Source: Candidatus Nitrosocosmicus oleophilus (lineage in GTDB: Archaea; Thermoproteota; Nitrososphaeria; Nitrososphaerales; Nitrososphaeraceae). Taken from it: a stretch of 64,000 nucleotides of DNA. The position numbers and the translations under genes were made by a program. The stretch lies in the NCBI RefSeq assembly GCF_000802205.1, contig NZ_CP012850.1, forward strand, positions 744,001 to 808,000, given 5' to 3'. Each line of letters opens with the position of its first letter. Position 1 is the stretch's first letter. Below are positions 1 to 64,000 of the stretch, one piece after another. Below the pieces are notes generated by a model. That model worked only from the letters and a program-made list of their open reading frames with translations. It had not been told where the DNA came from and ran no database searches.

Positions 1-1213
1 CATGCAACAATGCTGCAACTAGCATTATTTCATAGTCTCTTTTGGTAATGGTGTAACCATGAATTTCCTTTGGTAACATGTTTAGGCTCATATATGCGAC
101 CTCTAGAGAATGATGTAGATTATGATATTCACTCGATCCTTCTCCTAAGCCTAGCTTATCGTATTCTTTTTTTAGATATTGGGTCAATAAATGCAATTTA
201 GTCAATGATTCCTCATTGATGCCTATGGTTCTGGCTTTTAACAAAATAGAATCAATTAGATAATCTAGAGATACACTTGAAAGATTTTCATTCGTGTATT
301 GTATTTGACGCTCTTTAACACCCGGAAGTATTTCTATAATTCTACTGTACACTATCCTTATGGGTAGACTTTTGTTTAAGTACGTAGAGAGGGATGTAAG
401 AACATTTCCAGAATATTTCAGAAAAGGCTCTTCTTTGAAAATTATTTCATCAATTATTTTAGGTATGTTTTTATTAACATCTGAAAGTATACTTGTTACT
501 GTGTTTATTTCTGTTTGAGAGAAAATGTTAAATCTTTTATATTCTGTGTTAATTACTAGCCATTGCGGAATAATAATCCTAAATATCGCATTCTTATTAT
601 CAGTTGATTCATTTTTCTTTCCTGGAGAATCTACCTGATTGAATTTTTTTAATATAACAACTACGTTACCCTTTCCTCTTTTAAAAGGGAGATTTACATC
701 CTTTGTCACTTCCAGTCTTACGTTCTTGTTTACTTTCCGCAACTCTAATAATATCTTCCAGTATTTTCCCTTATCAAGCCAGTGGGGTACTTCGTTTTCC
801 CTATCCCAAAAATCTACTAAACTATGATACGCATACCCATCTTCTAAATGATTTGTTTCCGGATTGAACGTTTCATAGTCATATTCTCCTATAAATGGGT
901 CTAGTTTACGACATGAATGCCATGTATTCCTTATCATTTTTGCAGTGTTATCAAACTGTGAATGTGCCATAAGACCCCATATACAACCCAACGCACTAGT
1001 AGTAGTGAAAAGTACGTTGGTCCAATCTCTATTCCAATCAAGTTCCTTACCAGAAAAAAGATCTGATATTAGTGGAATGGCGAAAATACCCGTTGTGATC
1101 ATCGAAGCAAATGATAATGAAATGAAAAAACAACTCGCATAATCATAATAGGACAAATTAAAAGTCCATTTCTTAATCGACTCGCCTACATTCAAATCAA
1201 TTTTCCCCCCCAA
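1..1213 (-). CDS. Membrane-anchored HD-domain phosphohydrolase, 3' end cut by window edge
   Basis: An open frame of about 404 codons runs off the left edge on the minus strand. Translation starts best at a TTG at 1213, because an in-frame stop lies a few codons upstream and no ATG precedes the first hydrophobic stretch. Two membrane segments lie near residues 27-45 and 65-85, followed by a long soluble region. The last visible residues read EYHNLHHSLEV and later LVAALLH, which match the first two blocks of cyclic-nucleotide-phosphodiesterase-like HD domains. The Asp of the HD pair and the rest of the domain lie outside the window. Substrate unknown; a signalling nucleotide is an inference. 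Confidence 0.65.
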   Translation of the reverse strand, partial: MGGKIDLNVGESIKKWTFNLSYYDYASCFFISLSFASMITTGIFAIPLISDLFSGKELDWNRDWTNVLFTTTSALGCIWGLMAHSQFDNTAKMIRNTWHSCRKLDPFIGEYDYETFNPETNHLEDGYAYHSLVDFWDRENEVPHWLDKGKYWKILLELRKVNKNVRLEVTKDVNLPFKRGKGNVVVILKKFNQVDSPGKKNESTDNKNAIFRIIIPQWLVINTEYKRFNIFSQTEINTVTSILSDVNKNIPKIIDEIIFKEEPFLKYSGNVLTSLSTYLNKSLPIRIVYSRIIEILPGVKERQIQYTNENLSSVSLDYLIDSILLKARTIGINEESLTKLHLLTQYLKKEYDKLGLGEGSSEYHNLHHSLEVAYMSLNMLPKEIHGYTITKRDYEIMLVAALLH

Positions 1214-1459
1214 ATGGAAATTGGGTTCTGTTTAAGTTTCCATTTATTGATATTTAACTTGAATTATCCCTCTATCTATCTTATGAATGTTATTTTTGCA
1301 TTACCTCATATTGATACTAAAAATTATATACCAACATATACGTATGATAAAATACTATAAGAAGTTAGGAAACTGCTTTGAAATTTTGATTTTGATTTTG
1401 AATTAGTATTCGATATTCAAAATTGGTAGAAATACTTTGAAAAAAGATAGTAAACACCA

Positions 1460-2815
1460 TTAGGAAATATTCATTTGTTTCGCTTTATTCACTATGTTTC
1501 TTATAATGTTATTAGATGCAGAAAGCTGACTTTGGGGATTAAATATCACTTCTAATTCCTCTTTGCTTACATTTTTGATAATTTCTTCTTCTTTTATTAG
1601 AGCATCAAAAAAATGTTCTTGTTTTTCAACTGCATTGAAGGCAATTGATTGAATATCTCTATATGCTTTGAATCTGGGAATACCCTTTAATACCAAAACC
1701 TGCAGGACAAATTCGGCAAATATTTGACCCTTGGTCAATTCTATATTATTTACTATTTTTTCCTTGTTTATTTTCAAACCTGCGATGATCTTTATCATTG
1801 TGGTTATCATATCATCCACCAGGATGGATGACATTGGAATAATAAAACGTTCGTTAGCCGAATTTGATAAATCTCTTTCATGCCATAATGCTATATTTTC
1901 TAAAGAAACGTTCAGATTTGATTTAACGATTCTGGCCAATGAAGAGATTCTTTCGCTCTTTATTGGATTTTTTTTTACTGGTACTGCGCTACTTCCCATC
2001 TGGCCTTTCTTAAATGGTTCTTGAACTTCTCCTATCTCCGTACGCTGCAAGTTTCTAATTTCGATGGCTATTTTGTCTAATGTTAATGCTATTAGTGTAA
2101 TTGTGAATAACATTTCTGAATATCTCTCCCTTGGAATCACTTGTGTTGCGGCTTCGACGGGGAAGAGGTCTAGTTTCTTTGCAACTATTTTTTGAACCTC
2201 TAATGCATTCTCTCTCATCAAAGATCCTGTTCCCACAACTCCCAGAGTTTTGCAAAGTAGGAATCTTTTTTTCCCTTCGTCAATCCTTATTAGGTGGTCA
2301 AGTAATTCATTTGACCAAATGGCAAATTTAAGTCCGAAGGAAGTAATACTTGCATGTTGTCCATGAGTTCTGCCTACCGCAGGCAAGTCTTGATATTGTG
2401 TTGATTTTTTTAGTAATTCGTTGATAAGCTGGTGCAATTTTGATTCCAATATCTTAAATACATCTCGCATCTGCATTGAGGTACTACTGTCTACCACATC
2501 ATTACTTGTCAAGCCATAATGAATCCAAGGTTTTGAACTTTCTGAACATAACTCGCTTATTGCCTCTACTATTGCAGCAGTATCATGATCGCTTATGCTT
2601 TCTAATTCTTTAACTCTTTGTACTGTTATTTTATTAGATGAAATAACCTCTTCAATATTTTTAGAAGCTTCCATTGGGATTATCTGTAATTCAGCCTGTG
2701 CATTTGCAACTGCAGATTCAAAAATTAATTCATAATTTAGTTTTCTATCTTCTTCAAAAATGTCTTTCATTTCTTTTGTTCCATATCTTCCGCTATCTAT
2801 AGGTAAAATAGGCAT
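1460..2815 (-). CDS. purB: Adenylosuccinate lyase
   Basis: This is the fumarase/aspartase-superfamily enzyme that acts twice in purine synthesis: SAICAR to AICAR, and adenylosuccinate to AMP, releasing fumarate. At 451 residues it has the usual archaeal length. Visible signatures are TSND at about 103-106, the histidine-containing GRTHGQHA at 148-155, and the family signature GSSAVPVKKNP at 274-284 with the catalytic serine loop; the common Met/His of SSAMPHKKNP are Val/Val here. It stands alone and is divergent from rtcB, with a short AT-rich spacer between the two starts. Confidence 0.93.
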   Translation of the reverse strand: MPILPIDSGRYGTKEMKDIFEEDRKLNYELIFESAVANAQAELQIIPMEASKNIEEVISSNKITVQRVKELESISDHDTAAIVEAISELCSESSKPWIHYGLTSNDVVDSSTSMQMRDVFKILESKLHQLINELLKKSTQYQDLPAVGRTHGQHASITSFGLKFAIWSNELLDHLIRIDEGKKRFLLCKTLGVVGTGSLMRENALEVQKIVAKKLDLFPVEAATQVIPRERYSEMLFTITLIALTLDKIAIEIRNLQRTEIGEVQEPFKKGQMGSSAVPVKKNPIKSERISSLARIVKSNLNVSLENIALWHERDLSNSANERFIIPMSSILVDDMITTMIKIIAGLKINKEKIVNNIELTKGQIFAEFVLQVLVLKGIPRFKAYRDIQSIAFNAVEKQEHFFDALIKEEEIIKNVSKEELEVIFNPQSQLSASNNIIRNIVNKAKQMNIS

Positions 2816-2903
2816 TAGTCTAAAATCAGATATTGATTATCTAATTTATTATTTAGGATGATTAATATTTGACAAAATTAAAATATTTATCATAAAGGGA
2901 ATA

Positions 2904-4382
2904 ATGTCTGGTTCATTAGTAACAAAAAATGGGAAGCATATGGTTAATAAAATTTCTGACTATCAATTTCAGATATCTAAAGAAGATTCGCGCGGGATGA
3001 ATGTTCCTGTAACAATATTTGCGAATGATCTATTGATATCTAAAATGGCCCTCGATCGAACACTCGATCAAGCGGTTAATGTCACAACCCTGCCTGGGGT
3101 AAAAAAACATGTAGTTGTACTTCCTGATGGTCATGAGGGATATGGATTTCCTGTGGGTGGTGTGGCTGCTTCAGATTTAGAAGAAGGTATCATTAGTCCT
3201 GGTGGAGTGGGTTATGATATTAATTGTGGAGTCAGACTGATTAGAACTAATCTTGTAGAATCTGATGTTCATTCGAAACTCAAAATTCTAGTTGATTCTC
3301 TATTTTCCTCTATACCCACAGGTGTGGGAAGTGAAGGGGCCATTAAGCTGACCAGCTCTGAGCTGGACGATCTACTCATTGATGGCGCGAAATGGTCTGT
3401 AGAGAATGGTTATGGAATAGAAACCGATCTTGAATCTTGTGAAGAGCGTGGAAGAATGAAAGGAGCGGATCCTATAAATATTTCAACTAACGCCAGAAAA
3501 CGCGGTTCGATGCAACTTGGGAGTTTGGGCTCGGGAAATCATTTTCTTGAGATCCAAAAAGTGGACAAGATATATGATGAAGAAGCAGCCAATACAATGG
3601 GAATTAGAAAAGAAGGGGAAATACAAATTTTAATACATTGTGGTTCCCGTGGATTTGGACATCAAGTTTGTAGTGACTACCTACGGTTGTCAGAACAAGC
3701 CATGAAAAGATATAATATAAATGTTGTAGATAGAGAATTGGCATGTGTTCCTAATACGTCAGTGGAAGGAGAAAGTTATAGAAAATCCATGTTTTCTGCA
3801 CTAAATTTTGCTTGGGCGAATAGGCAAATGCTTACTCACTGGACGAGGAAGACATTTCAACGAGTTCTTCAACTAAGCGAACAAGATCTCGGCATGGAAT
3901 TAGTATACGATGTATCTCATAATATTGCAAAGGTAGAACGTCATCGAGTTGATGGGGAAGGCTCTCGTGATTTAGTAGTACATAGGAAAGGCGCAACACG
4001 TGCTTTTCCTTCTGGAATGGAACAACTACCCGATAAGTTTCGATCCGTAGGACAACCCGTAATTATTCCAGGGTCCATGGGTACTGCAAGTTGGGTTCTC
4101 TTGGGCTCACCTAAATCAATGGATCTTAGTTTTGGATCAACTGCTCATGGTGCAGGAAGAACTATGTCGAGATCAGAAGCAAAAAGAAAGCATACGTTAG
4201 ATGATGTAAAGAAAAAGTTAGAATCACGGGGCATATATGTTAAATCTTTAACCAAAAATGGATTGATAGAAGAATCTCCCGATGCGTATAAGGATGTCGA
4301 TATGGTTGCCGATGTATCACATAAGGTGGGGATTGCCACAAAAGTTGTTAGATTGGTCCCATTAGGAGTTATTAAAGGTTAA
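2904..4382 (+). CDS. rtcB: RNA-splicing ligase RtcB
   Basis: RtcB joins 2',3'-cyclic-phosphate or 3'-phosphate ends to 5'-OH ends, using GTP and Mn2+, in tRNA splicing and RNA repair. The 492-residue product shows GVGYDINCGVR (Cys108 metal ligand), GSGNHF (His213), HCGSRG (His245), DVSHNIAK (His339) and TAHGAGR, whose His415 corresponds to the guanylylated histidine. An AT-rich TATA-like stretch lies at about 2880-2891. Euryarchaeal RtcB aligns from the second methionine (2940, MVNKIS), so 2940 may be the real start. The window also carries rtcA, the cyclase that makes RtcB-type 3' ends, about 58 kb away. Confidence 0.95.
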   Translation: MSGSLVTKNGKHMVNKISDYQFQISKEDSRGMNVPVTIFANDLLISKMALDRTLDQAVNVTTLPGVKKHVVVLPDGHEGYGFPVGGVAASDLEEGIISPGGVGYDINCGVRLIRTNLVESDVHSKLKILVDSLFSSIPTGVGSEGAIKLTSSELDDLLIDGAKWSVENGYGIETDLESCEERGRMKGADPINISTNARKRGSMQLGSLGSGNHFLEIQKVDKIYDEEAANTMGIRKEGEIQILIHCGSRGFGHQVCSDYLRLSEQAMKRYNINVVDRELACVPNTSVEGESYRKSMFSALNFAWANRQMLTHWTRKTFQRVLQLSEQDLGMELVYDVSHNIAKVERHRVDGEGSRDLVVHRKGATRAFPSGMEQLPDKFRSVGQPVIIPGSMGTASWVLLGSPKSMDLSFGSTAHGAGRTMSRSEAKRKHTLDDVKKKLESRGIYVKSLTKNGLIEESPDAYKDVDMVADVSHKVGIATKVVRLVPLGVIKG

Positions 4383-4383
4383 A

Positions 4384-4845
4384 TTGGGCGCCGACAAAAA
4401 ATCAGGCATGGATGATCCTGATCTTGAATTAATTAAGGCAAGAAAGATGAAAAAGCTACGAGAACAATTAGCCTCCAAAGAAAAAGACAAGATCAATTTG
4501 GAACACCAGAATAAAACAAATAAGGATAAATCAGAAGGAATCGATGCTGAAAGGAATTTCTTGTTGCACTATCTGTACGATAGAGGTGACGAAGTTTTAA
4601 AACTTGCTGAACAGCAATTTCCTTTGCAAACTAAAATTCTTATAAGGAAATTAAATGAATTGATTCGATTTGGGGAGATTTCTAAAATATCGGCCGGAGA
4701 CCTGCTCGCAGTATATAGATCAATAGGTTTGAACATCCGAGTGGATACACACATTTCCATATCTGATCATGGTAAAACGATAAGTTTCTCTGATAAACTG
4801 AAACAATCTAGTGATGCAGATCAGGATGCTGAAGGATTACTATAA
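4384..4845 (+). CDS. PDCD5-like DNA-binding protein
   Basis: A TTG-initiated frame of 153 codons starts 1 nt after the rtcB stop, so the two are probably co-transcribed. The N-terminus (DPDLELIKARKMKKLREQL) has the charged helix typical of archaeal PDCD5/TFAR19 proteins. The middle (about 50-110) has the expected helical bundle, ending in an IRFGEISKISAGDLLAVYRSIG segment like the family's QSGQIKGKI..EQL region. It is longer than the usual ~110 residues through a linker at 30-50 and a C-terminal tail. Role inferred from family: nucleic-acid binding; no enzyme motif is seen. Confidence 0.6.
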   Translation: MGADKKSGMDDPDLELIKARKMKKLREQLASKEKDKINLEHQNKTNKDKSEGIDAERNFLLHYLYDRGDEVLKLAEQQFPLQTKILIRKLNELIRFGEISKISAGDLLAVYRSIGLNIRVDTHISISDHGKTISFSDKLKQSSDADQDAEGLL

Positions 4846-5005
4846 GCACCACTCTGTTTATTCTAAGATGTATTTCTTATAAAGAAAGGTTGACTGGTTG
4901 GTTGATTGGTAGGACTTTTAGGGAAATTAAATTAACTATCGGTTTCTATTTTAATTTGACATTAACTAACTAAAATAAAACAAAAAACTAAAAACAAAAA
5001 AAAGA

Positions 5006-5569
5006 TTATGGAACTGATCTGCTGTAGAGTTTTCCTTCTAATGCTAGTTTGTACATTTCTGCTACATAGGGGTTCCTTGCAGGAGTTTCGGCGCCAAGTT
5101 CCACCAAACGTGCGTATACTCTAACTACATAGGCCAAAGCACCCATGAAAGCTACTACTACACCCATGTTAAACATCCAGTGGTTAGGTACTGAAAATAT
5201 TTCTTCAACAAACCAAAAGTGCCACATTTCATTGATACCAATGGTGAACATGGTAGCTAAATAACCGATAATGGTTATCTTTAGACCCGTATTCATTGAA
5301 TTGTTTGGCCCTCTTAAAGCTGGTACTCTCCTGTCATACATTGCAACAAATCCCCAACCTAGTGGGAGTGCAATAAAGTGACTGTATAACCACCAATGAG
5401 CTGGTGTAAATGCACTGTCTCTGATGGCTGTTTGATGCAATGATCCGTCAACAAAGTTGTCTACTTCTACTGATGCAGCAATAGACCCTAGCATAATGAC
5501 CATTAAATAGATCTTTTTTAGCCTCTGGATTTCTACTTCCTTTGGAATTAATGCAGGCATTTGTGCCAT
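5006..5569 (-). CDS. amoC: Ammonia monooxygenase subunit C
   Basis: AmoC is an integral membrane subunit of the copper ammonia monooxygenase that oxidises ammonia to hydroxylamine. The 187-residue length matches archaeal AmoC. Asp41, His45 and His58 form the D-x3-H-x12-H spacing of the copper site known from PmoC, within a DGSLHQTAIRDSAFTPAH context. Several hydrophobic segments follow. No amoA, amoB or amoX lies within the window, so this copy is an orphan; extra dispersed amoC copies are known in Nitrososphaerales. TATA-like stretches lie about 33 and 55 nt upstream of the start. Confidence 0.97.
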   Translation of the reverse strand: MAQMPALIPKEVEIQRLKKIYLMVIMLGSIAASVEVDNFVDGSLHQTAIRDSAFTPAHWWLYSHFIALPLGWGFVAMYDRRVPALRGPNNSMNTGLKITIIGYLATMFTIGINEMWHFWFVEEIFSVPNHWMFNMGVVVAFMGALAYVVRVYARLVELGAETPARNPYVAEMYKLALEGKLYSRSVP

Positions 5570-5596
5570 TTTACTATCATTATGTCTTCGTCGATT

Positions 5597-5632
5597 AAAT
5601 ATATAAGATGTGAACTAAAATATTTATAAATA
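5597..5632 (-). promoter_or_regulatory. Probable amoC promoter
   Basis: On the minus strand two TATA-like A/T runs, CTTATATATTT (about 5597-5607) and TTTATAAATA (about 5621-5631), lie 33 and 55 nt before the amoC start. The nearer one would give a nearly leaderless transcript, the farther one a leader of about 25 nt. Assignment is by position and composition only. Confidence 0.4.
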
Positions 5633-5768
5633 ATACTAGATATTGATGTAATATTGTATAATTATTAGACTATTAGTTAATTAATTAACTAAAATTCTTT
5701 TGTTTTATCATAATTGCCAAGCTTATCTTCAATGATTATCATTAGTGATAAACAAAAGAGATCCTTTC

Positions 5769-6644
5769 CTATGAAATAATTGGGTCAACACTTTGAACAG
5801 TTAGCGCATGGTTATCTGTCAATGTATTTGTGATAATTTCTGTATCTTTGATTATTATTTCAGAGCCATTGATGTCAATTTTCTGATCTGTATTATTCGC
5901 TGAAATCTTATTCTTTATCAATGACAATGGGTCGACAATCCCATCGGGATCAATATGAAAGACAACAGTGAAATTACTTATTTTATTCTTATCTTTTGAT
6001 AGAATCGAAAAGTCTGCTTTTAGATATACCACTTCTTTGTTTAAATCGTCTAAAGTATTCACTGTGTGAAGTACATCTACGTTGATTAGATTACCAATTT
6101 CGGATTCGTTTACAATAATATTTGCATTCTGATTATTTAGAAAGTTATTTACCAATAATCCGTTATCAACACTGATTTCTAGTTTTATAATGCCTTCTGT
6201 GAATTTTTTAGGAAAGGTGGAGCTAGAATTAGTATTATTTTTATCTTGGATTGGAAGTATTTTTGAGCAATTAATACTAGCAATATTTTCTGAAGGAATA
6301 TTTAGAATGTTGAAATTGTTCTTGACTTGCTGATCTATTGCAATAGCTTTCCAAATTACGGTTATTGGGTAGCTTTTCTTGTTGAATATCGTAATATCTG
6401 AATCATATTTTCCAGGTCTCAATGGACCACTATCGTCACTGATTGCACCGCAATTAAATCTTGCATAGTAGTTTACTGTTTTGTAGCTACTTAGATCGTT
6501 ACTTGATTGAGTTGGTTGAGTTGGTTGAGTTGATTGAGTTGATTGGCTTGAAGCCAATTCTATAGTTGATGTTCCATTCGATCCTAAAACAACAGATTGA
6601 AGAATAAAAGCGAATAATGTTAAGGTAAATATCAATCGGATCAT
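5769..6644 (-). CDS. Exported protein of unknown function
   Basis: A 291-residue protein begins with a clear signal peptide (MIRLIFTLTLFAFILQSVVLGSNG), followed by a Ser/Thr/Gln/Pro-rich linker made of short TQP/TQS repeats, then a beta-rich Asn-rich ectodomain with many N-x-S/T sites. No catalytic motif is recognised and only one pair of cysteines is seen. It is divergent from the exported protein at 6731. Function unknown; probably outside the membrane. Confidence 0.7.
   Translation of the reverse strand: MIRLIFTLTLFAFILQSVVLGSNGTSTIELASSQSTQSTQPTQPTQSSNDLSSYKTVNYYARFNCGAISDDSGPLRPGKYDSDITIFNKKSYPITVIWKAIAIDQQVKNNFNILNIPSENIASINCSKILPIQDKNNTNSSSTFPKKFTEGIIKLEISVDNGLLVNNFLNNQNANIIVNESEIGNLINVDVLHTVNTLDDLNKEVVYLKADFSILSKDKNKISNFTVVFHIDPDGIVDPLSLIKNKISANNTDQKIDINGSEIIIKDTEIITNTLTDNHALTVQSVDPIIS
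6506..6545 (-). repeat. Short tandem repeat coding a TQP/TQS linker
   Basis: Nine-base units (GAGTTGGTT and GAGTTGATT on the plus strand) repeat about four times just after the signal peptide of the exported protein at 5769-6644. They encode a flexible T-Q-P/S linker. Such a tract is prone to length change. Confidence 0.7.
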
Positions 6645-6730
6645 GATATAGACGAGATCATTTCGTCGATATAATTTTTTTTATTATCTTATCAATAATA
6701 ATTATATAGTCAAAATTCCTACTTTATTTC

Positions 6731-7777
6731 ATGAAGTTTCTACTGTCGATAATTTTGATTTTTAGTTTGATATCTAGTCCTTTGTTGACATTTTTTGTTA
6801 TTTCTAAGAATGTATATGGTGATGGACTTTTCATGGAAGAATTATCAGCGTCATTTGGTGATAGAAACGCAGATCTGCTGATAAAAATGAATCCTCCTAT
6901 AGTAACCACAGAAACTATCAAGGATCAAGCCCAAAAGCCCACCGTACAGTTTAAACTACTTGATTCAAAAACAAACCAAACTTTCAAAGAGGTTACTTAT
7001 TTTATTACGATTGAAAAGGATGGAAAGCCTCTGCTGTCTGACTGGTTCTTTAATCCTGGTGGCGACTTGTTAATTGAGATGCAACCAAGAAATCAAAGTA
7101 AAATATCAGTATATGGGGAACTTGATCCCATACTTGAAGCTTATACCAGTAGAGAGGGGTCCCCAGTAGTTGCCTCTGGACCAATATTTTTGGATGGAGG
7201 TTTATATCACTTTATCGTCAGAATTGTAACCGTAGATTATTCTCGCACAATCTTGCCAGATGATCAACAACCAGTCTTTGATGGTTGGCTCAGTATTGGA
7301 GCAGCAAAGAATGCAAACTTGACTGTAGACGGCAAAATAATTCCAACCAAAGTTCTTTCCTATTATGATGAAATAGGAAATATAACATACAATAAACCAT
7401 CTAATTCCATCAACTTTACAATGCCATTTAATTATGACCCTAAGAGACTAGATGACCCTAAGAACACAGTATTTATTCATCAAGAGGTAGAAGTCCCTAA
7501 ACCTAGTGTTCTATCCGCTGACGGTGCATACCAGGGTTATACCAATGGAAAAGATGTTACAAATGTTTTAATGGTCGATGGAAATAATCAGACAAAAGAT
7601 GTCATACATTTCATGCTAACTAAACCAGTTGTACAACAAATTTCCAACGAATACCTGAATAAAACAAATCAAACATCTGCAGACGGACTCATGACGTTCT
7701 CACTGGTTCCATCTAAAAATGGATCTATGGCAATGGGAGGAGCCATGAATCACACAATGCCAATGATGACGCAATAA
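6731..7777 (+). CDS. Exported protein with Met/His-rich C-terminus
   Basis: The 348-residue product has an N-terminal signal sequence (residues 1-30) and a beta-rich ectodomain. It ends in a methionine- and histidine-rich tail (MAMGGAMNHTMPMMTQ), a composition often seen in extracellular copper-binding segments. The body resembles the exported beta-sandwich proteins common in ammonia-oxidising archaea, but I cannot name a family. It lies near amoC, a copper enzyme gene, which makes a copper-related role possible; that is inference. Confidence 0.7.
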   Translation: MKFLLSIILIFSLISSPLLTFFVISKNVYGDGLFMEELSASFGDRNADLLIKMNPPIVTTETIKDQAQKPTVQFKLLDSKTNQTFKEVTYFITIEKDGKPLLSDWFFNPGGDLLIEMQPRNQSKISVYGELDPILEAYTSREGSPVVASGPIFLDGGLYHFIVRIVTVDYSRTILPDDQQPVFDGWLSIGAAKNANLTVDGKIIPTKVLSYYDEIGNITYNKPSNSINFTMPFNYDPKRLDDPKNTVFIHQEVEVPKPSVLSADGAYQGYTNGKDVTNVLMVDGNNQTKDVIHFMLTKPVVQQISNEYLNKTNQTSADGLMTFSLVPSKNGSMAMGGAMNHTMPMMTQ

Positions 7778-7944
7778 AAACAATTTTTGAATTTCATACA
7801 ACAGGATGCAAAAAGATTGATCGATTAACAATATGAAAAATACAAAATTTTATTTCATATTAGCAGTTGAACATGTAGATTCAAAATAATTAATCAATTC
7901 AGTACAATAACAATTTATATTATGAATTTAACTAAGAAATAAAT

Positions 7945-8712
7945 TTGGGTAATCGATCCTCTTTTCTTCCTCTTTTGCCAGGATTATTTCCACTTACCTT
8001 GATTTTTACTTTTTTACTATTGTTTATCTCTTCTGATCTTGGGTTAGTTGCATCATCTGCAAACCAGGAACCTACGTTGGGGAATCATTTAGGATTGGCA
8101 CAAGGCATGAATTATAATGATTTACTCTTGTCCATCAATACTCAAACAGATGGGGGAATTGATGAGGAATTACCACCGATCAACAATTCTAATACCTTTT
8201 ATACAAAAGGATTATTGTCCACTGTACTATTCCCTGATAATAGTGAGATAATCCAAAATTTATCCAGACATAATCCTGCATCTCTAAATCAAACTTCTGA
8301 ATCGGTTGTACTCCATAATTTTCAAAAACTGGTTTCTGGAACTTGGTCTTTGAATGTATCTAGAGGTTTAGTTACAGATTTTCATGCCAATTTTAAATTG
8401 CTTACCGTAAATGGTATCGAGAAACATTTTATAGAAATACTCAATTTTCAAAATAGCAATGGCTCTCCTGTTACTTTTAATCAATTTTCAAATACTCCGA
8501 TAAATGGATATGCTGACATAAAAATTGACGATGAGCTATTCCAAAGTAAGTTTCCTTTGACAATTCAAATATTTAAGATTAATACTATTGTCATAACCAT
8601 AAAAGATGAAGCAGTAAGCGATATTTTCTATAACAATAATTTGTTGGGCATTACTGATTCCTTTAAGAATTTCAAAGGTGATGAACTTTTGATTTTTGAG
8701 GATGAAAAATAA
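7945..8712 (+). CDS. Exported or membrane-anchored protein, unknown
   Basis: A TTG-started frame of 255 codons with a hydrophobic stretch at residues 8-32 and an ectodomain containing N-x-S/T sites (HNPASLNQTSE, WSLNVSRG). The core (about 125-250), with a WSLNV...HFIEILNF...YADIKID pattern, looks beta-rich and repeats similar strand blocks. No enzyme motif is seen. It precedes radA on the same strand by about 90 nt, and a TATA-like run at 8768-8777 suggests that radA has its own promoter. Confidence 0.6.
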   Translation: MGNRSSFLPLLPGLFPLTLIFTFLLLFISSDLGLVASSANQEPTLGNHLGLAQGMNYNDLLLSINTQTDGGIDEELPPINNSNTFYTKGLLSTVLFPDNSEIIQNLSRHNPASLNQTSESVVLHNFQKLVSGTWSLNVSRGLVTDFHANFKLLTVNGIEKHFIEILNFQNSNGSPVTFNQFSNTPINGYADIKIDDELFQSKFPLTIQIFKINTIVITIKDEAVSDIFYNNNLLGITDSFKNFKGDELLIFEDEK

Positions 8713-8801
8713 CAACGGTTTCAATATTGTTACGCTGGTTGTCGTAGTCTTAGTCAGTATATTCAATTATTTAATATAACAGAAAGTACATATAGTAGAA
8801 T

Positions 8802-9914
8802 ATGGTCGAAAAAAGAAATAGTGAAAGAATAAAGGACGAAGATGTTGTAAGCGCTCTTTCCAGTGAAAGCCCTGAAATTTCTGATAACGATTTAGAATCA
8901 AAACCTATCCCTACTATTATTGATGATTTAGATATACAAGATATTCCAGGTATTGGTCCAACTACAGCAAAAAAATTACGTGATGCTGGTGTACTGACTG
9001 TGATGGACCTTGCAGTTACAAGTTCAGAAGAGCTTTCTGTTGAGATCAACTCTTCAAAAGAAAGTGCAGCAGCGTTCATTATTGCTGCTCAACAACTTTT
9101 ACGAGATTCTAATCTTTTGGACAAGGAATTCGTTACTGCAGATGTTGCATTAGAAAAAAGAAAATCATTGTTGCGATGTATCACTGGTTCAAATGCTTTG
9201 GATAAACTTCTTTTGGGAGGTATAGAGACCCAAGCTATTACTGAATTTTATGGTGAATTCGGTTCTGGCAAGTCTCAAGTCTGCCATACTCTATGTGTGA
9301 CGGCTAGTCAGCCAGTCGAGAATGGTGGATTTGGAAGTGGTTCCATATATATTGATACAGAAGGGACCTTCAGACCTGAAAGAGTAGACCAAATAGCCGT
9401 GGCTAGAGGACTTGATCCAACTAGTGTTTTAAAAAGTATCGCAGTTTGTAAGGTTTACAACAGCTCTCATCTTGAATTAATCATAAAAGATCTTGGAAAA
9501 TATATCAATGATTTTAAAGCCAGGCTTGTTATCATAGACAGCATTATATCTTTGCACAGGGCAGAATTTGCAGGAAGAGGCACGCTTGCCGATAGACAGC
9601 AGCGACTTAACTCTATGTTGCACAAAATCATTAGACTTGCTGAGATTTATAATATTTCTGTGGTTATAACCAATCAGGTTCAATCTTCACCCGATACCTT
9701 TTTTGGAGATCCTACAAAGGCTGCAGGAGGAAATGTATTAGGTCATGCCTCAACCTATAGGATTTATCTAAGAAAGTCAGGTGAAAATCGAACCGCAAAG
9801 ATGATCGACTCTCCCTATCATCCATATTCTGACACTAAATTTACTGTAACTGAGAAAGGTGTAGATGATTTGGAAGAAGAAACAAGTTCAAAGAGAGGGA
9901 AATTAAAGGAATAG
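8802..9914 (+). CDS. radA: DNA repair and recombination protein RadA
   Basis: RadA is the archaeal RecA/Rad51 homologue that forms filaments on single-stranded DNA and catalyses strand exchange. After an acidic N-terminal extension (about 45 residues) comes a helix-hairpin-helix domain (DIPGIGPTTAKKLRDAG, about 48-64), then the ATPase core with Walker A GEFGSGKSQ near 150 and Walker B (RLVIIDS) near 245. Loop residues include the NQVQSSPDTFFGDPTKAAGG segment. At 370 residues it is slightly longer than usual because of the N-terminal extension. Confidence 0.96.
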   Translation: MVEKRNSERIKDEDVVSALSSESPEISDNDLESKPIPTIIDDLDIQDIPGIGPTTAKKLRDAGVLTVMDLAVTSSEELSVEINSSKESAAAFIIAAQQLLRDSNLLDKEFVTADVALEKRKSLLRCITGSNALDKLLLGGIETQAITEFYGEFGSGKSQVCHTLCVTASQPVENGGFGSGSIYIDTEGTFRPERVDQIAVARGLDPTSVLKSIAVCKVYNSSHLELIIKDLGKYINDFKARLVIIDSIISLHRAEFAGRGTLADRQQRLNSMLHKIIRLAEIYNISVVITNQVQSSPDTFFGDPTKAAGGNVLGHASTYRIYLRKSGENRTAKMIDSPYHPYSDTKFTVTEKGVDDLEEETSSKRGKLKE

Positions 9915-9915
9915 T

Positions 9916-11666
9916 CTAATCTTTATCTTTATCTTTATTTATGTTATTATTTGAAGACATCGTAGTATCACTCTTTGTGTCTTTTTCTTTACTATTCTTA
10001 TCTTCTTTTGGAGCATTCTGAACCAAAAAGATAACAGGTATTGAAATCCGATCAGCCACGATACTTACACCATTCTTTTTATGATAATCAAAAAATCCTT
10101 TATAATAAAAATAGTAGTTATTTAACATATTAATTAGAATAATAGTATTTTGACATAATGCTAACAAGGTTTTCCTTTGCTCAATCAAATCTGAATTTTT
10201 ATTTTTTATTTCATCAAGGAGGCAGCTTTGGTGTTTGATTGCAGCTTTGATTCCACCATATTTTCTTAACTCGTCTATGAAAGTTTGGTAGCCTCTGCCT
10301 TTATCGAGAGTATTATTGACAAGTCTTTGAATCATTTTTGTTATCCCAATTATTGTCGGTTGTTGTCGTTTCTAACAGGTAATCTTGAAACAACCGATTC
10401 ATATCTGTAAGATCTTGTTCAGTAATACCTTTCTTATATAGAGAAAGAAGCAAAGGTCCTATGACCGGCTGCAAGGAGAGATTATGTCTGTTTATATTTA
10501 GTTGTGAATTTAACATTGCTAATTCATTTCTTTTTTCCTTGACTCTGTCCTCAAATTTTAGTTTGTTATAGTAATTATCCTCAACATCTTTGATAAAAAA
10601 AGCAACCGGGTTTTCAATCATATCAAAATCCCTCAAAGGGTCGCCTCTATTTTTTACAATTTCTGAAACTGTTAAATATAGTTGTTCAAGTTCGTCGATT
10701 CCAAATTTCATTAACTCTAATTTTTGATAGGTATCCCAATTTCCTATTAATATTTAAAATAGATTGACATGCATGAATTTCATTCGATAAGTCAGTTAGT
10801 TTTTTTTGATATGCCTCAATCTGCTTTTCGTTCTGTGCTATATCCCACCTTAGTTTTACGGCTTTATTGTATTCTGTTACTATGTTAGTGACATTATATC
10901 CATTTTCCTTAAAGTCGATAAATAATTTGGTGATTGGCCCTAGATCTTTTTTTATATCGATTCCACAATCATCCCTTAATATTTTATCCAGTTTCATGAA
11001 TGTATTGTAAAGTCCGATGATGGATTGTCTTTGTTATTCTAATATCTTAATTTTTCCTATCAGGTCTGTATTTTGTAATTCATATTCTTTGATTTCTTTT
11101 CGTATCTTTTTTTCCTGCTCAGACAGATCCCCAAGTTTCCTCTTCTTCTGTTCAACAAAATCTGAAACCACAGAAACAAATGTCAAAGCTCTTTTTTCAC
11201 TATTTTGATTTTCATTTGATGGCCTTTCCGTATGATTTTTACTACTTTCATACAAGTATCCATAATTCTCGGTCGAGAAATAAAGTAGGTCATCTATCCA
11301 TGCCGTAACAACATTAGGAGTTATTCCCACCTCTTCACATTTTTTATATATTTCATTGACAAAATAAGATAAACTATTTAGATCAGAATCAATATCATCG
11401 TTTTCAATTGCTATTCCTAATCCTTTCAATATTTGTAAAAATCTGAATCCTTTAGTACACTGTTTTATGGTCATTCCTGACTTATTCATGTTTACGGCAA
11501 ATCGCCTTAATTCCTCAATATCAGGAGCTTCAAGTTTTCTCTTCCATTCATTGATTTTATTGGACACCGTTCCTGGTGCTACACCAGTTTCTTCTGCTAT
11601 TTCATCTCTAGGATGCCCATGTATGTAATTCTGTATTATTAACTCTTCAACCTGATTACTAATCAA
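9916..11666 (-). pseudogene. Broken HTH/coiled-coil protein gene (one nonsense, two frameshifts)
   Basis: Four consecutive minus-strand frames make up one ancestral gene of about 580 codons. 11666-11034 encodes an HTH (EIAEETGVAPGTVSNKINEW) and the start of a coiled coil. An in-frame TAA at 11034-11036 interrupts it, and the same frame resumes to 10686. The frame then shifts by one base into 10711-10313 (KLELMKFGIDELEQLYLTV), and again into 10335-9916. The protein sense continues across each break, and the architecture matches large HTH-coiled-coil proteins of ammonia-oxidising archaea as I recall them. Both shift regions contain TATCCCAATT on the plus strand (10342-10351 and 10732-10741). 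Four separate short genes are less likely. Confidence 0.65.
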
Positions 11667-11974
11667 TTGCTTTTATCCATGGTCCTGAGATTCATATTTT
11701 CGTCATTTCCGTCAAAAATTTCCCCAATTATCTCTTATTGAATTGAGCGCAAATATGAAAAATTATTAGAGGAAATATTTTGTTTGATGATGATAAAATT
11801 ATTATGGCAAAATTATGAACGGAAAGATTCATCACATCGCGAACTAGGAATACTCATGAATTCTAGCAGAACCATTTTGATTTATTTTTTTTAGCCTGTT
11901 GATCGCTAAGGCAAAATGCATTGCAAAAGATATGAAACATAGAGTTTTTAAAAATTGTCTAACCATTAAGCATA
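11667..11974. other. Spacer between divergent genes
   Basis: No coding frame is supported here. The stretch separates the broken minus-strand HTH gene from the plus-strand HD protein and should hold both promoters. AT-rich runs near 11935-11955 (gagtttttaaaaatt) are the likeliest TATA element for the HD gene. Confidence 0.5.
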
Positions 11975-13414
11975 TTGCCAGTATATCATCCCTTCTTAAA
12001 TTTCACCAGCAGTATAAGGCTTCCTGAATATGGATATGTTGGAATTACAGATATCGAGAAAAACATAATCAATACAAGCTATTTTCAACGCCTCAGAAGA
12101 ATAAAACAAAGCTCCAATCTCTTTATGGCTTTTCCAGGAGCGTCTCATTCAAGATTTGAACACTCTTTGGGCGCCATGCATATCGCTGGTGAGGCTTCCA
12201 CACATATTATCCTGAATTCCAATAACAAGATCAATTCTACATCTATAATCGACTTGATGGATTCAATTAACTGCAAAGCCGAGATCAAAAAACAAATTCA
12301 ACTAACAAGACTGGCAGCGCTACTACATGACATAGGACACGCTCCATTTTCTCATACATTTGAAGAATTTTTAAAACTAGTCAACCCATCTTTAGATTGG
12401 AAACATGAATACTTGAGTTTAGAGATAATATACAAGAAATTCACCAATTTGGTTAAAGAATCTTCTGAAAACAAGGTAGAGTCTTATGAAATAATGGCAT
12501 TATTATGCGATCTATCTCCTAATTTTGGAATTATTGAAAATACAAAAAGAATTCTAGAAAGGATAGGCGTCAGCGAAGAGATTATTACAAAGATGGATAC
12601 CTTTTTGGAGTCTAATTGGTATTTGAACTATCTTATAAAGGAAGATCCGTACAATGTTGACCGATTTAACTACCTGATATTGGATTCTAATAGAACTGGG
12701 GCAAAAGAGTATGGTTTTGTAGACGTAGGGAGAATTGTTCAAAATTTATACTATTTAAAAGAAGATGGAATTGTAACTGTTTCAACCCAAGCCAGAGAAG
12801 CAGCAATGAGATTCTTTGAGGCCTATGCCCAGATGCACAGGTCGATTTACTTGCATAAAATATCCCAAGGCGCTGACGTCCATTTGTCTTATTTAATGAA
12901 TGAGGCTGCAAAAGAACCCAACTCGGCCTTTCAGAAACTAGCCAATCCAGAGATGGAATTCATATTAGAATTATCTGATGATGTCTTGATACATGAATTA
13001 ACCAAAGTAGAAAATGAAAAAACAAGGAAACTTGTAGATGATTATTTAAATAGAAATATTTTATCACTCGTTCACGAATTTGATTTGAGTGATAATAACA
13101 GGATTACAAGGATTATGGATTCAAAAGGATCAAAGGGATTACAAGATGAAATTAGAAAGGAAGCAGGATTGCCTGATGATGGGGTAGTGTTGGTGATCAA
13201 TATTACAAGTAAGAAGGTGACAAAACCACCTGTTGATGAAACCACATTGAAAAGGCTAATGTTTTATAATACTAAATCTAAAAAATTAGAACCATTGGAT
13301 CTCGATTTTATAAGACAATTTTACCCTAACAAGAAGTATCGAATATTCACCGAAAAAGTATACAAGCAAAAAATTAAGAGTATTATTTCGACATGGACAG
13401 ACACAAACGTGTGA
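11975..13414 (+). CDS. HD-superfamily phosphohydrolase (dNTPase/SAMHD1-like)
   Basis: The 479-residue protein starts at TTG 11975. It carries HSRFEHSLG (His63), LLHDIGHAPFSHTFE (His118-Asp119) and DPYNVDRFNYLILDS (distal metal-binding Asp near 230), the order found in SAMHD1/dGTPase-type HD enzymes that hydrolyse dNTPs to nucleoside and triphosphate. The first residues (RLPEYGYVGITDIEKNIINT..FQRLRRIKQ) match the family's N-terminal QRLRRI block. No SAM or allosteric-site domain is obvious. The exact substrate cannot be read from sequence. Confidence 0.85.
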   Translation: MPVYHPFLNFTSSIRLPEYGYVGITDIEKNIINTSYFQRLRRIKQSSNLFMAFPGASHSRFEHSLGAMHIAGEASTHIILNSNNKINSTSIIDLMDSINCKAEIKKQIQLTRLAALLHDIGHAPFSHTFEEFLKLVNPSLDWKHEYLSLEIIYKKFTNLVKESSENKVESYEIMALLCDLSPNFGIIENTKRILERIGVSEEIITKMDTFLESNWYLNYLIKEDPYNVDRFNYLILDSNRTGAKEYGFVDVGRIVQNLYYLKEDGIVTVSTQAREAAMRFFEAYAQMHRSIYLHKISQGADVHLSYLMNEAAKEPNSAFQKLANPEMEFILELSDDVLIHELTKVENEKTRKLVDDYLNRNILSLVHEFDLSDNNRITRIMDSKGSKGLQDEIRKEAGLPDDGVVLVINITSKKVTKPPVDETTLKRLMFYNTKSKKLEPLDLDFIRQFYPNKKYRIFTEKVYKQKIKSIISTWTDTNV

Positions 13415-13576
13415 GATTTTAACCTTGATTTAACAAATATTTTGGATAACTAGATTATTTGGGAAGCCTAGTAGAAGTTATTACATATGAACTTAATAAT
13501 TTTATTAATATTGGACAAATAATAATGAAAAAATAAAATTTAAAATGAATTGATTAAAAGCAATAGCTAATTACTA

Positions 13577-14551
13577 TTAATCAAAACTAAAGTCTATTCC
13601 ACTGTCTCTTATAGTGTCTTCTACAGAGTCCATTATACTGCCGCCGTTGTCATTATCATTATTGTTGTCATCATTATTGTTGTCATCATTATTATCCTCG
13701 TCATTCCTGTTACTGTTGTCATCATTATTGTTGTCATCATTATTATCCTCGTCATTCCTGTTACTGTTGTCATCGCTATTATCCTCCTCAATTTCCTCAT
13801 CATCATTCGTGGTAGCAGTATCTGTAGCATCAGTTGCTGGGACGTCTGTACCAGTGGTAGATGCACTAACCTGTCCTGGACTACTTCCTGCTATCTTACA
13901 ACAGATTGGGCCATTTCCTGTATCTTGATTGAATTGTTGGATTTGTGCAAAAGGCTGTAATCCGCCTGATACCTGACTCATATTACCAGTATTTGTTGAA
14001 TTTGAAGACTCTAACATCGTGTTGTAGCTAGATAACTGTGCTTGTGTAAAGTTAGAAGCTGTAACATTTACAGAGTAATAGGCTTGTAATGTTTGAGGAC
14101 CTTCTAAACAAAGAATCTTTGATGTTATTTTGTTGCTTCCTTCATTGATGTTTGTATAATTACTTGATACTGTGTATTGCCAGTTAGAATAATCGCTATC
14201 TCCTTGACTGCCTGTAGGTTTAACTTTCTGATATGGTTTTACATTATTTATGATAACAGAAACATCACAATCTGATGTTACATTATCCTTTGAGACTCCT
14301 TTAATTACTAGCGAATTGTTTGAATTTAATGGGACTAGATCTCCTTTATCTGGAGAAATTATCTTTACTCCGCCAGTAAGCTTTGTAATATTTGATACTG
14401 TGTCAGAAGCAATGGGAACAGATGTGTTTGTAGTACTTGCAGAAGTAGTATTTTGCTGTGCTAATACTTGGATGTTTGCATTATAACTTATGTTTGATAA
14501 TAATAACAGTATTAATAGTCCTGAGAAAATAATACCAAGCCTTTTTATCAT
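13577..14551 (-). CDS. Exported protein with Asp/Asn repeat tail
   Basis: A 324-residue protein with a signal peptide (MIKRLGIIFSGLLILLLLSN) and a Thr/Ser/Asn-rich start. Residues about 60-175 form a beta-sandwich-like domain (GGVKIISPDKGDLVPL...LVIKGVSKDN), resembling Ig-like surface modules. The C-terminal third is a highly acidic low-complexity region of D, N and E (from about residue 240) with an internal 17-residue repeat, ending in a short amphipathic tail. Probably secreted or cell-surface; the acidic tail may bind cations. Function unknown. Confidence 0.7.
   Translation of the reverse strand: MIKRLGIIFSGLLILLLLSNISYNANIQVLAQQNTTSASTTNTSVPIASDTVSNITKLTGGVKIISPDKGDLVPLNSNNSLVIKGVSKDNVTSDCDVSVIINNVKPYQKVKPTGSQGDSDYSNWQYTVSSNYTNINEGSNKITSKILCLEGPQTLQAYYSVNVTASNFTQAQLSSYNTMLESSNSTNTGNMSQVSGGLQPFAQIQQFNQDTGNGPICCKIAGSSPGQVSASTTGTDVPATDATDTATTNDDEEIEEDNSDDNSNRNDEDNNDDNNNDDNSNRNDEDNNDDNNNDDNNNDNDNGGSIMDSVEDTIRDSGIDFSFD
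13663..13775 (-). repeat. 51-bp tandem repeat coding Asp/Asn-rich units
   Basis: A unit containing TCCTCGTCATTCCTGTTACTG recurs with a 51-bp period (copies at about 13695 and 13746) and is flanked by shorter TTGTCATCATTATTG units. It encodes the 17-residue N/D repeat of the exported protein. Copy-number variation between strains would be expected. Confidence 0.8.
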
Positions 14552-14726
14552 GATTATTTTGATATTTATATATATATTAAAGTTTGAATAGATTTTTCTA
14601 TATGATAAAACTAGTGATGTGTTCTTATTAAGGTAATCTTTTCTCTCGATCTGAAAGGTGATCTGTGTTCATTTTTCAAACCAAATAAACCATAAACTTT
14701 AACAATTCCGAAATAACATTATCGAC

Positions 14727-14909
14727 GTGGAAGAAAATACTGACAGAAATCAAAAAACTCTGCTTACATTCTCAAACATCCAATACTTGGTTGAGGGTTT
14801 AGACGTATTACTCCATACAAATCTAGATGGTGATAAAAGAACAAAAGTAATAAAATTAAGAGATGATCTTAACGATTACCTCAATAATTTCTTCAATGCA
14901 TATTCTTAA
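14727..14909 (+). CDS. Small acidic helical protein, unknown
   Basis: A GTG-started 60-codon frame: polar N-terminus, then an amphipathic helix-rich segment (TFSNIQYLVEGLDVLLHTN...LRDDLNDYLNNFF). Its composition is coding-like, and it lies 61 nt before the AK6-like kinase gene on the same strand. No family recognised. Confidence 0.45.
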   Translation: MEENTDRNQKTLLTFSNIQYLVEGLDVLLHTNLDGDKRTKVIKLRDDLNDYLNNFFNAYS

Positions 14910-14970
14910 CTTTGTTGATTCATACTTTAGATTGAGAAAACTAAGAATATGAGATAATGGTAATAGTATT

Positions 14971-15546
14971 TTGAAAATAGTACTTTCTGGAACACCTGGT
15001 GTTGGCAAACACACCATCGCTATCATCCTCTCATCTTTGTTTGATAAAGTACCAATTGTTGATATAAATAAGATAATTTTATCTGAAAATCTTTTAATTT
15101 CTCCCGTAAGTGGCAATCATGATGTAGATATTCAAAAGTCGTTTGATTTTTTGAGTTTGTTGCTTTCTAAGCAAGAATATCAAGATAGTATAATTGTTGG
15201 ACATCTTGCTCCTTATGTAATAGATCCACTGTTAGTAGACCTTGCGGTAATATTAAGAAGATCTCCCTACGAACTTAAAAAAATATATGAAGAAAGATCT
15301 TATTCACAAACTAAAATTAGCGACAATATGGTCGCTGAGATCTTGGGTATTATATCATATGATGCACTAAAAAACTTTGAATTTTCCAAACTTTCTGAAT
15401 TAGAGATCGCAACCAGTATTTTACCATCCTTATCGGCTCAAAAGATTGTCCATATGTATGGTGATAAAAAGCAAAGATCTTTTGGAAACATTGATTGGTT
15501 GCCACTTATCCAAAATGATCCAGTTATGTTGAAATTTTTGAAATAA
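14971..15546 (+). CDS. AK6/Fap7-like adenylate kinase
   Basis: P-loop kinase of 191 residues, started at TTG. Walker A is GTPGVGKHT at residues 8-16. The segment VDLAVILRRSPYELKKIYEERSYSQTKISDN matches the AK6 pattern in which RR.P..L...LE.RGY...K..DN forms the lid. AK6/Fap7 has adenylate kinase and ATPase activity and assists small-ribosomal-subunit maturation in eukaryotes and archaea. It lies upstream of the Lsm and tgtA genes on the same strand. Confidence 0.78.
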   Translation: MKIVLSGTPGVGKHTIAIILSSLFDKVPIVDINKIILSENLLISPVSGNHDVDIQKSFDFLSLLLSKQEYQDSIIVGHLAPYVIDPLLVDLAVILRRSPYELKKIYEERSYSQTKISDNMVAEILGIISYDALKNFEFSKLSELEIATSILPSLSAQKIVHMYGDKKQRSFGNIDWLPLIQNDPVMLKFLK

Positions 15547-15602
15547 ATCTAGTCTGAACTGATTTCATATATATATACCTTAAGACATTATCCTCTTGGA
15601 TA

Positions 15603-16016
15603 ATGGCTGCTTTAATTTCAAGAAGATTTGCTGAAGAAAGTGTACAATTTTTAGGAAAAAAAGTTTCAATTGAGACCTCAGATAATAAAACTTATTCTGG
15701 TGTTTTGACTGGTCTAAATGAAAAATTTGATTTAATATTGGACCATGTAGACTCTCAACAAATCCAAAAACTAATGATAAACGGTTTATTCGTAAAAGAG
15801 GTAAAGCTCTTAGAGAGGCCATTTGATTTGAAAGCTCTTGCTGAAAGGTTGTCAAGAGTATTCCCTGGGTTAGTAAAGATTCGAGAGGACGTAGGCGCAA
15901 TCATTGTGATGGATAAAATTAAGGTGACCGAATCTGGAATCGAAGAAGGATCTGGTTTGTCTGCTACTCGTGTAAAAGCGATTTACGATGAATTCCTTAG
16001 GGAGTCCAAGAGTTAA
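15603..16016 (+). CDS. Sm-like (Lsm) protein with C-terminal domain, SmAP3-type
   Basis: Residues 1-75 form an Sm fold (GKKVSIETSDNKTYSGVLTGLNEKFDLILDHV, then LMINGLFVKEVKLLERPF). A second domain (76-137) contains KIRED..AIIVMDKIKVTESG. Archaeal SmAP3 proteins have this two-domain layout and about 130 residues. Likely RNA-binding. The gene ends 2 nt before the TTG start of the tgtA gene, so the two are probably one transcript. Confidence 0.8.
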   Translation: MAALISRRFAEESVQFLGKKVSIETSDNKTYSGVLTGLNEKFDLILDHVDSQQIQKLMINGLFVKEVKLLERPFDLKALAERLSRVFPGLVKIREDVGAIIVMDKIKVTESGIEEGSGLSATRVKAIYDEFLRESKS

Positions 16017-16018
16017 TC

Positions 16019-17590
16019 TTGGTATTTGAGGTGAAATGTACTGATTTAGCTGCTCGGATCGGTAAATTAACCACTCCTCATGGTTCTTTTGAAACTCCAT
16101 CGTTTATACCCGTAATTCATCCAGTCAAACAACAAATCAGTCCAAGTTTTTTAAAAAGTCTTGGCTTTGAATGTATAATAACAAATGCCTATATCGCTTT
16201 GAAATTTTATGGTGAAAAGGCCGAAAAGCAGGGAATTCATCAAATCGTTGATTTTGATGGACCCATCATGACAGATTCAGGAGGTTACCAAGTGTTAGAA
16301 TATGGTAAAGTCAACGTAACGCCTTCGATAATGGCCCAATTTGAACTTGATATTGGTAGTGATATTCCCGTTCCATTAGATAAACCAACAGGCTATGGTT
16401 TGCCTTATAATACGGCAAAGTCCTATGTAGATGAAACTACTTCAAATATAGATGAAACAATCGATATCATAAGAAAAAATCGAACTGATAAGAATGATGA
16501 TATTTTATCATCAAAGGGTGAAATATGGACTGGAACAATTCAGGGAGCTGAGCATTTTGATCTCGTGCGGTATTCCGCCTCACTCTTAGATAAAAAGGGC
16601 TTTTCATTTTTTGCAATTGGTAGCCCGGTTGAACTGATGGAAGCTTATGAGTTTTCTACACTCTCTCGACTTATAGAAGCTACCAAATTATCCATACCAA
16701 ACAAACCTATCCATTTATTTGGTGCAGGTCATCCATTAACAATACCTCTTGCTGTTGCACTAGGTTGTGACACATTTGATTCTGCATCGTATATTTTGTA
16801 TGCAAAAGCTAATCGTTACATGAGTTCATCAGGAACACTGAGGTTAGAAGATCTTTCATATTTACCGTGCTGCTGCCCTGTTTGTTCCGATCATTCAGTT
16901 AAAGAATTTATTGATGAAATCCCTCAAACCAGGATTATTAATCTCGCTAAACACAATTTGTATGTTCTAAAACAGGAGATGTCTGCAGTAAAACAATCAA
17001 TTTACGATGGTAGGCTTTGGGAATACGTGCTGCAAAAAGCAAGATCTCATCCCAAATTAATGGATGCAATTCACACAATTAAGAATTTTGAATATATTCA
17101 ACAAAATACTCCCGTCTTTAAGCAAAAAGCAATCTATTTGTTTGAACCAATAGATCAGTTTAGGCCGGAGCTAAAAAATTATCGCAACATGCTAATTAAT
17201 AACTACAAATCGCCCAATAATAATATCCTACTATTATATCCAGATCAGGGGATAAGACCATTCTATTCCTCCTCTGTATTGCGAAAACTTTCCAGTACTT
17301 TTCCTGACGCTTCAATTTGTCTTTATAATCCTTTTTTTGGCTTGATTCCGGTTGAAATATCGGATATTTATCCAACATCCCATAATATATTTACAAAACA
17401 TTTTGACGAATATGATCCTAAAAGTTATACTGAATTTCTGAAATTGTTAAACTCCTTCCTAAAAAATAATACTTTTAAATCAATTCATATAATTGCGAAT
17501 AGGTTCATTAAAAAACTGCTTCCCATCATTGAACTCCCAAAGGAAACAGAAGTAATAATTGAAGATTTTATTGGTTATAAATTAGATTGA
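16019..17590 (+). CDS. tgtA: Archaeal tRNA-guanine(15) transglycosylase (ArcTGT)
   Basis: ArcTGT exchanges guanine-15 in the D-loop of tRNA for preQ0, the first tRNA-bound step to archaeosine. The catalytic domain has MTDSGGYQVLEYGKV (about 82-96), GTIQGAEHFDLVRYSA (about 165-180), and a zinc site made of the CCCPVC cluster near residue 281 plus KHNLYV downstream. At 523 residues it is shorter than PUA-bearing full-length enzymes; the C-terminal third looks like the family's C2 region and no clear PUA domain is seen. It follows the Lsm gene by 2 nt. Confidence 0.92.
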   Translation: MVFEVKCTDLAARIGKLTTPHGSFETPSFIPVIHPVKQQISPSFLKSLGFECIITNAYIALKFYGEKAEKQGIHQIVDFDGPIMTDSGGYQVLEYGKVNVTPSIMAQFELDIGSDIPVPLDKPTGYGLPYNTAKSYVDETTSNIDETIDIIRKNRTDKNDDILSSKGEIWTGTIQGAEHFDLVRYSASLLDKKGFSFFAIGSPVELMEAYEFSTLSRLIEATKLSIPNKPIHLFGAGHPLTIPLAVALGCDTFDSASYILYAKANRYMSSSGTLRLEDLSYLPCCCPVCSDHSVKEFIDEIPQTRIINLAKHNLYVLKQEMSAVKQSIYDGRLWEYVLQKARSHPKLMDAIHTIKNFEYIQQNTPVFKQKAIYLFEPIDQFRPELKNYRNMLINNYKSPNNNILLLYPDQGIRPFYSSSVLRKLSSTFPDASICLYNPFFGLIPVEISDIYPTSHNIFTKHFDEYDPKSYTEFLKLLNSFLKNNTFKSIHIIANRFIKKLLPIIELPKETEVIIEDFIGYKLD

Positions 17591-17661
17591 GTTATAGACA
17601 GAGTTAGAATAAATTTAAAGTTGATTTGGATTTTTATTTTTTGACTATGTGATAAAAAAGA

Positions 17662-18324
17662 TTAAAATTTAGCGCCGACGCTATCTTTAATTTCTTTGGA
17701 TAATTCTGTATATCCATTTTTATCTATTATCACTGCATTTATGCTGTCTCCAGTACCTGCATTTCTTCTAATCGCTGCGGCAATGGCTTGAATTGCTACT
17801 TTATATGCTTCATTTACACTCATTCCTTCCTTAAATTCCGACTCTAAATATCCATATGCAACAGGAGACCCACTCCCAGTTGAAATGAAGCTCTCTGTAG
17901 TCATCGAACCAAATAGATCTATATTATAAATTTGTCCTTTTTGTTGACGAAAATCAAATCCGCCCATGATAATTTGAACATAAAATGGAAAATATCTTTG
18001 ATTAAATAGAATGTTAGAACATAACCTTGCAGCAGAACTGACTGGGATGGGCTCTTTTTTAGATAACCTGTATATATTTGAGTTGTATCTCATTGTATCA
18101 ACCAGATTTTGGGCATCTGCAACACCACCTGCAATTGTCATACCTAAATGATTATCAACTTTTTGAATTTTCATTACATGCCTATCTGCAATAAATAATC
18201 CTGCACTTGCTCTTGTATCTGCAGCTAATACTACACCATCACTACAGGTAAGAGCACAAGTAGTTGTTCCTTTTTTAATTTGATCTAAAATTTGTTGAGG
18301 ATATCGATCATCATTAACATGCAT
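17662..18324 (-). CDS. psmB: Proteasome beta subunit
   Basis: The 220-residue precursor has a short propeptide (residues 1-19) ending in Gly, followed by the mature N-terminal nucleophile Thr20 in GTTTCALTCSDGVVLAADTRASAG. Lys and Asp of the catalytic set are in place (AADTRAS, later GSGSPVAYG). It forms the proteolytic inner rings of the 20S proteasome. It is divergent from leuC, with about 95 nt between the starts. Confidence 0.95.
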   Translation of the reverse strand: MHVNDDRYPQQILDQIKKGTTTCALTCSDGVVLAADTRASAGLFIADRHVMKIQKVDNHLGMTIAGGVADAQNLVDTMRYNSNIYRLSKKEPIPVSSAARLCSNILFNQRYFPFYVQIIMGGFDFRQQKGQIYNIDLFGSMTTESFISTGSGSPVAYGYLESEFKEGMSVNEAYKVAIQAIAAAIRRNAGTGDSINAVIIDKNGYTELSKEIKDSVGAKF

Positions 18325-18419
18325 TTATATCAAATGATAAAAGACTACATTTAAGCATTGTTAATTCGCAATTAACTATAAAATAATTATTATAGTCGTT
18401 TTGTTATAATATATTATAG

Positions 18420-19835
18420 TTGGCACAAACTCTATACGACAAGATTTGGGATAATCACGTAGTATATTCTGATGAAAGTAGTAATCTGTCGCTTTTATAC
18501 ATTGATAGGCATTATGTGCATGAAGTAACTTCGCCTCAAGCTTTTGATGGCCTTAGGATTAACGAGAGAAAAGTTAGAAGACCAGATCTTACTTTTGCTA
18601 CGGTAGATCATAACGTTCCCACTACTAACAGGTCCTTGCCCATTGTAGATCAAATCTCATCATTACAAATAAAAGCATTGGAAAATAATTGTAAAGAATT
18701 TGGAATAAAACTTTTTGATATTCATGATAAGTATCAAGGGATAGTTCACGTAATCGGTCCAGAATTAGGATTGACACTTCCTGGTAGTACGATTGTTTGT
18801 GGTGATAGCCATACTTCCACTCACGGGGCATTCGGATCCCTGGCTTTTGGTATAGGTACCAGTGAAGTAGAACATGTATTGGCGACTCAATGTCTGTGGA
18901 TGAAAAAGTCAAAAAATTTTGAAATAGTTTTGAATGGCGGTTTAAAACAAAACCAGGCTGTAACATCTAAAGATGTTATATTAAACATTATTAGAAAAAT
19001 AGGTACATCTGGAGGCTCAGGATCAGTGATTGAATATAAGGGAAACTACATTTCATCCCTCACAATGGAAAAACGCATGACTATTTGTAATATGTCTATC
19101 GAAGCCGGTGCTCGAGCGGGTCTTGTTGCTCCAGATGATGTTACTTTTGAATATTTAAGGGGAAGAGTCTATACTCCCAAAAATGAATTATTTGATCAAC
19201 AAATAGACGATTGGAAGAATCTCCGATCTGATAACGGAGCGCAATACGATAAAACCTTCTCTATTGATATCGACAATCTTGCACCTCAAGTTACCTGGGG
19301 TACTAATCCAGCTATGACTACCGATGTGGACTCTGCAATTCCTTCTCCTGATGAATATTCTAAGGGAAATGATGATGAAAAAAAATCTGCTATCAAAGCC
19401 CTCGAATACATGAATTTAAAACCGGGTTTACCAATTACTGATATTTCAGTGGATCGAGTTTTTATCGGTTCTTGCACAAATGCAAGATTAGAAGATTTAA
19501 TCGAAGCTTCTAATGCAGTGAAAGGAAAAAAGGTATCTTCTAGTGTTAAAGCAATGGTTGTTCCGGGATCACAACAGGTAAAAATTGCTGCCGAAAAATT
19601 GGGATTGGATAAAATTTTTATCAATGCCGGCTTTGAATGGAGAGAGCCTGGCTGCAGTATGTGTTTAGGTATGAATCCTGATATACTCCAAGCCGGTGAA
19701 AGATGTGCTAGCACTTCTAATAGAAATTTCGAAGGACGCCAAGGTACAGGGGGACGTACTCACCTTGTTAGTCCTTTTATGGCTGCGGCCGCTGCAATAG
19801 CCGGAAAGTTTGTTGATGTGAGAGAATGGGTTTAA
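18420..19835 (+). CDS. leuC: 3-isopropylmalate dehydratase, large subunit
   Basis: The aconitase-family subunit that isomerises 2- to 3-isopropylmalate in leucine synthesis. The 471-residue length and insert pattern are those of the bacterial-type LeuC. The 4Fe-4S cysteines appear in [10 protein letters not shown] and GCSMCLGMN, and the [11 protein letters not shown] active-site block lies at about 129-140. Translation starts at TTG 18420, and several A/T runs lie just upstream. leuD follows after 37 nt. Confidence 0.95.
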
Positions 19836-19872
19836 ATTTAATTTATTATAGATAAAAATTACAGGTGTATTT

Positions 19873-20475
19873 ATGGAACCTTTTAAGAATTTGACAAGTA
19901 AGGTAGTTCCGCTTGATATTGCGAATATTGATACAGATCAGATTATTCCAAAACAATTCTTAAAACTTTTGGGCAAAACTGGGTACGGTGAATATTTATT
20001 TTTTAATTGGCGTTATGATCAACAAGGTAAACCATTAGAGGATTTTGTGTTAAACTCATCCCTATTTAGTGGAAGACAGATTCTGTTAACGCGTGAAAAT
20101 TTTGGTATAGGAAGCTCAAGAGAACATGCGGTATGGGCACTTAAGGATTATGGCTTCAAAGTAATCCTTGGGGTATCTTTTGCAGATATTTTTTACAATA
20201 ATTGTTCTAAAAATGGAGTTTTGGTCATCAAAATGGACAAGAATACAATCGAAGATTTCTTTTCCTCAAAAACAAACGAAAACTTTGAAATAGACTTGAT
20301 ACAACAACAAATTAAGATAAATTCTAAAGTCTTTGATTTTGACATTGATCCTACATTAAAAAGTTATTTGGTAAATGGGTTAGATGAAATTTCCAAAACT
20401 CTAGAACTAGGAAATCATATCAAGAAATATGAGGATAAACATAAAGTTTCTGTGGAAACAGAAAGTATGATATAA
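19873..20475 (+). CDS. leuD: 3-isopropylmalate dehydratase, small subunit
   Basis: The 200-residue swivel-domain partner of LeuC. Visible blocks are VVPLDIANIDTDQIIPKQFLK at the N-terminus and NFGIGSSREHAVWALKDYGF (about 76-95), which holds the substrate-binding loop. It follows leuC closely in the same orientation, so the heterodimer is encoded as an operon. No leuA or leuB lies in the window. Confidence 0.95.
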   Translation: MEPFKNLTSKVVPLDIANIDTDQIIPKQFLKLLGKTGYGEYLFFNWRYDQQGKPLEDFVLNSSLFSGRQILLTRENFGIGSSREHAVWALKDYGFKVILGVSFADIFYNNCSKNGVLVIKMDKNTIEDFFSSKTNENFEIDLIQQQIKINSKVFDFDIDPTLKSYLVNGLDEISKTLELGNHIKKYEDKHKVSVETESMI

Positions 20476-20601
20476 AAACATTCAGATAAAATGCTATAGA
20501 AAAAAAAATAGTTAATTTTACAAAGGGTAAATCTAATTAGATTTATTACTGTAACGATTGAAGAGTTTCTTATAAGATATATAACTACTATTTTTTAAGA
20601 T

Positions 20602-20916
20602 ATGAAAATAATTACATCAAAATTGACTCTTTTAATCATACTGTCGACAATTATTGTTGTTAGTAGTTTGACGATCCCACAGAATAGTATGGCTGCTACT
20701 ACTGCTACTGTTGCTACTAATGTTGATGAAAATTCTGTATCTTTACATCCTATTTCTGCACAAGATCTTGATACCACTTCTGGTTCAAATCAATATCATA
20801 CCTCTTTTGTTTGGTCAAATCCAGGTACTTCTAAAATGACTGATGTTTTGACTGCTAGTTTTACAAACATTCTTGATACACAAATTTATACTGGTTTAGA
20901 CAAGATTACGAACTAG
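20602..20916 (+). CDS. Small exported protein, unknown
   Basis: A 104-residue product with an N-terminal signal peptide (residues 1-31) and an Ala/Thr-rich stretch, followed by a short globular part (LHPISAQDLDTTSGSNQYHT). It converges with the exported gene at 20930, with only 13 nt between the stops. No family recognised. Confidence 0.5.
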   Translation: MKIITSKLTLLIILSTIIVVSSLTIPQNSMAATTATVATNVDENSVSLHPISAQDLDTTSGSNQYHTSFVWSNPGTSKMTDVLTASFTNILDTQIYTGLDKITN

Positions 20917-20929
20917 TAAAACCCCTTTT

Positions 20930-21586
20930 TTAGAACGACAAATGAATGTTCATGAGCATCTTGTCAAAAATTAATGCGTATTTGTCAAATTCCTTTTGTT
21001 CAGCTAAAAGGGAAAAAATATAGATATTATTGTTAATAGTCAAAAAAACCTGTTTAGTTTTAAACAAGAAACCTGCATTTTCAAAGCTGTATGTTATGCT
21101 TTCAGCTGTTTTGTTTATGCTATCAATATGTATGGTGGATATGTTATCAATTCTAAATCCCTGGTTCTGGTTTACAAGTTTCTGAACTATATCTTGCGTA
21201 TTGATGCTTTCGTTAATTGTAAAGTTATTTTTTGGCATCAAAACATTTACGACAATGTTTTCTTGAAAGAGATCTTCTGGATTTTCTTTTGGTGATAGAA
21301 ATACTATTATGTTGTTAGTTTGATTTTCATCATCATTCTTTTTATCTTCAACAATCTCCCAATTTGTGGGATAGGTTATGCTTAGACTGCTATCATTGGT
21401 TGTATAATTTGACCAAGTAGTTTCTTGAGCGAATGCTTTATTTACCGAAAACAAAGTGAGACCTTGAGCGGTGTCTATCAGGCTATTGTGGCCAAACCAA
21501 CTAGACAAAAACAGGAGCAATACACATGGTAATGCGAAAATTATAATGTTGACTTTCCTAATAGACATACTAAATTCTATTACCAT
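20930..21586 (-). CDS. Exported PsbP-like protein
   Basis: A 218-residue protein with an N-terminal membrane or signal segment (about 13-45) and an ectodomain of the PsbP/Mog1-like fold: TWSNYTTNDSSLSITYPTNWEI, then a central EDLFQENIVVNVL strand pair and a C-terminal VFLTINNNIYIFSLLAEQKEFDKY block. Such domains are frequent in archaeal exported proteins. Role unknown. Confidence 0.65.
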   Translation of the reverse strand: MVIEFSMSIRKVNIIIFALPCVLLLFLSSWFGHNSLIDTAQGLTLFSVNKAFAQETTWSNYTTNDSSLSITYPTNWEIVEDKKNDDENQTNNIIVFLSPKENPEDLFQENIVVNVLMPKNNFTINESINTQDIVQKLVNQNQGFRIDNISTIHIDSINKTAESITYSFENAGFLFKTKQVFLTINNNIYIFSLLAEQKEFDKYALIFDKMLMNIHLSF

Positions 21587-21678
21587 ATTATAATTAGTAT
21601 TTTTTACATTTCTATTTATTATTATATTAAACTTTAATCAATAGGTTCATATGATAATCTACCTATGTTCTAAATTAT

Positions 21679-22344
21679 TTGGGTATTTTCAGGTATGACT
21701 TGTATAAAAGTCCTAATGTAGGTATATTTGCAAAATCTAACGATAAAATTGTATTACTTCCACATGGTTATGCTGAGACGAAATTAAAGAAAATAACGGA
21801 TATTTTAGAAGTGGATCCAATTTTTGTTTCTATAGCAGGAAATAGAATAATTGGTCCTATGGTTGTCTTAAATAATAATGGGATGCTGCTGCCTTCAACA
21901 GCATCAGAGGATGAGGTGTTACATCTAAAACGTGTAACCGGATTGAATGTGTCCAAACTAGAATCAAAATTAACGGCTATCGGCAATCTAATATCCACTA
22001 ATGATAAAGGAGCAATAGTTTCTCCGTTATTTAAGAATGAGTTTGATAAACAAATATGTGATGTTTTAGGAATAGAAACTCATACCATGTCTGTTGCTGA
22101 TTTCAATCAAACTGGTTCGATGATTGTGTCAACAAATGATGGTGCAGCAGTACATCCAAAGGCCACAGAGAAAGAGGTTGAAACTATTTCATCAGTTTTA
22201 AAGGTAGAAGTAGAACCTTTAACCATCAATGGTGGTATTCCATATCTATCATCGGGCATTGTTTGGAATACCCGGTCTTTGATTGTAGGGAATCTAACTA
22301 CTGGACCAGAATTAATCATGTTAAGTAGGGCGTTTAAAATGTAG
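21679..22344 (+). CDS. eif6: Translation initiation factor 6
   Basis: aIF6 binds the large ribosomal subunit and prevents premature subunit joining. The 221-residue product shows the five-fold pentein repeat: GVFAKSNDK-type start, GNRIIGPMVVLNNNGMLLPSTASEDE, IGNLISTNDKGAIVSPLF, GSMIVSTNDGAAVHPKATEKE and GIVWNTRSLIVGN. It starts at TTG 21679. The repeat order and length match the family. Confidence 0.95.
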   Translation: MGIFRYDLYKSPNVGIFAKSNDKIVLLPHGYAETKLKKITDILEVDPIFVSIAGNRIIGPMVVLNNNGMLLPSTASEDEVLHLKRVTGLNVSKLESKLTAIGNLISTNDKGAIVSPLFKNEFDKQICDVLGIETHTMSVADFNQTGSMIVSTNDGAAVHPKATEKEVETISSVLKVEVEPLTINGGIPYLSSGIVWNTRSLIVGNLTTGPELIMLSRAFKM

Positions 22345-22456
22345 TATTTTCAACGTCTGGTTAGCGACTCTTATCATAAATCAAATTAAGTTACTCATTT
22401 ATTTGTAGTTTTTTTTGAAGATGATGAGTGGATATCCAAATCATCTTTAAATTTAT

Positions 22457-22771
22457 TTAACTACTGAATTTCTTCATACTTTTGAGGATGTTTTTGGATG
22501 CTTTTTTAATACCTTTTAATTCCTTTAGGACTTGTTTTTCATAATATGAGAGCTGTTCTTTTTCTTTATTTTCTGAATCTGTTAAAATAGAACTTGATAG
22601 GCTTATACTGTCCTTTTTTGTAGCATCAACCGCATCCTTATTTTCCTTTTTTATTTTATTACTTTCTACATTTTTTTTATTACTTTTTGTAGCATCAACC
22701 GCATCCTTATTTTCCTTTTTTATTTTATTACTTTCTACATTTTTTTTATTATTATTAGTACTAATTACCAT
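22457..22771 (-). CDS. Lysine/asparagine-rich repeat protein
   Basis: A 104-codon frame made largely of two copies of a 23-residue unit (KKNVESNKIKKENKDAVDAT) plus a basic C-terminal helix (EQLSYYEKQVLKELKGIKK). No family recognised. The C-terminal part looks coiled-coil-like and could be the functional portion. Confidence 0.5.
   Translation of the reverse strand: MVISTNNNKKNVESNKIKKENKDAVDATKSNKKNVESNKIKKENKDAVDATKKDSISLSSSILTDSENKEKEQLSYYEKQVLKELKGIKKASKNILKSMKKFSS
22615..22752. repeat. Two perfect 69-bp direct repeats
   Basis: Units at 22615-22683 and 22684-22752 are essentially identical and together encode the 23-residue repeat of the Lys/Asn-rich protein. The identity at every base indicates a recent duplication. 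Confidence 0.9.
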
Positions 22772-23153
22772 ATTTGTTATATGATCTAACCCTCATAATA
22801 AATATCTTAATTATTTTAGTTTTTATCGAATTTTACAACCTCTATTCTAAAAACATGATCTGAAAAGGAAACTAAACTTACTTACTCTATTGCAGATAAA
22901 AATGTAATTCTAGAACAGATACTCGATCATACTAGTAGCAAATCATAGAGGTACGCACAAACTAACTTCACCATAAGCTCTCAGGATCCCAGGGGATTTG
23001 TGGGCTGAGGAATAATTGAAACACTCACTAAAGTTAACTACGCATAAGAAGGGTTGGATTTCTTTAACCCAAAGTTTCAATAGATTAGGTATGTAAAGTA
23101 TTGATGTTGTTATAGACTATATACAACATAACTATAAGAAATGGAAACTATAT
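22772..23153. other. Gene-free spacer with two hairpins
   Basis: No coding frame is supported. Around 22979-23010 a stem CTCAG/CTGAG encloses ATCCC/GGGGAT pairing, and at about 23050-23070 GGGTT pairs with AACCC. A small structured RNA is possible, but no known RNA family is recognised. Confidence 0.3.
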
Positions 23154-23393
23154 TTGATCATGAATCCACAAATGTTCATGGACTTTGAACTTGATAAATT
23201 AAGAGAATTAAAAGATAATTACAAATGGCTCTATTCCAATTATGAAGTTTTTAAGAGAAACTATAAGAATCAATTCATTGCAATAAAGGATGAAGTACAT
23301 CTAGATAATGACATTGACCTTGAGAGATTGTTGCAAAGATTAAAACAGAATAATTTCAATGGACCAATTGCGATTGAGTATATTTACGGTTAA
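23154..23393 (+). CDS. DUF5678-like small protein
   Basis: A 79-codon frame whose centre (NYKWLYSNYEVFKRNYKNQFIAIKDEVHLDNDIDLERLLQRLKQ) follows the W-x2-N-Y-x2-L-x3-Y-x3-F-I-A-v-x-D pattern of DUF5678. The start is TTG 23154 or ATG 23160. Short, stand-alone and of unknown function. Confidence 0.6.
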   Translation: MIMNPQMFMDFELDKLRELKDNYKWLYSNYEVFKRNYKNQFIAIKDEVHLDNDIDLERLLQRLKQNNFNGPIAIEYIYG

Positions 23394-23629
23394 TTTCTTT
23401 ACTTTTTAAAAGTACAAAGATAGGTAATAAACAAAAAATTTTTCATCATGCTAAAGTTATGACTATAAATATCATTTTATGTACATTTCCTCAGAGAATA
23501 AATTATCTATTGTCATACTCATTAATTGTACAAATCTGAAATAGTAAAAAGGATCTTACTGTCTGTCTTAATTTCTCTTCATATTCAAATCTTGTCGAAT
23601 TGATGGTACAAGATTTATGTTCTCATAGA

Positions 23630-23905
23630 CTAATTACAAATTTGCGTCTTACGTTTTTGATTAATACTCGAGTAATAATTATTACTGTATACTACGTCTT
23701 CTCCAGGAATAATGTGCTCCCTCACTGATACTGCAGCTGGTGACAAATCAATAATATATTTTCTGTTACAATTAATGTTATATACGGATGTGTATTCAAA
23801 TTTTCCTGTTTTTTCAAATGTTATCTCATGTCCATGAATATCCACATAACTTTCATTCAGGATCTCGGATATCTTTAATTTTAATCCGTTAGTCATCTTT
23901 TTCAT
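23630..23905 (-). CDS. Small hypothetical protein
   Basis: A 91-codon frame with a basic N-terminus, a beta-rich middle (DIHGHEITFEKTGKFEYTSVYNI) and a polar C-terminus. Its amino-acid usage is coding-like. No family recognised. Confidence 0.45.
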   Translation of the reverse strand: MKKMTNGLKLKISEILNESYVDIHGHEITFEKTGKFEYTSVYNINCNRKYIIDLSPAAVSVREHIIPGEDVVYSNNYYSSINQKRKTQICN

Positions 23906-23960
23906 TTTTTTCTAGTCTAATTACAATTAGCTTCTGACATTATTATCGTGCTTCAATATA

Positions 23961-24104
23961 ATGTCCGTAGACAATAAGATGGTAATTGATTTCATTTCAA
24001 TCTACTTAAATACATCTGGTTTCTATGAAGAAATCATATCGTTGTTTTCTCCTTTTATGCTAAGAAATCTCCTCATTTCCTTCTTTGATAGGGTATTGGA
24101 GTAA
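23961..24104 (+). CDS. Short hydrophobic helical peptide, possible gene
   Basis: A 47-codon ATG frame (MSVDNKMVIDFISIYLN...FDRVLE) of normal amino-acid usage in a stretch otherwise without genes. No family recognised and no clear ribosome-binding site. Confidence 0.3.
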   Translation: MSVDNKMVIDFISIYLNTSGFYEEIISLFSPFMLRNLLISFFDRVLE

Positions 24105-24470
24105 ACTTATTCTACCATTTTGGTAGATCGAGAGACCTTACTCAGATCATTTTACAGGATTGACGGATCAAACCATGCTATTAGATATGATGAAAGGAGG
24201 CTTGTGTGGTAACAATATCAATGGGGCCAATAGATATACAAATTAAATCTATATGCCTGCAGGATCCTAATCATATCTATTTTTCTTTACAAGTATTTTA
24301 CAAACATGTAGCTGAAGAACACATATCTAGTCTTTATTGCTCTCTCAATTCAATACCTTATATGGTGGTACAATACTAATTATCATGTTCTTGTCTATAT
24401 TGATTTCAACTTTTTTAATTGTGTTTATATAAACCTGATAGAAGAACTATATAGATCTATATTAACTATA
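24105..24470. other. Spacer, nothing clear
   Basis: No coding frame is supported. A TATA-like TTTATATAAACC at 24423-24434 probably drives the CHAD-like gene starting at 24471. Confidence 0.4.
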
Positions 24471-25436
24471 ATGTATAAATATAAGTATCGTTCTCTTAGA
24501 ACGATGGGAAGCAAATCTACTATGTCATCCTCACAACTGATTCTACCTTATATTGAAAATTTTCAAAAGAATTTTGCAGATATAAAAAGTAAAAGTAGTT
24601 TTTATTTAAAAACCAATACAGAGAAAGATTTTTTCGATTTAAATCACGATATAAAGAAATTGGAATATAACTTGCTGATTTTTCCTAAGAAGATTAGAGA
24701 TCAAAAAGACCTGAAAACAATGAGACGGATCTCTAAATCATTGTCAAAAGTTGAGGGAGATCTAAGAGCATATGATCTGATCGACAAGGAGATCTTAAAT
24801 AAAAAAGGATCAAGTAGGGATCAAAATCATATAAAGAATTTTGAAAACATACTTAAAGTGAGAAAACAAAATCTATTGTCAGAATCAAACAGCATAATTC
24901 AAAAAATAGAATCTGTTAATTTACCAATAATTGATATGCAGTTTGATGACAGATCTCTACATAAAAGAACAAAAAAGTTGTCAGCTAATGTAGATAAACT
25001 AACAAGAGGAATTGGAAAGAAAGTCATGAAATTCGATTCAGATAATATCATTGTACCTAAAAATAATAATGTTTCAAAAAATATATTCAAACTACAAAAA
25101 AGATGCGAGAAACTAAAATTAACTCTAGATATTTTAACTCATCTTCCACAACAATCTGATATAAGAGATGGAGGATATCAAAATACCGAAAACGTCGTCA
25201 TAAAGAATTGTAACAAGATACACCGATTACTTCAAGACATCAATAGTATTAACTATGCTACAAGTTTACTAAAGCAAGCAGGGTCCGAACACTATATGAT
25301 GAAGGCAGTTGATAAAGTAAATGATGATTTACAAGAGAAACAAAGACAGTTTATAGATATGTGTAAGCACTTTTCGGAGAATAAAACCGCATCTGTTAAT
25401 GATACAAAAATAGATACCCAACCAAAAAATGTTTAA
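24471..25436 (+). CDS. Degenerate CHAD-like helical protein
   Basis: A 321-residue basic, all-helical protein. Its order of segments follows the CHAD protein at 28835-29734: a first helix pair, then ISKSLSKVEGDLRAYDLIDKEI (compare VGKRLFRINSNIRDIDIILEKL), LQKRCEKLKLTLDIL (compare LRKDSKKLRYLIELV) and IHRLLQDINSINYATSLLKQ (compare LEKIQGMLGDIHDYDIALNYL). The conserved N-terminal His and Arg cluster of CHAD is mostly lost. CHAD domains bind polyphosphate; whether this copy still does is uncertain. Confidence 0.55.
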   Translation: MYKYKYRSLRTMGSKSTMSSSQLILPYIENFQKNFADIKSKSSFYLKTNTEKDFFDLNHDIKKLEYNLLIFPKKIRDQKDLKTMRRISKSLSKVEGDLRAYDLIDKEILNKKGSSRDQNHIKNFENILKVRKQNLLSESNSIIQKIESVNLPIIDMQFDDRSLHKRTKKLSANVDKLTRGIGKKVMKFDSDNIIVPKNNNVSKNIFKLQKRCEKLKLTLDILTHLPQQSDIRDGGYQNTENVVIKNCNKIHRLLQDINSINYATSLLKQAGSEHYMMKAVDKVNDDLQEKQRQFIDMCKHFSENKTASVNDTKIDTQPKNV

Positions 25437-25479
25437 TTTTAACCTTAAATTCAGTAATGCTTGTTGGAACTCCTAAGGA

Positions 25480-25697
25480 TTGAGGAAGTTTTGCAGGGAT
25501 GTATGCCATCTTTACACGGCCTATAAAGATGAATATTCTAAAGGATATTATTCGGAGGGGCATAAAAGATGTATAGAGTGTAATTTATTTTTGGATTGGA
25601 GTGGAATGAGGTGTCTTGTTGTGACCATGTTCTTAGAATAAAACCTCATAACAATCGGTGTAAGTCACGTTTATTAAAACTTGCCGCTAGAATATGA
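25480..25697 (+). pseudogene. Frameshifted small zinc protein gene
   Basis: A TTG frame at 25480 encodes GHKRCIECNLFLDWSGMRCL and then runs out of frame. One base later the other frame gives CDHVLRIKPHNNRCKSRLL to a stop at 25697. Restoring a single base near 25620 gives a CxxC...CxCC-type zinc protein followed by a basic tail. Probably a decayed gene, or a sequencing error if the base is wrong. Confidence 0.45.
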
Positions 25698-25918
25698 TTT
25701 AGTAAACAACTATAATGAACTATGGCTCCCAGTTTAGTCAATTTAATTAGAAATCTATTTCCATATATTCAAAAACCATAAGATTGTACAAAATCAAATC
25801 TTTTCGCTCTGGATTTGAATTATCAGAATGTAATGTTGTCTCTTCATCAATGATATTCATGCAAAAAACAGCAAATATAAAAAGAAAAGGATATCAATGT
25901 TAAGAAACATTATATTTT

Positions 25919-26128
25919 ATGCCTTGTAAAGGTAAATGTGCAAATGAAAAACCTATAAAAGGATCTCATAAAGATAATACCGCTAATTCCAAATGTTCCA
26001 TGTGTGGGATCAGATATTATTCTGATGCCCGTAGATGTTATTGTTGTAATTCATTATTAAGGAAGAGAAAATCCAGACATCATTCTTTAAGACTTAAGGA
26101 AGAGGCAAATATGATTACGCGTTATTGA
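25919..26128 (+). CDS. Small zinc-ribbon protein
   Basis: A 69-residue protein with three cysteine pairs: CKGKC at the N-terminus, CSMC in the middle, and CYCC, followed by a very basic tail (LLRKRKSRHHSLRLK). The layout fits one zinc ribbon plus nucleic-acid-binding basic residues. Family not identified. An AT-rich stretch precedes the ATG. Confidence 0.6.
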   Translation: MPCKGKCANEKPIKGSHKDNTANSKCSMCGIRYYSDARRCYCCNSLLRKRKSRHHSLRLKEEANMITRY

Positions 26129-26397
26129 TTAATTTTATTTTTTTGATATAATCGTGTTTAGCAATCTAAACAAATATTTATACAAAGGATCTTTCCCAAG
26201 GAATATTGAAAGTATCTAATTTCTAAGAGAATAACATTAACTATATATGATTCACTTAGAAAAAATTTACAAAATATGTTCTATATATAATATTATCAAA
26301 CACAATAAATACATCCAAAATTATGTTAAGGTGAGAAATGAAACTTTATTTATGTTCTAATGTTAATCGATTTTATGAAATTATGTATTCGTGGTGA

Positions 26398-27117
26398 TTG
26401 ATTGTGGTGCAAGTAATTGGAAATAATAATCCTAACAATATTAAGAACGACGAATCGGGAGTTCTTATTGTAGTTGAAGGAATTGACGGGTCAGGCAAAT
26501 CTACGCAAATTCACTTGGTAGATAGATGGTTAAACTCTAAAGGATACGATGTTTTTTTTACAGAATGGAATTCTTCGGAAACCGTGAGAGAAATTACCTC
26601 CAAAGGGAAAAAAAAAGCAAGATTGACGCCCATGACTTTTTCACTTTTACATTCAACCGATTTTGCTGATCGATACGAAAAGAATATTTATCCATTATTG
26701 CGAGCTGGATATATCGTTCTTGCAGATAGGTATATCTACACTGCTTTAGCTAGAGACACAGTGAGAGGGTGTGACAAATCTTGGGTGAGGAATATGTACA
26801 GTTATGCTCGAAAACCTGATCTAACTTTCTATTTCAGGGTACCAATAGAAACTGCAGTAAATAGAATCATTTCTGGTAGACCAAAGTTGAAACATTATGA
26901 AGCTGGAATGGATCTTGGATTGAGTAAAGATGAATATGAAAGCTATAGGATCTTTCAGGGAAGAATTGTTGATGAATATGAATCGATGGTTGATGACGAA
27001 AATTTTATAGTAATTGATGGTACACTTGAAATAGAAAAACAACAAAATATTGTAAGAAGACACGTATTGAGGACATTAAAATTGAAAAATCCGATTCAAG
27101 GACATATACTTGAATAA
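26398..27117 (+). CDS. Thymidylate-kinase-like P-loop kinase (intact Walker A)
   Basis: A 239-residue dTMP-kinase-superfamily protein. Walker A is GIDGSGKST at residues 28-36, and the DRY motif is present (LADRYIYTALARD, about 114-126). The segment MTFSLLHSTDFADRYEKNI matches the base-binding helix. A second paralogue follows after 29 nt on the same strand, so they are probably co-transcribed. True thymidylate kinase is one possibility. A role outside dTTP synthesis is another, because the pair lies between two CHAD proteins. Confidence 0.75.
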   Translation: MIVVQVIGNNNPNNIKNDESGVLIVVEGIDGSGKSTQIHLVDRWLNSKGYDVFFTEWNSSETVREITSKGKKKARLTPMTFSLLHSTDFADRYEKNIYPLLRAGYIVLADRYIYTALARDTVRGCDKSWVRNMYSYARKPDLTFYFRVPIETAVNRIISGRPKLKHYEAGMDLGLSKDEYESYRIFQGRIVDEYESMVDDENFIVIDGTLEIEKQQNIVRRHVLRTLKLKNPIQGHILE

Positions 27118-27146
27118 TATTAGAAAGGGTTACTAGGGAATAGAAC

Positions 27147-27914
27147 GTGGTCTCAACATTAACAAAGAAAAAATATTCGGCTGATGATAGCAAAGGCAGT
27201 AATAAAATTAAATTTATTAACCATTCGGGAATAAAATATCTTAAAGACATTGAAATACATGGATCGTTCATAGTAGTTGAAGGACCAGATGCTTCGGGAA
27301 GAAGTACCCAAATTCAAAAAATAACTGAGAAATTGGAGGCTGATGGACATGCAGTAGTTAATGCCGGATTAAAAAGATCTGATCTCATATCAAAAGGAAT
27401 AATTGAAGCAAAACGAAACTATCAGGTTGGGAGAAGAACGATGGCACTTTATTATGCAGCAGATTTTGCAGATCAATTGGAAAATAAAATAATCCCTGCA
27501 CTTAAAGCTGGTTTTGTAGTAATTTCTGATAGATATATCTACACACTTATTGCGAGAAGCTCTGTAAGAGGGATAAATAAAAATTGGTTACATCAATTAC
27601 ATAGTTTTGCGATCAAACCAGATCTTATTTTCTATCTGAATGTGGATCCATATAATCTGATACATAGAGTATTTAAAAAGAATAAATCTCTTGATTATTA
27701 TGAATCAGGAGCGGATCTAGGCATATCTGCAGATATTTTTGATTCCTTTATTAAATATCAATATTTGTTGAAGAAAGAGTTTGCTATTATGCAAAAAAAA
27801 TATGGACTTATTGATATAGATGGTGATAAGCACATTGAAGATATTTATGATCAAATTCAATCGAGAATTAGTGAATTTCTTAATCTAAATAAACATAATG
27901 GGACCCGAGTTTAG
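27147..27914 (+). CDS. Thymidylate-kinase-like paralogue with Arg in Walker A
   Basis: A 255-residue paralogue of the preceding gene, started at GTG 27147. It keeps the fold blocks (MALYYAADFADQLENKIIPALKAGFVVISDRYIYTLIARSSVRG) and the DRY motif. Its Walker A reads GPDASGRST, so the invariant phosphate-binding lysine is Arg52. The codon is AGA and the neighbouring glycines are intact. An N-terminal extension of about 38 residues is unlike the partner. It may be a weakly active or regulatory subunit; heterodimer formation with the upstream protein is inference. Confidence 0.7.
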   Translation: MVSTLTKKKYSADDSKGSNKIKFINHSGIKYLKDIEIHGSFIVVEGPDASGRSTQIQKITEKLEADGHAVVNAGLKRSDLISKGIIEAKRNYQVGRRTMALYYAADFADQLENKIIPALKAGFVVISDRYIYTLIARSSVRGINKNWLHQLHSFAIKPDLIFYLNVDPYNLIHRVFKKNKSLDYYESGADLGISADIFDSFIKYQYLLKKEFAIMQKKYGLIDIDGDKHIEDIYDQIQSRISEFLNLNKHNGTRV

Positions 27915-28336
27915 TTGTAGAATTAAAAACATTTTGAGTAGCTATTCTTTGTAGTGGAAATGATTGTAACAATCAATTAATCTAAAGACTTATTTATTTA
28001 CTACTACTCCTTTATTATGAATTTGTACCATTCAACGAATCAACGAAATCAATCATAATCTTTGAAATTTTAGGATGGATATAGATCATCTATTTTCTCT
28101 TTATGGCGATAAAATTTTTTGTAATGTTTTTCTCATATCAAATCCACTTTATTCTTTAATTTACAACTAAGATCTTGATGCCTAGTTTGTTACAATATTT
28201 GTTGCATACCCAGTTGAAAGTATACCTCTATAGAGTACATAGTAACTATTAGGACAATTGTTAAATCCTTTATCGAGATAGTTTATTCAAGGTGAGTAAG
28301 AACACAAATTTATATCCGGAGGAAGGAAAATTATGC
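27915..28336. other. Spacer, nothing clear
   Basis: No coding frame longer than about 30 codons is supported, and no repeat or RNA gene is recognised. Confidence 0.5.
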
Positions 28337-28450
28337 ATGGGTTGTTTTCATCAAAGATTTAATCATCGATATAACATGGGAGAGCAAAATAATTGCCTTT
28401 TATGTGATCACCCGAAATGCGATTGTATCCAGTTTATCGAATGGATTTGA
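28337..28450 (+). CDS. 37-residue Cys/His microprotein (CFH...CLLC...CDC)
   Basis: ATG 28337 opens a 37-codon frame: MGCFHQRFNHRYNMGEQ, then NNCLLCDHPKCDCIQFIEW. The pattern C-F-H-x4-H-x-Y-x4-Q-x-N-N...C...C-x-C-x-Q is shared with the proteins at 40966-41142 and 42393-42548. It is probably a zinc-binding microprotein. Confidence 0.6.
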   Translation: MGCFHQRFNHRYNMGEQNNCLLCDHPKCDCIQFIEWI

Positions 28451-28834
28451 TCTGCCTTAATCATGGTTTTTGATAGTACCTAATAATCGGTATACGAAGA
28501 TATATTTGTATGATATTATTTATTTCCCAAAAATAAAACAAGATAATATAAAATCTGCCTTATTCCTACAGATCGATCCAAATGTTAATAATTTCGATAG
28601 AATATTTTGATATATTATATGGCGAAAGACAAGTGACTCCTTTGTAAAGGATCATGTTTGATTCTTGTCGATTATGTCTTCTCCAATATGACACCACCCA
28701 CACTTGAGTTTAAATTAATTATAGACAAATGTCATGAGCGTTTTACATAATAACATAGGAAGGGTAAAGTATTCATTTCCTCCCACTTCTTCTTACTAGG
28801 TTCATGTTGTTGCTAATTATTTTATGTTAGACTA
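28451..28834. other. Spacer with one strong hairpin
   Basis: At about 28630-28671 an outer stem GACAAG/CTTGTC encloses TCCTTT/AAAGGA. No gene is supported. The hairpin lies downstream of the CHAD gene, which is on the other strand, and could be a terminator or a small structured RNA. Confidence 0.35.
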
Positions 28835-29734
28835 TTATAAGCCACCATTCACAACTAAAGTTCTAGTAGATTTACCATAATTAACGAAGTCATCAAATTT
28901 TGCCTTTCGTACTTTGATGATATTTGTTATTGTACTTGTAATTAGTGGATTGTTAGATGCTTTATGTTGCCTCAAATAATTCAAGGCAATATCATAGTCG
29001 TGGATATCGCCAAGCATTCCTTGAATTTTTTCAAGATGTTCGAGGATCTTTTGATAATTATTGTCAATTAATACATCCATGTCATCGTTTATATTCCTTT
29101 TGCTGGTATCATTCTCCTCTTTATTTATTACAAGTTCGATTAAATAGCGCAATTTCTTTGAATCTTTTCTTAGTTCGTGTAACTCCGTGATTTTACTATC
29201 ATCGCCAATTACGATTGGGATCCTCGTTTCTATTTTATTCTTTAATTTTCTGGAGATTTTTGCTAACCTTTTCATTGAATTTCCTTCAAAATTCTTATCA
29301 GTCTTATTTTTGTCGTACAAACTGGGGACAACTATTCTTCTTAAATCTAAAGCAATTGTTCTAGCTTCTTCAAGTTGATTTTCTTTTTCTTGGACTAGAG
29401 GGTTCTCATAATGCTCTAATTGTTGTTCATGCATCTTACCTTCCCTAGTCAACTTTTCAAGAATTATGTCAATATCTCGTATATTACTATTAATTCTGAA
29501 AAGTCTTTTACCTACACTAGCAAACTCTTTGAATTTCTTTTTTTTCCGGATTTGTTTAGGACTTGACTGGTAGGTTGCTTCGAGTCTTCGAAGTGATGTT
29601 CGCATATGGTGAATGTTATCTTCCGTTGGATTTTCCAAATACTTTTCCAATTTTGTATAAACTCTTTTAATGTTTTGAGTACAGTTATCAATATATGTAT
29701 TGACATCAAAATGGATATAGTAATATTCCAACAT
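28835..29734 (-). CDS. CHAD-domain protein (polyphosphate-binding family)
   Basis: A 299-residue helical protein with a recognisable CHAD domain: IHHMRTSLRRLEA (His42, Arg45, Arg49, Arg50), ELHELRKDSKKLRYLIEL (about 195-212) and LEKIQGMLGDIHDYDIALNYLRQ (about 235-257). These basic and histidine residues line a polyphosphate-binding cavity in characterised CHAD proteins. It is on the strand opposite the kinase pair and near a SixA-type phosphatase, a combination seen in phosphate-storage neighbourhoods. Function here is inferred from the family. Confidence 0.85.
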   Translation of the reverse strand: MLEYYYIHFDVNTYIDNCTQNIKRVYTKLEKYLENPTEDNIHHMRTSLRRLEATYQSSPKQIRKKKKFKEFASVGKRLFRINSNIRDIDIILEKLTREGKMHEQQLEHYENPLVQEKENQLEEARTIALDLRRIVVPSLYDKNKTDKNFEGNSMKRLAKISRKLKNKIETRIPIVIGDDSKITELHELRKDSKKLRYLIELVINKEENDTSKRNINDDMDVLIDNNYQKILEHLEKIQGMLGDIHDYDIALNYLRQHKASNNPLITSTITNIIKVRKAKFDDFVNYGKSTRTLVVNGGL

Positions 29735-29976
29735 ACAATACTACGCTACTATTATACTAATTTAAGTATTATATACATAACTAAGAGACTTGAATCTCCT
29801 TTGAAAGTTGATGGGTAGACTACAGTAAATATGCTAATTATCAATAGGATGGGATGAATGAAGTAATCATCATCCATTTACTCTCAAAAGCGATCTATAA
29901 ACGAGACTAAATATTTACATAATTTCTATATTTTGTTTTCCATTTCGGCTTGGAAAGAATCTTATATCCTAAATCA

Positions 29977-30501
29977 TTATTCAATTTTTTTTGGTCTCCA
30001 AATATCTACAAGTTCAGATCTAAAATTACAATGCAGATCGATAGATCTCCAATTTTCAATACTTAATTTTAGTTGAACGATAGTGCAGGTTGGTATCCTT
30101 ATTTTTCTGTTGATCAGAATACTTGCTAATTCTTCTAAATCGGGATTGTGTCCAATGATCAGTAATTTTTGTTTGTCATTTGATACAGTATCTAGTGCAT
30201 TTATGTAAGCTTCAACACCACCTCGGTGCAATGAAAAGTTGACTTCAACGAGATTATTATACCCAGAATATCTACACAGGTATTTGGTAGTTTCAATGGC
30301 TCTAAGCGCTGAAGAGGTTATGATGGTATCCGGTAATATGTTCATTTTTTTTAGGTGCTCTCCCATTTTGATTGCCTCTCTTCTGCCTCTCTTGTTAAGT
30401 GGCCTGTCGTGATCATCCACCTTTTTATCCTTCCAACTGGATTTTGCATGTCTGAGTATTAATAAGACTTTGTGAATATTCTCAGCCCCATTGACACGCA
30501 T
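29977..30501 (-). CDS. SixA-type histidine phosphatase
   Basis: A 174-residue histidine-phosphatase-superfamily protein. The RHG motif appears as LILRHAKSSWKDKKVDDHDRPLNKRG, with the catalytic His near residue 17. Other active-site residues are in TIITSSALRAIETTKYL and LIIGHNPDLEELA. SixA removes phosphate from phosphohistidine in phosphorelay proteins; archaeal targets are unknown. It precedes the CHAD gene on the same strand. Confidence 0.88.
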   Translation of the reverse strand: MRVNGAENIHKVLLILRHAKSSWKDKKVDDHDRPLNKRGRREAIKMGEHLKKMNILPDTIITSSALRAIETTKYLCRYSGYNNLVEVNFSLHRGGVEAYINALDTVSNDKQKLLIIGHNPDLEELASILINRKIRIPTCTIVQLKLSIENWRSIDLHCNFRSELVDIWRPKKIE

Positions 30502-31461
30502 GAAAGCATTATCGATAACATACTAAAAAAGTATCCTGATTAATTATAGAAACGCTATTTACAACAAGAGATTTCATTAAAATAGGAATTAGTATGTAGT
30601 AGAATTGCGATAATCAAAAAATATTTCAAGAAAAAGTATTCACATTAAATTACCCATACCACGATTCTAAATTACATGACACAACCACCGACACCAAGTT
30701 TTGAATATTTGTAAATTGCAGGACCAAAATAAACCAGTTATTTCTATCAAAGATAAAGGCATCAATTAGAAGCCCACTTGGTGCAACTTTCTCATGCTTT
30801 TGTGTATCATAATGTCGTAAACCGTCGTCAAGGTTATCGGAACGTTGGTATTAACATCCCACATTACTATTACACTTATGACGTGAATGTAGTCTTTACT
30901 TTTCATGCGAAATCAAGTATTCTTGTGTGTATAATCATGTCCAATTCAAATATAAGGTAGTTGTATATTTTGACAGTAGATCACATATCTCAAACTTTTA
31001 GAATAGATGAATTTTCCTTATACATACTCTTGTACAACTACATGGAGTCTTTGTACCTGGAAACGCATGATTTGCGCAAAGGATTTCGCGATGAAGATCA
31101 TGTTATGTTACTGTGAAGGAATCATAATGAACTGATTATTTATGAGAGTGTATGTTAACTGTTATACTGTAAAAAGATCGAAATTTCAAAAGAAGTGACT
31201 ACATTACATAATAATTTATAATGCATTTTAATATTATTTAAAAATTCAATAAAAATTATGGCCAATTAATAATTTTCATCGATAGTGATAAATAATGATT
31301 ATTATTTGTCTATAGATGATAATAAAATTGAAAATAATCTCCCTATGTTGTGTTATATCGTCATCCAAAAATGTCCGTCGGTCATTTTCTTTTATAGTTA
31401 TCCTTAGATTATTGACTTACGCATTAGACCGCCAAACAATAAGGAGGATGGGAGTGGCTTT
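30502..31461. other. Long spacer before the cNMP-binding/oxidoreductase gene
   Basis: No gene is well supported. A 60-codon frame at 30778-30960 has no recognisable features. Around 31062-31108 two imperfect inverted repeats occur (ATGAT...ATCAT with GCGC/GCG). AAGGAGG at 31441-31447 is a strong ribosome-binding site for the ATG at 31462. Confidence 0.5.
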
Positions 31462-33132
31462 ATGAGTAATAATCCAAGAGGTCTTCCGTTAACTAGAGCT
31501 CATATAGAGCGAATATTTCCTAAATTGACCGATGAACAGCTTAGTAGAATGCAAGAGCGAGGTCACTTACGTTCAGTAAAACTCGAAGTCTTAGTTGAGC
31601 AGGGGGATAGTAACGTTCCTTTCTTTGTAGTGGTATCAGGCGAAATTGAGATTCTTCGTCCTTCCGGTGACATTGAGACCCTTATTACCGTACATGGCCC
31701 AGGTCAGTTTACAGGAGAGATCAACATGCTTTCTGGACGTCGGGCTCTCTTTCGTGCACGTGCAACAAAACCAGGTAACGTAATTGAAATGGATCGTCAA
31801 AATATGATGGCTTTGCTTCAAAGCGACGCTGAGATAGGTGATATCCTGATGCGGGCTTTCATTCTGCGTCGTGTGGAATTAGTGGCAGCTGGAGTCGGAG
31901 ACGTTGTGCTCATTGGTTCATCCAATTCGGCCCGCACGTTTCAGATCAAAGAGTTTCTCATGCGCAACGGACACCCCTACAACTACATAGACCTTGAAAA
32001 CGATTCAGAAGTACAACATCTATTGGATAATTTCCATATTTTAGCCAACGACATACCTGTTCTGATATGTCAAGGTAAATTTGTGCTACGAAATCCCAAT
32101 AACCAACAAATCGCTAATTGCTTGGGCTTTAATGAATTAATTAACCAAACCGCACTGAGAGATCTAGTTATTATCGGTGCCGGTCCCTCTGGGTTAGCTG
32201 CGGCAGTATACGGGGCTTCTGAAGGACTCGATGTCTTAGTGATGGAAACTAGCTCGCCGGGTGGACAAGCAGGTTCAAGTTCAAGAATCGAAAATTACTT
32301 GGGATTTCCAACTGGTATATCGGGCCAGGATCTTGCGAGTAGAGCCTACACTCAAGCGCAAAAGTTTGGTGCAGAGATCCTTATCACCAAAGGGTTACGA
32401 CTCTCCTGTGGCGGCAAACCCTACATAGTTGAAAATGAGGATGGATCTAAAATACCTACACGTACAGTCATAATTGCAACGGGGGCTGAGTATAGGAGGC
32501 TGAGATTAAAAAATCTGCAACGTTTTGAAGGTATGGGCGTTTACTACGGAGCAACGTTTTTGGAATCACAGTTATGTAAAGGGGATGAAGTAATTGTTGT
32601 TGGAGGAGGAAACTCGGCTGGTCAGGCAGCTGTCTTCTTGGCAGAGTCGGCAAAGTGTGTACACATGCTCATTAGATCTGCCGGCTTGGCAGAAAGCATG
32701 TCACGCTATCTTATCCGCCGGATCGAAGATACTCCCAAGATTATACTACATACGCACACGGAGATCATAACACTCGAAGGAGACATTCACCTCGAATCTG
32801 TACAGTGGCAAAACAGTATAACTAAGGAGATAGAGGAGCATAAAATTAGTAATGTGTTTGTCATGGCAGGCGCTGCTCCAAACACCTCATGGCTTGATGG
32901 CTGTATCGCTCTTGACTCTAAAGGCTTTATCAAAACTGGTGCTGATCTGTCACCAGAATATCTGAGTAATATAGGTTGGCCAGTTGCACGTCAACCATAC
33001 TCATTTGAAACCAGTTTGCCTGGAATTTTTGCTGTGGGTGACGTGCGTGCTGGCAGTATCAAGCGAGTTGCATCCGCTGTGGGAGAAGGATCAGTTGCGA
33101 TCTCATTTATTCATAAAGTACTTCAGGAATGA
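31462..33132 (+). CDS. cNMP-binding / thioredoxin-fold / FAD-NAD(P) oxidoreductase fusion
   Basis: A 556-residue three-part protein. Residues about 15-145 are a cyclic-nucleotide-binding domain (GPGQFTGEINMLSGR). About 150-225 is a glutaredoxin-like fold (VVLIGSSNSARTFQIKEFL) with Ser/Asn in place of CxxC. The rest is a thioredoxin-reductase-like flavoprotein: GAGPSGLAAAVYGASEG for FAD, VVGGGNSAGQAA for NAD(P), and a GDVRAGS end. The redox CxxC of thioredoxin reductase is absent. Base composition is visibly richer in G+C than its neighbours, and AAGGAGG precedes the ATG by 14 nt, unlike most genes here. Acquisition from bacteria is likely. Confidence 0.85.
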   Translation: MSNNPRGLPLTRAHIERIFPKLTDEQLSRMQERGHLRSVKLEVLVEQGDSNVPFFVVVSGEIEILRPSGDIETLITVHGPGQFTGEINMLSGRRALFRARATKPGNVIEMDRQNMMALLQSDAEIGDILMRAFILRRVELVAAGVGDVVLIGSSNSARTFQIKEFLMRNGHPYNYIDLENDSEVQHLLDNFHILANDIPVLICQGKFVLRNPNNQQIANCLGFNELINQTALRDLVIIGAGPSGLAAAVYGASEGLDVLVMETSSPGGQAGSSSRIENYLGFPTGISGQDLASRAYTQAQKFGAEILITKGLRLSCGGKPYIVENEDGSKIPTRTVIIATGAEYRRLRLKNLQRFEGMGVYYGATFLESQLCKGDEVIVVGGGNSAGQAAVFLAESAKCVHMLIRSAGLAESMSRYLIRRIEDTPKIILHTHTEIITLEGDIHLESVQWQNSITKEIEEHKISNVFVMAGAAPNTSWLDGCIALDSKGFIKTGADLSPEYLSNIGWPVARQPYSFETSLPGIFAVGDVRAGSIKRVASAVGEGSVAISFIHKVLQE

Positions 33133-33456
33133 ATATGAAAATAGGTTAATTAAGGCACCATGATGGAGAATTATTTTATTATTCCTAAATATGCAACATT
33201 TCACAAAAATTAGGTCGAATATCATATCATTATGTTTATCGGATTTGGTTGAAAAACAACCTACTTTTGAAACATTACCAATAAGAAGATGCTATCAGGT
33301 ATCTGATCTTCAAGTCTGTTGCTAAGATAATTTGGAAATATTTTGCATGGATTAAATAAGCATAAATCATTTCAAAAATACAGTACCAAATTAGACATTA
33401 GGTAAAAAGATTATTAATTCTGATTTTATCTAGGATAGCTGATATTTATACTATAA
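33133..33456. other. Spacer, nothing clear
   Basis: No coding frame, repeat or RNA gene is recognised. It should contain the promoter of the glyoxalase-type gene at 33457; TATA-like ATATTTATACTATAAT lies at about 33443-33458. Confidence 0.4.
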
Positions 33457-34563
33457 TTGGAAAATACTATCATGACAAGGGATAGTCATCAAGGTATTCT
33501 TGGAATACACCATATCACAGCTATAGCCGGTAACCCCCAAAAAAATATTGACTTTTACACTGGTTTTTTAGGATTACGACTAGTCAAATTAACCGTTAAC
33601 TTTGATGATCCACAAACATATCATTTCTATTATGGAGATGATATTGGGAGACCAGGTACAATACTGACATTTTTCCCTTGGCAGAACATGCCAAAAGGTT
33701 TTAGAGGAACAGGCCAAGTAATTACCACAGCCTTTTTGATACCCGAAAGTTCAATAGAATATTGGATTAACAGACTAAAAAGTCAAGGAGTAAGTTATAC
33801 TGGTCCGACCAAGAGGTTCGATGATGTTGATGAACAAGTTATTACGTTTTATGATCCAGATGGTATGGAAATAGAACTAGTTGCACATAAGGACGCTGAG
33901 ACAAAAAAAGATCATGTTTGGAGAAAAGGCCCTATTCCCGAGGAATATGCTACTAGAGGATTTTATTCAGCAACCCTTTCCTTGGAAGGATATGAACGAA
34001 CAGCGGATCTCTTAATTGAAAACATGGGTTTCTCAAAAACTAAGAGTGAAGGAAATAGATTCCGATTTGAAATTAAAGATAAAGAAAAAATAATAGATGG
34101 TTTCTACAGTAACAAACAAAAAAGAGAACTCGATCTTTTGAATTCTCCATCTACTGTGGATCTTGTATGTCTGCCATATACTCAACGAGGTTCTATGGGA
34201 GTGGGTACTGTCCATCACATTGCATGGCGAACTCCAACTGATGAAAGCCAGTTGGATATGCGAAAAATAATAATTAATACGGGTTTGGATGCTACCCCTG
34301 TAATTGATAGAACATATTTTCATTCACTATATTTCAGAGAACCTGGCGGTATTCTATTTGAAATAGCAACTGATCCACCTGGATTTATGATAGACCAAAA
34401 AGAGGAGGAGCTGGGACAAAAGCTCTTACTACCTGAATGGTTAGAACCCGACCGCAAATATCTTGAGAAAGTGCTTCCCAAAATTAGTACACCATCGCTT
34501 GATAAATTTTCTTCTCCTTCTCCTTCTCCTTCTGATCAAACTAGTAAACTAAGTGAAAGATAA
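33457..34563 (+). CDS. MhqO-like VOC ring-cleaving dioxygenase/glyoxalase
   Basis: A 368-residue vicinal-oxygen-chelate protein with two VOC modules. The first begins GIHHITAIAGNPQKNIDFYTGFLGLRLVK, and the second holds VHHIAWRTPTDE and FREPGGILFEIATDPPGF. Metal ligands are His in each HHI block and Glu in the FEIA block. Bacterial MhqO/MhqE cleave or detoxify hydroquinones; the archaeal substrate is unknown. The likely start is TTG 33457 or ATG 33472. The C-terminus adds a Pro/Ser repeat tail. It overlaps the hydrolase gene by one base. Confidence 0.8.
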   Translation: MENTIMTRDSHQGILGIHHITAIAGNPQKNIDFYTGFLGLRLVKLTVNFDDPQTYHFYYGDDIGRPGTILTFFPWQNMPKGFRGTGQVITTAFLIPESSIEYWINRLKSQGVSYTGPTKRFDDVDEQVITFYDPDGMEIELVAHKDAETKKDHVWRKGPIPEEYATRGFYSATLSLEGYERTADLLIENMGFSKTKSEGNRFRFEIKDKEKIIDGFYSNKQKRELDLLNSPSTVDLVCLPYTQRGSMGVGTVHHIAWRTPTDESQLDMRKIIINTGLDATPVIDRTYFHSLYFREPGGILFEIATDPPGFMIDQKEEELGQKLLLPEWLEPDRKYLEKVLPKISTPSLDKFSSPSPSPSDQTSKLSER

Positions 34564-35240
34564 TGAAGCAACCTGATTTTAAATACCGTTTTATTCCTTC
34601 CCAGTCACAACAACAAGTAGCAGACAATTCTGATCAAGCATATAGGCCCAAAGACAATAAATCAAAAACATTGACTTTATTACTGCTTCATGGCACAGGT
34701 GGAAATGAGGATGATTTGATACAAGTTGGTCAAATGATATCGCCTTCTGCATCATTATTAAGTCCTCGGGGAAAGGTGTTGGAAAATGGAATGCCTCGAT
34801 TTTTTAAGCGACTCGCCGAAGGTGTATTTGATTTGGAGGACTTGAAGTTTAGGACCCACGAATTGGCTGATTTTGTTAAGGATACATCAAGCATTTACGG
34901 TTTTGATCTAAACAAGACAATTGCAGTAGGATTTTCTAATGGTGCAAATATAGCAGCAAGTCTTCTTCTTTCATATCCGGGAACCCTAATGGGTGCGATC
35001 CTATTTAGGGCAATGGTCCCATTCATACCAAATTCTCCACTCGATCTATCTGATAAAAAGGTGCTATTATCTGCAGGAGTGTATGATCCAATAGTATCAG
35101 AAAGTCAAACACAAAGTCTCTATAATATTCTAAAAAAAAGTAGAACAAATGTGACTTTGAAATGGCAGCAATCGGGACATAATCTTACAGAGTCAGACAT
35201 ATTAGACGCAAAAGAATGGTTGTCTGAAAGCATTCGTTAG
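34563..35240 (+). CDS. MhqD-like carboxylesterase (alpha/beta hydrolase)
   Basis: A 225-residue alpha/beta hydrolase. LLLLHGTGGNEDDL forms the oxyanion region and GFSNGANIA carries the nucleophile Ser. Asp (GVYDPIV) and His (SGHNL) complete the triad. The ATG overlaps the stop of the dioxygenase-like gene, as in bacterial mhq pairs. Together they probably detoxify quinones or related aromatics (inference). Confidence 0.8.
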   Translation: MKQPDFKYRFIPSQSQQQVADNSDQAYRPKDNKSKTLTLLLLHGTGGNEDDLIQVGQMISPSASLLSPRGKVLENGMPRFFKRLAEGVFDLEDLKFRTHELADFVKDTSSIYGFDLNKTIAVGFSNGANIAASLLLSYPGTLMGAILFRAMVPFIPNSPLDLSDKKVLLSAGVYDPIVSESQTQSLYNILKKSRTNVTLKWQQSGHNLTESDILDAKEWLSESIR

Positions 35241-35829
35241 ATGTGATGGGCCTTTATCCTGTTTCTACTCAATTTCGGTAGTCATCATAGATTTGGATTC
35301 AATAAATCTATTACTAAACCCACCCACCTGACCCATTGCAATATACTGCTTTTTAGTATTAAACAGGTTAAGAAAATAATATTTTGAAATAAAATTAGAA
35401 AAAAATCTATTATTTATCCCATTTCCTTTTTTGACTTCACATGATTATTACAATCATCAATATGTCAAAAATACAAATATTAGCTAAGATAGATGCATTC
35501 TGCGTGCGTTTTATTTCTGGTAATCAATAATAATTATCTTGTGAAATGAGCAAACTATTTTGATATCTAGATACTTATTAAATTGAATGTTGAACCCATT
35601 TCTCATAGACATAGATTCGAGTCCCATCTCTGGCACTAATAACGACCAATTATACTATGTTTTGATATAATTTTACTGTTTCAGATGTTTAAATTTCAAA
35701 AGAAAGATATATTCAACCATGATGTAACCTTGGTTCACAACTATCTAAACTCCACAAAATAATACAATTGGTATCCATTTGTTACATGTCAATTGAATAT
35801 TTATAACAACGTACCTTGTTATCAATGGT
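35241..35829. other. Spacer with a copy of a dispersed 19-bp repeat
   Basis: Contains ATCTATTACTAAACCCACC at 35306-35324, related to copies at 37226 and 51865. Near 35618-35650 the sequence resembles a tRNA 3' end (ATTCGAGTCCCATCTCTGGCA), but no tRNA body is present. No gene is supported. Confidence 0.5.
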
Positions 35830-36186
35830 ATGGGGTTCGGAAAATACGGAAATATGGGAAGAAGTATCTTGGACCGAGATTCATCGATACGATTTGTAAC
35901 GATATTTGATACTCGTACTGAAAGTATAGTGTTTTCAGAACATCAACCCGGAGCTACCAATTTGTTATCAAGGGAAGAAAGTCAGGAGTCTCTTCAGTTG
36001 GCGATTAACGCATGGAAGACTAGAAGTAAATTGGCACCAAAAATAGGTAATGGAAAGTACGTATTGGCCGAATACGAGAAGATAAAAAGAATTACAATGC
36101 CGTTGGACAACGATCATTTGTTATATATAACAACAGAAGTTGAATGCGATGCACTTGATTTGATTGATAAAATTAGGAAAATGTAA
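35830..36186 (+). CDS. DUF6659-like protein
   Basis: A 118-residue protein with the block order I associate with this archaeal family: SSIRFVTIFDTRTESIVFSEH, LAINAWKTRSKLAPKIGNGKYVLAEYEKIKRITMPL and HLLYITTEVECDALDLIDKI. The fold is profilin/roadblock-like by pattern. A related protein is encoded at 44848-45273. Role unknown, possibly in signalling. The ATG at 35830 is chosen because the frame upstream lacks another start. Confidence 0.6.
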   Translation: MGFGKYGNMGRSILDRDSSIRFVTIFDTRTESIVFSEHQPGATNLLSREESQESLQLAINAWKTRSKLAPKIGNGKYVLAEYEKIKRITMPLDNDHLLYITTEVECDALDLIDKIRKM

Positions 36187-36214
36187 ACATCATAAATGAA
36201 AAATACCAGCCTGT

Positions 36215-36424
36215 ATGCATAGTGAAGAGAATGAATACTTAATTAATGAAGATCCAAAAAGAGGAGTCATTTTTGTCACTCTAAACACCACATGGAGCGA
36301 AATTGTATTCTATCATGAATCATATTCAAGGAAGTTAACAACTAGTAGTAGAGTACCTATGAATCCTTCTGAAAGAAATGCTACATCAGAGTTACCATAT
36401 ATGATGAAAATACATCAGAATTGA
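36215..36424 (+). CDS. Small protein overlapping endonuclease V gene
   Basis: A 69-codon frame (MHSEENEYLINEDPKRGVIFV...). Its TGA stop overlaps the TTG start of the endonuclease V gene (TTGA, 36421-36424). The four-base overlap suggests translational coupling, which is the main support for its being real. No family recognised. Confidence 0.5.
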   Translation: MHSEENEYLINEDPKRGVIFVTLNTTWSEIVFYHESYSRKLTTSSRVPMNPSERNATSELPYMMKIHQN

Positions 36425-37062
36425 ACAACAATAACAGAACTCCCTACGCGAAGGTAATAAAATTACAAAAGGAATTGGCAAAAAAAGTCATAACAAGAGA
36501 CGATTTTGATAGTAACGTTGAATTTATTTGTGGAGTGGATGTATCCTATAGAAAAAAAATTGCATACTGTTCAGCAGTAATAATCAATAAAGAAAATTTT
36601 GATATAATAGAGACAGTCAGCAGCAAAACTGGGATAAAAAATCCATATATTCCAGGTTTATTTATTCTAAGGGAATCTGCTCCTATTCTTCAAACATTGA
36701 GATTGATCACAAGACCATTTCAACTTTTGCTAGTGGATGGTCATGGGGTCCTTCATCCTAGAAGATGTGGATTAGCATGTTATGTTGGCATAGATACAAA
36801 CATACCTACCATTGGTGTAGCAAAAAGTTTGTTATGCGGTGGTGTTCAATCAGATAACTTTGTAACTCACAAGGGTGAAATTCTTGGATATGCATTAAAG
36901 TCCAATGAAAACTCAAAAAAAGTGGCATATGTCAGTGTCGGACATAAGATCGGTCTACTGACATCGATAGAACTAGTTAAATCAATAACAAAAATAAATC
37001 AATATATTCCCGAACCTCTTAGAGTTGCTGACAAACTATCAAAAGAACTAGATGACAAATAA
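36421..37062 (+). CDS. nfi: Endonuclease V
   Basis: Endonuclease V cleaves the second phosphodiester 3' to deoxyinosine in DNA repair. The 213-residue protein shows FICGVDVSYRKK (first Asp), LLLVDGHGVLHPRRCGLACYVG (Asp and the HPRRxG loop), and GVAKSLLCG and GYALKSNENSKKVAYVSVGH. These match the catalytic blocks in order. The start is TTG at 36421, overlapping the previous stop. Confidence 0.92.
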   Translation: MNNNNRTPYAKVIKLQKELAKKVITRDDFDSNVEFICGVDVSYRKKIAYCSAVIINKENFDIIETVSSKTGIKNPYIPGLFILRESAPILQTLRLITRPFQLLLVDGHGVLHPRRCGLACYVGIDTNIPTIGVAKSLLCGGVQSDNFVTHKGEILGYALKSNENSKKVAYVSVGHKIGLLTSIELVKSITKINQYIPEPLRVADKLSKELDDK

Positions 37063-37624
37063 TCCTTACTCTTCCAATTAAATTAGGTAAATCTATTAAA
37101 ACGTTATCTAATTATTAAATAGCAAATTTTTTCAAAGATCGATTTTACCTATCCCATAATAATGAACAATGAAATTATAAAAAAATTAATTTAACAACTT
37201 TTGGAAAGTATCAGACTCGTAAGAAATCTATTACTAAATCCACTGTATCCGATCCGTTGATCGTCTTTTAATTAATCTTGTTAAGAATCAATGTTTTAAA
37301 TGTTATACCAAAGTCAATGTCAAAAGAATTATCGGAACATATTCTTCATATATTACTTAGTCAATTACCCTACCTTAATTTTTTACCGTTAATAATATGA
37401 ACTCGACCTAGGCTTTTGAACTTTCCAGGATGAACCTTGCTAACTAACGGATCTGGATGGATGCAATTGGGGTTGTCCTAGAAATGTTTTCCACTAATTA
37501 TAATCAACTTAAATTCACTTTAAAATCAAAAAGCAAAGAAACAGTTTTGATCGATAAATAAATCACTTCTGTTCTACACGTTTTTAAATAACTTTGGGAT
37601 TCTAAATACGGGGAAGATTTAACG
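37063..37624. other. Spacer with a dispersed-repeat copy
   Basis: ATCTATTACTAAATCCACT at 37226-37244 is a diverged copy of the repeat at 35306 and 51865. No gene is supported. Confidence 0.5.
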
Positions 37625-38065
37625 ATGAGCATAACCGGTATACAGGAATTTGATTTTCTGATAAATATCGGCTTGTCACTACTTGCAGGTGTATTAATCG
37701 GTGCCGACAGAGAATTGAAGGGGAAACCCTCTGGAATTGGAACACATTGTTTCGTTATTGGTGGTTCAATGATATTTACTTATCTTTCTGCGATCGTTGA
37801 TCCGAATTCTACATCAAGGATCGCTGCCCAAATCGTAACCGGAATTGGATTTCTTGGAGCAGGGATAATACTAAAAGATGAAATTTTTGATAAAAAGGAT
37901 ACAGCTGATTCTAAACATACTAAAGTATTAAACTTGACTACTGCAGCAAGCATATGGTTTTCTGGTGCAATCGGAATGGCAATAGGATTTAACTTTTACT
38001 TTGTAGCGATAGTTTCAATAGCTTTTGCCGTAGGCGTTCCTCATATTCCTAAAATTAGAAATTAA
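37625..38065 (+). CDS. MgtC/SapB-family membrane protein
   Basis: A 146-residue multi-pass protein. LLAGVLIGADRELKGKPSGIGTHCFVIGGSMIFT and SRIAAQIVTGIGFLGAGIIL are the conserved MgtC membrane segments. It lacks the cytoplasmic C-terminal domain of Salmonella MgtC, as many homologues do. The family affects survival at low Mg2+ and, in some bacteria, phosphate homeostasis. A GACAGG hairpin follows the stop at about 38071-38107. Confidence 0.85.
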   Translation: MSITGIQEFDFLINIGLSLLAGVLIGADRELKGKPSGIGTHCFVIGGSMIFTYLSAIVDPNSTSRIAAQIVTGIGFLGAGIILKDEIFDKKDTADSKHTKVLNLTTAASIWFSGAIGMAIGFNFYFVAIVSIAFAVGVPHIPKIRN

Positions 38066-38211
38066 ACTTAACCTGTCTAAATAGAGGTACGCATATAATG
38101 TTGACAGGATACCAATGATCATGACTGATACTATGTTATTATGAATCTAATCATTTGGAATCATCTTTTCCGGAAATAGATTGATTTATCTTAAACATTC
38201 AAATAAATTAA

Positions 38212-38817
38212 ATGTTAAAGTCCGCAGAAATTCGGTGGTTTTTTGAAGGTAGGATACCTATTCACATACCTGAAATTTTGGAAGAGGCAAGATTGGATAT
38301 TTCTGAAAACAGAACTGACCACTATTTATTAGTGCTAGGTTGTGACAATATTGGCATTAAAATAAGAAACTCTAGGTTGGAAATCAAACGTCGTCGTGAT
38401 GTACAACCTTATTGCATATCTAAACTGAATATTAGTGGCAATATTGAATGGTGGGAAAGATGGGAGTGGAATGATAAGACAACGTGTAACGACATTGAAC
38501 AATTGGTTTTTAAGGATGATAAAAATCCCTGGATACGGGTAGACAAGAAACGATGGCAAAAGAAATTTAATATTCGTGATAATGACTTGATCCCAATTCC
38601 TTCTCGAGTGTTGTACTCTGATCTTGCTATGGAAATTACCGAATTGAAAGTAAATAGAAAATTATGGTGGACAATTGGCTTTGACTCATTTACAGACCAG
38701 AATCATTCCTTTTTTGATAAACTTATTGAAACCTGTCTTGCACCACACATTGAAGTAGATTTGAAAAAAGAGTGGTCCTTTGGGTATCCTCGTTGGCTAT
38801 CTCGGGTCATTATTTAG
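38212..38817 (+). CDS. CYTH-like protein
   Basis: A 201-residue protein opening with KSAEIRWFFEGRIP, then RTDHYLLV, GIKIRNSRLEIKRRRDVQ, WERWEWN and WIRVDKKRWQKKF. The alternating charged strands and the order E-I-R, D-x-Y-L, K-I-R-x2-R-L-E-I-K-x-R fit a CYTH/triphosphate-tunnel-like barrel, although the canonical ExExK start is not intact. CYTH proteins bind or hydrolyse triphosphates. The assignment is by motif order only. Confidence 0.5.
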   Translation: MLKSAEIRWFFEGRIPIHIPEILEEARLDISENRTDHYLLVLGCDNIGIKIRNSRLEIKRRRDVQPYCISKLNISGNIEWWERWEWNDKTTCNDIEQLVFKDDKNPWIRVDKKRWQKKFNIRDNDLIPIPSRVLYSDLAMEITELKVNRKLWWTIGFDSFTDQNHSFFDKLIETCLAPHIEVDLKKEWSFGYPRWLSRVII

Positions 38818-39761
38818 GTTAAATTATGTACCTTTAGTAGTATCTTGAAAAGTATCAATAAGGTAAATTCTACTACTGTCAATGTTATTCACAGTTTATG
38901 GGATTGTTATTCCTTTCTTACTTCGCGATGAATACTGCTTGAAAACTATTCATATTAATACTAATTGATAGAAGTTTATTGCATTGTCTTGATTATTTAT
39001 GTAATGTTCTAATCTTGAATTTTCTAACGAGGGGTTGAGGGATGTATGTACAACCTCCCGGTTGGCATAGTGAAGTCTAAGTCAAAAACCTAGACAAATA
39101 TTGTCGGGATATCAACTTATTATTCCTATTCTAAATTATCTATAAAAGACCTGTTTCTGGATTTTATATGTCGGATCAAAGACTCGATCTCTATTCTTGG
39201 GTATCTCTTACGGATTTGAAGGTAATTGAATTTCATAGATGTAATGATGAATAGGATAAGAGAAGTCTAAGAGAAGTTACACACGAGTTCTTTCCTATCC
39301 TATTCTTAGCTAGCATGTTTTGTGGCTGAAAAGTCCTGTGTAATCTGATTAATGTATTCTCAAATAGATAAGCCTAATCTATAGGATCTAATTAATTCGC
39401 ATATGCCATAGTGATTATTTACTTGTCCTTACACTACTTATCTGAATTCTCCGCTTCAAAGTTCAATACCAATTAGATAACGCTAAGAAAGCTTACAACA
39501 TTCAATATTTGAAATTATATTATTATCCAACAATGCCATATCGCTGGTAATAGATAAATAACCCGCCTAGTCAACATTGGAATAGAAATATGAAACTTGG
39601 TGGTATTATTTCATGCGACTAACCATTGTTTCCTTTTTCCTTAAATAATGTGAAATGAACAGTTTCTCTTTCGCTATCACGATCTATTTTGTTATTTTTT
39701 TACCACTGCCTCATTCATTAATTTGTATCAATTTTTATGTGCGAGATCACTTTTTGTCTAT
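38818..39761. other. Long spacer with two hairpins
   Basis: GGTTG/CAACC forms a hairpin at about 39034-39057. GAATAGGATA (39249-39258) pairs with TATCCTATTC (39295-39304) across about 36 nt. No gene is supported. The second resembles the GGATAG/CTATCC stems of the intergenic elements at 41.3-44.4 kb. Confidence 0.4.
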
Positions 39762-40595
39762 ATGACTTCAAATCAAAAGGTGGCTGTAGTTACTGGAAGC
39801 TCAAGTGGAATAGGCCATGAAATAGCACTAATACTTGCAAGGAATGGATTTCTTACATATGCTACCATGCGAGATTTGCAAAAAAATTCCAAGCTAAAGT
39901 CTATTAAAGATGAAGAAAACTTGCCATTAGAGTTTATCCAACTGGATGTTACCGACGAGAATTCAGTAAAAACTGCAGTTCAAAAAATTTATGATGATGT
40001 AGGTAGAATTGACATGTTGATAAATAATGCGGGTTATGGACTAACAGGAGCATTCGAGGATCTTTCAATTGATGAAATAAAAACACAATTTGAAACAAAT
40101 TTTTATGGATTAATAAGAACAACTCAAGCTATTCTTCCTATCATGCGTAAACAAAAATCAGGTACTATTGTCAATATGAGCTCTGGTGCCGGCAGATTTG
40201 GTTTTCCCATGGGTTCTGCCTATGTTAGTACTAAATTTGCAGTAGAAGGTTTGAGCGAATCGTTGTCATATGAAGTGGAACCATTTGGCATTCGAGTCAT
40301 TTTAATCGAACCCGGTATGATAAAGACAAACTTTTCTAATGCTTCCATCATGGCAAAGAAATCTATTGATCCCAATTCGTCTTACGCTCCTCTAATGAAA
40401 AACATGCAAACAGGATTTAACAAATTACTAGAAAATGCATCTTCACCACAATTAGTAGCACAAATAACACTGGACGCAATGACATCTGATAAACCAAATC
40501 TGAGATATTTAGCCGGTAAGGATGTCGAACAATGGGTAGAAGCTAAGAAGAAAATGTCAGACGAAGAGTTTCATGATATGATAAAACAGATTTAG
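39762..40595 (+). CDS. Short-chain dehydrogenase/reductase
   Basis: A classical SDR: VAVVTGSSSGIGHEIA (NAD(P)-binding TGxxxGIG), LINNAGYGLTG, and the catalytic Ser plus SAYVSTKFAVEGLSESL (Tyr-x3-Lys). I choose ATG 39762 (MTSNQKVAVV) over an upstream in-frame TTG at 39723, because the glycine-rich motif normally sits within the first 20 residues. About 277 residues. Substrate unknown. Confidence 0.85.
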   Translation: MTSNQKVAVVTGSSSGIGHEIALILARNGFLTYATMRDLQKNSKLKSIKDEENLPLEFIQLDVTDENSVKTAVQKIYDDVGRIDMLINNAGYGLTGAFEDLSIDEIKTQFETNFYGLIRTTQAILPIMRKQKSGTIVNMSSGAGRFGFPMGSAYVSTKFAVEGLSESLSYEVEPFGIRVILIEPGMIKTNFSNASIMAKKSIDPNSSYAPLMKNMQTGFNKLLENASSPQLVAQITLDAMTSDKPNLRYLAGKDVEQWVEAKKKMSDEEFHDMIKQI

Positions 40596-40965
40596 ACCAT
40601 CTCTATCTTTTTTATGTACATTGATTCTTGATCACCATGTTTTATCTGATCGAAAGATCTATACCTGTTATAGTCACATAATCAGTTAGAATCTCTTTTA
40701 TAATACCAATATCAACTTGATCTCCACGACTGATAACTGTTACTATTTGATAATTCATTTTCATGCGCAAAACCAATGACACTACTTCAAGTCAATATTA
40801 AATTGAATGTATGAATCTGCCTTAATTTTTTTTGACCGAATATCGATTACTTAACCTTTGGTGATTTGAACATCATCATCTACATCTTGGGATTGGATTG
40901 ACTATAATGCGGTGAGCACAGCATAACCTTATCCAAAGATAAATAAACATAATCATTAAATGTAA

Positions 40966-41142
40966 TGGCTCTCTATTGGCAATTCAGTAATTGACCATGA
41001 TGAAACGATAGATTTTTACCTATTCAAACCATGTATAAATTGCTACCATGTAAAGAAAGATCATTTGTATTATCAAAAACAAGATAATAATACACATCCT
41101 TGTCTCAAATTTGGATGCGTTTGTAATCAGTATACAGAATAG
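40966..41142 (+). pseudogene. Cys/His microprotein remnant without a start codon
   Basis: A frame after the TAA at 40963 encodes FKPCINCYHVKKDHLYYQKQDNN and then PCLKFGCVCNQY, closely matching the microprotein at 42393-42548. No ATG, GTG or TTG lies in frame before the first cysteine, so it is either a pseudogene or uses a rare start. Confidence 0.5.
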
Positions 41143-41477
41143 ATTTTATTTTTTATATAAAACTATTAATTTGAAAATCCACTCAAATTATTGTAGATAT
41201 AGTTTCGATATTAGCAAATAACATGATTCGCTGGGTTTAATGAATATAAACAAGGGGAAGCTAGTTTGTGTAACTTTTTCTTGATTTATGAATAATTGTC
41301 TATGTTTCATCTAGATTATATAGGATAAGGCTAAATCATATTGATACATTATCTCTTATACTCTACGAGACATGCTTCATAGAATTAGGATCGGGTCATG
41401 TGGCACACTGTTGCTTTCTAGTAACCCTATCCTTTTTCATCATTTAGTGATGTAGACTTTCAAAGATCCGAATTCAA
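41143..41477. other. Spacer with intergenic element copy 1
   Basis: No gene is supported. The spacer carries the first copy of the three-copy element described at 41305-41440. Confidence 0.5.
41305..41440 (+). repeat. Three-copy intergenic element, copy 1
   Basis: A TTTCATCTAGATTATATAGG box is followed after about 82 nt by an AGGATCGGG...CCCTATCCT hairpin. The copies at 41786 and 44302 share this layout. A structured RNA or small non-coding mobile element is possible. Confidence 0.5.
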
Positions 41478-41717
41478 TTATTGATTCTTATTGCGTGTTT
41501 GACTACATCCACATATTTTCAGTCTCTGTTCTAACATCGATACATCAGCAAACCTAGTTTCACTGTTACTAAATTCATATATTCCTACAATGTGTGTATG
41601 ACATGTTGGGCAATATTGATAGTATAACTTGTGCCATAATCGTGTATTAACATTGTAAGTTGGTTCGCAACTTAAAAATTGAGGAACAAACTCTACTTCA
41701 CAATTAAAACAACGCAC
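41478..41717 (-). CDS. Small zinc-binding protein
   Basis: A 79-residue protein with CFNC at the N-terminus, CPTCH in the middle and CGC near the C-terminus, arranged as a zinc ribbon (MRCFNCEVEF...YYQYCPTCHTHIVG). It lies between copies of the intergenic element. Family not identified. Confidence 0.65.
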   Translation of the reverse strand: MRCFNCEVEFVPQFLSCEPTYNVNTRLWHKLYYQYCPTCHTHIVGIYEFSNSETRFADVSMLEQRLKICGCSQTRNKNQ

Positions 41718-42392
41718 AAAGATAACAATTACCTTAGGGTTTAATAAACTGTATTATGGTATTGGTAAACTCTGAAGATCTTATATTTCATTTAGATTAT
41801 TTAGTATAATGAAAATAGTCTGTATGCATTTACCTACATAGATAGTTTTCTCTACCTCAACAGCATTATTACACTTTGGATAGGAGGTTGGTACTGGAAG
41901 ACCCTTGATCTAACCCTGGGCTGTCCAAAGTATCTATTATGTTTTGATCTGAACTCAAAATGAGTTTTAATCAAATCCATTATACATTTCCAATTTCCTA
42001 TCTTGTGTTACAATTATGAGAAAAAGGAGAACAAACCAATAATATAACTTATCAAAAATATTCATATCTATTGCTTGTAAGTATATTCGCCTCTAATTGT
42101 CATTGTTTATTCAAATAACATACATTTCATAAACCTCTGACCCGACCTATTGATAATACTGTTACTTAGAAAAATTTTGGTCATAATAAGATAATAAATA
42201 AAATCAATTTTAACTATTACGTATGTGACTATGAACCGTATATAAAATCCTCAACCGATCCGAACCTCGAATCTTGAAAATCTCCTAGTCGATTAGTCGA
42301 ATTGTTAAGAAGAACTTTCCATTGAAATCGTCATAACTATTATATTAGATTGATATCTATCGACATTCTGGTTATCTATATTGATAAAGACC
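41718..42392. other. Spacer with intergenic element copy 2
   Basis: Carries element copy 2 (41786-41935) and no supported gene. The rest is AT-rich with no recognised signal until the microprotein at 42393. Confidence 0.5.
41786..41935 (+). repeat. Three-copy intergenic element, copy 2
   Basis: TTTCATTTAGATTATTTAG starts at 41786. An 11-bp stem, ACTTTGGATAG (41873-41883) with CTGTCCAAAGT (41921-41931), follows; it is complete if one G-T pair is allowed. An inner AGGTT/AACC pairing extends it. This is the strongest hairpin of the three copies. Confidence 0.55.
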
Positions 42393-42548
42393 ATGGCCAG
42401 TAGAAGCGGCACAGAACTATATAAACCATGTATGAATTGTTTTCATACAAAAGAATATCATCTATATTATGAAAGCCAGGATAACAATAAACGCCCATGC
42501 ATGAAACTTGGATGTAATTGTAGTCAGTACAATCATGACCTTAAATAA
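42393..42548 (+). CDS. 51-residue Cys/His microprotein
   Basis: ATG 42393 encodes MASRSGTELYKPCMNCFH, then TKEYHLYYESQDNN and PCMKLGCNCSQYNHDLK. The C-x2-C-x2-H...H-L-Y-Y-x3-Q-D-N-N...P-C-x-K-x-G-C-x-C pattern is shared with 40966-41142 and, in shorter form, with 28337-28450. It is probably zinc-binding; family unknown. Confidence 0.65.
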   Translation: MASRSGTELYKPCMNCFHTKEYHLYYESQDNNKRPCMKLGCNCSQYNHDLK

Positions 42549-42804
42549 TATTTGATGATTTTCAGCCCATCTATTTCTTTACTACGAGTAATTTTTACGC
42601 ATACCGATTGAATACGTCATCTATGTACTACTTTAAATCAAGACCTAACTCCACTTCCCAGAGTACCGGTAGCCCTGATAATTAGAATCATTTCACCCGA
42701 GTACAAGTCGTTGCTAAAGCATTATTTTTTTTGGGATAACGCATAGTGGATAATGTAAACATTTTATAGCAAATGAGTAATCACTATCACCCAGTAGATA
42801 AAAA

Positions 42805-43623
42805 ATGACGGTGGATATCGTTCAATCTTTAATTTTGGGAATCGTGCAAGGAATAACGGAGTGGTTGCCAATATCTAGCTCAGGACATCTAGCACTAACC
42901 CAATTATTACTTAATATTCATGTACCTATTTTCTTTGATTTGATTCTTCATATAGGAACTCTAGCAGGCCTCATGGGGTTTTATCGAACTGATTTGCTAA
43001 TGATTTTCAGGTCTGTTTTCTATTCTCGTTCCATGTCATTGCAAGCTGTCAAAGAATATAGAAAACTATTAATGCTTATCATAATTGGAACAATCCCGAC
43101 TGCAATTATCGCATTTGCATTAAAGTCCTTCTTCGAATTTTCATTTTATGATTTCTTCCTGTTGTCTCTAGGATTTCTGATAAGCGGTATATTCATTTAT
43201 ATCACCAAATATTTCAAGAAAGGTTCTAGAGATATCAATAATATTGATGCTATATTAATTGGAATAGCCCAGGGATTCTCTGTATTCTCAAGCATTTCTA
43301 GAAGCGGGATTACAATTTCTTTAGGAATGATAAGACAAATTGATCACACTCAATTGGTCAGGTTCTCATTCCTGTTATCCATCCCGGCCATTCTAGGTGG
43401 CTCTGTATTTGATTTTGTTCTGATGGATTCTACACAGCTATCTGCGATAGGGGAAATCCCTTTTTCTTCTTATATAGTTGGATTTTTATCATCCGCAATA
43501 GTTGGGTATTTAACAATCAAACTGTTAATAAATATTATAAACAGAGGAAAACTTTACTATTTCGCATATTATTGTTTAGGACTAGCAGCAATATTACTAA
43601 TATATTCATTCATCATGGTTTGA
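42805..43623 (+). CDS. uppP: Undecaprenyl-diphosphatase-type membrane phosphatase
   Basis: A 272-residue multi-pass protein of the BacA/UppP family. The active-site blocks are ILGIVQGITEWLPISSSGHLAL at the N-terminus and SSISRSGITISLG near residue 165. In bacteria the enzyme recycles the undecaprenyl carrier. In archaea the likely substrate is a dolichyl- or related polyprenyl diphosphate (inference). Confidence 0.9.
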   Translation: MTVDIVQSLILGIVQGITEWLPISSSGHLALTQLLLNIHVPIFFDLILHIGTLAGLMGFYRTDLLMIFRSVFYSRSMSLQAVKEYRKLLMLIIIGTIPTAIIAFALKSFFEFSFYDFFLLSLGFLISGIFIYITKYFKKGSRDINNIDAILIGIAQGFSVFSSISRSGITISLGMIRQIDHTQLVRFSFLLSIPAILGGSVFDFVLMDSTQLSAIGEIPFSSYIVGFLSSAIVGYLTIKLLINIINRGKLYYFAYYCLGLAAILLIYSFIMV

Positions 43624-44203
43624 AATTCACCTGATGATATTCAAGAATATTATAATATTTTTAGGTAACAAAATGACCTTTACTAATGGATCATCCTTTG
43701 TAAAGACTAGTATTGAATTTTTTATCAACAATAATTGTCGGACCACGTAAACTCTAGAAGGAAAAAACCGTGCAGTTACCTCTGTCTTTGATTTGATCAA
43801 GACAAATTATGATTTATAGATGGGAAGGCCTTTGAACTGATTTCATTTAGATACTATAGTATAAAAATAAAAACAGATTTGCAGAATAGAAGATCTCTGG
43901 TTTAACGGCTCAAGCCTCCTCCAGTATTGGGATCGAATATAGAATGTTAGTTATCTTGACCTGTCATCACTCTATTTACTATCCTATTTCTAATCTATGA
44001 TTTCTATCAGATGATGTTTCTTATATTTGATTAATCCTTCTTATTCAAGGAATTTTTCATTATTTCCATTGACGTTTTTTCATACCAAAATACCACATTC
44101 ATACATAGTGATATGGTAACAATAACAAGAAGCAGTATCTGGCAATCTTATGTAATAAAATGGATGCAATTTTCTTACTAATCCATCATAAGGAGTTAAA
44201 AAG

Positions 44204-44223
44204 ACAAGACCGAAAGGTCGTGT
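44204..44223 (+). other. GAAA-tetraloop hairpin
   Basis: ACAAGACC and GGTCGTGT flank a GAAA loop, giving 7 of 8 pairs. This is typical of a stable RNA hairpin and may belong to an unannotated small RNA or terminator. Confidence 0.4.
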
Positions 44224-44301
44224 ATGTATATGGGTGCAATAGCGTACCTAATTTGGGCTTAACATCTTACCTGATAAGAAAATGAGTTTTCAATGTTAAT
44301 A

Positions 44302-44440
44302 TTTCATTTAGATAATATAGGATATGGATATATCTTATTCCTGGTATACTCATCTTACTCAAACTACACGATGATTTTGTGGAAATAGGATAGGACCTCA
44401 TCTCGCAAACGGGTCGTCAGACTATCCTGTTTCCTTTTCA
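44302..44440 (+). repeat. Three-copy intergenic element, copy 3
   Basis: TTTCATTTAGATAATATAGG is followed after about 85 nt by AATAGGATAGG...CTATCCTGTT. It aligns with copy 1 over most of its length. Confidence 0.5.
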
Positions 44441-44847
44441 ATTTAATTTATGTTTTCAATATGGTTTAAATTTTAGAAATAAAAAAGGATCATGGACTCG
44501 AACCGTTTTAGATCAGATCAAAGATGAAATCTCCAATTTATAGATCAAGATCAACAAGATACATGATCAATTATTGATTCTTTCTATAAATTATTCTCAA
44601 TATGTTTGGATCATAAGTTTATAATATTGATATTGTCTTTACTACTTGCAAGTAAGACCTTTAGTGCTGGATATCGATTCATATATTCATGATTTTCGCT
44701 GGTTTCACATATTACAATAACGCTCTCACTCTATCATGATTCTAGAATTTAGACTGCAGAAGAATGTTTTTATCATTAAAACATCGATCCATATACTATA
44801 GTGAACATTTAGATAAATAATTAATATATTATAGATTAAGATCGGAT

Positions 44848-45273
44848 ATGGAAGAAAGACAATTTCTCCATAGATTATGCACTACTGCGCTTCATGTTGA
44901 TACTTCTATCGAATTTGCTGGCGTTATTGACTCTAATGGCAAATTGCTAGTAGGGAAATCAAGAAATATACGTTATAATCCCAATTTCTCAAAAAGGAAA
45001 ATTACTTGTCCTTCTTTTAATAGTTCCCGCCATTATGGTAACCCACTTTTTAAAGATAAAACCTTGTCATCAAATAGCATAAAAAGTATAGTATCTCTCC
45101 AGTCCAATTTGATTGATGATGATACAGAATTCAAACTAATTAATTTATGTGAGGATGTTTTTTTGGCATATATCCCAATAAATCAACTATACGATCGCTT
45201 CCTCTATATCTATTTTAGAACTGATGACTATTTGGAAGATGTCCTCTTAAAACTTGATACTACTTTTTCATAA
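44848..45273 (+). CDS. DUF6659-like protein, second paralogue
   Basis: A 141-residue protein: VDTSIEFAGVIDSNGKLLVGKSR resembles the FVTIFDTRTESIVFSEH block of the 35830 protein, and FKLINLCEDVFLAYIPI resembles its C-terminal strands. The family call is weaker than for the 35830 gene. Unknown function. Confidence 0.5.
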   Translation: MEERQFLHRLCTTALHVDTSIEFAGVIDSNGKLLVGKSRNIRYNPNFSKRKITCPSFNSSRHYGNPLFKDKTLSSNSIKSIVSLQSNLIDDDTEFKLINLCEDVFLAYIPINQLYDRFLYIYFRTDDYLEDVLLKLDTTFS

Positions 45274-45415
45274 TATCTCATTTGTCACTATTAAATTACA
45301 AATACAAAATATGAATGCTCTATGTTATTATCATTGATAACATACAATGTATGTCACTCTATGGACTCATTAACTTGACCGGTTTTACAAAAAAAAAACC
45401 GGAAGAATTACGTTC

Positions 45416-45883
45416 CTAATCGGTAGTATTTTTTACATGAGGGAAATGGTATCCATATCTATTTTCTTTTCTTATAATTTCTAGAATTTTTCCGGCCCTG
45501 TTGTTCGTTCTCCTCAAATAATCGAATACTAGAGTACAGGATATTTTTTCTATAATTCTTATTATTGAATTGTAGACTCGCTTGATAATCTCATCCTTCA
45601 CTTTTGACCTTTTATTTAGTTGCTCTATTGTAGATTTTGAGTCGCTTCTAATAACTATTATTTTTCTTTTTCCTCTTTTTTTTAGTTTGGTCTTAAATAT
45701 TTTGAGATTATCTGAAATTGCAAAATATATTGCTAGCATTTCCATTCTCTGGACGCCATATCTTTCATTCTTCTTGTAAGGTTTTAGCGTTCTTATTTTG
45801 CTCTTGTTTTGAAAATGGTTATGCCAGGAAATGTATCCCGATGGTGATCCGTCTACATCAATTGCGATATGTATCTTGCGCAA
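45416..45883 (-). CDS. RNase H-like protein, altered fourth catalytic residue
   Basis: A 155-residue RNase-H-fold protein: IAIDVDGSPSGYISW (Asp9/Asp11), RMEMLAIYFAI (Glu48) and VIRSDSKSTIEQLN (Asp81). The canonical C-terminal N-x2-A-D is NRAGK here, so the last metal-binding Asp is Gly131. The fold call is good; activity of RNase HI type is uncertain. Confidence 0.7.
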   Translation of the reverse strand: MRKIHIAIDVDGSPSGYISWHNHFQNKSKIRTLKPYKKNERYGVQRMEMLAIYFAISDNLKIFKTKLKKRGKRKIIVIRSDSKSTIEQLNKRSKVKDEIIKRVYNSIIRIIEKISCTLVFDYLRRTNNRAGKILEIIRKENRYGYHFPHVKNTTD

Positions 45884-46506
45884 TCTGATTTTCTATAATC
45901 TATGTCATGATATAACCATTATCTATATAGTTACCATAAAGCGTATAAACTTTATCGAGTGATCTTCGAGGTGCTTGTTGATCGATGATGATCCTAAACG
46001 GTTCTATAATAGAGATAACGCTTGTGAGAATCAATGTTTATTATCATACTCTGTTATCGATGTTGATGAACAATGTATGACGAACAGAACGATTTATGGC
46101 ATGCGAAAATCAGGTAGAAATAGTGACCATTCGATGACATGGGAGGAATGGCCACTAAGTGTGATTGCAGAAGGAAAAAGGTAAATTGATTATTAATGCA
46201 GACCAAATTAAGACTTGTTATAGTTTTCTATATAGAATTAGTTTTTTAATATTTTCAACTGTTACTGGATGGTCCGTCTTGTTTTTAAGACATGATTTAC
46301 TAGGGTTCTCTGTAATAAGATTAGAAAAGCTTGTCTTGCATAGAAATTATTTATGGATGTATTAATGGTATATGGTTTTATTATATCAAAAGAGGGATAT
46401 CTTATTATGAAATATCTTTGGTATTTTTTATCCTAAATTAATCTATTCTATATAGTATATGAATAATATATAGACAATTGATTAATAATTATATAATTAT
46501 ACAAAC
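45884..46506. other. Leader region of pst genes with two doubtful frames
   Basis: Frames at 45975-46184 (TTG start) and 46165-46365 overlap and show no recognisable domain, so I do not call them genes. The last 70 bases (46435-46506) are very A/T-rich and hold the likely pstS promoter, with TTCTATATAG at 46446-46455. Confidence 0.45.
46446..46455. promoter_or_regulatory. Possible Pho operator half-site before pstS
   Basis: TTCTATATAG in the pstS upstream region recurs as the perfect palindrome TTCTATATAGAA in the pstS-pstC gap and as TTCATATAGAA before pstB. A shared regulator is possible, but all three lie in A/T-rich DNA. Confidence 0.3.
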
Positions 46507-47604
46507 TTGATGAGTAATCTAATCAAATATAGGATATTAGGTATATCACTTTTAGCCGTATCGCTATTAGTTCCAATTTATGTGAATTCAGTACATGCAC
46601 AAAAAGGTTCTATTAATGGAGCTGGAGCAACCTTTCCTTATCCTTTAATAGATACATGGAGAGTAGAGTATCAAAAAGTAAACCCCGATGTTAATCTTAA
46701 TTATGCTTCTATAGGCAGTGGTGGAGGAATTAAACAGTTCACTGAAAAAACAGTTGACTTTGGTGCTTCTGACGCTCCTCTTTCGGAAACCGAATTCCAA
46801 AAAGCAGGGAGTGCAGTACACATTCCAGAAACCCTAGGCTCTGTTGTTCTTGCATATAATATTCCAGAAGTTACTACACCTCTTAAACTTACAGGGCCCG
46901 TTATTGCAGACATATTTTTAGGAAAAATCACTAAATGGGATGATCCAAAGATAAAAGAACTAAATCCAGATGTAACTTTGCCTTCTGAAAATATAGTTAC
47001 AGTTCATCGTTCTGATGGTTCTGGTACAACATTTGTATTTACTGATTATTTATCAAAAGTAAGTCCTGACTGGAATCAAACTATTGGTAAGGGCAAATCA
47101 GTACAATGGCCAGTTGGCATAGGCGCACCAGGAAATGAAGGCGTGGCCGCATCAATTCAAGGAACACCTTATACCATTGGGTATGTCGAATTAGCATATG
47201 CCTTAACAACGCAGATGAATTATGCATCAGTTCAAAATAAAGAAGGTAATTTTATCACACCATCAGTTAATTCAACCAGGGCAGCAGTAAGCGCAGAAGC
47301 ATCTACTTTGCCCAGCGGCTCAGCATCTTGGTCTAACGTGACAATAACAGATCCATCAGGACCTGATTCCTACCCAATCTCTAGTTTCTCCTACCTTTTG
47401 CTCTATAAAGACTTGAGCACCAATCCATCAATAGATGAGCAAAAAGCAAAAGCAATAGCTGAATTCATAGAGTGGGCCATAACTGATGGACAACAGTTCG
47501 CAGAACCATTGGGATATGTTCCATTACCTCAGTCTGTAGTTGATGTCAATGAAGCAACATTGAAATCACTGACTTTTAAGGGAAACCCACTAATTACCAA
47601 CTAA
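46507..47604 (+). CDS. pstS: Phosphate ABC transporter, substrate-binding protein
   Basis: PstS captures phosphate outside the membrane and passes it to PstCA. The frame starts TTG ATG; ATG 46510 is equally likely. A signal segment (residues 5-32) precedes GAGATFPYPLIDTWRVEYQK, GSGGGIKQFTEKTVDFGASDAPLS and HRSDGSGTTFVFTDYLS, the phosphate-binding loops. It is first of five pst/phoU genes. Confidence 0.95.
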   Translation: MMSNLIKYRILGISLLAVSLLVPIYVNSVHAQKGSINGAGATFPYPLIDTWRVEYQKVNPDVNLNYASIGSGGGIKQFTEKTVDFGASDAPLSETEFQKAGSAVHIPETLGSVVLAYNIPEVTTPLKLTGPVIADIFLGKITKWDDPKIKELNPDVTLPSENIVTVHRSDGSGTTFVFTDYLSKVSPDWNQTIGKGKSVQWPVGIGAPGNEGVAASIQGTPYTIGYVELAYALTTQMNYASVQNKEGNFITPSVNSTRAAVSAEASTLPSGSASWSNVTITDPSGPDSYPISSFSYLLLYKDLSTNPSIDEQKAKAIAEFIEWAITDGQQFAEPLGYVPLPQSVVDVNEATLKSLTFKGNPLITN

Positions 47605-47616
47605 TTTTTATTTTTT

Positions 47617-47628
47617 TTCTATATAGAA
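47617..47628. promoter_or_regulatory. Perfect 12-bp palindrome between pstS and pstC
   Basis: TTCTATATAGAA follows a T-run (47604-47618) that could terminate pstS messages. Further TTCTATAT copies follow at 47635 and 47646. It may be an operator or a processing site. Confidence 0.35.
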
Positions 47629-47694
47629 TATATCTTCTATATTGATTCTATATGTAAAATATATTATTGAATAGTTTTACTTTATTGATATACT

Positions 47695-48696
47695 TTGCCT
47701 CCTAAAGACTCTAAAAATACTCATGCCGAGCTTGTAAAGAAACTAGATTTACAATCTCAAAAATCGTTTTTTGGAGATAAATTTTTCAAAGGATTAGTAA
47801 TTGGGGCATCTGTTTATACTCTTTTTATGGTTGCCCTTGTATTTTTTGCTTTAGCTGAAGGTTCTATACCTATTTTTCAAGAAGAAGGCTTTAACTTTAT
47901 AACAGGAACCGATTGGAATGCTGTTGAGGGACGAGAGTCCTTTGGAGCCCTGCCTTACATAATAGGAACGCTTGTTAGCTCAACAATTGCAATGGCTATT
48001 GCGGTTCCTATCAGCGTAGGAATAGCCATATTTATTACAGAAATGATGAAAAATAAAATTGGAACCGTTTTATCATTTATAGTTGAGCTTTTAGCAGCTG
48101 TCCCCAGTATTATTTATGGTCTGTGGGGATTATTTGTTTTCAGATTTTGGATTAGAGACTACGTAGAAGAGCCTCTTCATAACACATTTGGAGGTTTTCC
48201 TTTTTTTGCCCAGGCTCCTTTTGGTTTGGATGTTTTTACAGCAGGAATAATTCTTGCGATAATGATTATTCCTATCATTACAGCCGTATCGAGGGAAGTT
48301 ATTAAGGCTATTCCTCATTCACAGAAAGAAGCCGCATACGCACTTGGTGCAACACGATGGGAAATGGTCAAAACTGCTATTCTACCCTCTTCAAGAACTG
48401 GTTTGATGGGAGCAACATTTTTGGGATTGGGAAGAGCTATTGGAGAAACCATGCTGGTGACATTGGTTATAGGAAATGCAATTGGTTTGGCTGCTATTCC
48501 GACATCTTTGTTTTCCCAAAGTCAAACTCTTTCTAGTATTATTGCCAATGAATTTAATGAAGCATCAAACGATCTTCATCTTTCAGCATTAATTGGTTTG
48601 GGGTTGGTACTTTTTGTAATTACTATTTTCATAAATGTTGCTGCAATCTATATAATTTCAAAGGTTTCCAAATCCTATTCTAACTTGAGGGAATAG
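47695..48696 (+). CDS. pstC: Phosphate ABC transporter, permease PstC
   Basis: A 333-residue permease starting at TTG 47695. It has six predicted membrane segments and the cytoplasmic EAA loop HSQKEAAYALGATRWEMVKTAILP near residue 205. SLVYTLF-type first helix and FVIELLAAVPSIIYGLWGLF region match the PstC family. Follows pstS by 90 nt; pstA follows after 1 nt. Confidence 0.94.
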   Translation: MPPKDSKNTHAELVKKLDLQSQKSFFGDKFFKGLVIGASVYTLFMVALVFFALAEGSIPIFQEEGFNFITGTDWNAVEGRESFGALPYIIGTLVSSTIAMAIAVPISVGIAIFITEMMKNKIGTVLSFIVELLAAVPSIIYGLWGLFVFRFWIRDYVEEPLHNTFGGFPFFAQAPFGLDVFTAGIILAIMIIPIITAVSREVIKAIPHSQKEAAYALGATRWEMVKTAILPSSRTGLMGATFLGLGRAIGETMLVTLVIGNAIGLAAIPTSLFSQSQTLSSIIANEFNEASNDLHLSALIGLGLVLFVITIFINVAAIYIISKVSKSYSNLRE

Positions 48697-48697
48697 T

Positions 48698-49609
48698 ATG
48701 ATCAAAGAAAACAAAACTAAAGATTACAAATCATTAATTCAGGAACGTGTTGCGAAAAATTCCAGAAAAAGAAAGATCTTTAATAATTTTATGACCGTTT
48801 TGTTGTTTGTTTTTGTAGTAATAGCGATCATACCTTTAGCCTCCATTTTGTTTGAAGTGTTTAAGAATGGTGTTGGCGCTCTAAGCTTTGAGTTTCTATT
48901 CAGTCCTCCGGGTGCATTCGGTTCAGGCGACGGGGGTATTGGTCCAGCCATCCAAGGAACTTTGATAGCTGTAGGACTTGCCTCTTTAATTGGAGCCCCT
49001 GTTGGGGTTCTGGCAGGCGTATACCTGTCCGAATATTCCAGTTCTAGCAAACATTTTGCATATTTCCTTAGACTCTTTAATGATGTATTGACTGGTATTC
49101 CTTCTATCGTTATAGGAATTACGGGATATATCTCACTTGTACTAACGCTTGGCTCATTTTCAATCCTGGCAGGGGCCTTTGTTTTATCTATAATAATGAT
49201 TCCTATTGTTGCAAGGGTCTCTGAAGAAACATTGAAACTAGTACCAAACTCTTTAAGGGAAGCAGCATATGGTCTAGGCCTTCCAAAGTGGAAAGTGGTA
49301 TGGCATATTGTGATAAAGGGATCTAAAAGCGGTATATTAACAGGCATCGTACTTGCCGTATCAAGAGTCGCTGGCGAAACCGCACCATTGATAATGACTA
49401 TTTTAGGAACAAGTCTATTTTTCAGTGGCTTTAATTCCCCTGTTGATGCATTACCTTTAAGAATCTGGCGATTGGCCTCGCAGCCTTATCCCGCGGCTCA
49501 TGAACAGGGATGGGGTGCTGCCTTGGTGCTTATATTGCTTATATTGGCGTTAAGCGTTGCCCTGAGGATGTTTGCACAAAAAAGGAGTACGTATAAATCG
49601 ACTACGTAA
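48698..49609 (+). CDS. pstA: Phosphate ABC transporter, permease PstA
   Basis: A 303-residue permease whose ATG lies 1 nt after the pstC stop. GAPVGVLAGVYLSEYS, NDVLTGIPSIVIGITGYI and the EAA loop NSLREAAYGLGLPKWKVVWHIV are diagnostic. It partners PstC. Confidence 0.95.
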   Translation: MIKENKTKDYKSLIQERVAKNSRKRKIFNNFMTVLLFVFVVIAIIPLASILFEVFKNGVGALSFEFLFSPPGAFGSGDGGIGPAIQGTLIAVGLASLIGAPVGVLAGVYLSEYSSSSKHFAYFLRLFNDVLTGIPSIVIGITGYISLVLTLGSFSILAGAFVLSIIMIPIVARVSEETLKLVPNSLREAAYGLGLPKWKVVWHIVIKGSKSGILTGIVLAVSRVAGETAPLIMTILGTSLFFSGFNSPVDALPLRIWRLASQPYPAAHEQGWGAALVLILLILALSVALRMFAQKRSTYKSTT

Positions 49610-49644
49610 TAATTTATCTAACTTATCTATATAATACTATATAT

Positions 49645-49655
49645 TTCATATAGAA
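49645..49655. promoter_or_regulatory. Near-palindrome before pstB
   Basis: TTCATATAGAA lies in the 84-nt pstA-pstB gap, within a longer run of TATAT sequence, and resembles the pstS-pstC palindrome. It may be a regulatory site. Confidence 0.25.
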
Positions 49656-49693
49656 AACAAATATTATGATTTTTTGATTAATAAAGATATCTC

Positions 49694-50617
49694 GTGGGTA
49701 ACTTGGACAACTCCTTAAGGTCTTCTATTAAAGATGAAATTGATGCCATTTCAGAGTACACTAAAATCAAGGCCGAAACTGATACTCCTACTAAAAATGG
49801 AATTTTACCTTCTTTTAAAGCAGAGACTGAGCGCAATCTTGATTCAGAACTCAAAATAGAGAATCCTAAACTATCAATCCAATCTTTGAAAGCCTGGTTT
49901 AGTGGTAAACTAGCTTTAAAGGGTATTAATCTAGATGTTAAGGAAAACTGTGTCACCGCATTAATCGGTCCATCGGGATGTGGCAAAACAACCCTATTAA
50001 GATGTATTAATAGGATGCATGATTTAACTCCAAATGCTACTGCTGACGGCAAAATTATTTTAGATGATTTAAATATTTATGATAAACAATCAGATCCTGT
50101 CCTTATAAAGCGACGAATGGGGATGGTCTTTCAAAAACCAAATCCATTTCCTACTATGAGTATATATGATAATGTAGCTGCTGGCTTGAAACTCAATGGC
50201 ATTAAGGATAAAAATTTGATAAAGGATATAGTTCACGATAGCTTGAAGGGAGCTGCATTATGGGAAGAAGTAAAAAATGATCTTGATAAACCAGGAATAA
50301 GTTTGTCTGGTGGCCAACAACAAAGACTTTGTATTGCCAGAGCCCTTGCGATGCAACCTGAAATTCTCTTGATGGATGAACCAACTTCTGCTTTAGATCC
50401 TATTGCATCTTCAAAAATTGAAGAGTTGATGAATGATCTCAAGAAGAATTTGACTGTGATAATTGTAACTCATAATATGCAACAAGCAGCCAGAGTTTCT
50501 GACTACACCGCATTTATGTATTTAGGAGAGTTAATCGAATTCGGTCCAACCGATCAAATATTTAAGTATCCAAAGAAAGAATTAACTGAAAGATATATTT
50601 CCGGCAAATTCGGATAA
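49694..50617 (+). CDS. pstB: Phosphate ABC transporter, ATPase PstB
   Basis: A 307-residue ATPase started at GTG 49694. The N-terminal ~55 residues form a charged extension absent from typical ~250-residue PstB. Then come Walker [10 protein letters not shown] (about 96-104), the signature LSGGQQQRL, and Walker [13 protein letters not shown]. It powers PstCA. Confidence 0.95.
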
Positions 50618-50653
50618 GCCGCCTACCTATAAATTTTAAACGCTTTAGTCAAA

Positions 50654-51304
50654 TTGGTACGATTACTTGATTTAGGGCTGACTAAGGTTAGCAGCATTAT
50701 TTTTGATATGGCTGGTTTAGCTGAAAATACAGTGTCCAAAGCTATTACATCCTATAAGGATGATGATACCTCCACAAAAAATCAAATATTTGAGTCGTCT
50801 GCAAAACTGCGTTTTCTTCAGGATGAAGTATCGGAATTATGTATCGAATTGATTGCTCGATTCCAGCCTGTGGCAACAGACTTGAGATACATAAAATCTT
50901 GTATGGAGCTATCTTATGTTTTTTCAAGATTCGGTAGATATGCTTTTGATATTATTACAGTATTAGAAATTCTAGGACCATTAGAATTGTGCGATAAGTC
51001 TTCAGTAATGCGCATGTCAAAACTTGTATTAGAGATGATGGATCTTGGGATATCTGCATTACGATTGCGGGATAATTCTATTTTAGCCAAAATTTATGAA
51101 ATGGAGGAAATGGTTGATGTGTTATATAGAAAAAGTACGCGTGAATCATCTCAAATTGTCATCGCAAACAATTATTCAGATAACAGATGCAATATCTCCA
51201 CCGCTTTAATTCTAAAGTATTTGGAACGCATTTCTGATCATGCATGCTATATTGCAGATTCAGTTAATTATATCGAAACTGGTATGGCTAGTCCAAGAAG
51301 ATAA
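50654..51304 (+). CDS. phoU: Phosphate uptake regulator PhoU
   Basis: A 216-residue helical protein with the two repeated three-helix halves of PhoU. E/D-rich metal-site residues appear in DEVSELCIELIARFQPVATDLRYI and LERISDHACYIADSVNYI. It starts at TTG 50654, 36 nt after pstB. PhoU restrains Pst activity and links it to phosphate signalling. Confidence 0.9.
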   Translation: MVRLLDLGLTKVSSIIFDMAGLAENTVSKAITSYKDDDTSTKNQIFESSAKLRFLQDEVSELCIELIARFQPVATDLRYIKSCMELSYVFSRFGRYAFDIITVLEILGPLELCDKSSVMRMSKLVLEMMDLGISALRLRDNSILAKIYEMEEMVDVLYRKSTRESSQIVIANNYSDNRCNISTALILKYLERISDHACYIADSVNYIETGMASPRR

Positions 51305-52123
51305 TTCCTTCACAAAAAATTGTACGAATCACATCGTATTGCATTATACTCATAAATTCAGACGGAATTTCTCATAGTCAATTTAATTATTGTTAAAAGT
51401 CTCATAGGTTTTGAATTATTTAGGATAAATAGCTTTGCATATACAACATACCTTTGCTTTTTGTGTTATTCCTCCCAATCAAATTCATCTCCACAAACTA
51501 GACAACCCGGTGGAAGCCGTGTTTTTTTATATTAGTTACTGTCTCATATCCACATTCAGGATTGTTACTGAAACCGCCAAATTCTTTCATTTACTTCAAA
51601 TGAACATGCCACAATGGAAGCTCCCAAAAGAAACCAGTATGTAGGATTCCTGGGAACAAAAAAGGGGAATTCTGGTTTACGTTTAGCCATTTTGTTACGT
51701 TCGTTAATCGTATCTCTTTAAGGATATCTTTAATCAATTAACATCCAGCGATCCTGTATGTATTTGACATACATAATAATCAGTTTATTTTGTTCATAAT
51801 TTCATGGGAATATGGATGATTATGGAAACGACTAGCTCATCTATCGATTTCAGATTCGTATTATATCTATTGCTAAACCCACCTGGCCTGTAATGAATTT
51901 CCTGTTATGTTGTAGATTTTGAATAAATTGAAGAAAGTCACCTCTCTCCCATTTCCTTTATGAATTCCATTGCGCTCAAAGATCTGTATCCATTTGGAAC
52001 CCTATAGTGAAGAATGAAAAATTAAAATACGTATTTTCATGTTTGCATTATTTTTTAGAGTTTAACTGATTCTTCATTTGCATAAAATCAGTAATATCTT
52101 TAAATATTTTTGATATATTACTC
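51305..52123. other. Spacer with zinc-gene remnant and repeat copy
   Basis: Holds the frameshifted zinc-ribbon remnant (51466-51590, minus) and a third copy of the dispersed repeat, ATCTATTGCTAAACCCACC, at 51865-51883. No intact gene is supported. Confidence 0.5.
51466..51590 (-). pseudogene. Frameshifted small zinc-ribbon gene
   Basis: From ATG 51590 the frame reads MKEFGGFSNNPECGYETVTN, then IKKHG. One base later another frame gives PPGCLVCGDEFDWEE to a stop at 51466. A single-base repair would join CGYE and CLVCGDEF into one small zinc-binding protein. An additional upstream frame (MAKRKPEF...) may be its true N-terminus. Confidence 0.4.
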
Positions 52124-52369
52124 ATGGAGTTAATACTAAATGAAATTCATGGTAGGTTATTATCTAAATGGATACATTTACACGAGATAGACTCAAAGTC
52201 AAAAAGATTCGAATTAATGTCATCTCGATTAAAATCATTATTTTTTATTCCTATTGTTGCTTCTATTCCTATTATTACGCCTCTCACAACAGCACTGATG
52301 CCTTCAATGGTCTCTGTGTTAGAAGCACCATTACAACAAAACTACATAGACTATAGTAGGATATGTTAG
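52124..52369 (+). CDS. Small hypothetical protein with one membrane segment
   Basis: An 81-codon ATG frame: basic/acidic N-terminus, then a hydrophobic stretch (LFFIPIVASIPIITPL). No family recognised; it could be spurious. Confidence 0.3.
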   Translation: MELILNEIHGRLLSKWIHLHEIDSKSKRFELMSSRLKSLFFIPIVASIPIITPLTTALMPSMVSVLEAPLQQNYIDYSRIC

Positions 52370-52627
52370 ATCTGACAGACGAAGATATTTCATTTTGGCC
52401 TCATATCTAAGTAATAAACAAAAAAGAAAGCACAAATACAAACTACAAAAAACATATCCTTCAGGATTAATTTCTTAGCATATCTATTTGGCGAGTGTAA
52501 GTAATAAATGAACAAAATGATGGTTATACAATGATAGTAAGATCACTTAATTAATTATATATCATTTTAGCAAGATATAGATAATGACAATAAGACAACT
52601 GCAACGACAAGCGAACAAAATAGTACT

Positions 52628-52858
52628 ATGGGACAGGTAAATGAAGTGAATGTTAAAGAATATCCATCGGCAATAGAATTATCAACTATATTAAAATGCG
52701 TTAATTATCCTGCTGCCAAAGATACAATAGTTAATTCTGTTTTAAGCGACAATACGGATAAAAATTTATCTGAAATGTTAATACAAATAGAAAATAAAGT
52801 GTATAATAATGCACCAGAAGTCATGTGCAATAGACTTAGTAAACAGAGAATAATATAA
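52628..52858 (+). CDS. DUF2795-like small protein
   Basis: A 76-codon frame: IELSTILKCVNYPAAKDTIVNSV and IENKVYNNAPEVMCN follow the L-x-G-V-x-Y-P-A-x-K-D/E-x-L and Y-x-S-x-x-E/D-V pattern of DUF2795. The frame is open further upstream, without a standard start, so the N-terminus could be longer. Role unknown. Confidence 0.5.
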   Translation: MGQVNEVNVKEYPSAIELSTILKCVNYPAAKDTIVNSVLSDNTDKNLSEMLIQIENKVYNNAPEVMCNRLSKQRII

Positions 52859-53096
52859 AAGACTATTATTTTGTATTTTGGCGAGAACGATATTGAAACA
52901 GAATACGTGTATCTCCGCCTTCATGTTACTAATAGATAAATTTATTTTATATTCATAAATACGAAGATAGGGGTGTATTTTATTACTATTATAAAAAGGA
53001 TATGATATGTTTAATTACCTATTTTAGTAAATACTAACAACCTAGAGAATAGTAATAGGCTACATTTATGTCATAAATAGTGTTGTAATAAGGGTT

Positions 53097-53279
53097 ATGG
53101 CAATGAAAGGTAAGTCGCAAACTACTTTCATAGATTTCTTATCAAAATCTATCAAAAACATGAGGCATGAGATCAATCTGGATGATGACGTGGTCACAAG
53201 TTTACTGATGCCTTTTGCTTATTTTCTAGGGTTTATTTTCTCTCTTAAATACTTGTCATTCTCTCTGTCATGTTCATAG
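53097..53279 (+). pseudogene. Small membrane protein gene next to IS insertion, probably truncated
   Basis: A 60-codon frame ends at a TAG just before the IS target site. One base shifted at TTAAAT (about 53246), the frame would read VILSVMFIAYE and continue past the insertion site, after IS excision, as EFPYN and a stop. This suggests a small gene damaged by a frameshift and by the IS. Evidence is weak. Confidence 0.35.
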
Positions 53280-53288
53280 CATATGAAT
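53280..53288. repeat. Left 9-bp target-site duplication
   Basis: CATATGAAT directly abuts the left inverted repeat and is repeated exactly at 54286-54294. Confidence 0.85.
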
Positions 53289-54285
53289 TGCTTTGTCGCC
53301 TAACTCAACATATTTAGCTGGAATGAACAGATTGATTATTTGTGATAGACTGGCCCTCTTACAATCGCTCATTAGTTCAACGCGGTGAGATCCTCTTCTC
53401 GTATGATTTCCTTGATGGTTGGGGTTCAGAGATAGAGAATATGAATATAAACAAAAAGGGTAAACCATTTGTATTTCCAGATTCTTTCATCTTGGCCATT
53501 GGTTACATTCGCTATTTATTTCACCTACCATACAGACAAACCCAAGGTATAATTAAGGCCACAGGAAAAAGGTTACCTGCTAATCCACCAAGTTATGGTC
53601 ACATCTGTAAACGAATCAACAAGCTAAACATCGATATTAAAAGAGACAAGATGGATGACGATGATGACCTAATAATATCAATAGACAGTACAGGTATCAA
53701 GATTACTAACAGAGGTCAGTAGATGGATGAGAAATGGAATACACAAAATAGAAAAGGATATCTCAAGATCCACGTTGCTGTAGACATAAAGACCAGGAAA
53801 ATCATTGCTTTGGAAGTGACAGATGAGAAGGTACATGATGGGAAAATGCTAAAGAAACTAGTCAATCATGTTTTGGATTCGAGAGAACCAAACACTGTAA
53901 AGATAAAATCGGTACTAGCTGATGGAGCCTATGATTCAAATCCAAACTTTGTGTATCTTGAGGACAAAAAGATCAATCCAGGTATAAAGGTAAGAAGGAA
54001 CTCTATTGTTTCTCCTAAAAACAATAGGTTAAGGAACAACGAAGTAAAGTTACAAGCAAAGGATCTGTTGAAATGGAAGACAAAAAGAAAATACGGACAG
54101 AGATGGATATCTGAAACTGTGTTCTCAGCTATAAAGAGAATGTTTGGTGAATACACATCAGCAAACAGGTTTCAAAACATGGTAAAGGGGATCATGATAA
54201 AAGTATCATTGTATAACATTTTTAGAAGAATATAACATGATGATCATGATGATAACCGGAGAATAAGGAATTATGCAACAAAGCA
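53289..54285 (+). mobile_element. IS5-family-like insertion sequence, 997 bp
   Basis: Terminal inverted repeats are TGCTTTGTCGCCTAACTC (left, from 53289) and TGCTTTGTTGCATAATTC (right, complement, from 54285), 14 to 15 of 18 matching. Perfect 9-bp duplications flank it, which indicates a single recent insertion. It encodes one transposase frame broken by an amber codon. Confidence 0.85.
53342..54235 (+). pseudogene. IS5-type transposase with in-frame TAG
   Basis: From GTG 53342 the frame gives PFVFPDSFILAIGYIRYLF and SIDSTGIKITNRGQ (first Asp), then TAG at 53720-53722. The same frame continues at once with MDEKWN, GYLKIHVAVD, LADGAYDSN (second Asp) and SETVFSAIKRMFGE (Glu), so the DDE set is complete. 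TAG probably replaces TGG. The gene is non-functional unless the codon is read through. Confidence 0.85.
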
Positions 54286-54294
54286 CATATGAAT
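54286..54294. repeat. Right 9-bp target-site duplication
   Basis: CATATGAAT, identical to 53280-53288, directly follows the right inverted repeat. Confidence 0.85.
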
Positions 54295-54621
54295 TCCCAT
54301 ACAACTAGATATCAAATAGATTAGTATAAAATTTCATACCAGTCCTACTGAATAAAATACCTAGTAGAGCAATGATAATGATTAAGCTTTATTGAATGAT
54401 GGGGTTTTCCATTTTATCGTATATCACTACGAATGATAAAAGGATGTTTTGATATAGATGACTTGTAAAAACAGGAAATAATGAAATTCAAATTGTTTTA
54501 CCTAAAGGTCAAGTTATAGACATTTATGACATTCGTAAACTTATAAGCTTCAGGAGCTTGAGGTTTTTTGAATGTCTCCTGATGAGGACATTCAAGATCA
54601 TTTGGTAAAATATGAGAATTT
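54295..54621. other. Spacer with a leader hairpin
   Basis: No gene is supported. TTGAATGTC (54568-54576) pairs perfectly with GACATTCAA (54587-54595) around a 10-nt loop that can fold further (TCCT/AGGA). It sits 27 nt upstream of the zinc-ribbon gene and could control it or end an upstream transcript. Confidence 0.45.
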
Positions 54622-54837
54622 ATGAGTGGCGAACCTGAAAAAGTAATGCTATATCATAAATTAGAGTTAGAAAATCTAAAGATAATCAGTGATAAAACTA
54701 ATTATTTAGACATGGATACTGCTAAAATTCCTATTGTAGAATTTGTATGTGATAAATGCAATTTGTCTATGGAAAATCGTCAATTTCCATCCAAAGTGGA
54801 TCTCTTCTGTATAAACTGCAATCAACCATATCCTTAG
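54622..54837 (+). CDS. Small zinc-ribbon protein
   Basis: A 71-residue protein with an N-terminal helix and a C-terminal ribbon: FVCDKCNLSMENR and DLFCINCNQPYP give two CxxC pairs. A hairpin precedes it. Family unknown. Confidence 0.6.
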   Translation: MSGEPEKVMLYHKLELENLKIISDKTNYLDMDTAKIPIVEFVCDKCNLSMENRQFPSKVDLFCINCNQPYP

Positions 54838-55339
54838 TTTCTTTATGAATTATTTCCTTTCAATTACTTTTCATATACAGAAAGGTTTGTTCGGATTAGT
54901 TATCAATAATTAGTTTTGTTAAACTAATTCTTCAGAGAAAATTTATTGTTAGAAAATTTTCTTGCTTTTTCTAGGAGATTACGATAATTTACTACTTGTT
55001 GAAAAATCATACAAATTATGAAAAAAACTGCGAAAATCACAGCTAGGAAAAAAGATAGATAACCTAGAAAATTCATAAAATCTCATCTACACTATTTCAT
55101 TTATATTTTTAGATTCTTTCTCTTTCTATTCAGAATCTTAAAGTATAGATTATTCAGCCAACAATTATCGTCTGACTAATGTAGATATTAAAGAAGTCCA
55201 CCGTTTAGAAAATAGATAGACGATGTATGCACTGTTTTTTTATTTTTGGTTCTAAAAAGGAGAAAATAACATAATGAGATGCAAATCTTGTAAGTTTTAG
55301 AGTTCGTTACTATCAATTTTTAATTTTCTTAGACCGTCC
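54838..55339. other. Spacer, nothing clear
   Basis: No gene, repeat or RNA is recognised. A T-rich run occurs near 55228-55245. Confidence 0.5.
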
Positions 55340-55802
55340 TCATTTTGATTTTAGATCCATCCCACATTCATTACAGTATCTTGAATCTGCAATATTTACA
55401 AGATTACAATTCGGATATGAGGTCAACTTCTTGACAATTTTTGAATCAAAAATAAATTCAAAACACTTTTTGTGTACATCAACCAGAAATATCTTAAAAA
55501 ATCACTTGGTCGTCTCTATCATAATCTTGCTTTAAGCAAATTGCAAATCCAACATGACCACAATCATCCGTGCTACAAGACATACACAAAGGCATGCTCT
55601 CTCTATAATCAACGATAACATCTTTTGAAATACTTTTATCAAACAAAATTACATACTTATTAACAAGAAAATCCTTGACTACAATCAAAGTATCTCCCGA
55701 ACCTGCATCTTTTGCTATTAACCATTTCATAAACTCCATTGTACCTAAATCAAGCGTAGTAAATACAGTTTCCTGCTCAGTTAATTGGGATTTTCCAGAC
55801 AA
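55340..55802 (-). pseudogene. Zinc-binding protein gene split by a frameshift in an A6 run
   Basis: The first frame (55802-55494, 102 codons) holds CMSCSTDDCGHVGFAICLKQ and ends DDQVIF at TAA. Removing one base from the A6 run at 55496-55501 continues the protein as KIFLVDVHKKCFEF, then SRYCNECGMDLKSK, to a stop at 55340, adding a C-terminal zinc ribbon. Total about 154 residues. Either a homopolymer indel (mutation or sequencing error) or slippage during expression. Confidence 0.55.
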
Positions 55803-56173
55803 AGCTATCTTAATCTTTCCTTTCCAATGAATTTACACACAAAAATGGGTATTAAAGTTATCTAAATTATGTTACCTAATATCATTTTTTTAAAATGTAA
55901 AATGTTGCACAATTATTACAGTATTTCAACCTTTGTTGGAACTTAATTATAGCGAACATCGGTTTTCATTGGCCGACACCGCAGATATCCATTTTTCAGT
56001 TTTCGGATAATCGATAAGAATGGTAGTCTTATAATTTTGTCGCTTAATGGAATTTGATTTGTCATAGTCTGATCAAGACGCAATCGAATAGCCTGAATAT
56101 TTGATTTAGCATCTAACAATTATCTCAGGTTTAAGCAACGCATACCTATCATGTTAATTCTTTTGACCTTTAT
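55803..56173. other. Spacer, nothing clear
   Basis: No coding frame, repeat or RNA is recognised between two decayed minus-strand genes. Confidence 0.5.
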
Positions 56174-56717
56174 TCAGTGACCTGTATGCCCTATAGATTG
56201 ATAGGTCATAAATTGATTGATAGAACTAACTAGACTTGAATTATTTGTAATTAATAATAAGATGGAGCCATTTTTTAAATCCTGTATCTTGTATTGTATG
56301 TGATCTTTATTTTGGGTCAGAGCGTCTGTGCCAGGAACTGATTGTGCATGAATGAGTAATGGTTTTTAAAGTTTCCTTCAGCAAAGTCATTTTGTATATC
56401 TCTTGTGTGGCTTTTAATTTGATTAATTGTTTTATTGTCTTTCTCATCTAATGCTGTTATCTTTATTTGTCCTCTATCCTTAGTTGAAGAGAATTCATGA
56501 GATATCTTGGTTTGATCAAACCCCATGGCAAGATTACCTCTTTGCATTATCTGAGTCATATTATGACTATTCATAGGTTGCGATAAGTCATTCTGTAAAG
56601 CATCGATAGAGGATTCTTGTCCAAATATAACAACTAAGTTAGTAGTGGCACATAGGAGTGTGATAAACGTAAAATAAAGAATTCCAATAACCCCGTAAAT
56701 TAAAAGAAGCTTTCATG
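56174..56717 (-). pseudogene. Frameshifted exported protein gene
   Basis: From ATG 56717 (MKASFNL) the frame soon shifts to a signal-peptide-like stretch (GVIGILYFTFITLLCATTNL). It then passes through a conserved block (MGFDQTKISHEFSSTKDRGQ, NQIKSHTRDIQNDFAEGNF) and shifts again near 56333 to VPGTDALTQNKDHIQYKIQD, ending at 56174 with INQFMTYQSIGHTGH. The reassembled protein matches a conserved bacterial/archaeal exported family (MGFxQTKTTHHF...PPGVPxMKRL...FLRFQ.xDH) known to me only as uncharacterised. Two frameshifts make it a pseudogene. Confidence 0.6.
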
Positions 56718-57346
56718 ATTATCGATGTAAAGACTAACAATAAAGAATTATTGTTCATTCGTAGAATCCCATGATTTTTTACGATATAGATAAGAGTAAT
56801 TAGCGAATCAAAATATATGTGCAAAGGATTTATGGCTTTAATACTTGAAAATTATCTAGAACAACAGGATTGAAATATTGGTCAAGTGTAGACGGTGAAG
56901 CACCTACATTATATGATTAAGCTTTCGGTCCTGTTTCGTAAGTTATTGTAACCCTATTTATCAAATTTTTAATCCTACCTTCATTTGGATTAGATGATTG
57001 TGATTCTCCTGCTGAAGCTGGAGGCGCATAATCGTAATACCTTCTTTCTAATACTGGAGGCAAATCTTCTGTCCTTTGTGAATAAAAGATTTTCAGATAG
57101 CCAACTCCTCAGGCATATATGTAAAAGCTGAATATGATTTTGGAGTTCAAATATAACACCCATAATATGTTAACTTTGAATTTGTGATTCATCTCAAACA
57201 AGGATCGCAAAAACATTCTCTATAAGCTATAACTTGTAATTTACAAGATATTATTTGGATTTTAACCAAAAATACAACAAATACAAGTAACTGAGGTAGC
57301 AGAATTCAGGAGAGATAATATCTAAACATTTGCAACTGAGGAGAAT
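56718..57346. other. Spacer, nothing clear
   Basis: No supported gene, repeat or RNA. Confidence 0.4.
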
Positions 57347-57565
57347 TTGTTCAAACTAAGCCCACAACTAAGATTTTTTTATAGACTATTAAATCTCATA
57401 ACTTACAAGAGATGTATTATTAGTCAATTGATTAGATTGACTATGACCTACCATGATTATCTCATCTCGACTGAAGGCAGGTTAAGTATTACTATATTTG
57501 TTATAGACAAAAAGTTTAGTATTTACATTTTATTCGAATCGGAGGTATTATTTGACAAAATGTGA
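57347..57565 (+). CDS. Doubtful small ORF
   Basis: A 72-codon frame (MFKLSPQLRFFYRLLN...) with a basic hydrophobic N-terminus and a beta-like C-terminal part (RLSITIFVIDKKFSIYILF). No family and no neighbouring support; it may be spurious. Confidence 0.25.
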   Translation: MFKLSPQLRFFYRLLNLITYKRCIISQLIRLTMTYHDYLISTEGRLSITIFVIDKKFSIYILFESEVLFDKM

Positions 57566-57670
57566 ATGGGACAAATTAAGAATCTTGAAAAATTAAATAG
57601 ACAATATCAAATATTTAATTATAGTTAAATAAATTTAACTATCTTGATGAATTGGATATATTGAATAGGT

Positions 57671-57784
57671 TTGAATAAAAACAAAAAGTGCATAATATGT
57701 GGATGCTCTGGTCATTCTCTTTTCGGTTGTTTTTCTCATTGGACGGGTCATAAGAAAAATAACGGTATGTGTGGTAAACACTAA
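57671..57784 (+). CDS. 37-residue Cys/His microprotein (CIICGC...GMCGKH)
   Basis: TTG 57671 encodes LNKNKKCIICGCSGHSLFGC, then FSHWTGHKKNNGMCGKH, followed by TAA. Five cysteines and four histidines in 37 residues suggest a zinc-binding microprotein, of a pattern different from the CFH family. Confidence 0.5.
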   Translation: MNKNKKCIICGCSGHSLFGCFSHWTGHKKNNGMCGKH

Positions 57785-57795
57785 TCACTGGTATC

Positions 57796-58419
57796 TTACT
57801 TCAATTCATAAAGCGCTATCACCAGTTTTAACAAGATTTTTTCGTTAGTTGTTTCTGCCAATGGTACAAAATATTTCTGTGTTTCTTCCTTAATTCTTGC
57901 TATTTTGTCCTTCCTTCTCGAATTTTTCAACGATCGAAGTTCATCTAGTCGTTCAGCCAGAATAATGTTTTTTATCATGCTGTCTGATTGTTTTATTTTG
58001 CCAAACAGTTTTTCTATTTTTAATTCTTCATTCTTGTTGGATTCTGAATCGGAATATTTGCTAAAAAATGATACAGTTGTGAATGTTTTTTCGCTAATCT
58101 CTTTTTTTATGTAGTCTTTCGTCTCTTTGGGTACTTCTTGTTTATTGAAAATATCATGAAGTAGTGCAGAACAAACCAGATCTGAACTATCTGAGTTCAT
58201 CTCTTCGTTTAGAATTAATGCTACTCTTAGTGAATGATTGATTTGAGGTTCAATTTTATCATATTGGTATTTTCTAGTCATACTACTGTAAATCCTCAAT
58301 GCTAATCCGAAGGCTTTCGAAATTTTTTCTACTTCGTTCATTGAATCCTCAAAAGGTTTTAATAATTTGGTAAATCCTGTTTTAATGAAATTATTCTTAT
58401 TATCACTATCCTTAGACAT
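57796..58419 (-). CDS. SpoT/MESH1-like HD hydrolase
   Basis: A 207-residue HD protein: INHSLRVALIL (first His), SALLHDIF (His-Asp pair), ILAERLDELRSL, and TQKYFVPLAE near the C-terminus follow the order of ppGpp-hydrolase HD domains. No synthetase domain is present. Substrate in archaea unknown. It is divergent from the HTH gene at 58572. Confidence 0.7.
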   Translation of the reverse strand: MSKDSDNKNNFIKTGFTKLLKPFEDSMNEVEKISKAFGLALRIYSSMTRKYQYDKIEPQINHSLRVALILNEEMNSDSSDLVCSALLHDIFNKQEVPKETKDYIKKEISEKTFTTVSFFSKYSDSESNKNEELKIEKLFGKIKQSDSMIKNIILAERLDELRSLKNSRRKDKIARIKEETQKYFVPLAETTNEKILLKLVIALYELK

Positions 58420-58571
58420 TTCTAGTAATTTGACCTAAGACCTTTGGCAATTCATCCATTAATGTACTTTTCATCTACTTCCTAAACTACTTTGATAAAA
58501 GTTCATAATAAGGGTAATAGATATACATTCATAAGTTTATAACATTTTATCAATTTATTGAATATATTTAC

Positions 58572-59117
58572 ATGGTTTACGATGATCCAAACAAAAATAA
58601 TATTGTAAATATCTCTATTCAATATAACGATATAAAAGTGCAATTTAGTGGGGAGCCTGAGAATGTCCTTTTGTCTACCATTTCTTTTCTTACCAAAAAT
58701 ATTCCAGAGATACGCTTGGCTCAGAAAATTTCCTTAAATTACTCTGTGTCCGAATTAATCGAGATGTATTCATCCATAATCAAAATTACACCAGAGGGGC
58801 CCAAAATATTGCCCAACGTTGGAGAAATTCATAATAAGAAATTTTCCGATAAGGAAATAGTGATGTTATTTTTGTTGGGGTCAAAAATAGCATTCGAATT
58901 GGGCAAGATTTCTGAAAAATCATCTCCTATATCCGAAATCCAATCTACAACAAACCTAAATCCAAAATCTATTAGTTCAAGATTGTCTGAATTAGTGAAA
59001 GTTGGATATGTTATAAAAAGTGTAAATAAGGAAAATCAAGCAGAATCAGTAGTGTATGGGATTACCACTATCGGAATTAAATGGTTAAATGATATTATGG
59101 CAAAAAAATTACTCTAA
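58572..59117 (+). CDS. Winged-helix transcription regulator
   Basis: A 181-residue protein: the N-terminal half (VNISIQYNDIKVQFSGEPENVL...) is beta-rich, and the C-terminal half is a winged helix (SPISEIQSTTNLNPKSISSRLSELVKVGYVIK). It ends 5 nt from the stop of a convergent HTH gene of similar design (59123). Confidence 0.65.
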   Translation: MVYDDPNKNNIVNISIQYNDIKVQFSGEPENVLLSTISFLTKNIPEIRLAQKISLNYSVSELIEMYSSIIKITPEGPKILPNVGEIHNKKFSDKEIVMLFLLGSKIAFELGKISEKSSPISEIQSTTNLNPKSISSRLSELVKVGYVIKSVNKENQAESVVYGITTIGIKWLNDIMAKKLL

Positions 59118-59122
59118 ATTAG

Positions 59123-59635
59123 TTACTTTTCAAACAATGGCTTTTTCTGAATATATCTGTAGTTTCTTAGAGTTCCTACACGAGTTAATATCCCTTCTCT
59201 TACCATGTCACTTAAAGAATGTGATACTGCTGTTTTATCGTAATTATATCCAATTCTTGACAACTCTTGGTGAACCTCTATAAGTAGTCTCTCACTTTCA
59301 AAAAATTTCTCATAAAAGATTTTTTCCATCAAACTTCTACACGTATTTCCATTCTTTGCAAGTTCCTTTAATGAAACATTGTTTCTTTTTTGATTTATAT
59401 TTTGCAAATTAGCGTCTCCATCAATTTTAGATCTTAATAAATCAATTTCAGTCTTTAATTTTTCAATTTCACTATTGGTATTTGTACTTGAGAGCGAGGC
59501 GATATCTATTCCGGTAAGGACATTCTCCACTACATTCTTAACTTTATCTTCTACACATGTAATTTCGACCTCCCATTCTTTATATTTCAATTTTATCTTT
59601 GCCTCCAAAGATAATTTCGATACCGCTTCACTCAT
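59123..59635 (-). CDS. HTH regulator, divergent from nurA
   Basis: The open frame starts at 59704, but MSEAVSKLSLEAKIKLKYKEW (59635) fits the paralogue better, giving 170 residues. An N-terminal beta part with a KYKEWEVEITCVED pattern is followed by a coiled coil and a C-terminal winged helix (DKTAVSHSLSDMVREGILTRVG). The upstream gap carries CATGTTGTT/AACAACATG, a plausible operator for this regulator. Confidence 0.65.
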   Translation of the reverse strand: MSEAVSKLSLEAKIKLKYKEWEVEITCVEDKVKNVVENVLTGIDIASLSSTNTNSEIEKLKTEIDLLRSKIDGDANLQNINQKRNNVSLKELAKNGNTCRSLMEKIFYEKFFESERLLIEVHQELSRIGYNYDKTAVSHSLSDMVREGILTRVGTLRNYRYIQKKPLFEK

Positions 59636-59670
59636 GTTTGATATTGTATGTACTTCCTGTCTGATAAAGG

Positions 59671-59741
59671 TGTTGTTGCACAACATGCACATCATGAACA
59701 ACATTTATTAACATCATGTTGTTGTTGAACAACATGCACAA
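59671..59741. promoter_or_regulatory. Palindromic operator region between HTH gene and nurA
   Basis: CATGTTGTT (59715-59723) and AACAACATG (59728-59736) form a 9-bp inverted repeat over the nurA start. AACATGCACA occurs twice, at 59682-59691 and 59732-59741, and further TTGTTG/CAACA units lie between. It probably binds a regulator, perhaps the HTH protein encoded beside it. Confidence 0.5.
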
Positions 59742-60771
59742 TCAATTAAATCTTCATGATCTGGAATCAAATATAGAGGATATGAAAAAATCTTTAATTA
59801 ATAACTTTAGTAATTCCTACTTTTGTAAGGACTATAGAAATTTAATTGAAAATAAGAAGCTGGTTTTTGTGGACGATGACGAGGGCGTACCCATTCAAAA
59901 TTGGGGAATTCACTCCGAAAAGTACGCTAATTTGAAAATAAATGGAATCGAACTAGTAGAAAAGGAAAAGTTGGTTTTTGGTATCGACTCTAGTTGTATT
60001 AAGGTTGCAGAAGTCGAGGATGGTGGATTATATGCTGTGAAAGGATCCATCTGTATATCTTTTAAGGGTAAACCTGCTGCGCATTTAAAAATTGGCCCGT
60101 TAATTTTTTATCTTAACGAAGAAGCTCTTCAGAATCTTCGACTTGAGCACAATGTTTCCAAACTAATACTCTTTAATGACGATTATGCAAAAAAATTTTT
60201 GAGAGTAAACATAGAAAGGTATATTCAGTTTTGGCTATCAAAATTAGTTTCAAACTCTATAATACTCGTTGATGGGTCATTGAAATCTTCAATATTTGAG
60301 AATCATTTTTATGATATTTCAAAAACCATAGAAAATTCTGTTATCAACAAAAATTCATTAATTGGAATAAGTAAAAACTCCAAAATAAAGATACTAAAGT
60401 ATTTGTCATATCCTTTAATAAGATCTAAGACTTGTTCCTATGTTGACATAAATCTGGTTATTAGAAGCTTGATTTCTAGGATATATGGTGAACATCTTCT
60501 AGTAAAGTTGTCTAACAATCAATACTCAAACATACTAAGGGCTGACGTAGTATCATATAATAACGATGTGAGTAGTACTTTAGGAACATTACTATATAAC
60601 GAATTAATTCATTTTGGCTATCCAAGCACTCTCCAACTTTCACATCATGTCTCTGTTTTTTCAAATACGGACTTGGCAAGTATGAAGAGTTTCATAAAGT
60701 CTAATTATTCTGTTAGAGAAATTTCTCATGAGAATGCTAGATCATCTGTTTTAGGGACTGTCTGGAGATGA
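59716..60771 (+). CDS. nurA: NurA 5'-3' nuclease
   Basis: A 351-residue NurA-family nuclease that works with HerA in DNA-end resection. The N-terminal catalytic block KLVFGIDSSCIKVAEVEDGG carries the first metal-binding Asp, and IILVDGSLKSS holds a second acidic site. STLQLSHHVSVFSNTDLASM is near the C-terminus. ATG 59716 opens the frame, but ATG 59734 (MHNQLNL) is a plausible alternative. It overlaps herA by four bases (ATGA). Confidence 0.85.
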   Translation: MLLLNNMHNQLNLHDLESNIEDMKKSLINNFSNSYFCKDYRNLIENKKLVFVDDDEGVPIQNWGIHSEKYANLKINGIELVEKEKLVFGIDSSCIKVAEVEDGGLYAVKGSICISFKGKPAAHLKIGPLIFYLNEEALQNLRLEHNVSKLILFNDDYAKKFLRVNIERYIQFWLSKLVSNSIILVDGSLKSSIFENHFYDISKTIENSVINKNSLIGISKNSKIKILKYLSYPLIRSKTCSYVDINLVIRSLISRIYGEHLLVKLSNNQYSNILRADVVSYNNDVSSTLGTLLYNELIHFGYPSTLQLSHHVSVFSNTDLASMKSFIKSNYSVREISHENARSSVLGTVWR

Positions 60772-62225
60772 AAATTCTATCAAAAACAGGCGATGAAATT
60801 CTCTTACTTGCGGTAACAAATGATTTTGCAAATAAGGGTGACTATTTTGTTATTGAAGATTTTAACAATAATAAGAAACTACTTGTTCAATTCTATGACG
60901 AAGAGTATTTTTCATCATCTTCCATTGTGGAGGAGATAATAAAGGATGAGGTGATTTCTAAATTTAGTACTGAAAATATTTTTGATCCCTTGGAGATCAC
61001 CAATCTATCTCAAACAATACGGGATGTCAGGATCTTTAAAACTAAAATAAGGGCTTCTATTGATAATGAAAATCAAATATCAACTGATGTGGATTGGGTA
61101 CCATCAAGAGTAAACTCCAAGATAGTCAAAATTGGGTTAAACGAGATAAAGGCTTTATTAAAGAAAAACATGCAATATCCAATATCATTAGGTAAATGCG
61201 GATCTGATAATCAAAACTTTGAAATTTTTGCTGAAGATCTAGATGGTAAGCTAAATATAATCACAGGTAAGAAAGAAACCGGTAAATCTCATCTTTCAAA
61301 AATATTGATCAACTCTCTCATGCAATATGGAGCCTATGTAATAGTGTTTGATTTAAATAATGAGTATAGTGGGCTGTCCTGTAATGTTGATGGGATGCCC
61401 TCATCTATAAGCGATAAGCTTCTTTTGTTAAATCCTGGAAGAGAATTGAAATTCAACTTAACATATTTTGGAAAACCTTCTATTTCTAATATGTTAAAAA
61501 ATGCATTAGATATGCCTTCTGCTTCACTAAGAGAGTTTTTTAGGATATGGGATTCGCTAGAAAACAAAAAGATACTTAGTCTATTTGAGCTTGGTAAGGC
61601 TTTTGGAACTTGGACTATTAATGAATTGGTGAGGGATGCACTATTATCCCGTTTCCACATGATTAATTCCTCACGATTGTTTTCGTCCAATAATGTTAAC
61701 GAAAGAGGGTTTCAATTTGAGGATGTAATAAAAACAAAACCAAAGGGGGCTGCTATGATAGTTAATATGAGCAGGATTTCTCCTGTGGTAAGACGAATGA
61801 TTGTTGAGCTCGTGATGAATAAATTGATTGAATTATTGGAAAAATCCCTAATTCCACCAATTTTCATATTTGCTGAAGAAGCTCAACTGTATATTCGTGA
61901 TACATATTGGGAAGATCTAATAACCAGAATGAGACATTTTGGAATTTATTCTACATTTATTACAAATCAGCCAGATGCTATAAATGATACTATATATAGA
62001 CAGGTTGATAATATTTTTTTATTCAATTTTACAAACGATTCTGATCTCGAAAAAATTTCAAAGGTGTCGTTAGTAGACTCCTCAACTATCAAGTCGTTGG
62101 TCAAGACACTTTCGCACAGAAATTGTTTAGCAATCGGAAAGGCCGTGTCAAATTTGCCAATGGTGATTAAAATAAAACCCGTTGATATGTTGACTCTTGG
62201 AGAAACAAAAAAATTTTTCAAATAA
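60768..62225 (+). CDS. herA: HerA DNA translocase
   Basis: A 485-residue FtsK/HerA-type ATPase (DUF87). Walker A is GKKETGKS at 167-174, inside KLNIITGKKETGKSHLSKIL, and FIFAEEAQLYI carries Walker B. The N-terminal HAS-like domain lies at about 1-130. Its start overlaps the nurA stop, so the two are co-translated. The 3' end overlaps the convergent rtcA by 8 bases. Confidence 0.9.
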   Translation: MKILSKTGDEILLLAVTNDFANKGDYFVIEDFNNNKKLLVQFYDEEYFSSSSIVEEIIKDEVISKFSTENIFDPLEITNLSQTIRDVRIFKTKIRASIDNENQISTDVDWVPSRVNSKIVKIGLNEIKALLKKNMQYPISLGKCGSDNQNFEIFAEDLDGKLNIITGKKETGKSHLSKILINSLMQYGAYVIVFDLNNEYSGLSCNVDGMPSSISDKLLLLNPGRELKFNLTYFGKPSISNMLKNALDMPSASLREFFRIWDSLENKKILSLFELGKAFGTWTINELVRDALLSRFHMINSSRLFSSNNVNERGFQFEDVIKTKPKGAAMIVNMSRISPVVRRMIVELVMNKLIELLEKSLIPPIFIFAEEAQLYIRDTYWEDLITRMRHFGIYSTFITNQPDAINDTIYRQVDNIFLFNFTNDSDLEKISKVSLVDSSTIKSLVKTLSHRNCLAIGKAVSNLPMVIKIKPVDMLTLGETKKFFK

Positions 62226-63285
62226 CTGGATTACCTTCAATCGATAGTATGAATTCGTTTTCAGAGATTTTCTCAAAATGATATTCTATAGAATTGAGCA
62301 TTCTAATCACTTCCAAATTTGTTAATAGATGTGTCGTTATTTTTGATATTTTGTACCTGGATTTCCCATTAACAAAGCTCAATGGCAAGACTAGCATATC
62401 CGCTAGATGTTGATCAATACATGCTTGAAATTCATAATCATCTATGAATTTCTTTGCAGCTCTATTTCCTATTATTTCTGCTTTGACGCCCTTTTCGCCG
62501 ATAGAATCAGCCCCCAAATATATACCTGATTCTGAAGTAGTGTATACTAGAATTGAAGATCCCGGACTCTCTGAATTTTCTAAAACAGATTTGTGTTTAG
62601 AGTACCTTATGCCTTTTTTCTCCAAAGTTGCTATTGCACTTCCAATCTGTCTCTCTGGAATGTGTTTTGGCAACCTTGCTGCTATGCTTATTATGTTCGG
62701 TTCAACTTCTTTGAAATTACAAAACTCTATTGGATGAAGATCAGTGGCTTTTCTTATTTTGATTTCGACAAACCCTTGTCCTCTGGGGTAAAATCCTCTT
62801 TTTAGGACATTTATGTCAAATACGATTCCAATTTTAGAAAATGCATCTCTTAATACATATTTTATGTAATCTATGGTTGGACTAAATTTCACATCGGTTC
62901 CACCTGACAATCTAATTACCAAGTCTTTTTGAGAAATTGCTATTGTTGGAATTAATGTCTGTAACAGTAGTGGTATACTGCCTGCAGTTCCGATGTCCGC
63001 AATAATGGCATCATTTGCAGGTTTATCATATTCATTGAATCTGTTATCTTTAGATGCTTCAAACCTGATCCATTCCGAACCCAAACTTACATTTTCGGTA
63101 TGTATGTTAAATATCCTTGAAAGTAGCTGAATTGTTAAAACATGCTGATGCTTCAAACCAGGATCCTTTCTATTTGATCTTATATTTGTCACTTTTATTG
63201 GCTTCCCGATTATTGTTGAAATCGTTATTGCACTTCTAAGAATCTGTCCACCTCCTTCGCCGATTGAACCATCTACTAACAACAT
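62218..63285 (-). CDS. rtcA: RNA 3'-terminal phosphate cyclase
   Basis: RtcA converts RNA 3'-phosphate to 2',3'-cyclic phosphate using ATP. The 355-residue protein shows VDGSIGEGGGQILRSAITIS (2-21), GFYPRGQGFVEI and a CIDQHLADMLVLPLSF block carrying the likely adenylylated His. The 8-bp overlap with herA at the 3' ends is convergent. rtcB is in the same window, but not adjacent. Confidence 0.93.
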   Translation of the reverse strand: MLLVDGSIGEGGGQILRSAITISTIIGKPIKVTNIRSNRKDPGLKHQHVLTIQLLSRIFNIHTENVSLGSEWIRFEASKDNRFNEYDKPANDAIIADIGTAGSIPLLLQTLIPTIAISQKDLVIRLSGGTDVKFSPTIDYIKYVLRDAFSKIGIVFDINVLKRGFYPRGQGFVEIKIRKATDLHPIEFCNFKEVEPNIISIAARLPKHIPERQIGSAIATLEKKGIRYSKHKSVLENSESPGSSILVYTTSESGIYLGADSIGEKGVKAEIIGNRAAKKFIDDYEFQACIDQHLADMLVLPLSFVNGKSRYKISKITTHLLTNLEVIRMLNSIEYHFEKISENEFILSIEGNPVI

Positions 63286-63321
63286 TTACAGCTATTTCCT
63301 CAAAATTCTGACCAGTCTGAC

Positions 63322-63870
63322 TTAATTATGATATTCTTTGGTAACATGTGATTTTGTTAAATTGTATAAATTCTTTATCCTGTCTACACCCTCGATTTCA
63401 TTTATCAGTTTTATCGTCGGAGTGGGTACCAACTCTTCCCAGTTCTTGTCATTTGCAATCCTGTGCCTTACTTCTGTGGCAGACAAGAATTCTCTACTAA
63501 TTAAGTCTGGATATATAATCTCAACTCCCCTTTCTTTGTATAACATACTAGTAAAGGGATCGTTTGTAAATACAATATTATATCTAGGGACTAATAGATC
63601 CATGTTATATGTCCACAGTAAGTGTACTCCTACGTCTGGTACTGGGATAAGAATAATTTTATCACTTTTTTCTTTTATCTCATTGGTTATATTTTCTCTA
63701 ATTATTTCTATTCTTTCTCCAGCGGTGAAAGGATTTCTTAATTCAAAACTTTTGTCCGAGCTTCCCACAGCAATTATCAACTCATCTACCTTATCGCTGC
63801 ACCATTTGAGCGAATATAAATGCCCTTTATGAAATGGTTGAAATCTTCCAATGTACAATCCTCTTTTCAA
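63322..63870 (-). CDS. nadM: Nicotinamide-nucleotide adenylyltransferase
   Basis: A 182-residue archaeal NMN adenylyltransferase making NAD+ from NMN and ATP. GLYIGRFQPFHKGHL (4-18) contains the HxGH motif, and ISREFLSATEVRHRI contains the SxTxxR nucleotide-binding motif. It precedes rtcA on the same strand with a 36-nt gap, so they may be one transcript. Confidence 0.93.
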   Translation of the reverse strand: MKRGLYIGRFQPFHKGHLYSLKWCSDKVDELIIAVGSSDKSFELRNPFTAGERIEIIRENITNEIKEKSDKIILIPVPDVGVHLLWTYNMDLLVPRYNIVFTNDPFTSMLYKERGVEIIYPDLISREFLSATEVRHRIANDKNWEELVPTPTIKLINEIEGVDRIKNLYNLTKSHVTKEYHN

Positions 63871-64000
63871 TAATTTTTTTATATTCTTTTTGATTAAAAG
63901 TATATCTAAACTACCTGTATACTTGTAGACCGATATTGTATTACCTTATCGATTAAAAAGTTATTATAATTTAACTGCTAAAAGATTCTAGTTTTGTCTT

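Follow-up and report, generated by a model that had tools for sequence, protein, structure and literature searches.

Two conserved microprotein genes of a little-noticed Cys/His family, probably zinc-binding, and a decaying copy in Candidatus Nitrosocosmicus oleophilus

The stretch of DNA analysed here, referred to as the window, covers 64,000 nucleotides of the genome of Candidatus Nitrosocosmicus oleophilus (G000; relatives named below are G007, G010, G012 and G013) and carries on its plus strand three short frames with the same spacing of seven cysteine and histidine residues, C-x2-C-x-H-x4-H-x12-C-x4-C-x-C, the seven ligands spanning 31 residues. Even with the loosest of three patterns these frames are the sole matches in the 64 kb, and the motif occurred in none of 200 random sequences of window length generated with a second-order Markov model. 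The first intact member, P1 (28292..28450, plus strand), has a GTG start and encodes 52 amino acids, MSKNTNLYPEEGKLCMGCFHQRFNHRYNMGEQNNCLLCDHPKCDCIQFIEWI, with the ligands C15, C18, H20, H25, C38, C43 and C45, and the second intact member, P3 (42393..42548, plus strand), has an ATG start and encodes 51 amino acids, MASRSGTELYKPCMNCFHTKEYHLYYESQDNNKRPCMKLGCNCSQYNHDLK, equally with seven ligands. The third frame, P2 (40966..41142, plus strand), is open without any ATG, GTG or TTG ahead of the motif; its P3-like part starts near 41020 and shares 73% nucleotide identity with P3 over 113 nucleotides. An earlier note on this DNA had recognised the pattern common to the three frames, the missing start of P2 and the correct coordinates of P3, but its motif omitted the first cysteine and its element Q-x-N-N fits P2 and P3 only, P1 reading E-Q-N-N. 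Its proposal of a 37 aa gene at 28337-28450 was mistaken: the ATG at 28337 falls inside the first CxxC, as the methionine of L-C-M-G-C, and a start at this position would remove the first cysteine, which is kept by relatives that do not have this methionine. In fact, the relatives place the start of P1 at GTG 28292, the site reading ATG-GTG in G012 and G010.

Two tandem thymidylate kinase-like genes (26398-27117 and 27147-27914, plus strand; PF02223, E 3.9e-25 and 1.5e-23), the order of which is unchanged in relatives, serve only as a site marker for P1, and a uppP/BacA-like gene (42805..43623, plus strand; PF02673, E 7.4e-64) marks the site of P3, which it adjoins in four of the eight genus genomes in which the gene was found. 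At the same site as in this genome, P1 orthologues are intact in G012 and G010, and in G013 the tail is altered past the last cysteine, a single-base lesion that, like others, may be an assembly error, as several of the relatives are metagenome assemblies. Equally, P3 orthologues are located upstream of uppP in G012, G013 and G010, the last with a TTG start. Upstream of P1, the stretch 28230..28291 (plus strand, about -62 to -1) aligns with G012, G010 and G013, with similarity to G010 and to a decayed copy in G007 starting at about -62, and is probably the promoter and start region of the gene. The corresponding stretch upstream of P3, 42317..42392 (plus strand, about -76 to -1), aligns with G012, G013 and G010 and is likewise probably a promoter, a role that we infer for both stretches.

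P1 and P3 are real, conserved protein-coding genes under purifying selection. The earlier note had named the absence of such selection, or of a conserved pattern, in related strains as evidence against its family, and neither was found: the pooled pN/pS ratio is 0.21 for P1 and 0.22 for P3, next to 0.29 for the related FVEWI group. Between G000 and G010, with few changes per pair, the excess of synonymous changes is significant for both genes (p 1.4e-3 for P1 and 1.9e-4 for P3), also with transitions weighted fourfold (p 0.04 and 0.008), and the closer P3 pair G000-G012 taken alone gives no significant excess (three of eight changes synonymous, p 0.12). P2, on the other hand, is a P3-related duplicate in decay and in this genome seems not to function as a gene. 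Here it has lost its start, and its counterparts in G012 and G013 are damaged in different ways, by a change of cysteine to serine and by frameshifts, respectively. Since even this broken frame shows a low ratio between G000 and G012 (six of ten changes synonymous, pN/pS 0.14, p 2.6e-3), the ratio alone is no proof of present function.

The family of very short Cys/His proteins proposed in the earlier note thus stands with respect to P1 and P3 as genuine members, but not with P2 as a third working one, and it is much larger than three, as seven places in this genome alone match it, P2 counted. P1 and P3 belong to a little-noticed family of about 45-55 residues, probably zinc-binding, which is multi-copy in soil ammonia-oxidising archaea. 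All 15 genus genomes match at E up to 0.001, with 1-11 places each including decayed copies, and a wider profile finds a match in 56 of 70 same-family genomes. The signature now makes these tiny genes accessible to annotation and testing. A profile search of relatives, as the earlier note had suggested, was performed with a profile from the three window frames only and gave, among loci already fetched by the family searches, 37 unique matches at E up to 0.001 (the window's three counted), 31 of which keep all seven ligands; of the remaining six, four are decayed copies (two counterparts of P2 and two resembling P1), one is truncated at a fetch edge and one is a weak fragment. This count is fairer than the invariance of the ligands in our 22-row archaeal alignment, which is partly built in, as the rows were extracted with a pattern that requires most ligands. 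Across the phylum, 27 of 250 genomes match, the own genome included, to a profile built from few groups that may miss distant members. Furthermore, another family of the order (f9) has a related form in 22 of its genomes. These proteins of about 50 residues, found also in two genomes of this genome's own family (MNCKRCHHTxEIH...IDEDLL), likewise possess the seven ligands. In profile-profile comparison they reach 96.0% with the P1 group, for which ligand-preserving shuffles peak at 85.3%, and against only the three window frames the value is 95.3%. They differ by an acidic C-terminal tail and by their gene neighbours.

Gain and loss of these genes can be followed in close relatives. Judged within the retrieved flanks, which extend to 1.5 kb at most, P1 was undetected at its own site in six of the 12 genus genomes in which the kinase gene next to it is present, and two more have a decayed copy; P3 was undetected at its own site in four of eight. 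Neither gene is therefore essential to the genus. In several diverged pairs of FVEWI members the DNA similarity covers the frame and about 25-45 bases upstream and nothing beyond, and in other diverged pairs it starts within the frame. A recent duplicate in G007 measures about 1.4 kb and extends into a neighbouring gene. Duplication has been reported as a driver of genome expansion in this lineage (PMC7603488), and the intact, freshly duplicated and decaying copies in close relatives illustrate well how microprotein genes arise and die.

Scans of the three frames against Pfam, NCBIfam and PHROGs gave nothing useful, and at E up to 1 neither P1 nor P3 matches a Pfam-A or NCBIfam family. Small CPxCG-related zinc finger proteins (Brz, HVO_2753, HVO_0758) are alike in being archaeal, very small and equipped with a Cys/His metal motif, and P1 and P3 with 52 and 51 residues come under the limit of 100 residues set for that class (Tarasov 2008), which in the accessible parts of the sources is described as present in many, often unannotated copies per genome (PMC2253796; PMC11241148) and as having paired Cys/His patterns, at least one of them CPxCG-like (PMC2253796). 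P1 and P3, in contrast, display no CPxCG, CxxCG or CPxCx pattern (CMGCF and CMNCF), but a CCHH and a CCC group. The RGCVC family protein (NF038206) aligns weakly and partially with two relatives in their CxxC-x-H part; its best score in any protein scanned is 12.9 bits against a cut-off of 35, and it does not match P1 or P3. FAM221 (PF14753) was rejected: its Cys/His stretch weakly matches an f9 protein that carries a related module, but at 16.3 bits (E 0.0081) the match stays under the 25-bit cut-off, and nothing in this genome matches. RPB12 was dropped as well, as a PDB sequence search with the 22-row profile gave three matches to it, of 14-15 residues only and with E no better than 1.6. 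In the literature, as far as it was accessible, no paper was found on RGCVC and no related one on archaeal CxxCxH or Nitrosocosmicus zinc fingers. AlphaFold2 returned weak models (pLDDT 71.4 and pTM 0.52 for P1; 64.7 and 0.42 for P3), Foldseek against the PDB no significant match (the best, E 7.7, was dismissed as noise) and a second structural look at 10 chains none with Z of 2 or more.

Among named families PHROG 1311 comes closest, a group of functionally uncharacterised phage proteins with a 51-position profile, which have the order C-x2-C-x-H-x4-H ... C ... C-x-C-x2-[FY] in the equal length class. It is matched at E up to 0.1 by four of the five phage sequences used and by three of the 22 archaeal rows, the best of these, at 1.4e-4, being a member from this genome, and P1 and P3 do not match at E up to 1. 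The 22-row archaeal profile scores 90.5% probability against the phage profile, where 60 shuffles preserving the ligand columns do not exceed 67.6, and the three window frames alone reach 66.6%. These values are compatible with convergence and inflated by the choice of the phage sequences, for which the tblastn queries were archaeal members or a phage sequence that these had turned up. The link to PHROG 1311 is supported for the superfamily and not for P1 and P3 themselves. The five phage forms, one of which starts C-x-C, have two or three residues between the third-last and second-last cysteine where P1 and P3 have four; some archaeal rows have two. PHROG 17060 (83 positions, function unknown) exceeds PHROG 1311 in count, with six of 22 archaeal rows at E up to 0.1 (best 0.0039) and P2 at 0.25; its matches are all weak, up to an E of 1 neither P1 nor P3 is among them, and it is longer than the window proteins. 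Foldseek against viral structures, run without a control, gave 72 matches, all with E above 0.001, and 13 of the 50 matches listed name phages of Actinobacteria. No relative of the P1-group alignment was detected in viral contigs and no similarity to the P3 region in phage DNA, and tblastn with single relatives gave nothing in plasmids and seven unconvincing matches in phages; a tblastn match to Microbacterium phage Pabst was dropped, as the frame read did not have the motif.

P1 and P3 are genuine microproteins, and with about even confidence they are considered to be metal-folded and to act as docking or regulatory adaptors, with P2 as a decaying P3-related duplicate. Metal binding, and the identity and number of the metals, are inferred from the motif: one or two zinc ions would most likely be coordinated by the seven ligands at fixed spacing, giving the chain a fold that it is too short to adopt without metal. 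P1 and P3 would then most likely be small adaptors with a regulatory or stabilising role, docking on some larger protein, the constant part forming a metal knuckle and the variable ends (FIEWI in P1, QYNHDLK in P3) choosing the partner; adaptor function and partner are the most speculative part of this proposal, and the gene neighbours of the FVEWI members, mostly not common to them, indicate no partner. Zinc binding by the family is plausible. Nine out of 14 haloarchaeal proteins of similar size are reported to have bound zinc after purification (PMC11241148), and deletion of such genes alters growth, biofilm or swarming (PMC11241148; PMC10716476). Five of the 14 purified look-alikes were, however, without zinc (PMC11241148), and the motif is therefore no proof of zinc binding. 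More tentatively, and at somewhat less than an even chance, there might be one undescribed superfamily of metal knuckles of about 40-50 residues, C-x2-C-x-H-x4-H-...-C-x2-4-C-x-C-x2-[FY], ancestral in ammonia-oxidising archaea, expanded in soil genera, part of a larger protein in some order-mates and shared with actinophages. If true, it would represent a reusable protein-docking module deployed by cells and phages, and the tiny size of its carriers would explain why it has largely escaped notice.

Alternative explanations have to be weighed against the adaptor reading. That the frames are chance openings or pieces of larger genes, as their very short length and the startless P2 might suggest, is hardly credible given the motif-free random windows, the selection on the frame, the conserved sites and the ligands retained across relatives. 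A knuckle that attaches to DNA or RNA to regulate transcription, in the manner suggested for Halobacterium Brz, a small archaeal protein the zinc-finger cysteines and histidine of which are reported to be required for bop mRNA (PMC2253796), is unlikely, though the most serious of the alternatives. Three own-genome members are basic (+3 to +4), as is one same-family group (+8), and one member lies in three genomes near a small CPNC...CPRC protein, zf-TFIIB-like by eye. Net charge is, however, -1 in P1 (+2 in P3), -3 in the f9 form and -6 in the phage form, the FVEWI neighbours are mostly unshared and Pfam scans of the three frames and eight relatives found no DNA-binding domain. Across the family the ligands are conserved and surface charge is not, a pattern that would fit a range of partners better than a single nucleic-acid target common to all.

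Metallothionein-like buffering or delivery of zinc, copper or nickel would agree with seven ligands within 31 residues, multiple copies per genome and frequent duplication and loss. Metallothioneins have a looser Cys-rich pattern. Here the ligand spacing is nearly fixed, an aromatic residue is separated from C-x-C by two residues in 22 of 22 archaeal rows and the ten nearby frames scanned, at least three without a Pfam match, include no metal transporter or metalloregulator, which makes such a role improbable. An origin as mobile or phage cargo, defence or counter-defence parts appears quite improbable: the profile similarity to actinophage proteins, the uncontrolled viral fold matches, patchy presence and decayed copies speak for it, but no relative was found in viral contigs with the P1-group alignment, P1 and P3 lie within gene order conserved among relatives and not amid phage genes, the related form is present in 22 f9 genomes, and the G007 duplicate, considered as a mobile element, was rejected for running into the adjacent gene without clear terminal inverted repeats. 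The adaptor reading of P1 and P3 is preferred, and the phage-protein link, if real, would open an experimental route in tractable actinophages. The statement in the earlier note that the proteins are too short for standard gene callers is probably overstated for 51-52 residues. A 47-aa mycobacteriophage counterpart is annotated in one of the four records read, that of Dante, and not in those of SkiPole, RitSun and Juice456.

Three small Cys/His frames on the plus strand, P1 (28292-28450, 52 aa from a GTG start), P2 (40966-41142) and P3 (42393-42548, 51 aa), carry C-x2-C-x-H-x4-H-x12-C-x4-C-x-C with identical spacing, as the earlier note had recognized for their Cys and His residues, and constitute the sole matches within 64 kb even when the loosest of three patterns is included; the motif was absent from all 200 windows generated under a second-order Markov model. 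Equally, the extent of P3 and the startless nature of P2, which has no ATG, GTG or TTG ahead of the motif, agree with that description. The ATG at 28337, taken there as the start of P1, had to be abandoned: it codes for a Met inside the first CxxC, the Cys preceding this Met is retained in relatives that do not have the Met, and two P1 orthologues display ATG-GTG at the position of the upstream start at 28292.

P1 and P3 are genes. Two thymidylate kinase-like genes precede P1, a CHAD-domain gene converges on it, and P3 is located upstream of uppP. Among the 12 genomes with the second kinase gene, out of 15 searched in the genus (Candidatus Nitrosocosmicus), P1 is intact in three (the own genome G000, G010 and G012), keeps all ligands with a changed tail in one (G013), has decayed in two (G007 and G003) and was undetected in the flanks of the second kinase gene in six. 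P3 was found in four of the eight genus genomes with uppP and undetected in the other four. Purifying selection in related strains, which the earlier note had suggested looking for, is seen for both, with a pooled pN/pS of 0.21 (P1) and 0.22 (P3). Between G000 and G010, 11 of 25 changes in P1 (p 1.4e-3) and 12 of 24 in P3 (p 1.9e-4) are synonymous at an expectation of about 17%; with transitions weighted fourfold, p becomes 0.04 and 0.008, respectively. The closer pair G000-G012 offers few changes in P3, three of eight being synonymous (p 0.12). The kinase-like genes themselves (26398-27914, PF02223) form a diverged tandem pair that is found paired in relatives too. Furthermore, a basic Cys-rich frame of 69 aa at 25919-26128 on the plus strand (MPCKGKCANEKPIKG...CSMCGIRYYSDARRCYCCNSLL), for which Pfam gave nothing at E up to 0.01, is likely another small metal-binding protein.

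P2, on the other hand, is a decaying copy, 73% identical to P3 in DNA across 113 bases; its counterpart in G012 has one ligand replaced by Ser and that in G013 is frameshifted through the motif. Six synonymous versus four non-synonymous differences in 40 codons between G000 and G012 suggest that P2 was probably under selection until recently. Between P2 and P3, a 79-aa frame with CxxC pairs on the minus strand (41478-41717; MRCFNCEVEFVPQFLSCEPTYN...YCPTCHTHIVG), again unmatched in Pfam (E up to 0.01), occurs in five places of the own genome and is matched in 6 of the 15 genus genomes, G009 having a copy less than 2 kb from a member of the P1 group.

A profile of the three frames alone matches 22 of 41 genomes (E up to 0.1), counting the own one. 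All seven ligands are present in 31 of 37 unique matches in fetched loci (E up to 0.001), so that the pattern is conserved in relatives, a point the earlier note had proposed to check; of the six others, two are counterparts of P2, two are decayed copies resembling P1, one is truncated where a fetched stretch stops, and one is a weak fragment. With a wider 22-row archaeal profile, seven places were detected in the own genome, P2 among them (E up to 0.001), one to 11 places in each of the 15 genus genomes, all of which match; in the same family as a whole, 56 of 70 genomes give a match. Of 250 genomes spread across the phylum, 27 give matches: two from the genus, 22 from f9, an order-mate family which we take to be Nitrosopumilaceae, and three others. 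The usual f9 form is about 50 aa long with an acidic tail, and profile comparison with this short form gave 95.3% for the window frames and 96.0% for the P1 group (maximum of 60 ligand-preserving shuffles, 85.3%). Some f9 matches reside within open frames of about 190-212 aa, and the two inspected start with C-x-C, not C-x2-C. One f9 locus (L130:5044-5619) encodes a 192-aa protein with an internal related Cys/His module opening with C-x-C, at which a weak FAM221 (PF14753) match occurs, and has a 212-aa counterpart in locus L129. In three genomes, a family member CR[DN]CGHLRISHK... (L138:4948-5082, L143:4694-4828, L145:4788-4931) is found close to a small protein with CPNC...CPRC that by eye resembles zf-TFIIB, possibly as a conserved pair.

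The related FVEWI members mostly do not share neighbours. In several of their diverged pairs DNA similarity is limited to the frame plus roughly the 25-45 bases before it, in others it starts within the frame, and two recent pairs have longer common stretches. The short upstream stretches contain A/T-rich boxes and likely reflect leaderless archaeal promoters. Two G007 copies are 99.9% identical across 835 bases, and the duplication, interrupted in one copy by an insertion, runs on into the gene next to it, dodecin-like by eye, which marks it as segmental. This fits with the role reported for duplication in this lineage (PMC7603488).

Seven ligands at almost constant spacing within 31 residues speak for a fold that depends on metal. 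For neither P1 nor P3 is there a fitting Pfam or NCBIfam model, and no description of the signature turned up in the literature searched, a library with limited subscription-journal content in which the Nitrosocosmicus genome paper (PMC11559005) was covered by word look-ups. AlphaFold2 models were too weak to reveal a metal site and structure searches gave no reliable match to them; PMC11241148 warns that AlphaFold2 is unable to judge such sites and reports 5 of 14 purified haloarchaeal look-alikes to be without zinc. As charge varies among nine sequences tallied with the ligands conserved, varied protein partners would be favoured over one nucleic-acid target, and the proteins may act as adaptors docking on such partners. 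In their way of working they would most resemble Brz and HVO_0758, two small zinc proteins of archaea; loss of these alters transcript levels or behaviour (PMC2253796, PMC10716476). The frames fall outside the CPxCG class as PMC2253796 defines it, since the required CPxCG-like pattern is missing.

Relatives might equally exist in phages. A single member from the own genome has a match (E 1.4e-4) to PHROG 1311, a family of 51 positions with no assigned function; P1 and P3 do not match it. The likewise unassigned PHROG 17060 is matched by more rows, 6 of 22, but more weakly (best E 0.0039). A tblastn search from archaeal members led, at E 0.07 and above, to 47-aa mycobacteriophage proteins and to domains at the ends of Gordonia phage proteins, both with the archaeal ligand order. 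Against a profile of five phage sequences, chosen by similarity, the 22-row alignment scored 90.5% (shuffle maximum 67.6%) and the P1 group 87.1% (23.8%), with 66.6% for the window's three frames alone and 69.3% for the f9 form; four of the five have PHROG 1311 matches (E up to 0.1). This likeness may have arisen convergently around a short metal motif. In SkiPole, RitSun and Juice456 (L154, L155 and L156, around 1501-1644), the 47-aa counterpart is unannotated despite an open frame, which in RitSun and Juice456 fills the gap between annotated genes almost exactly.
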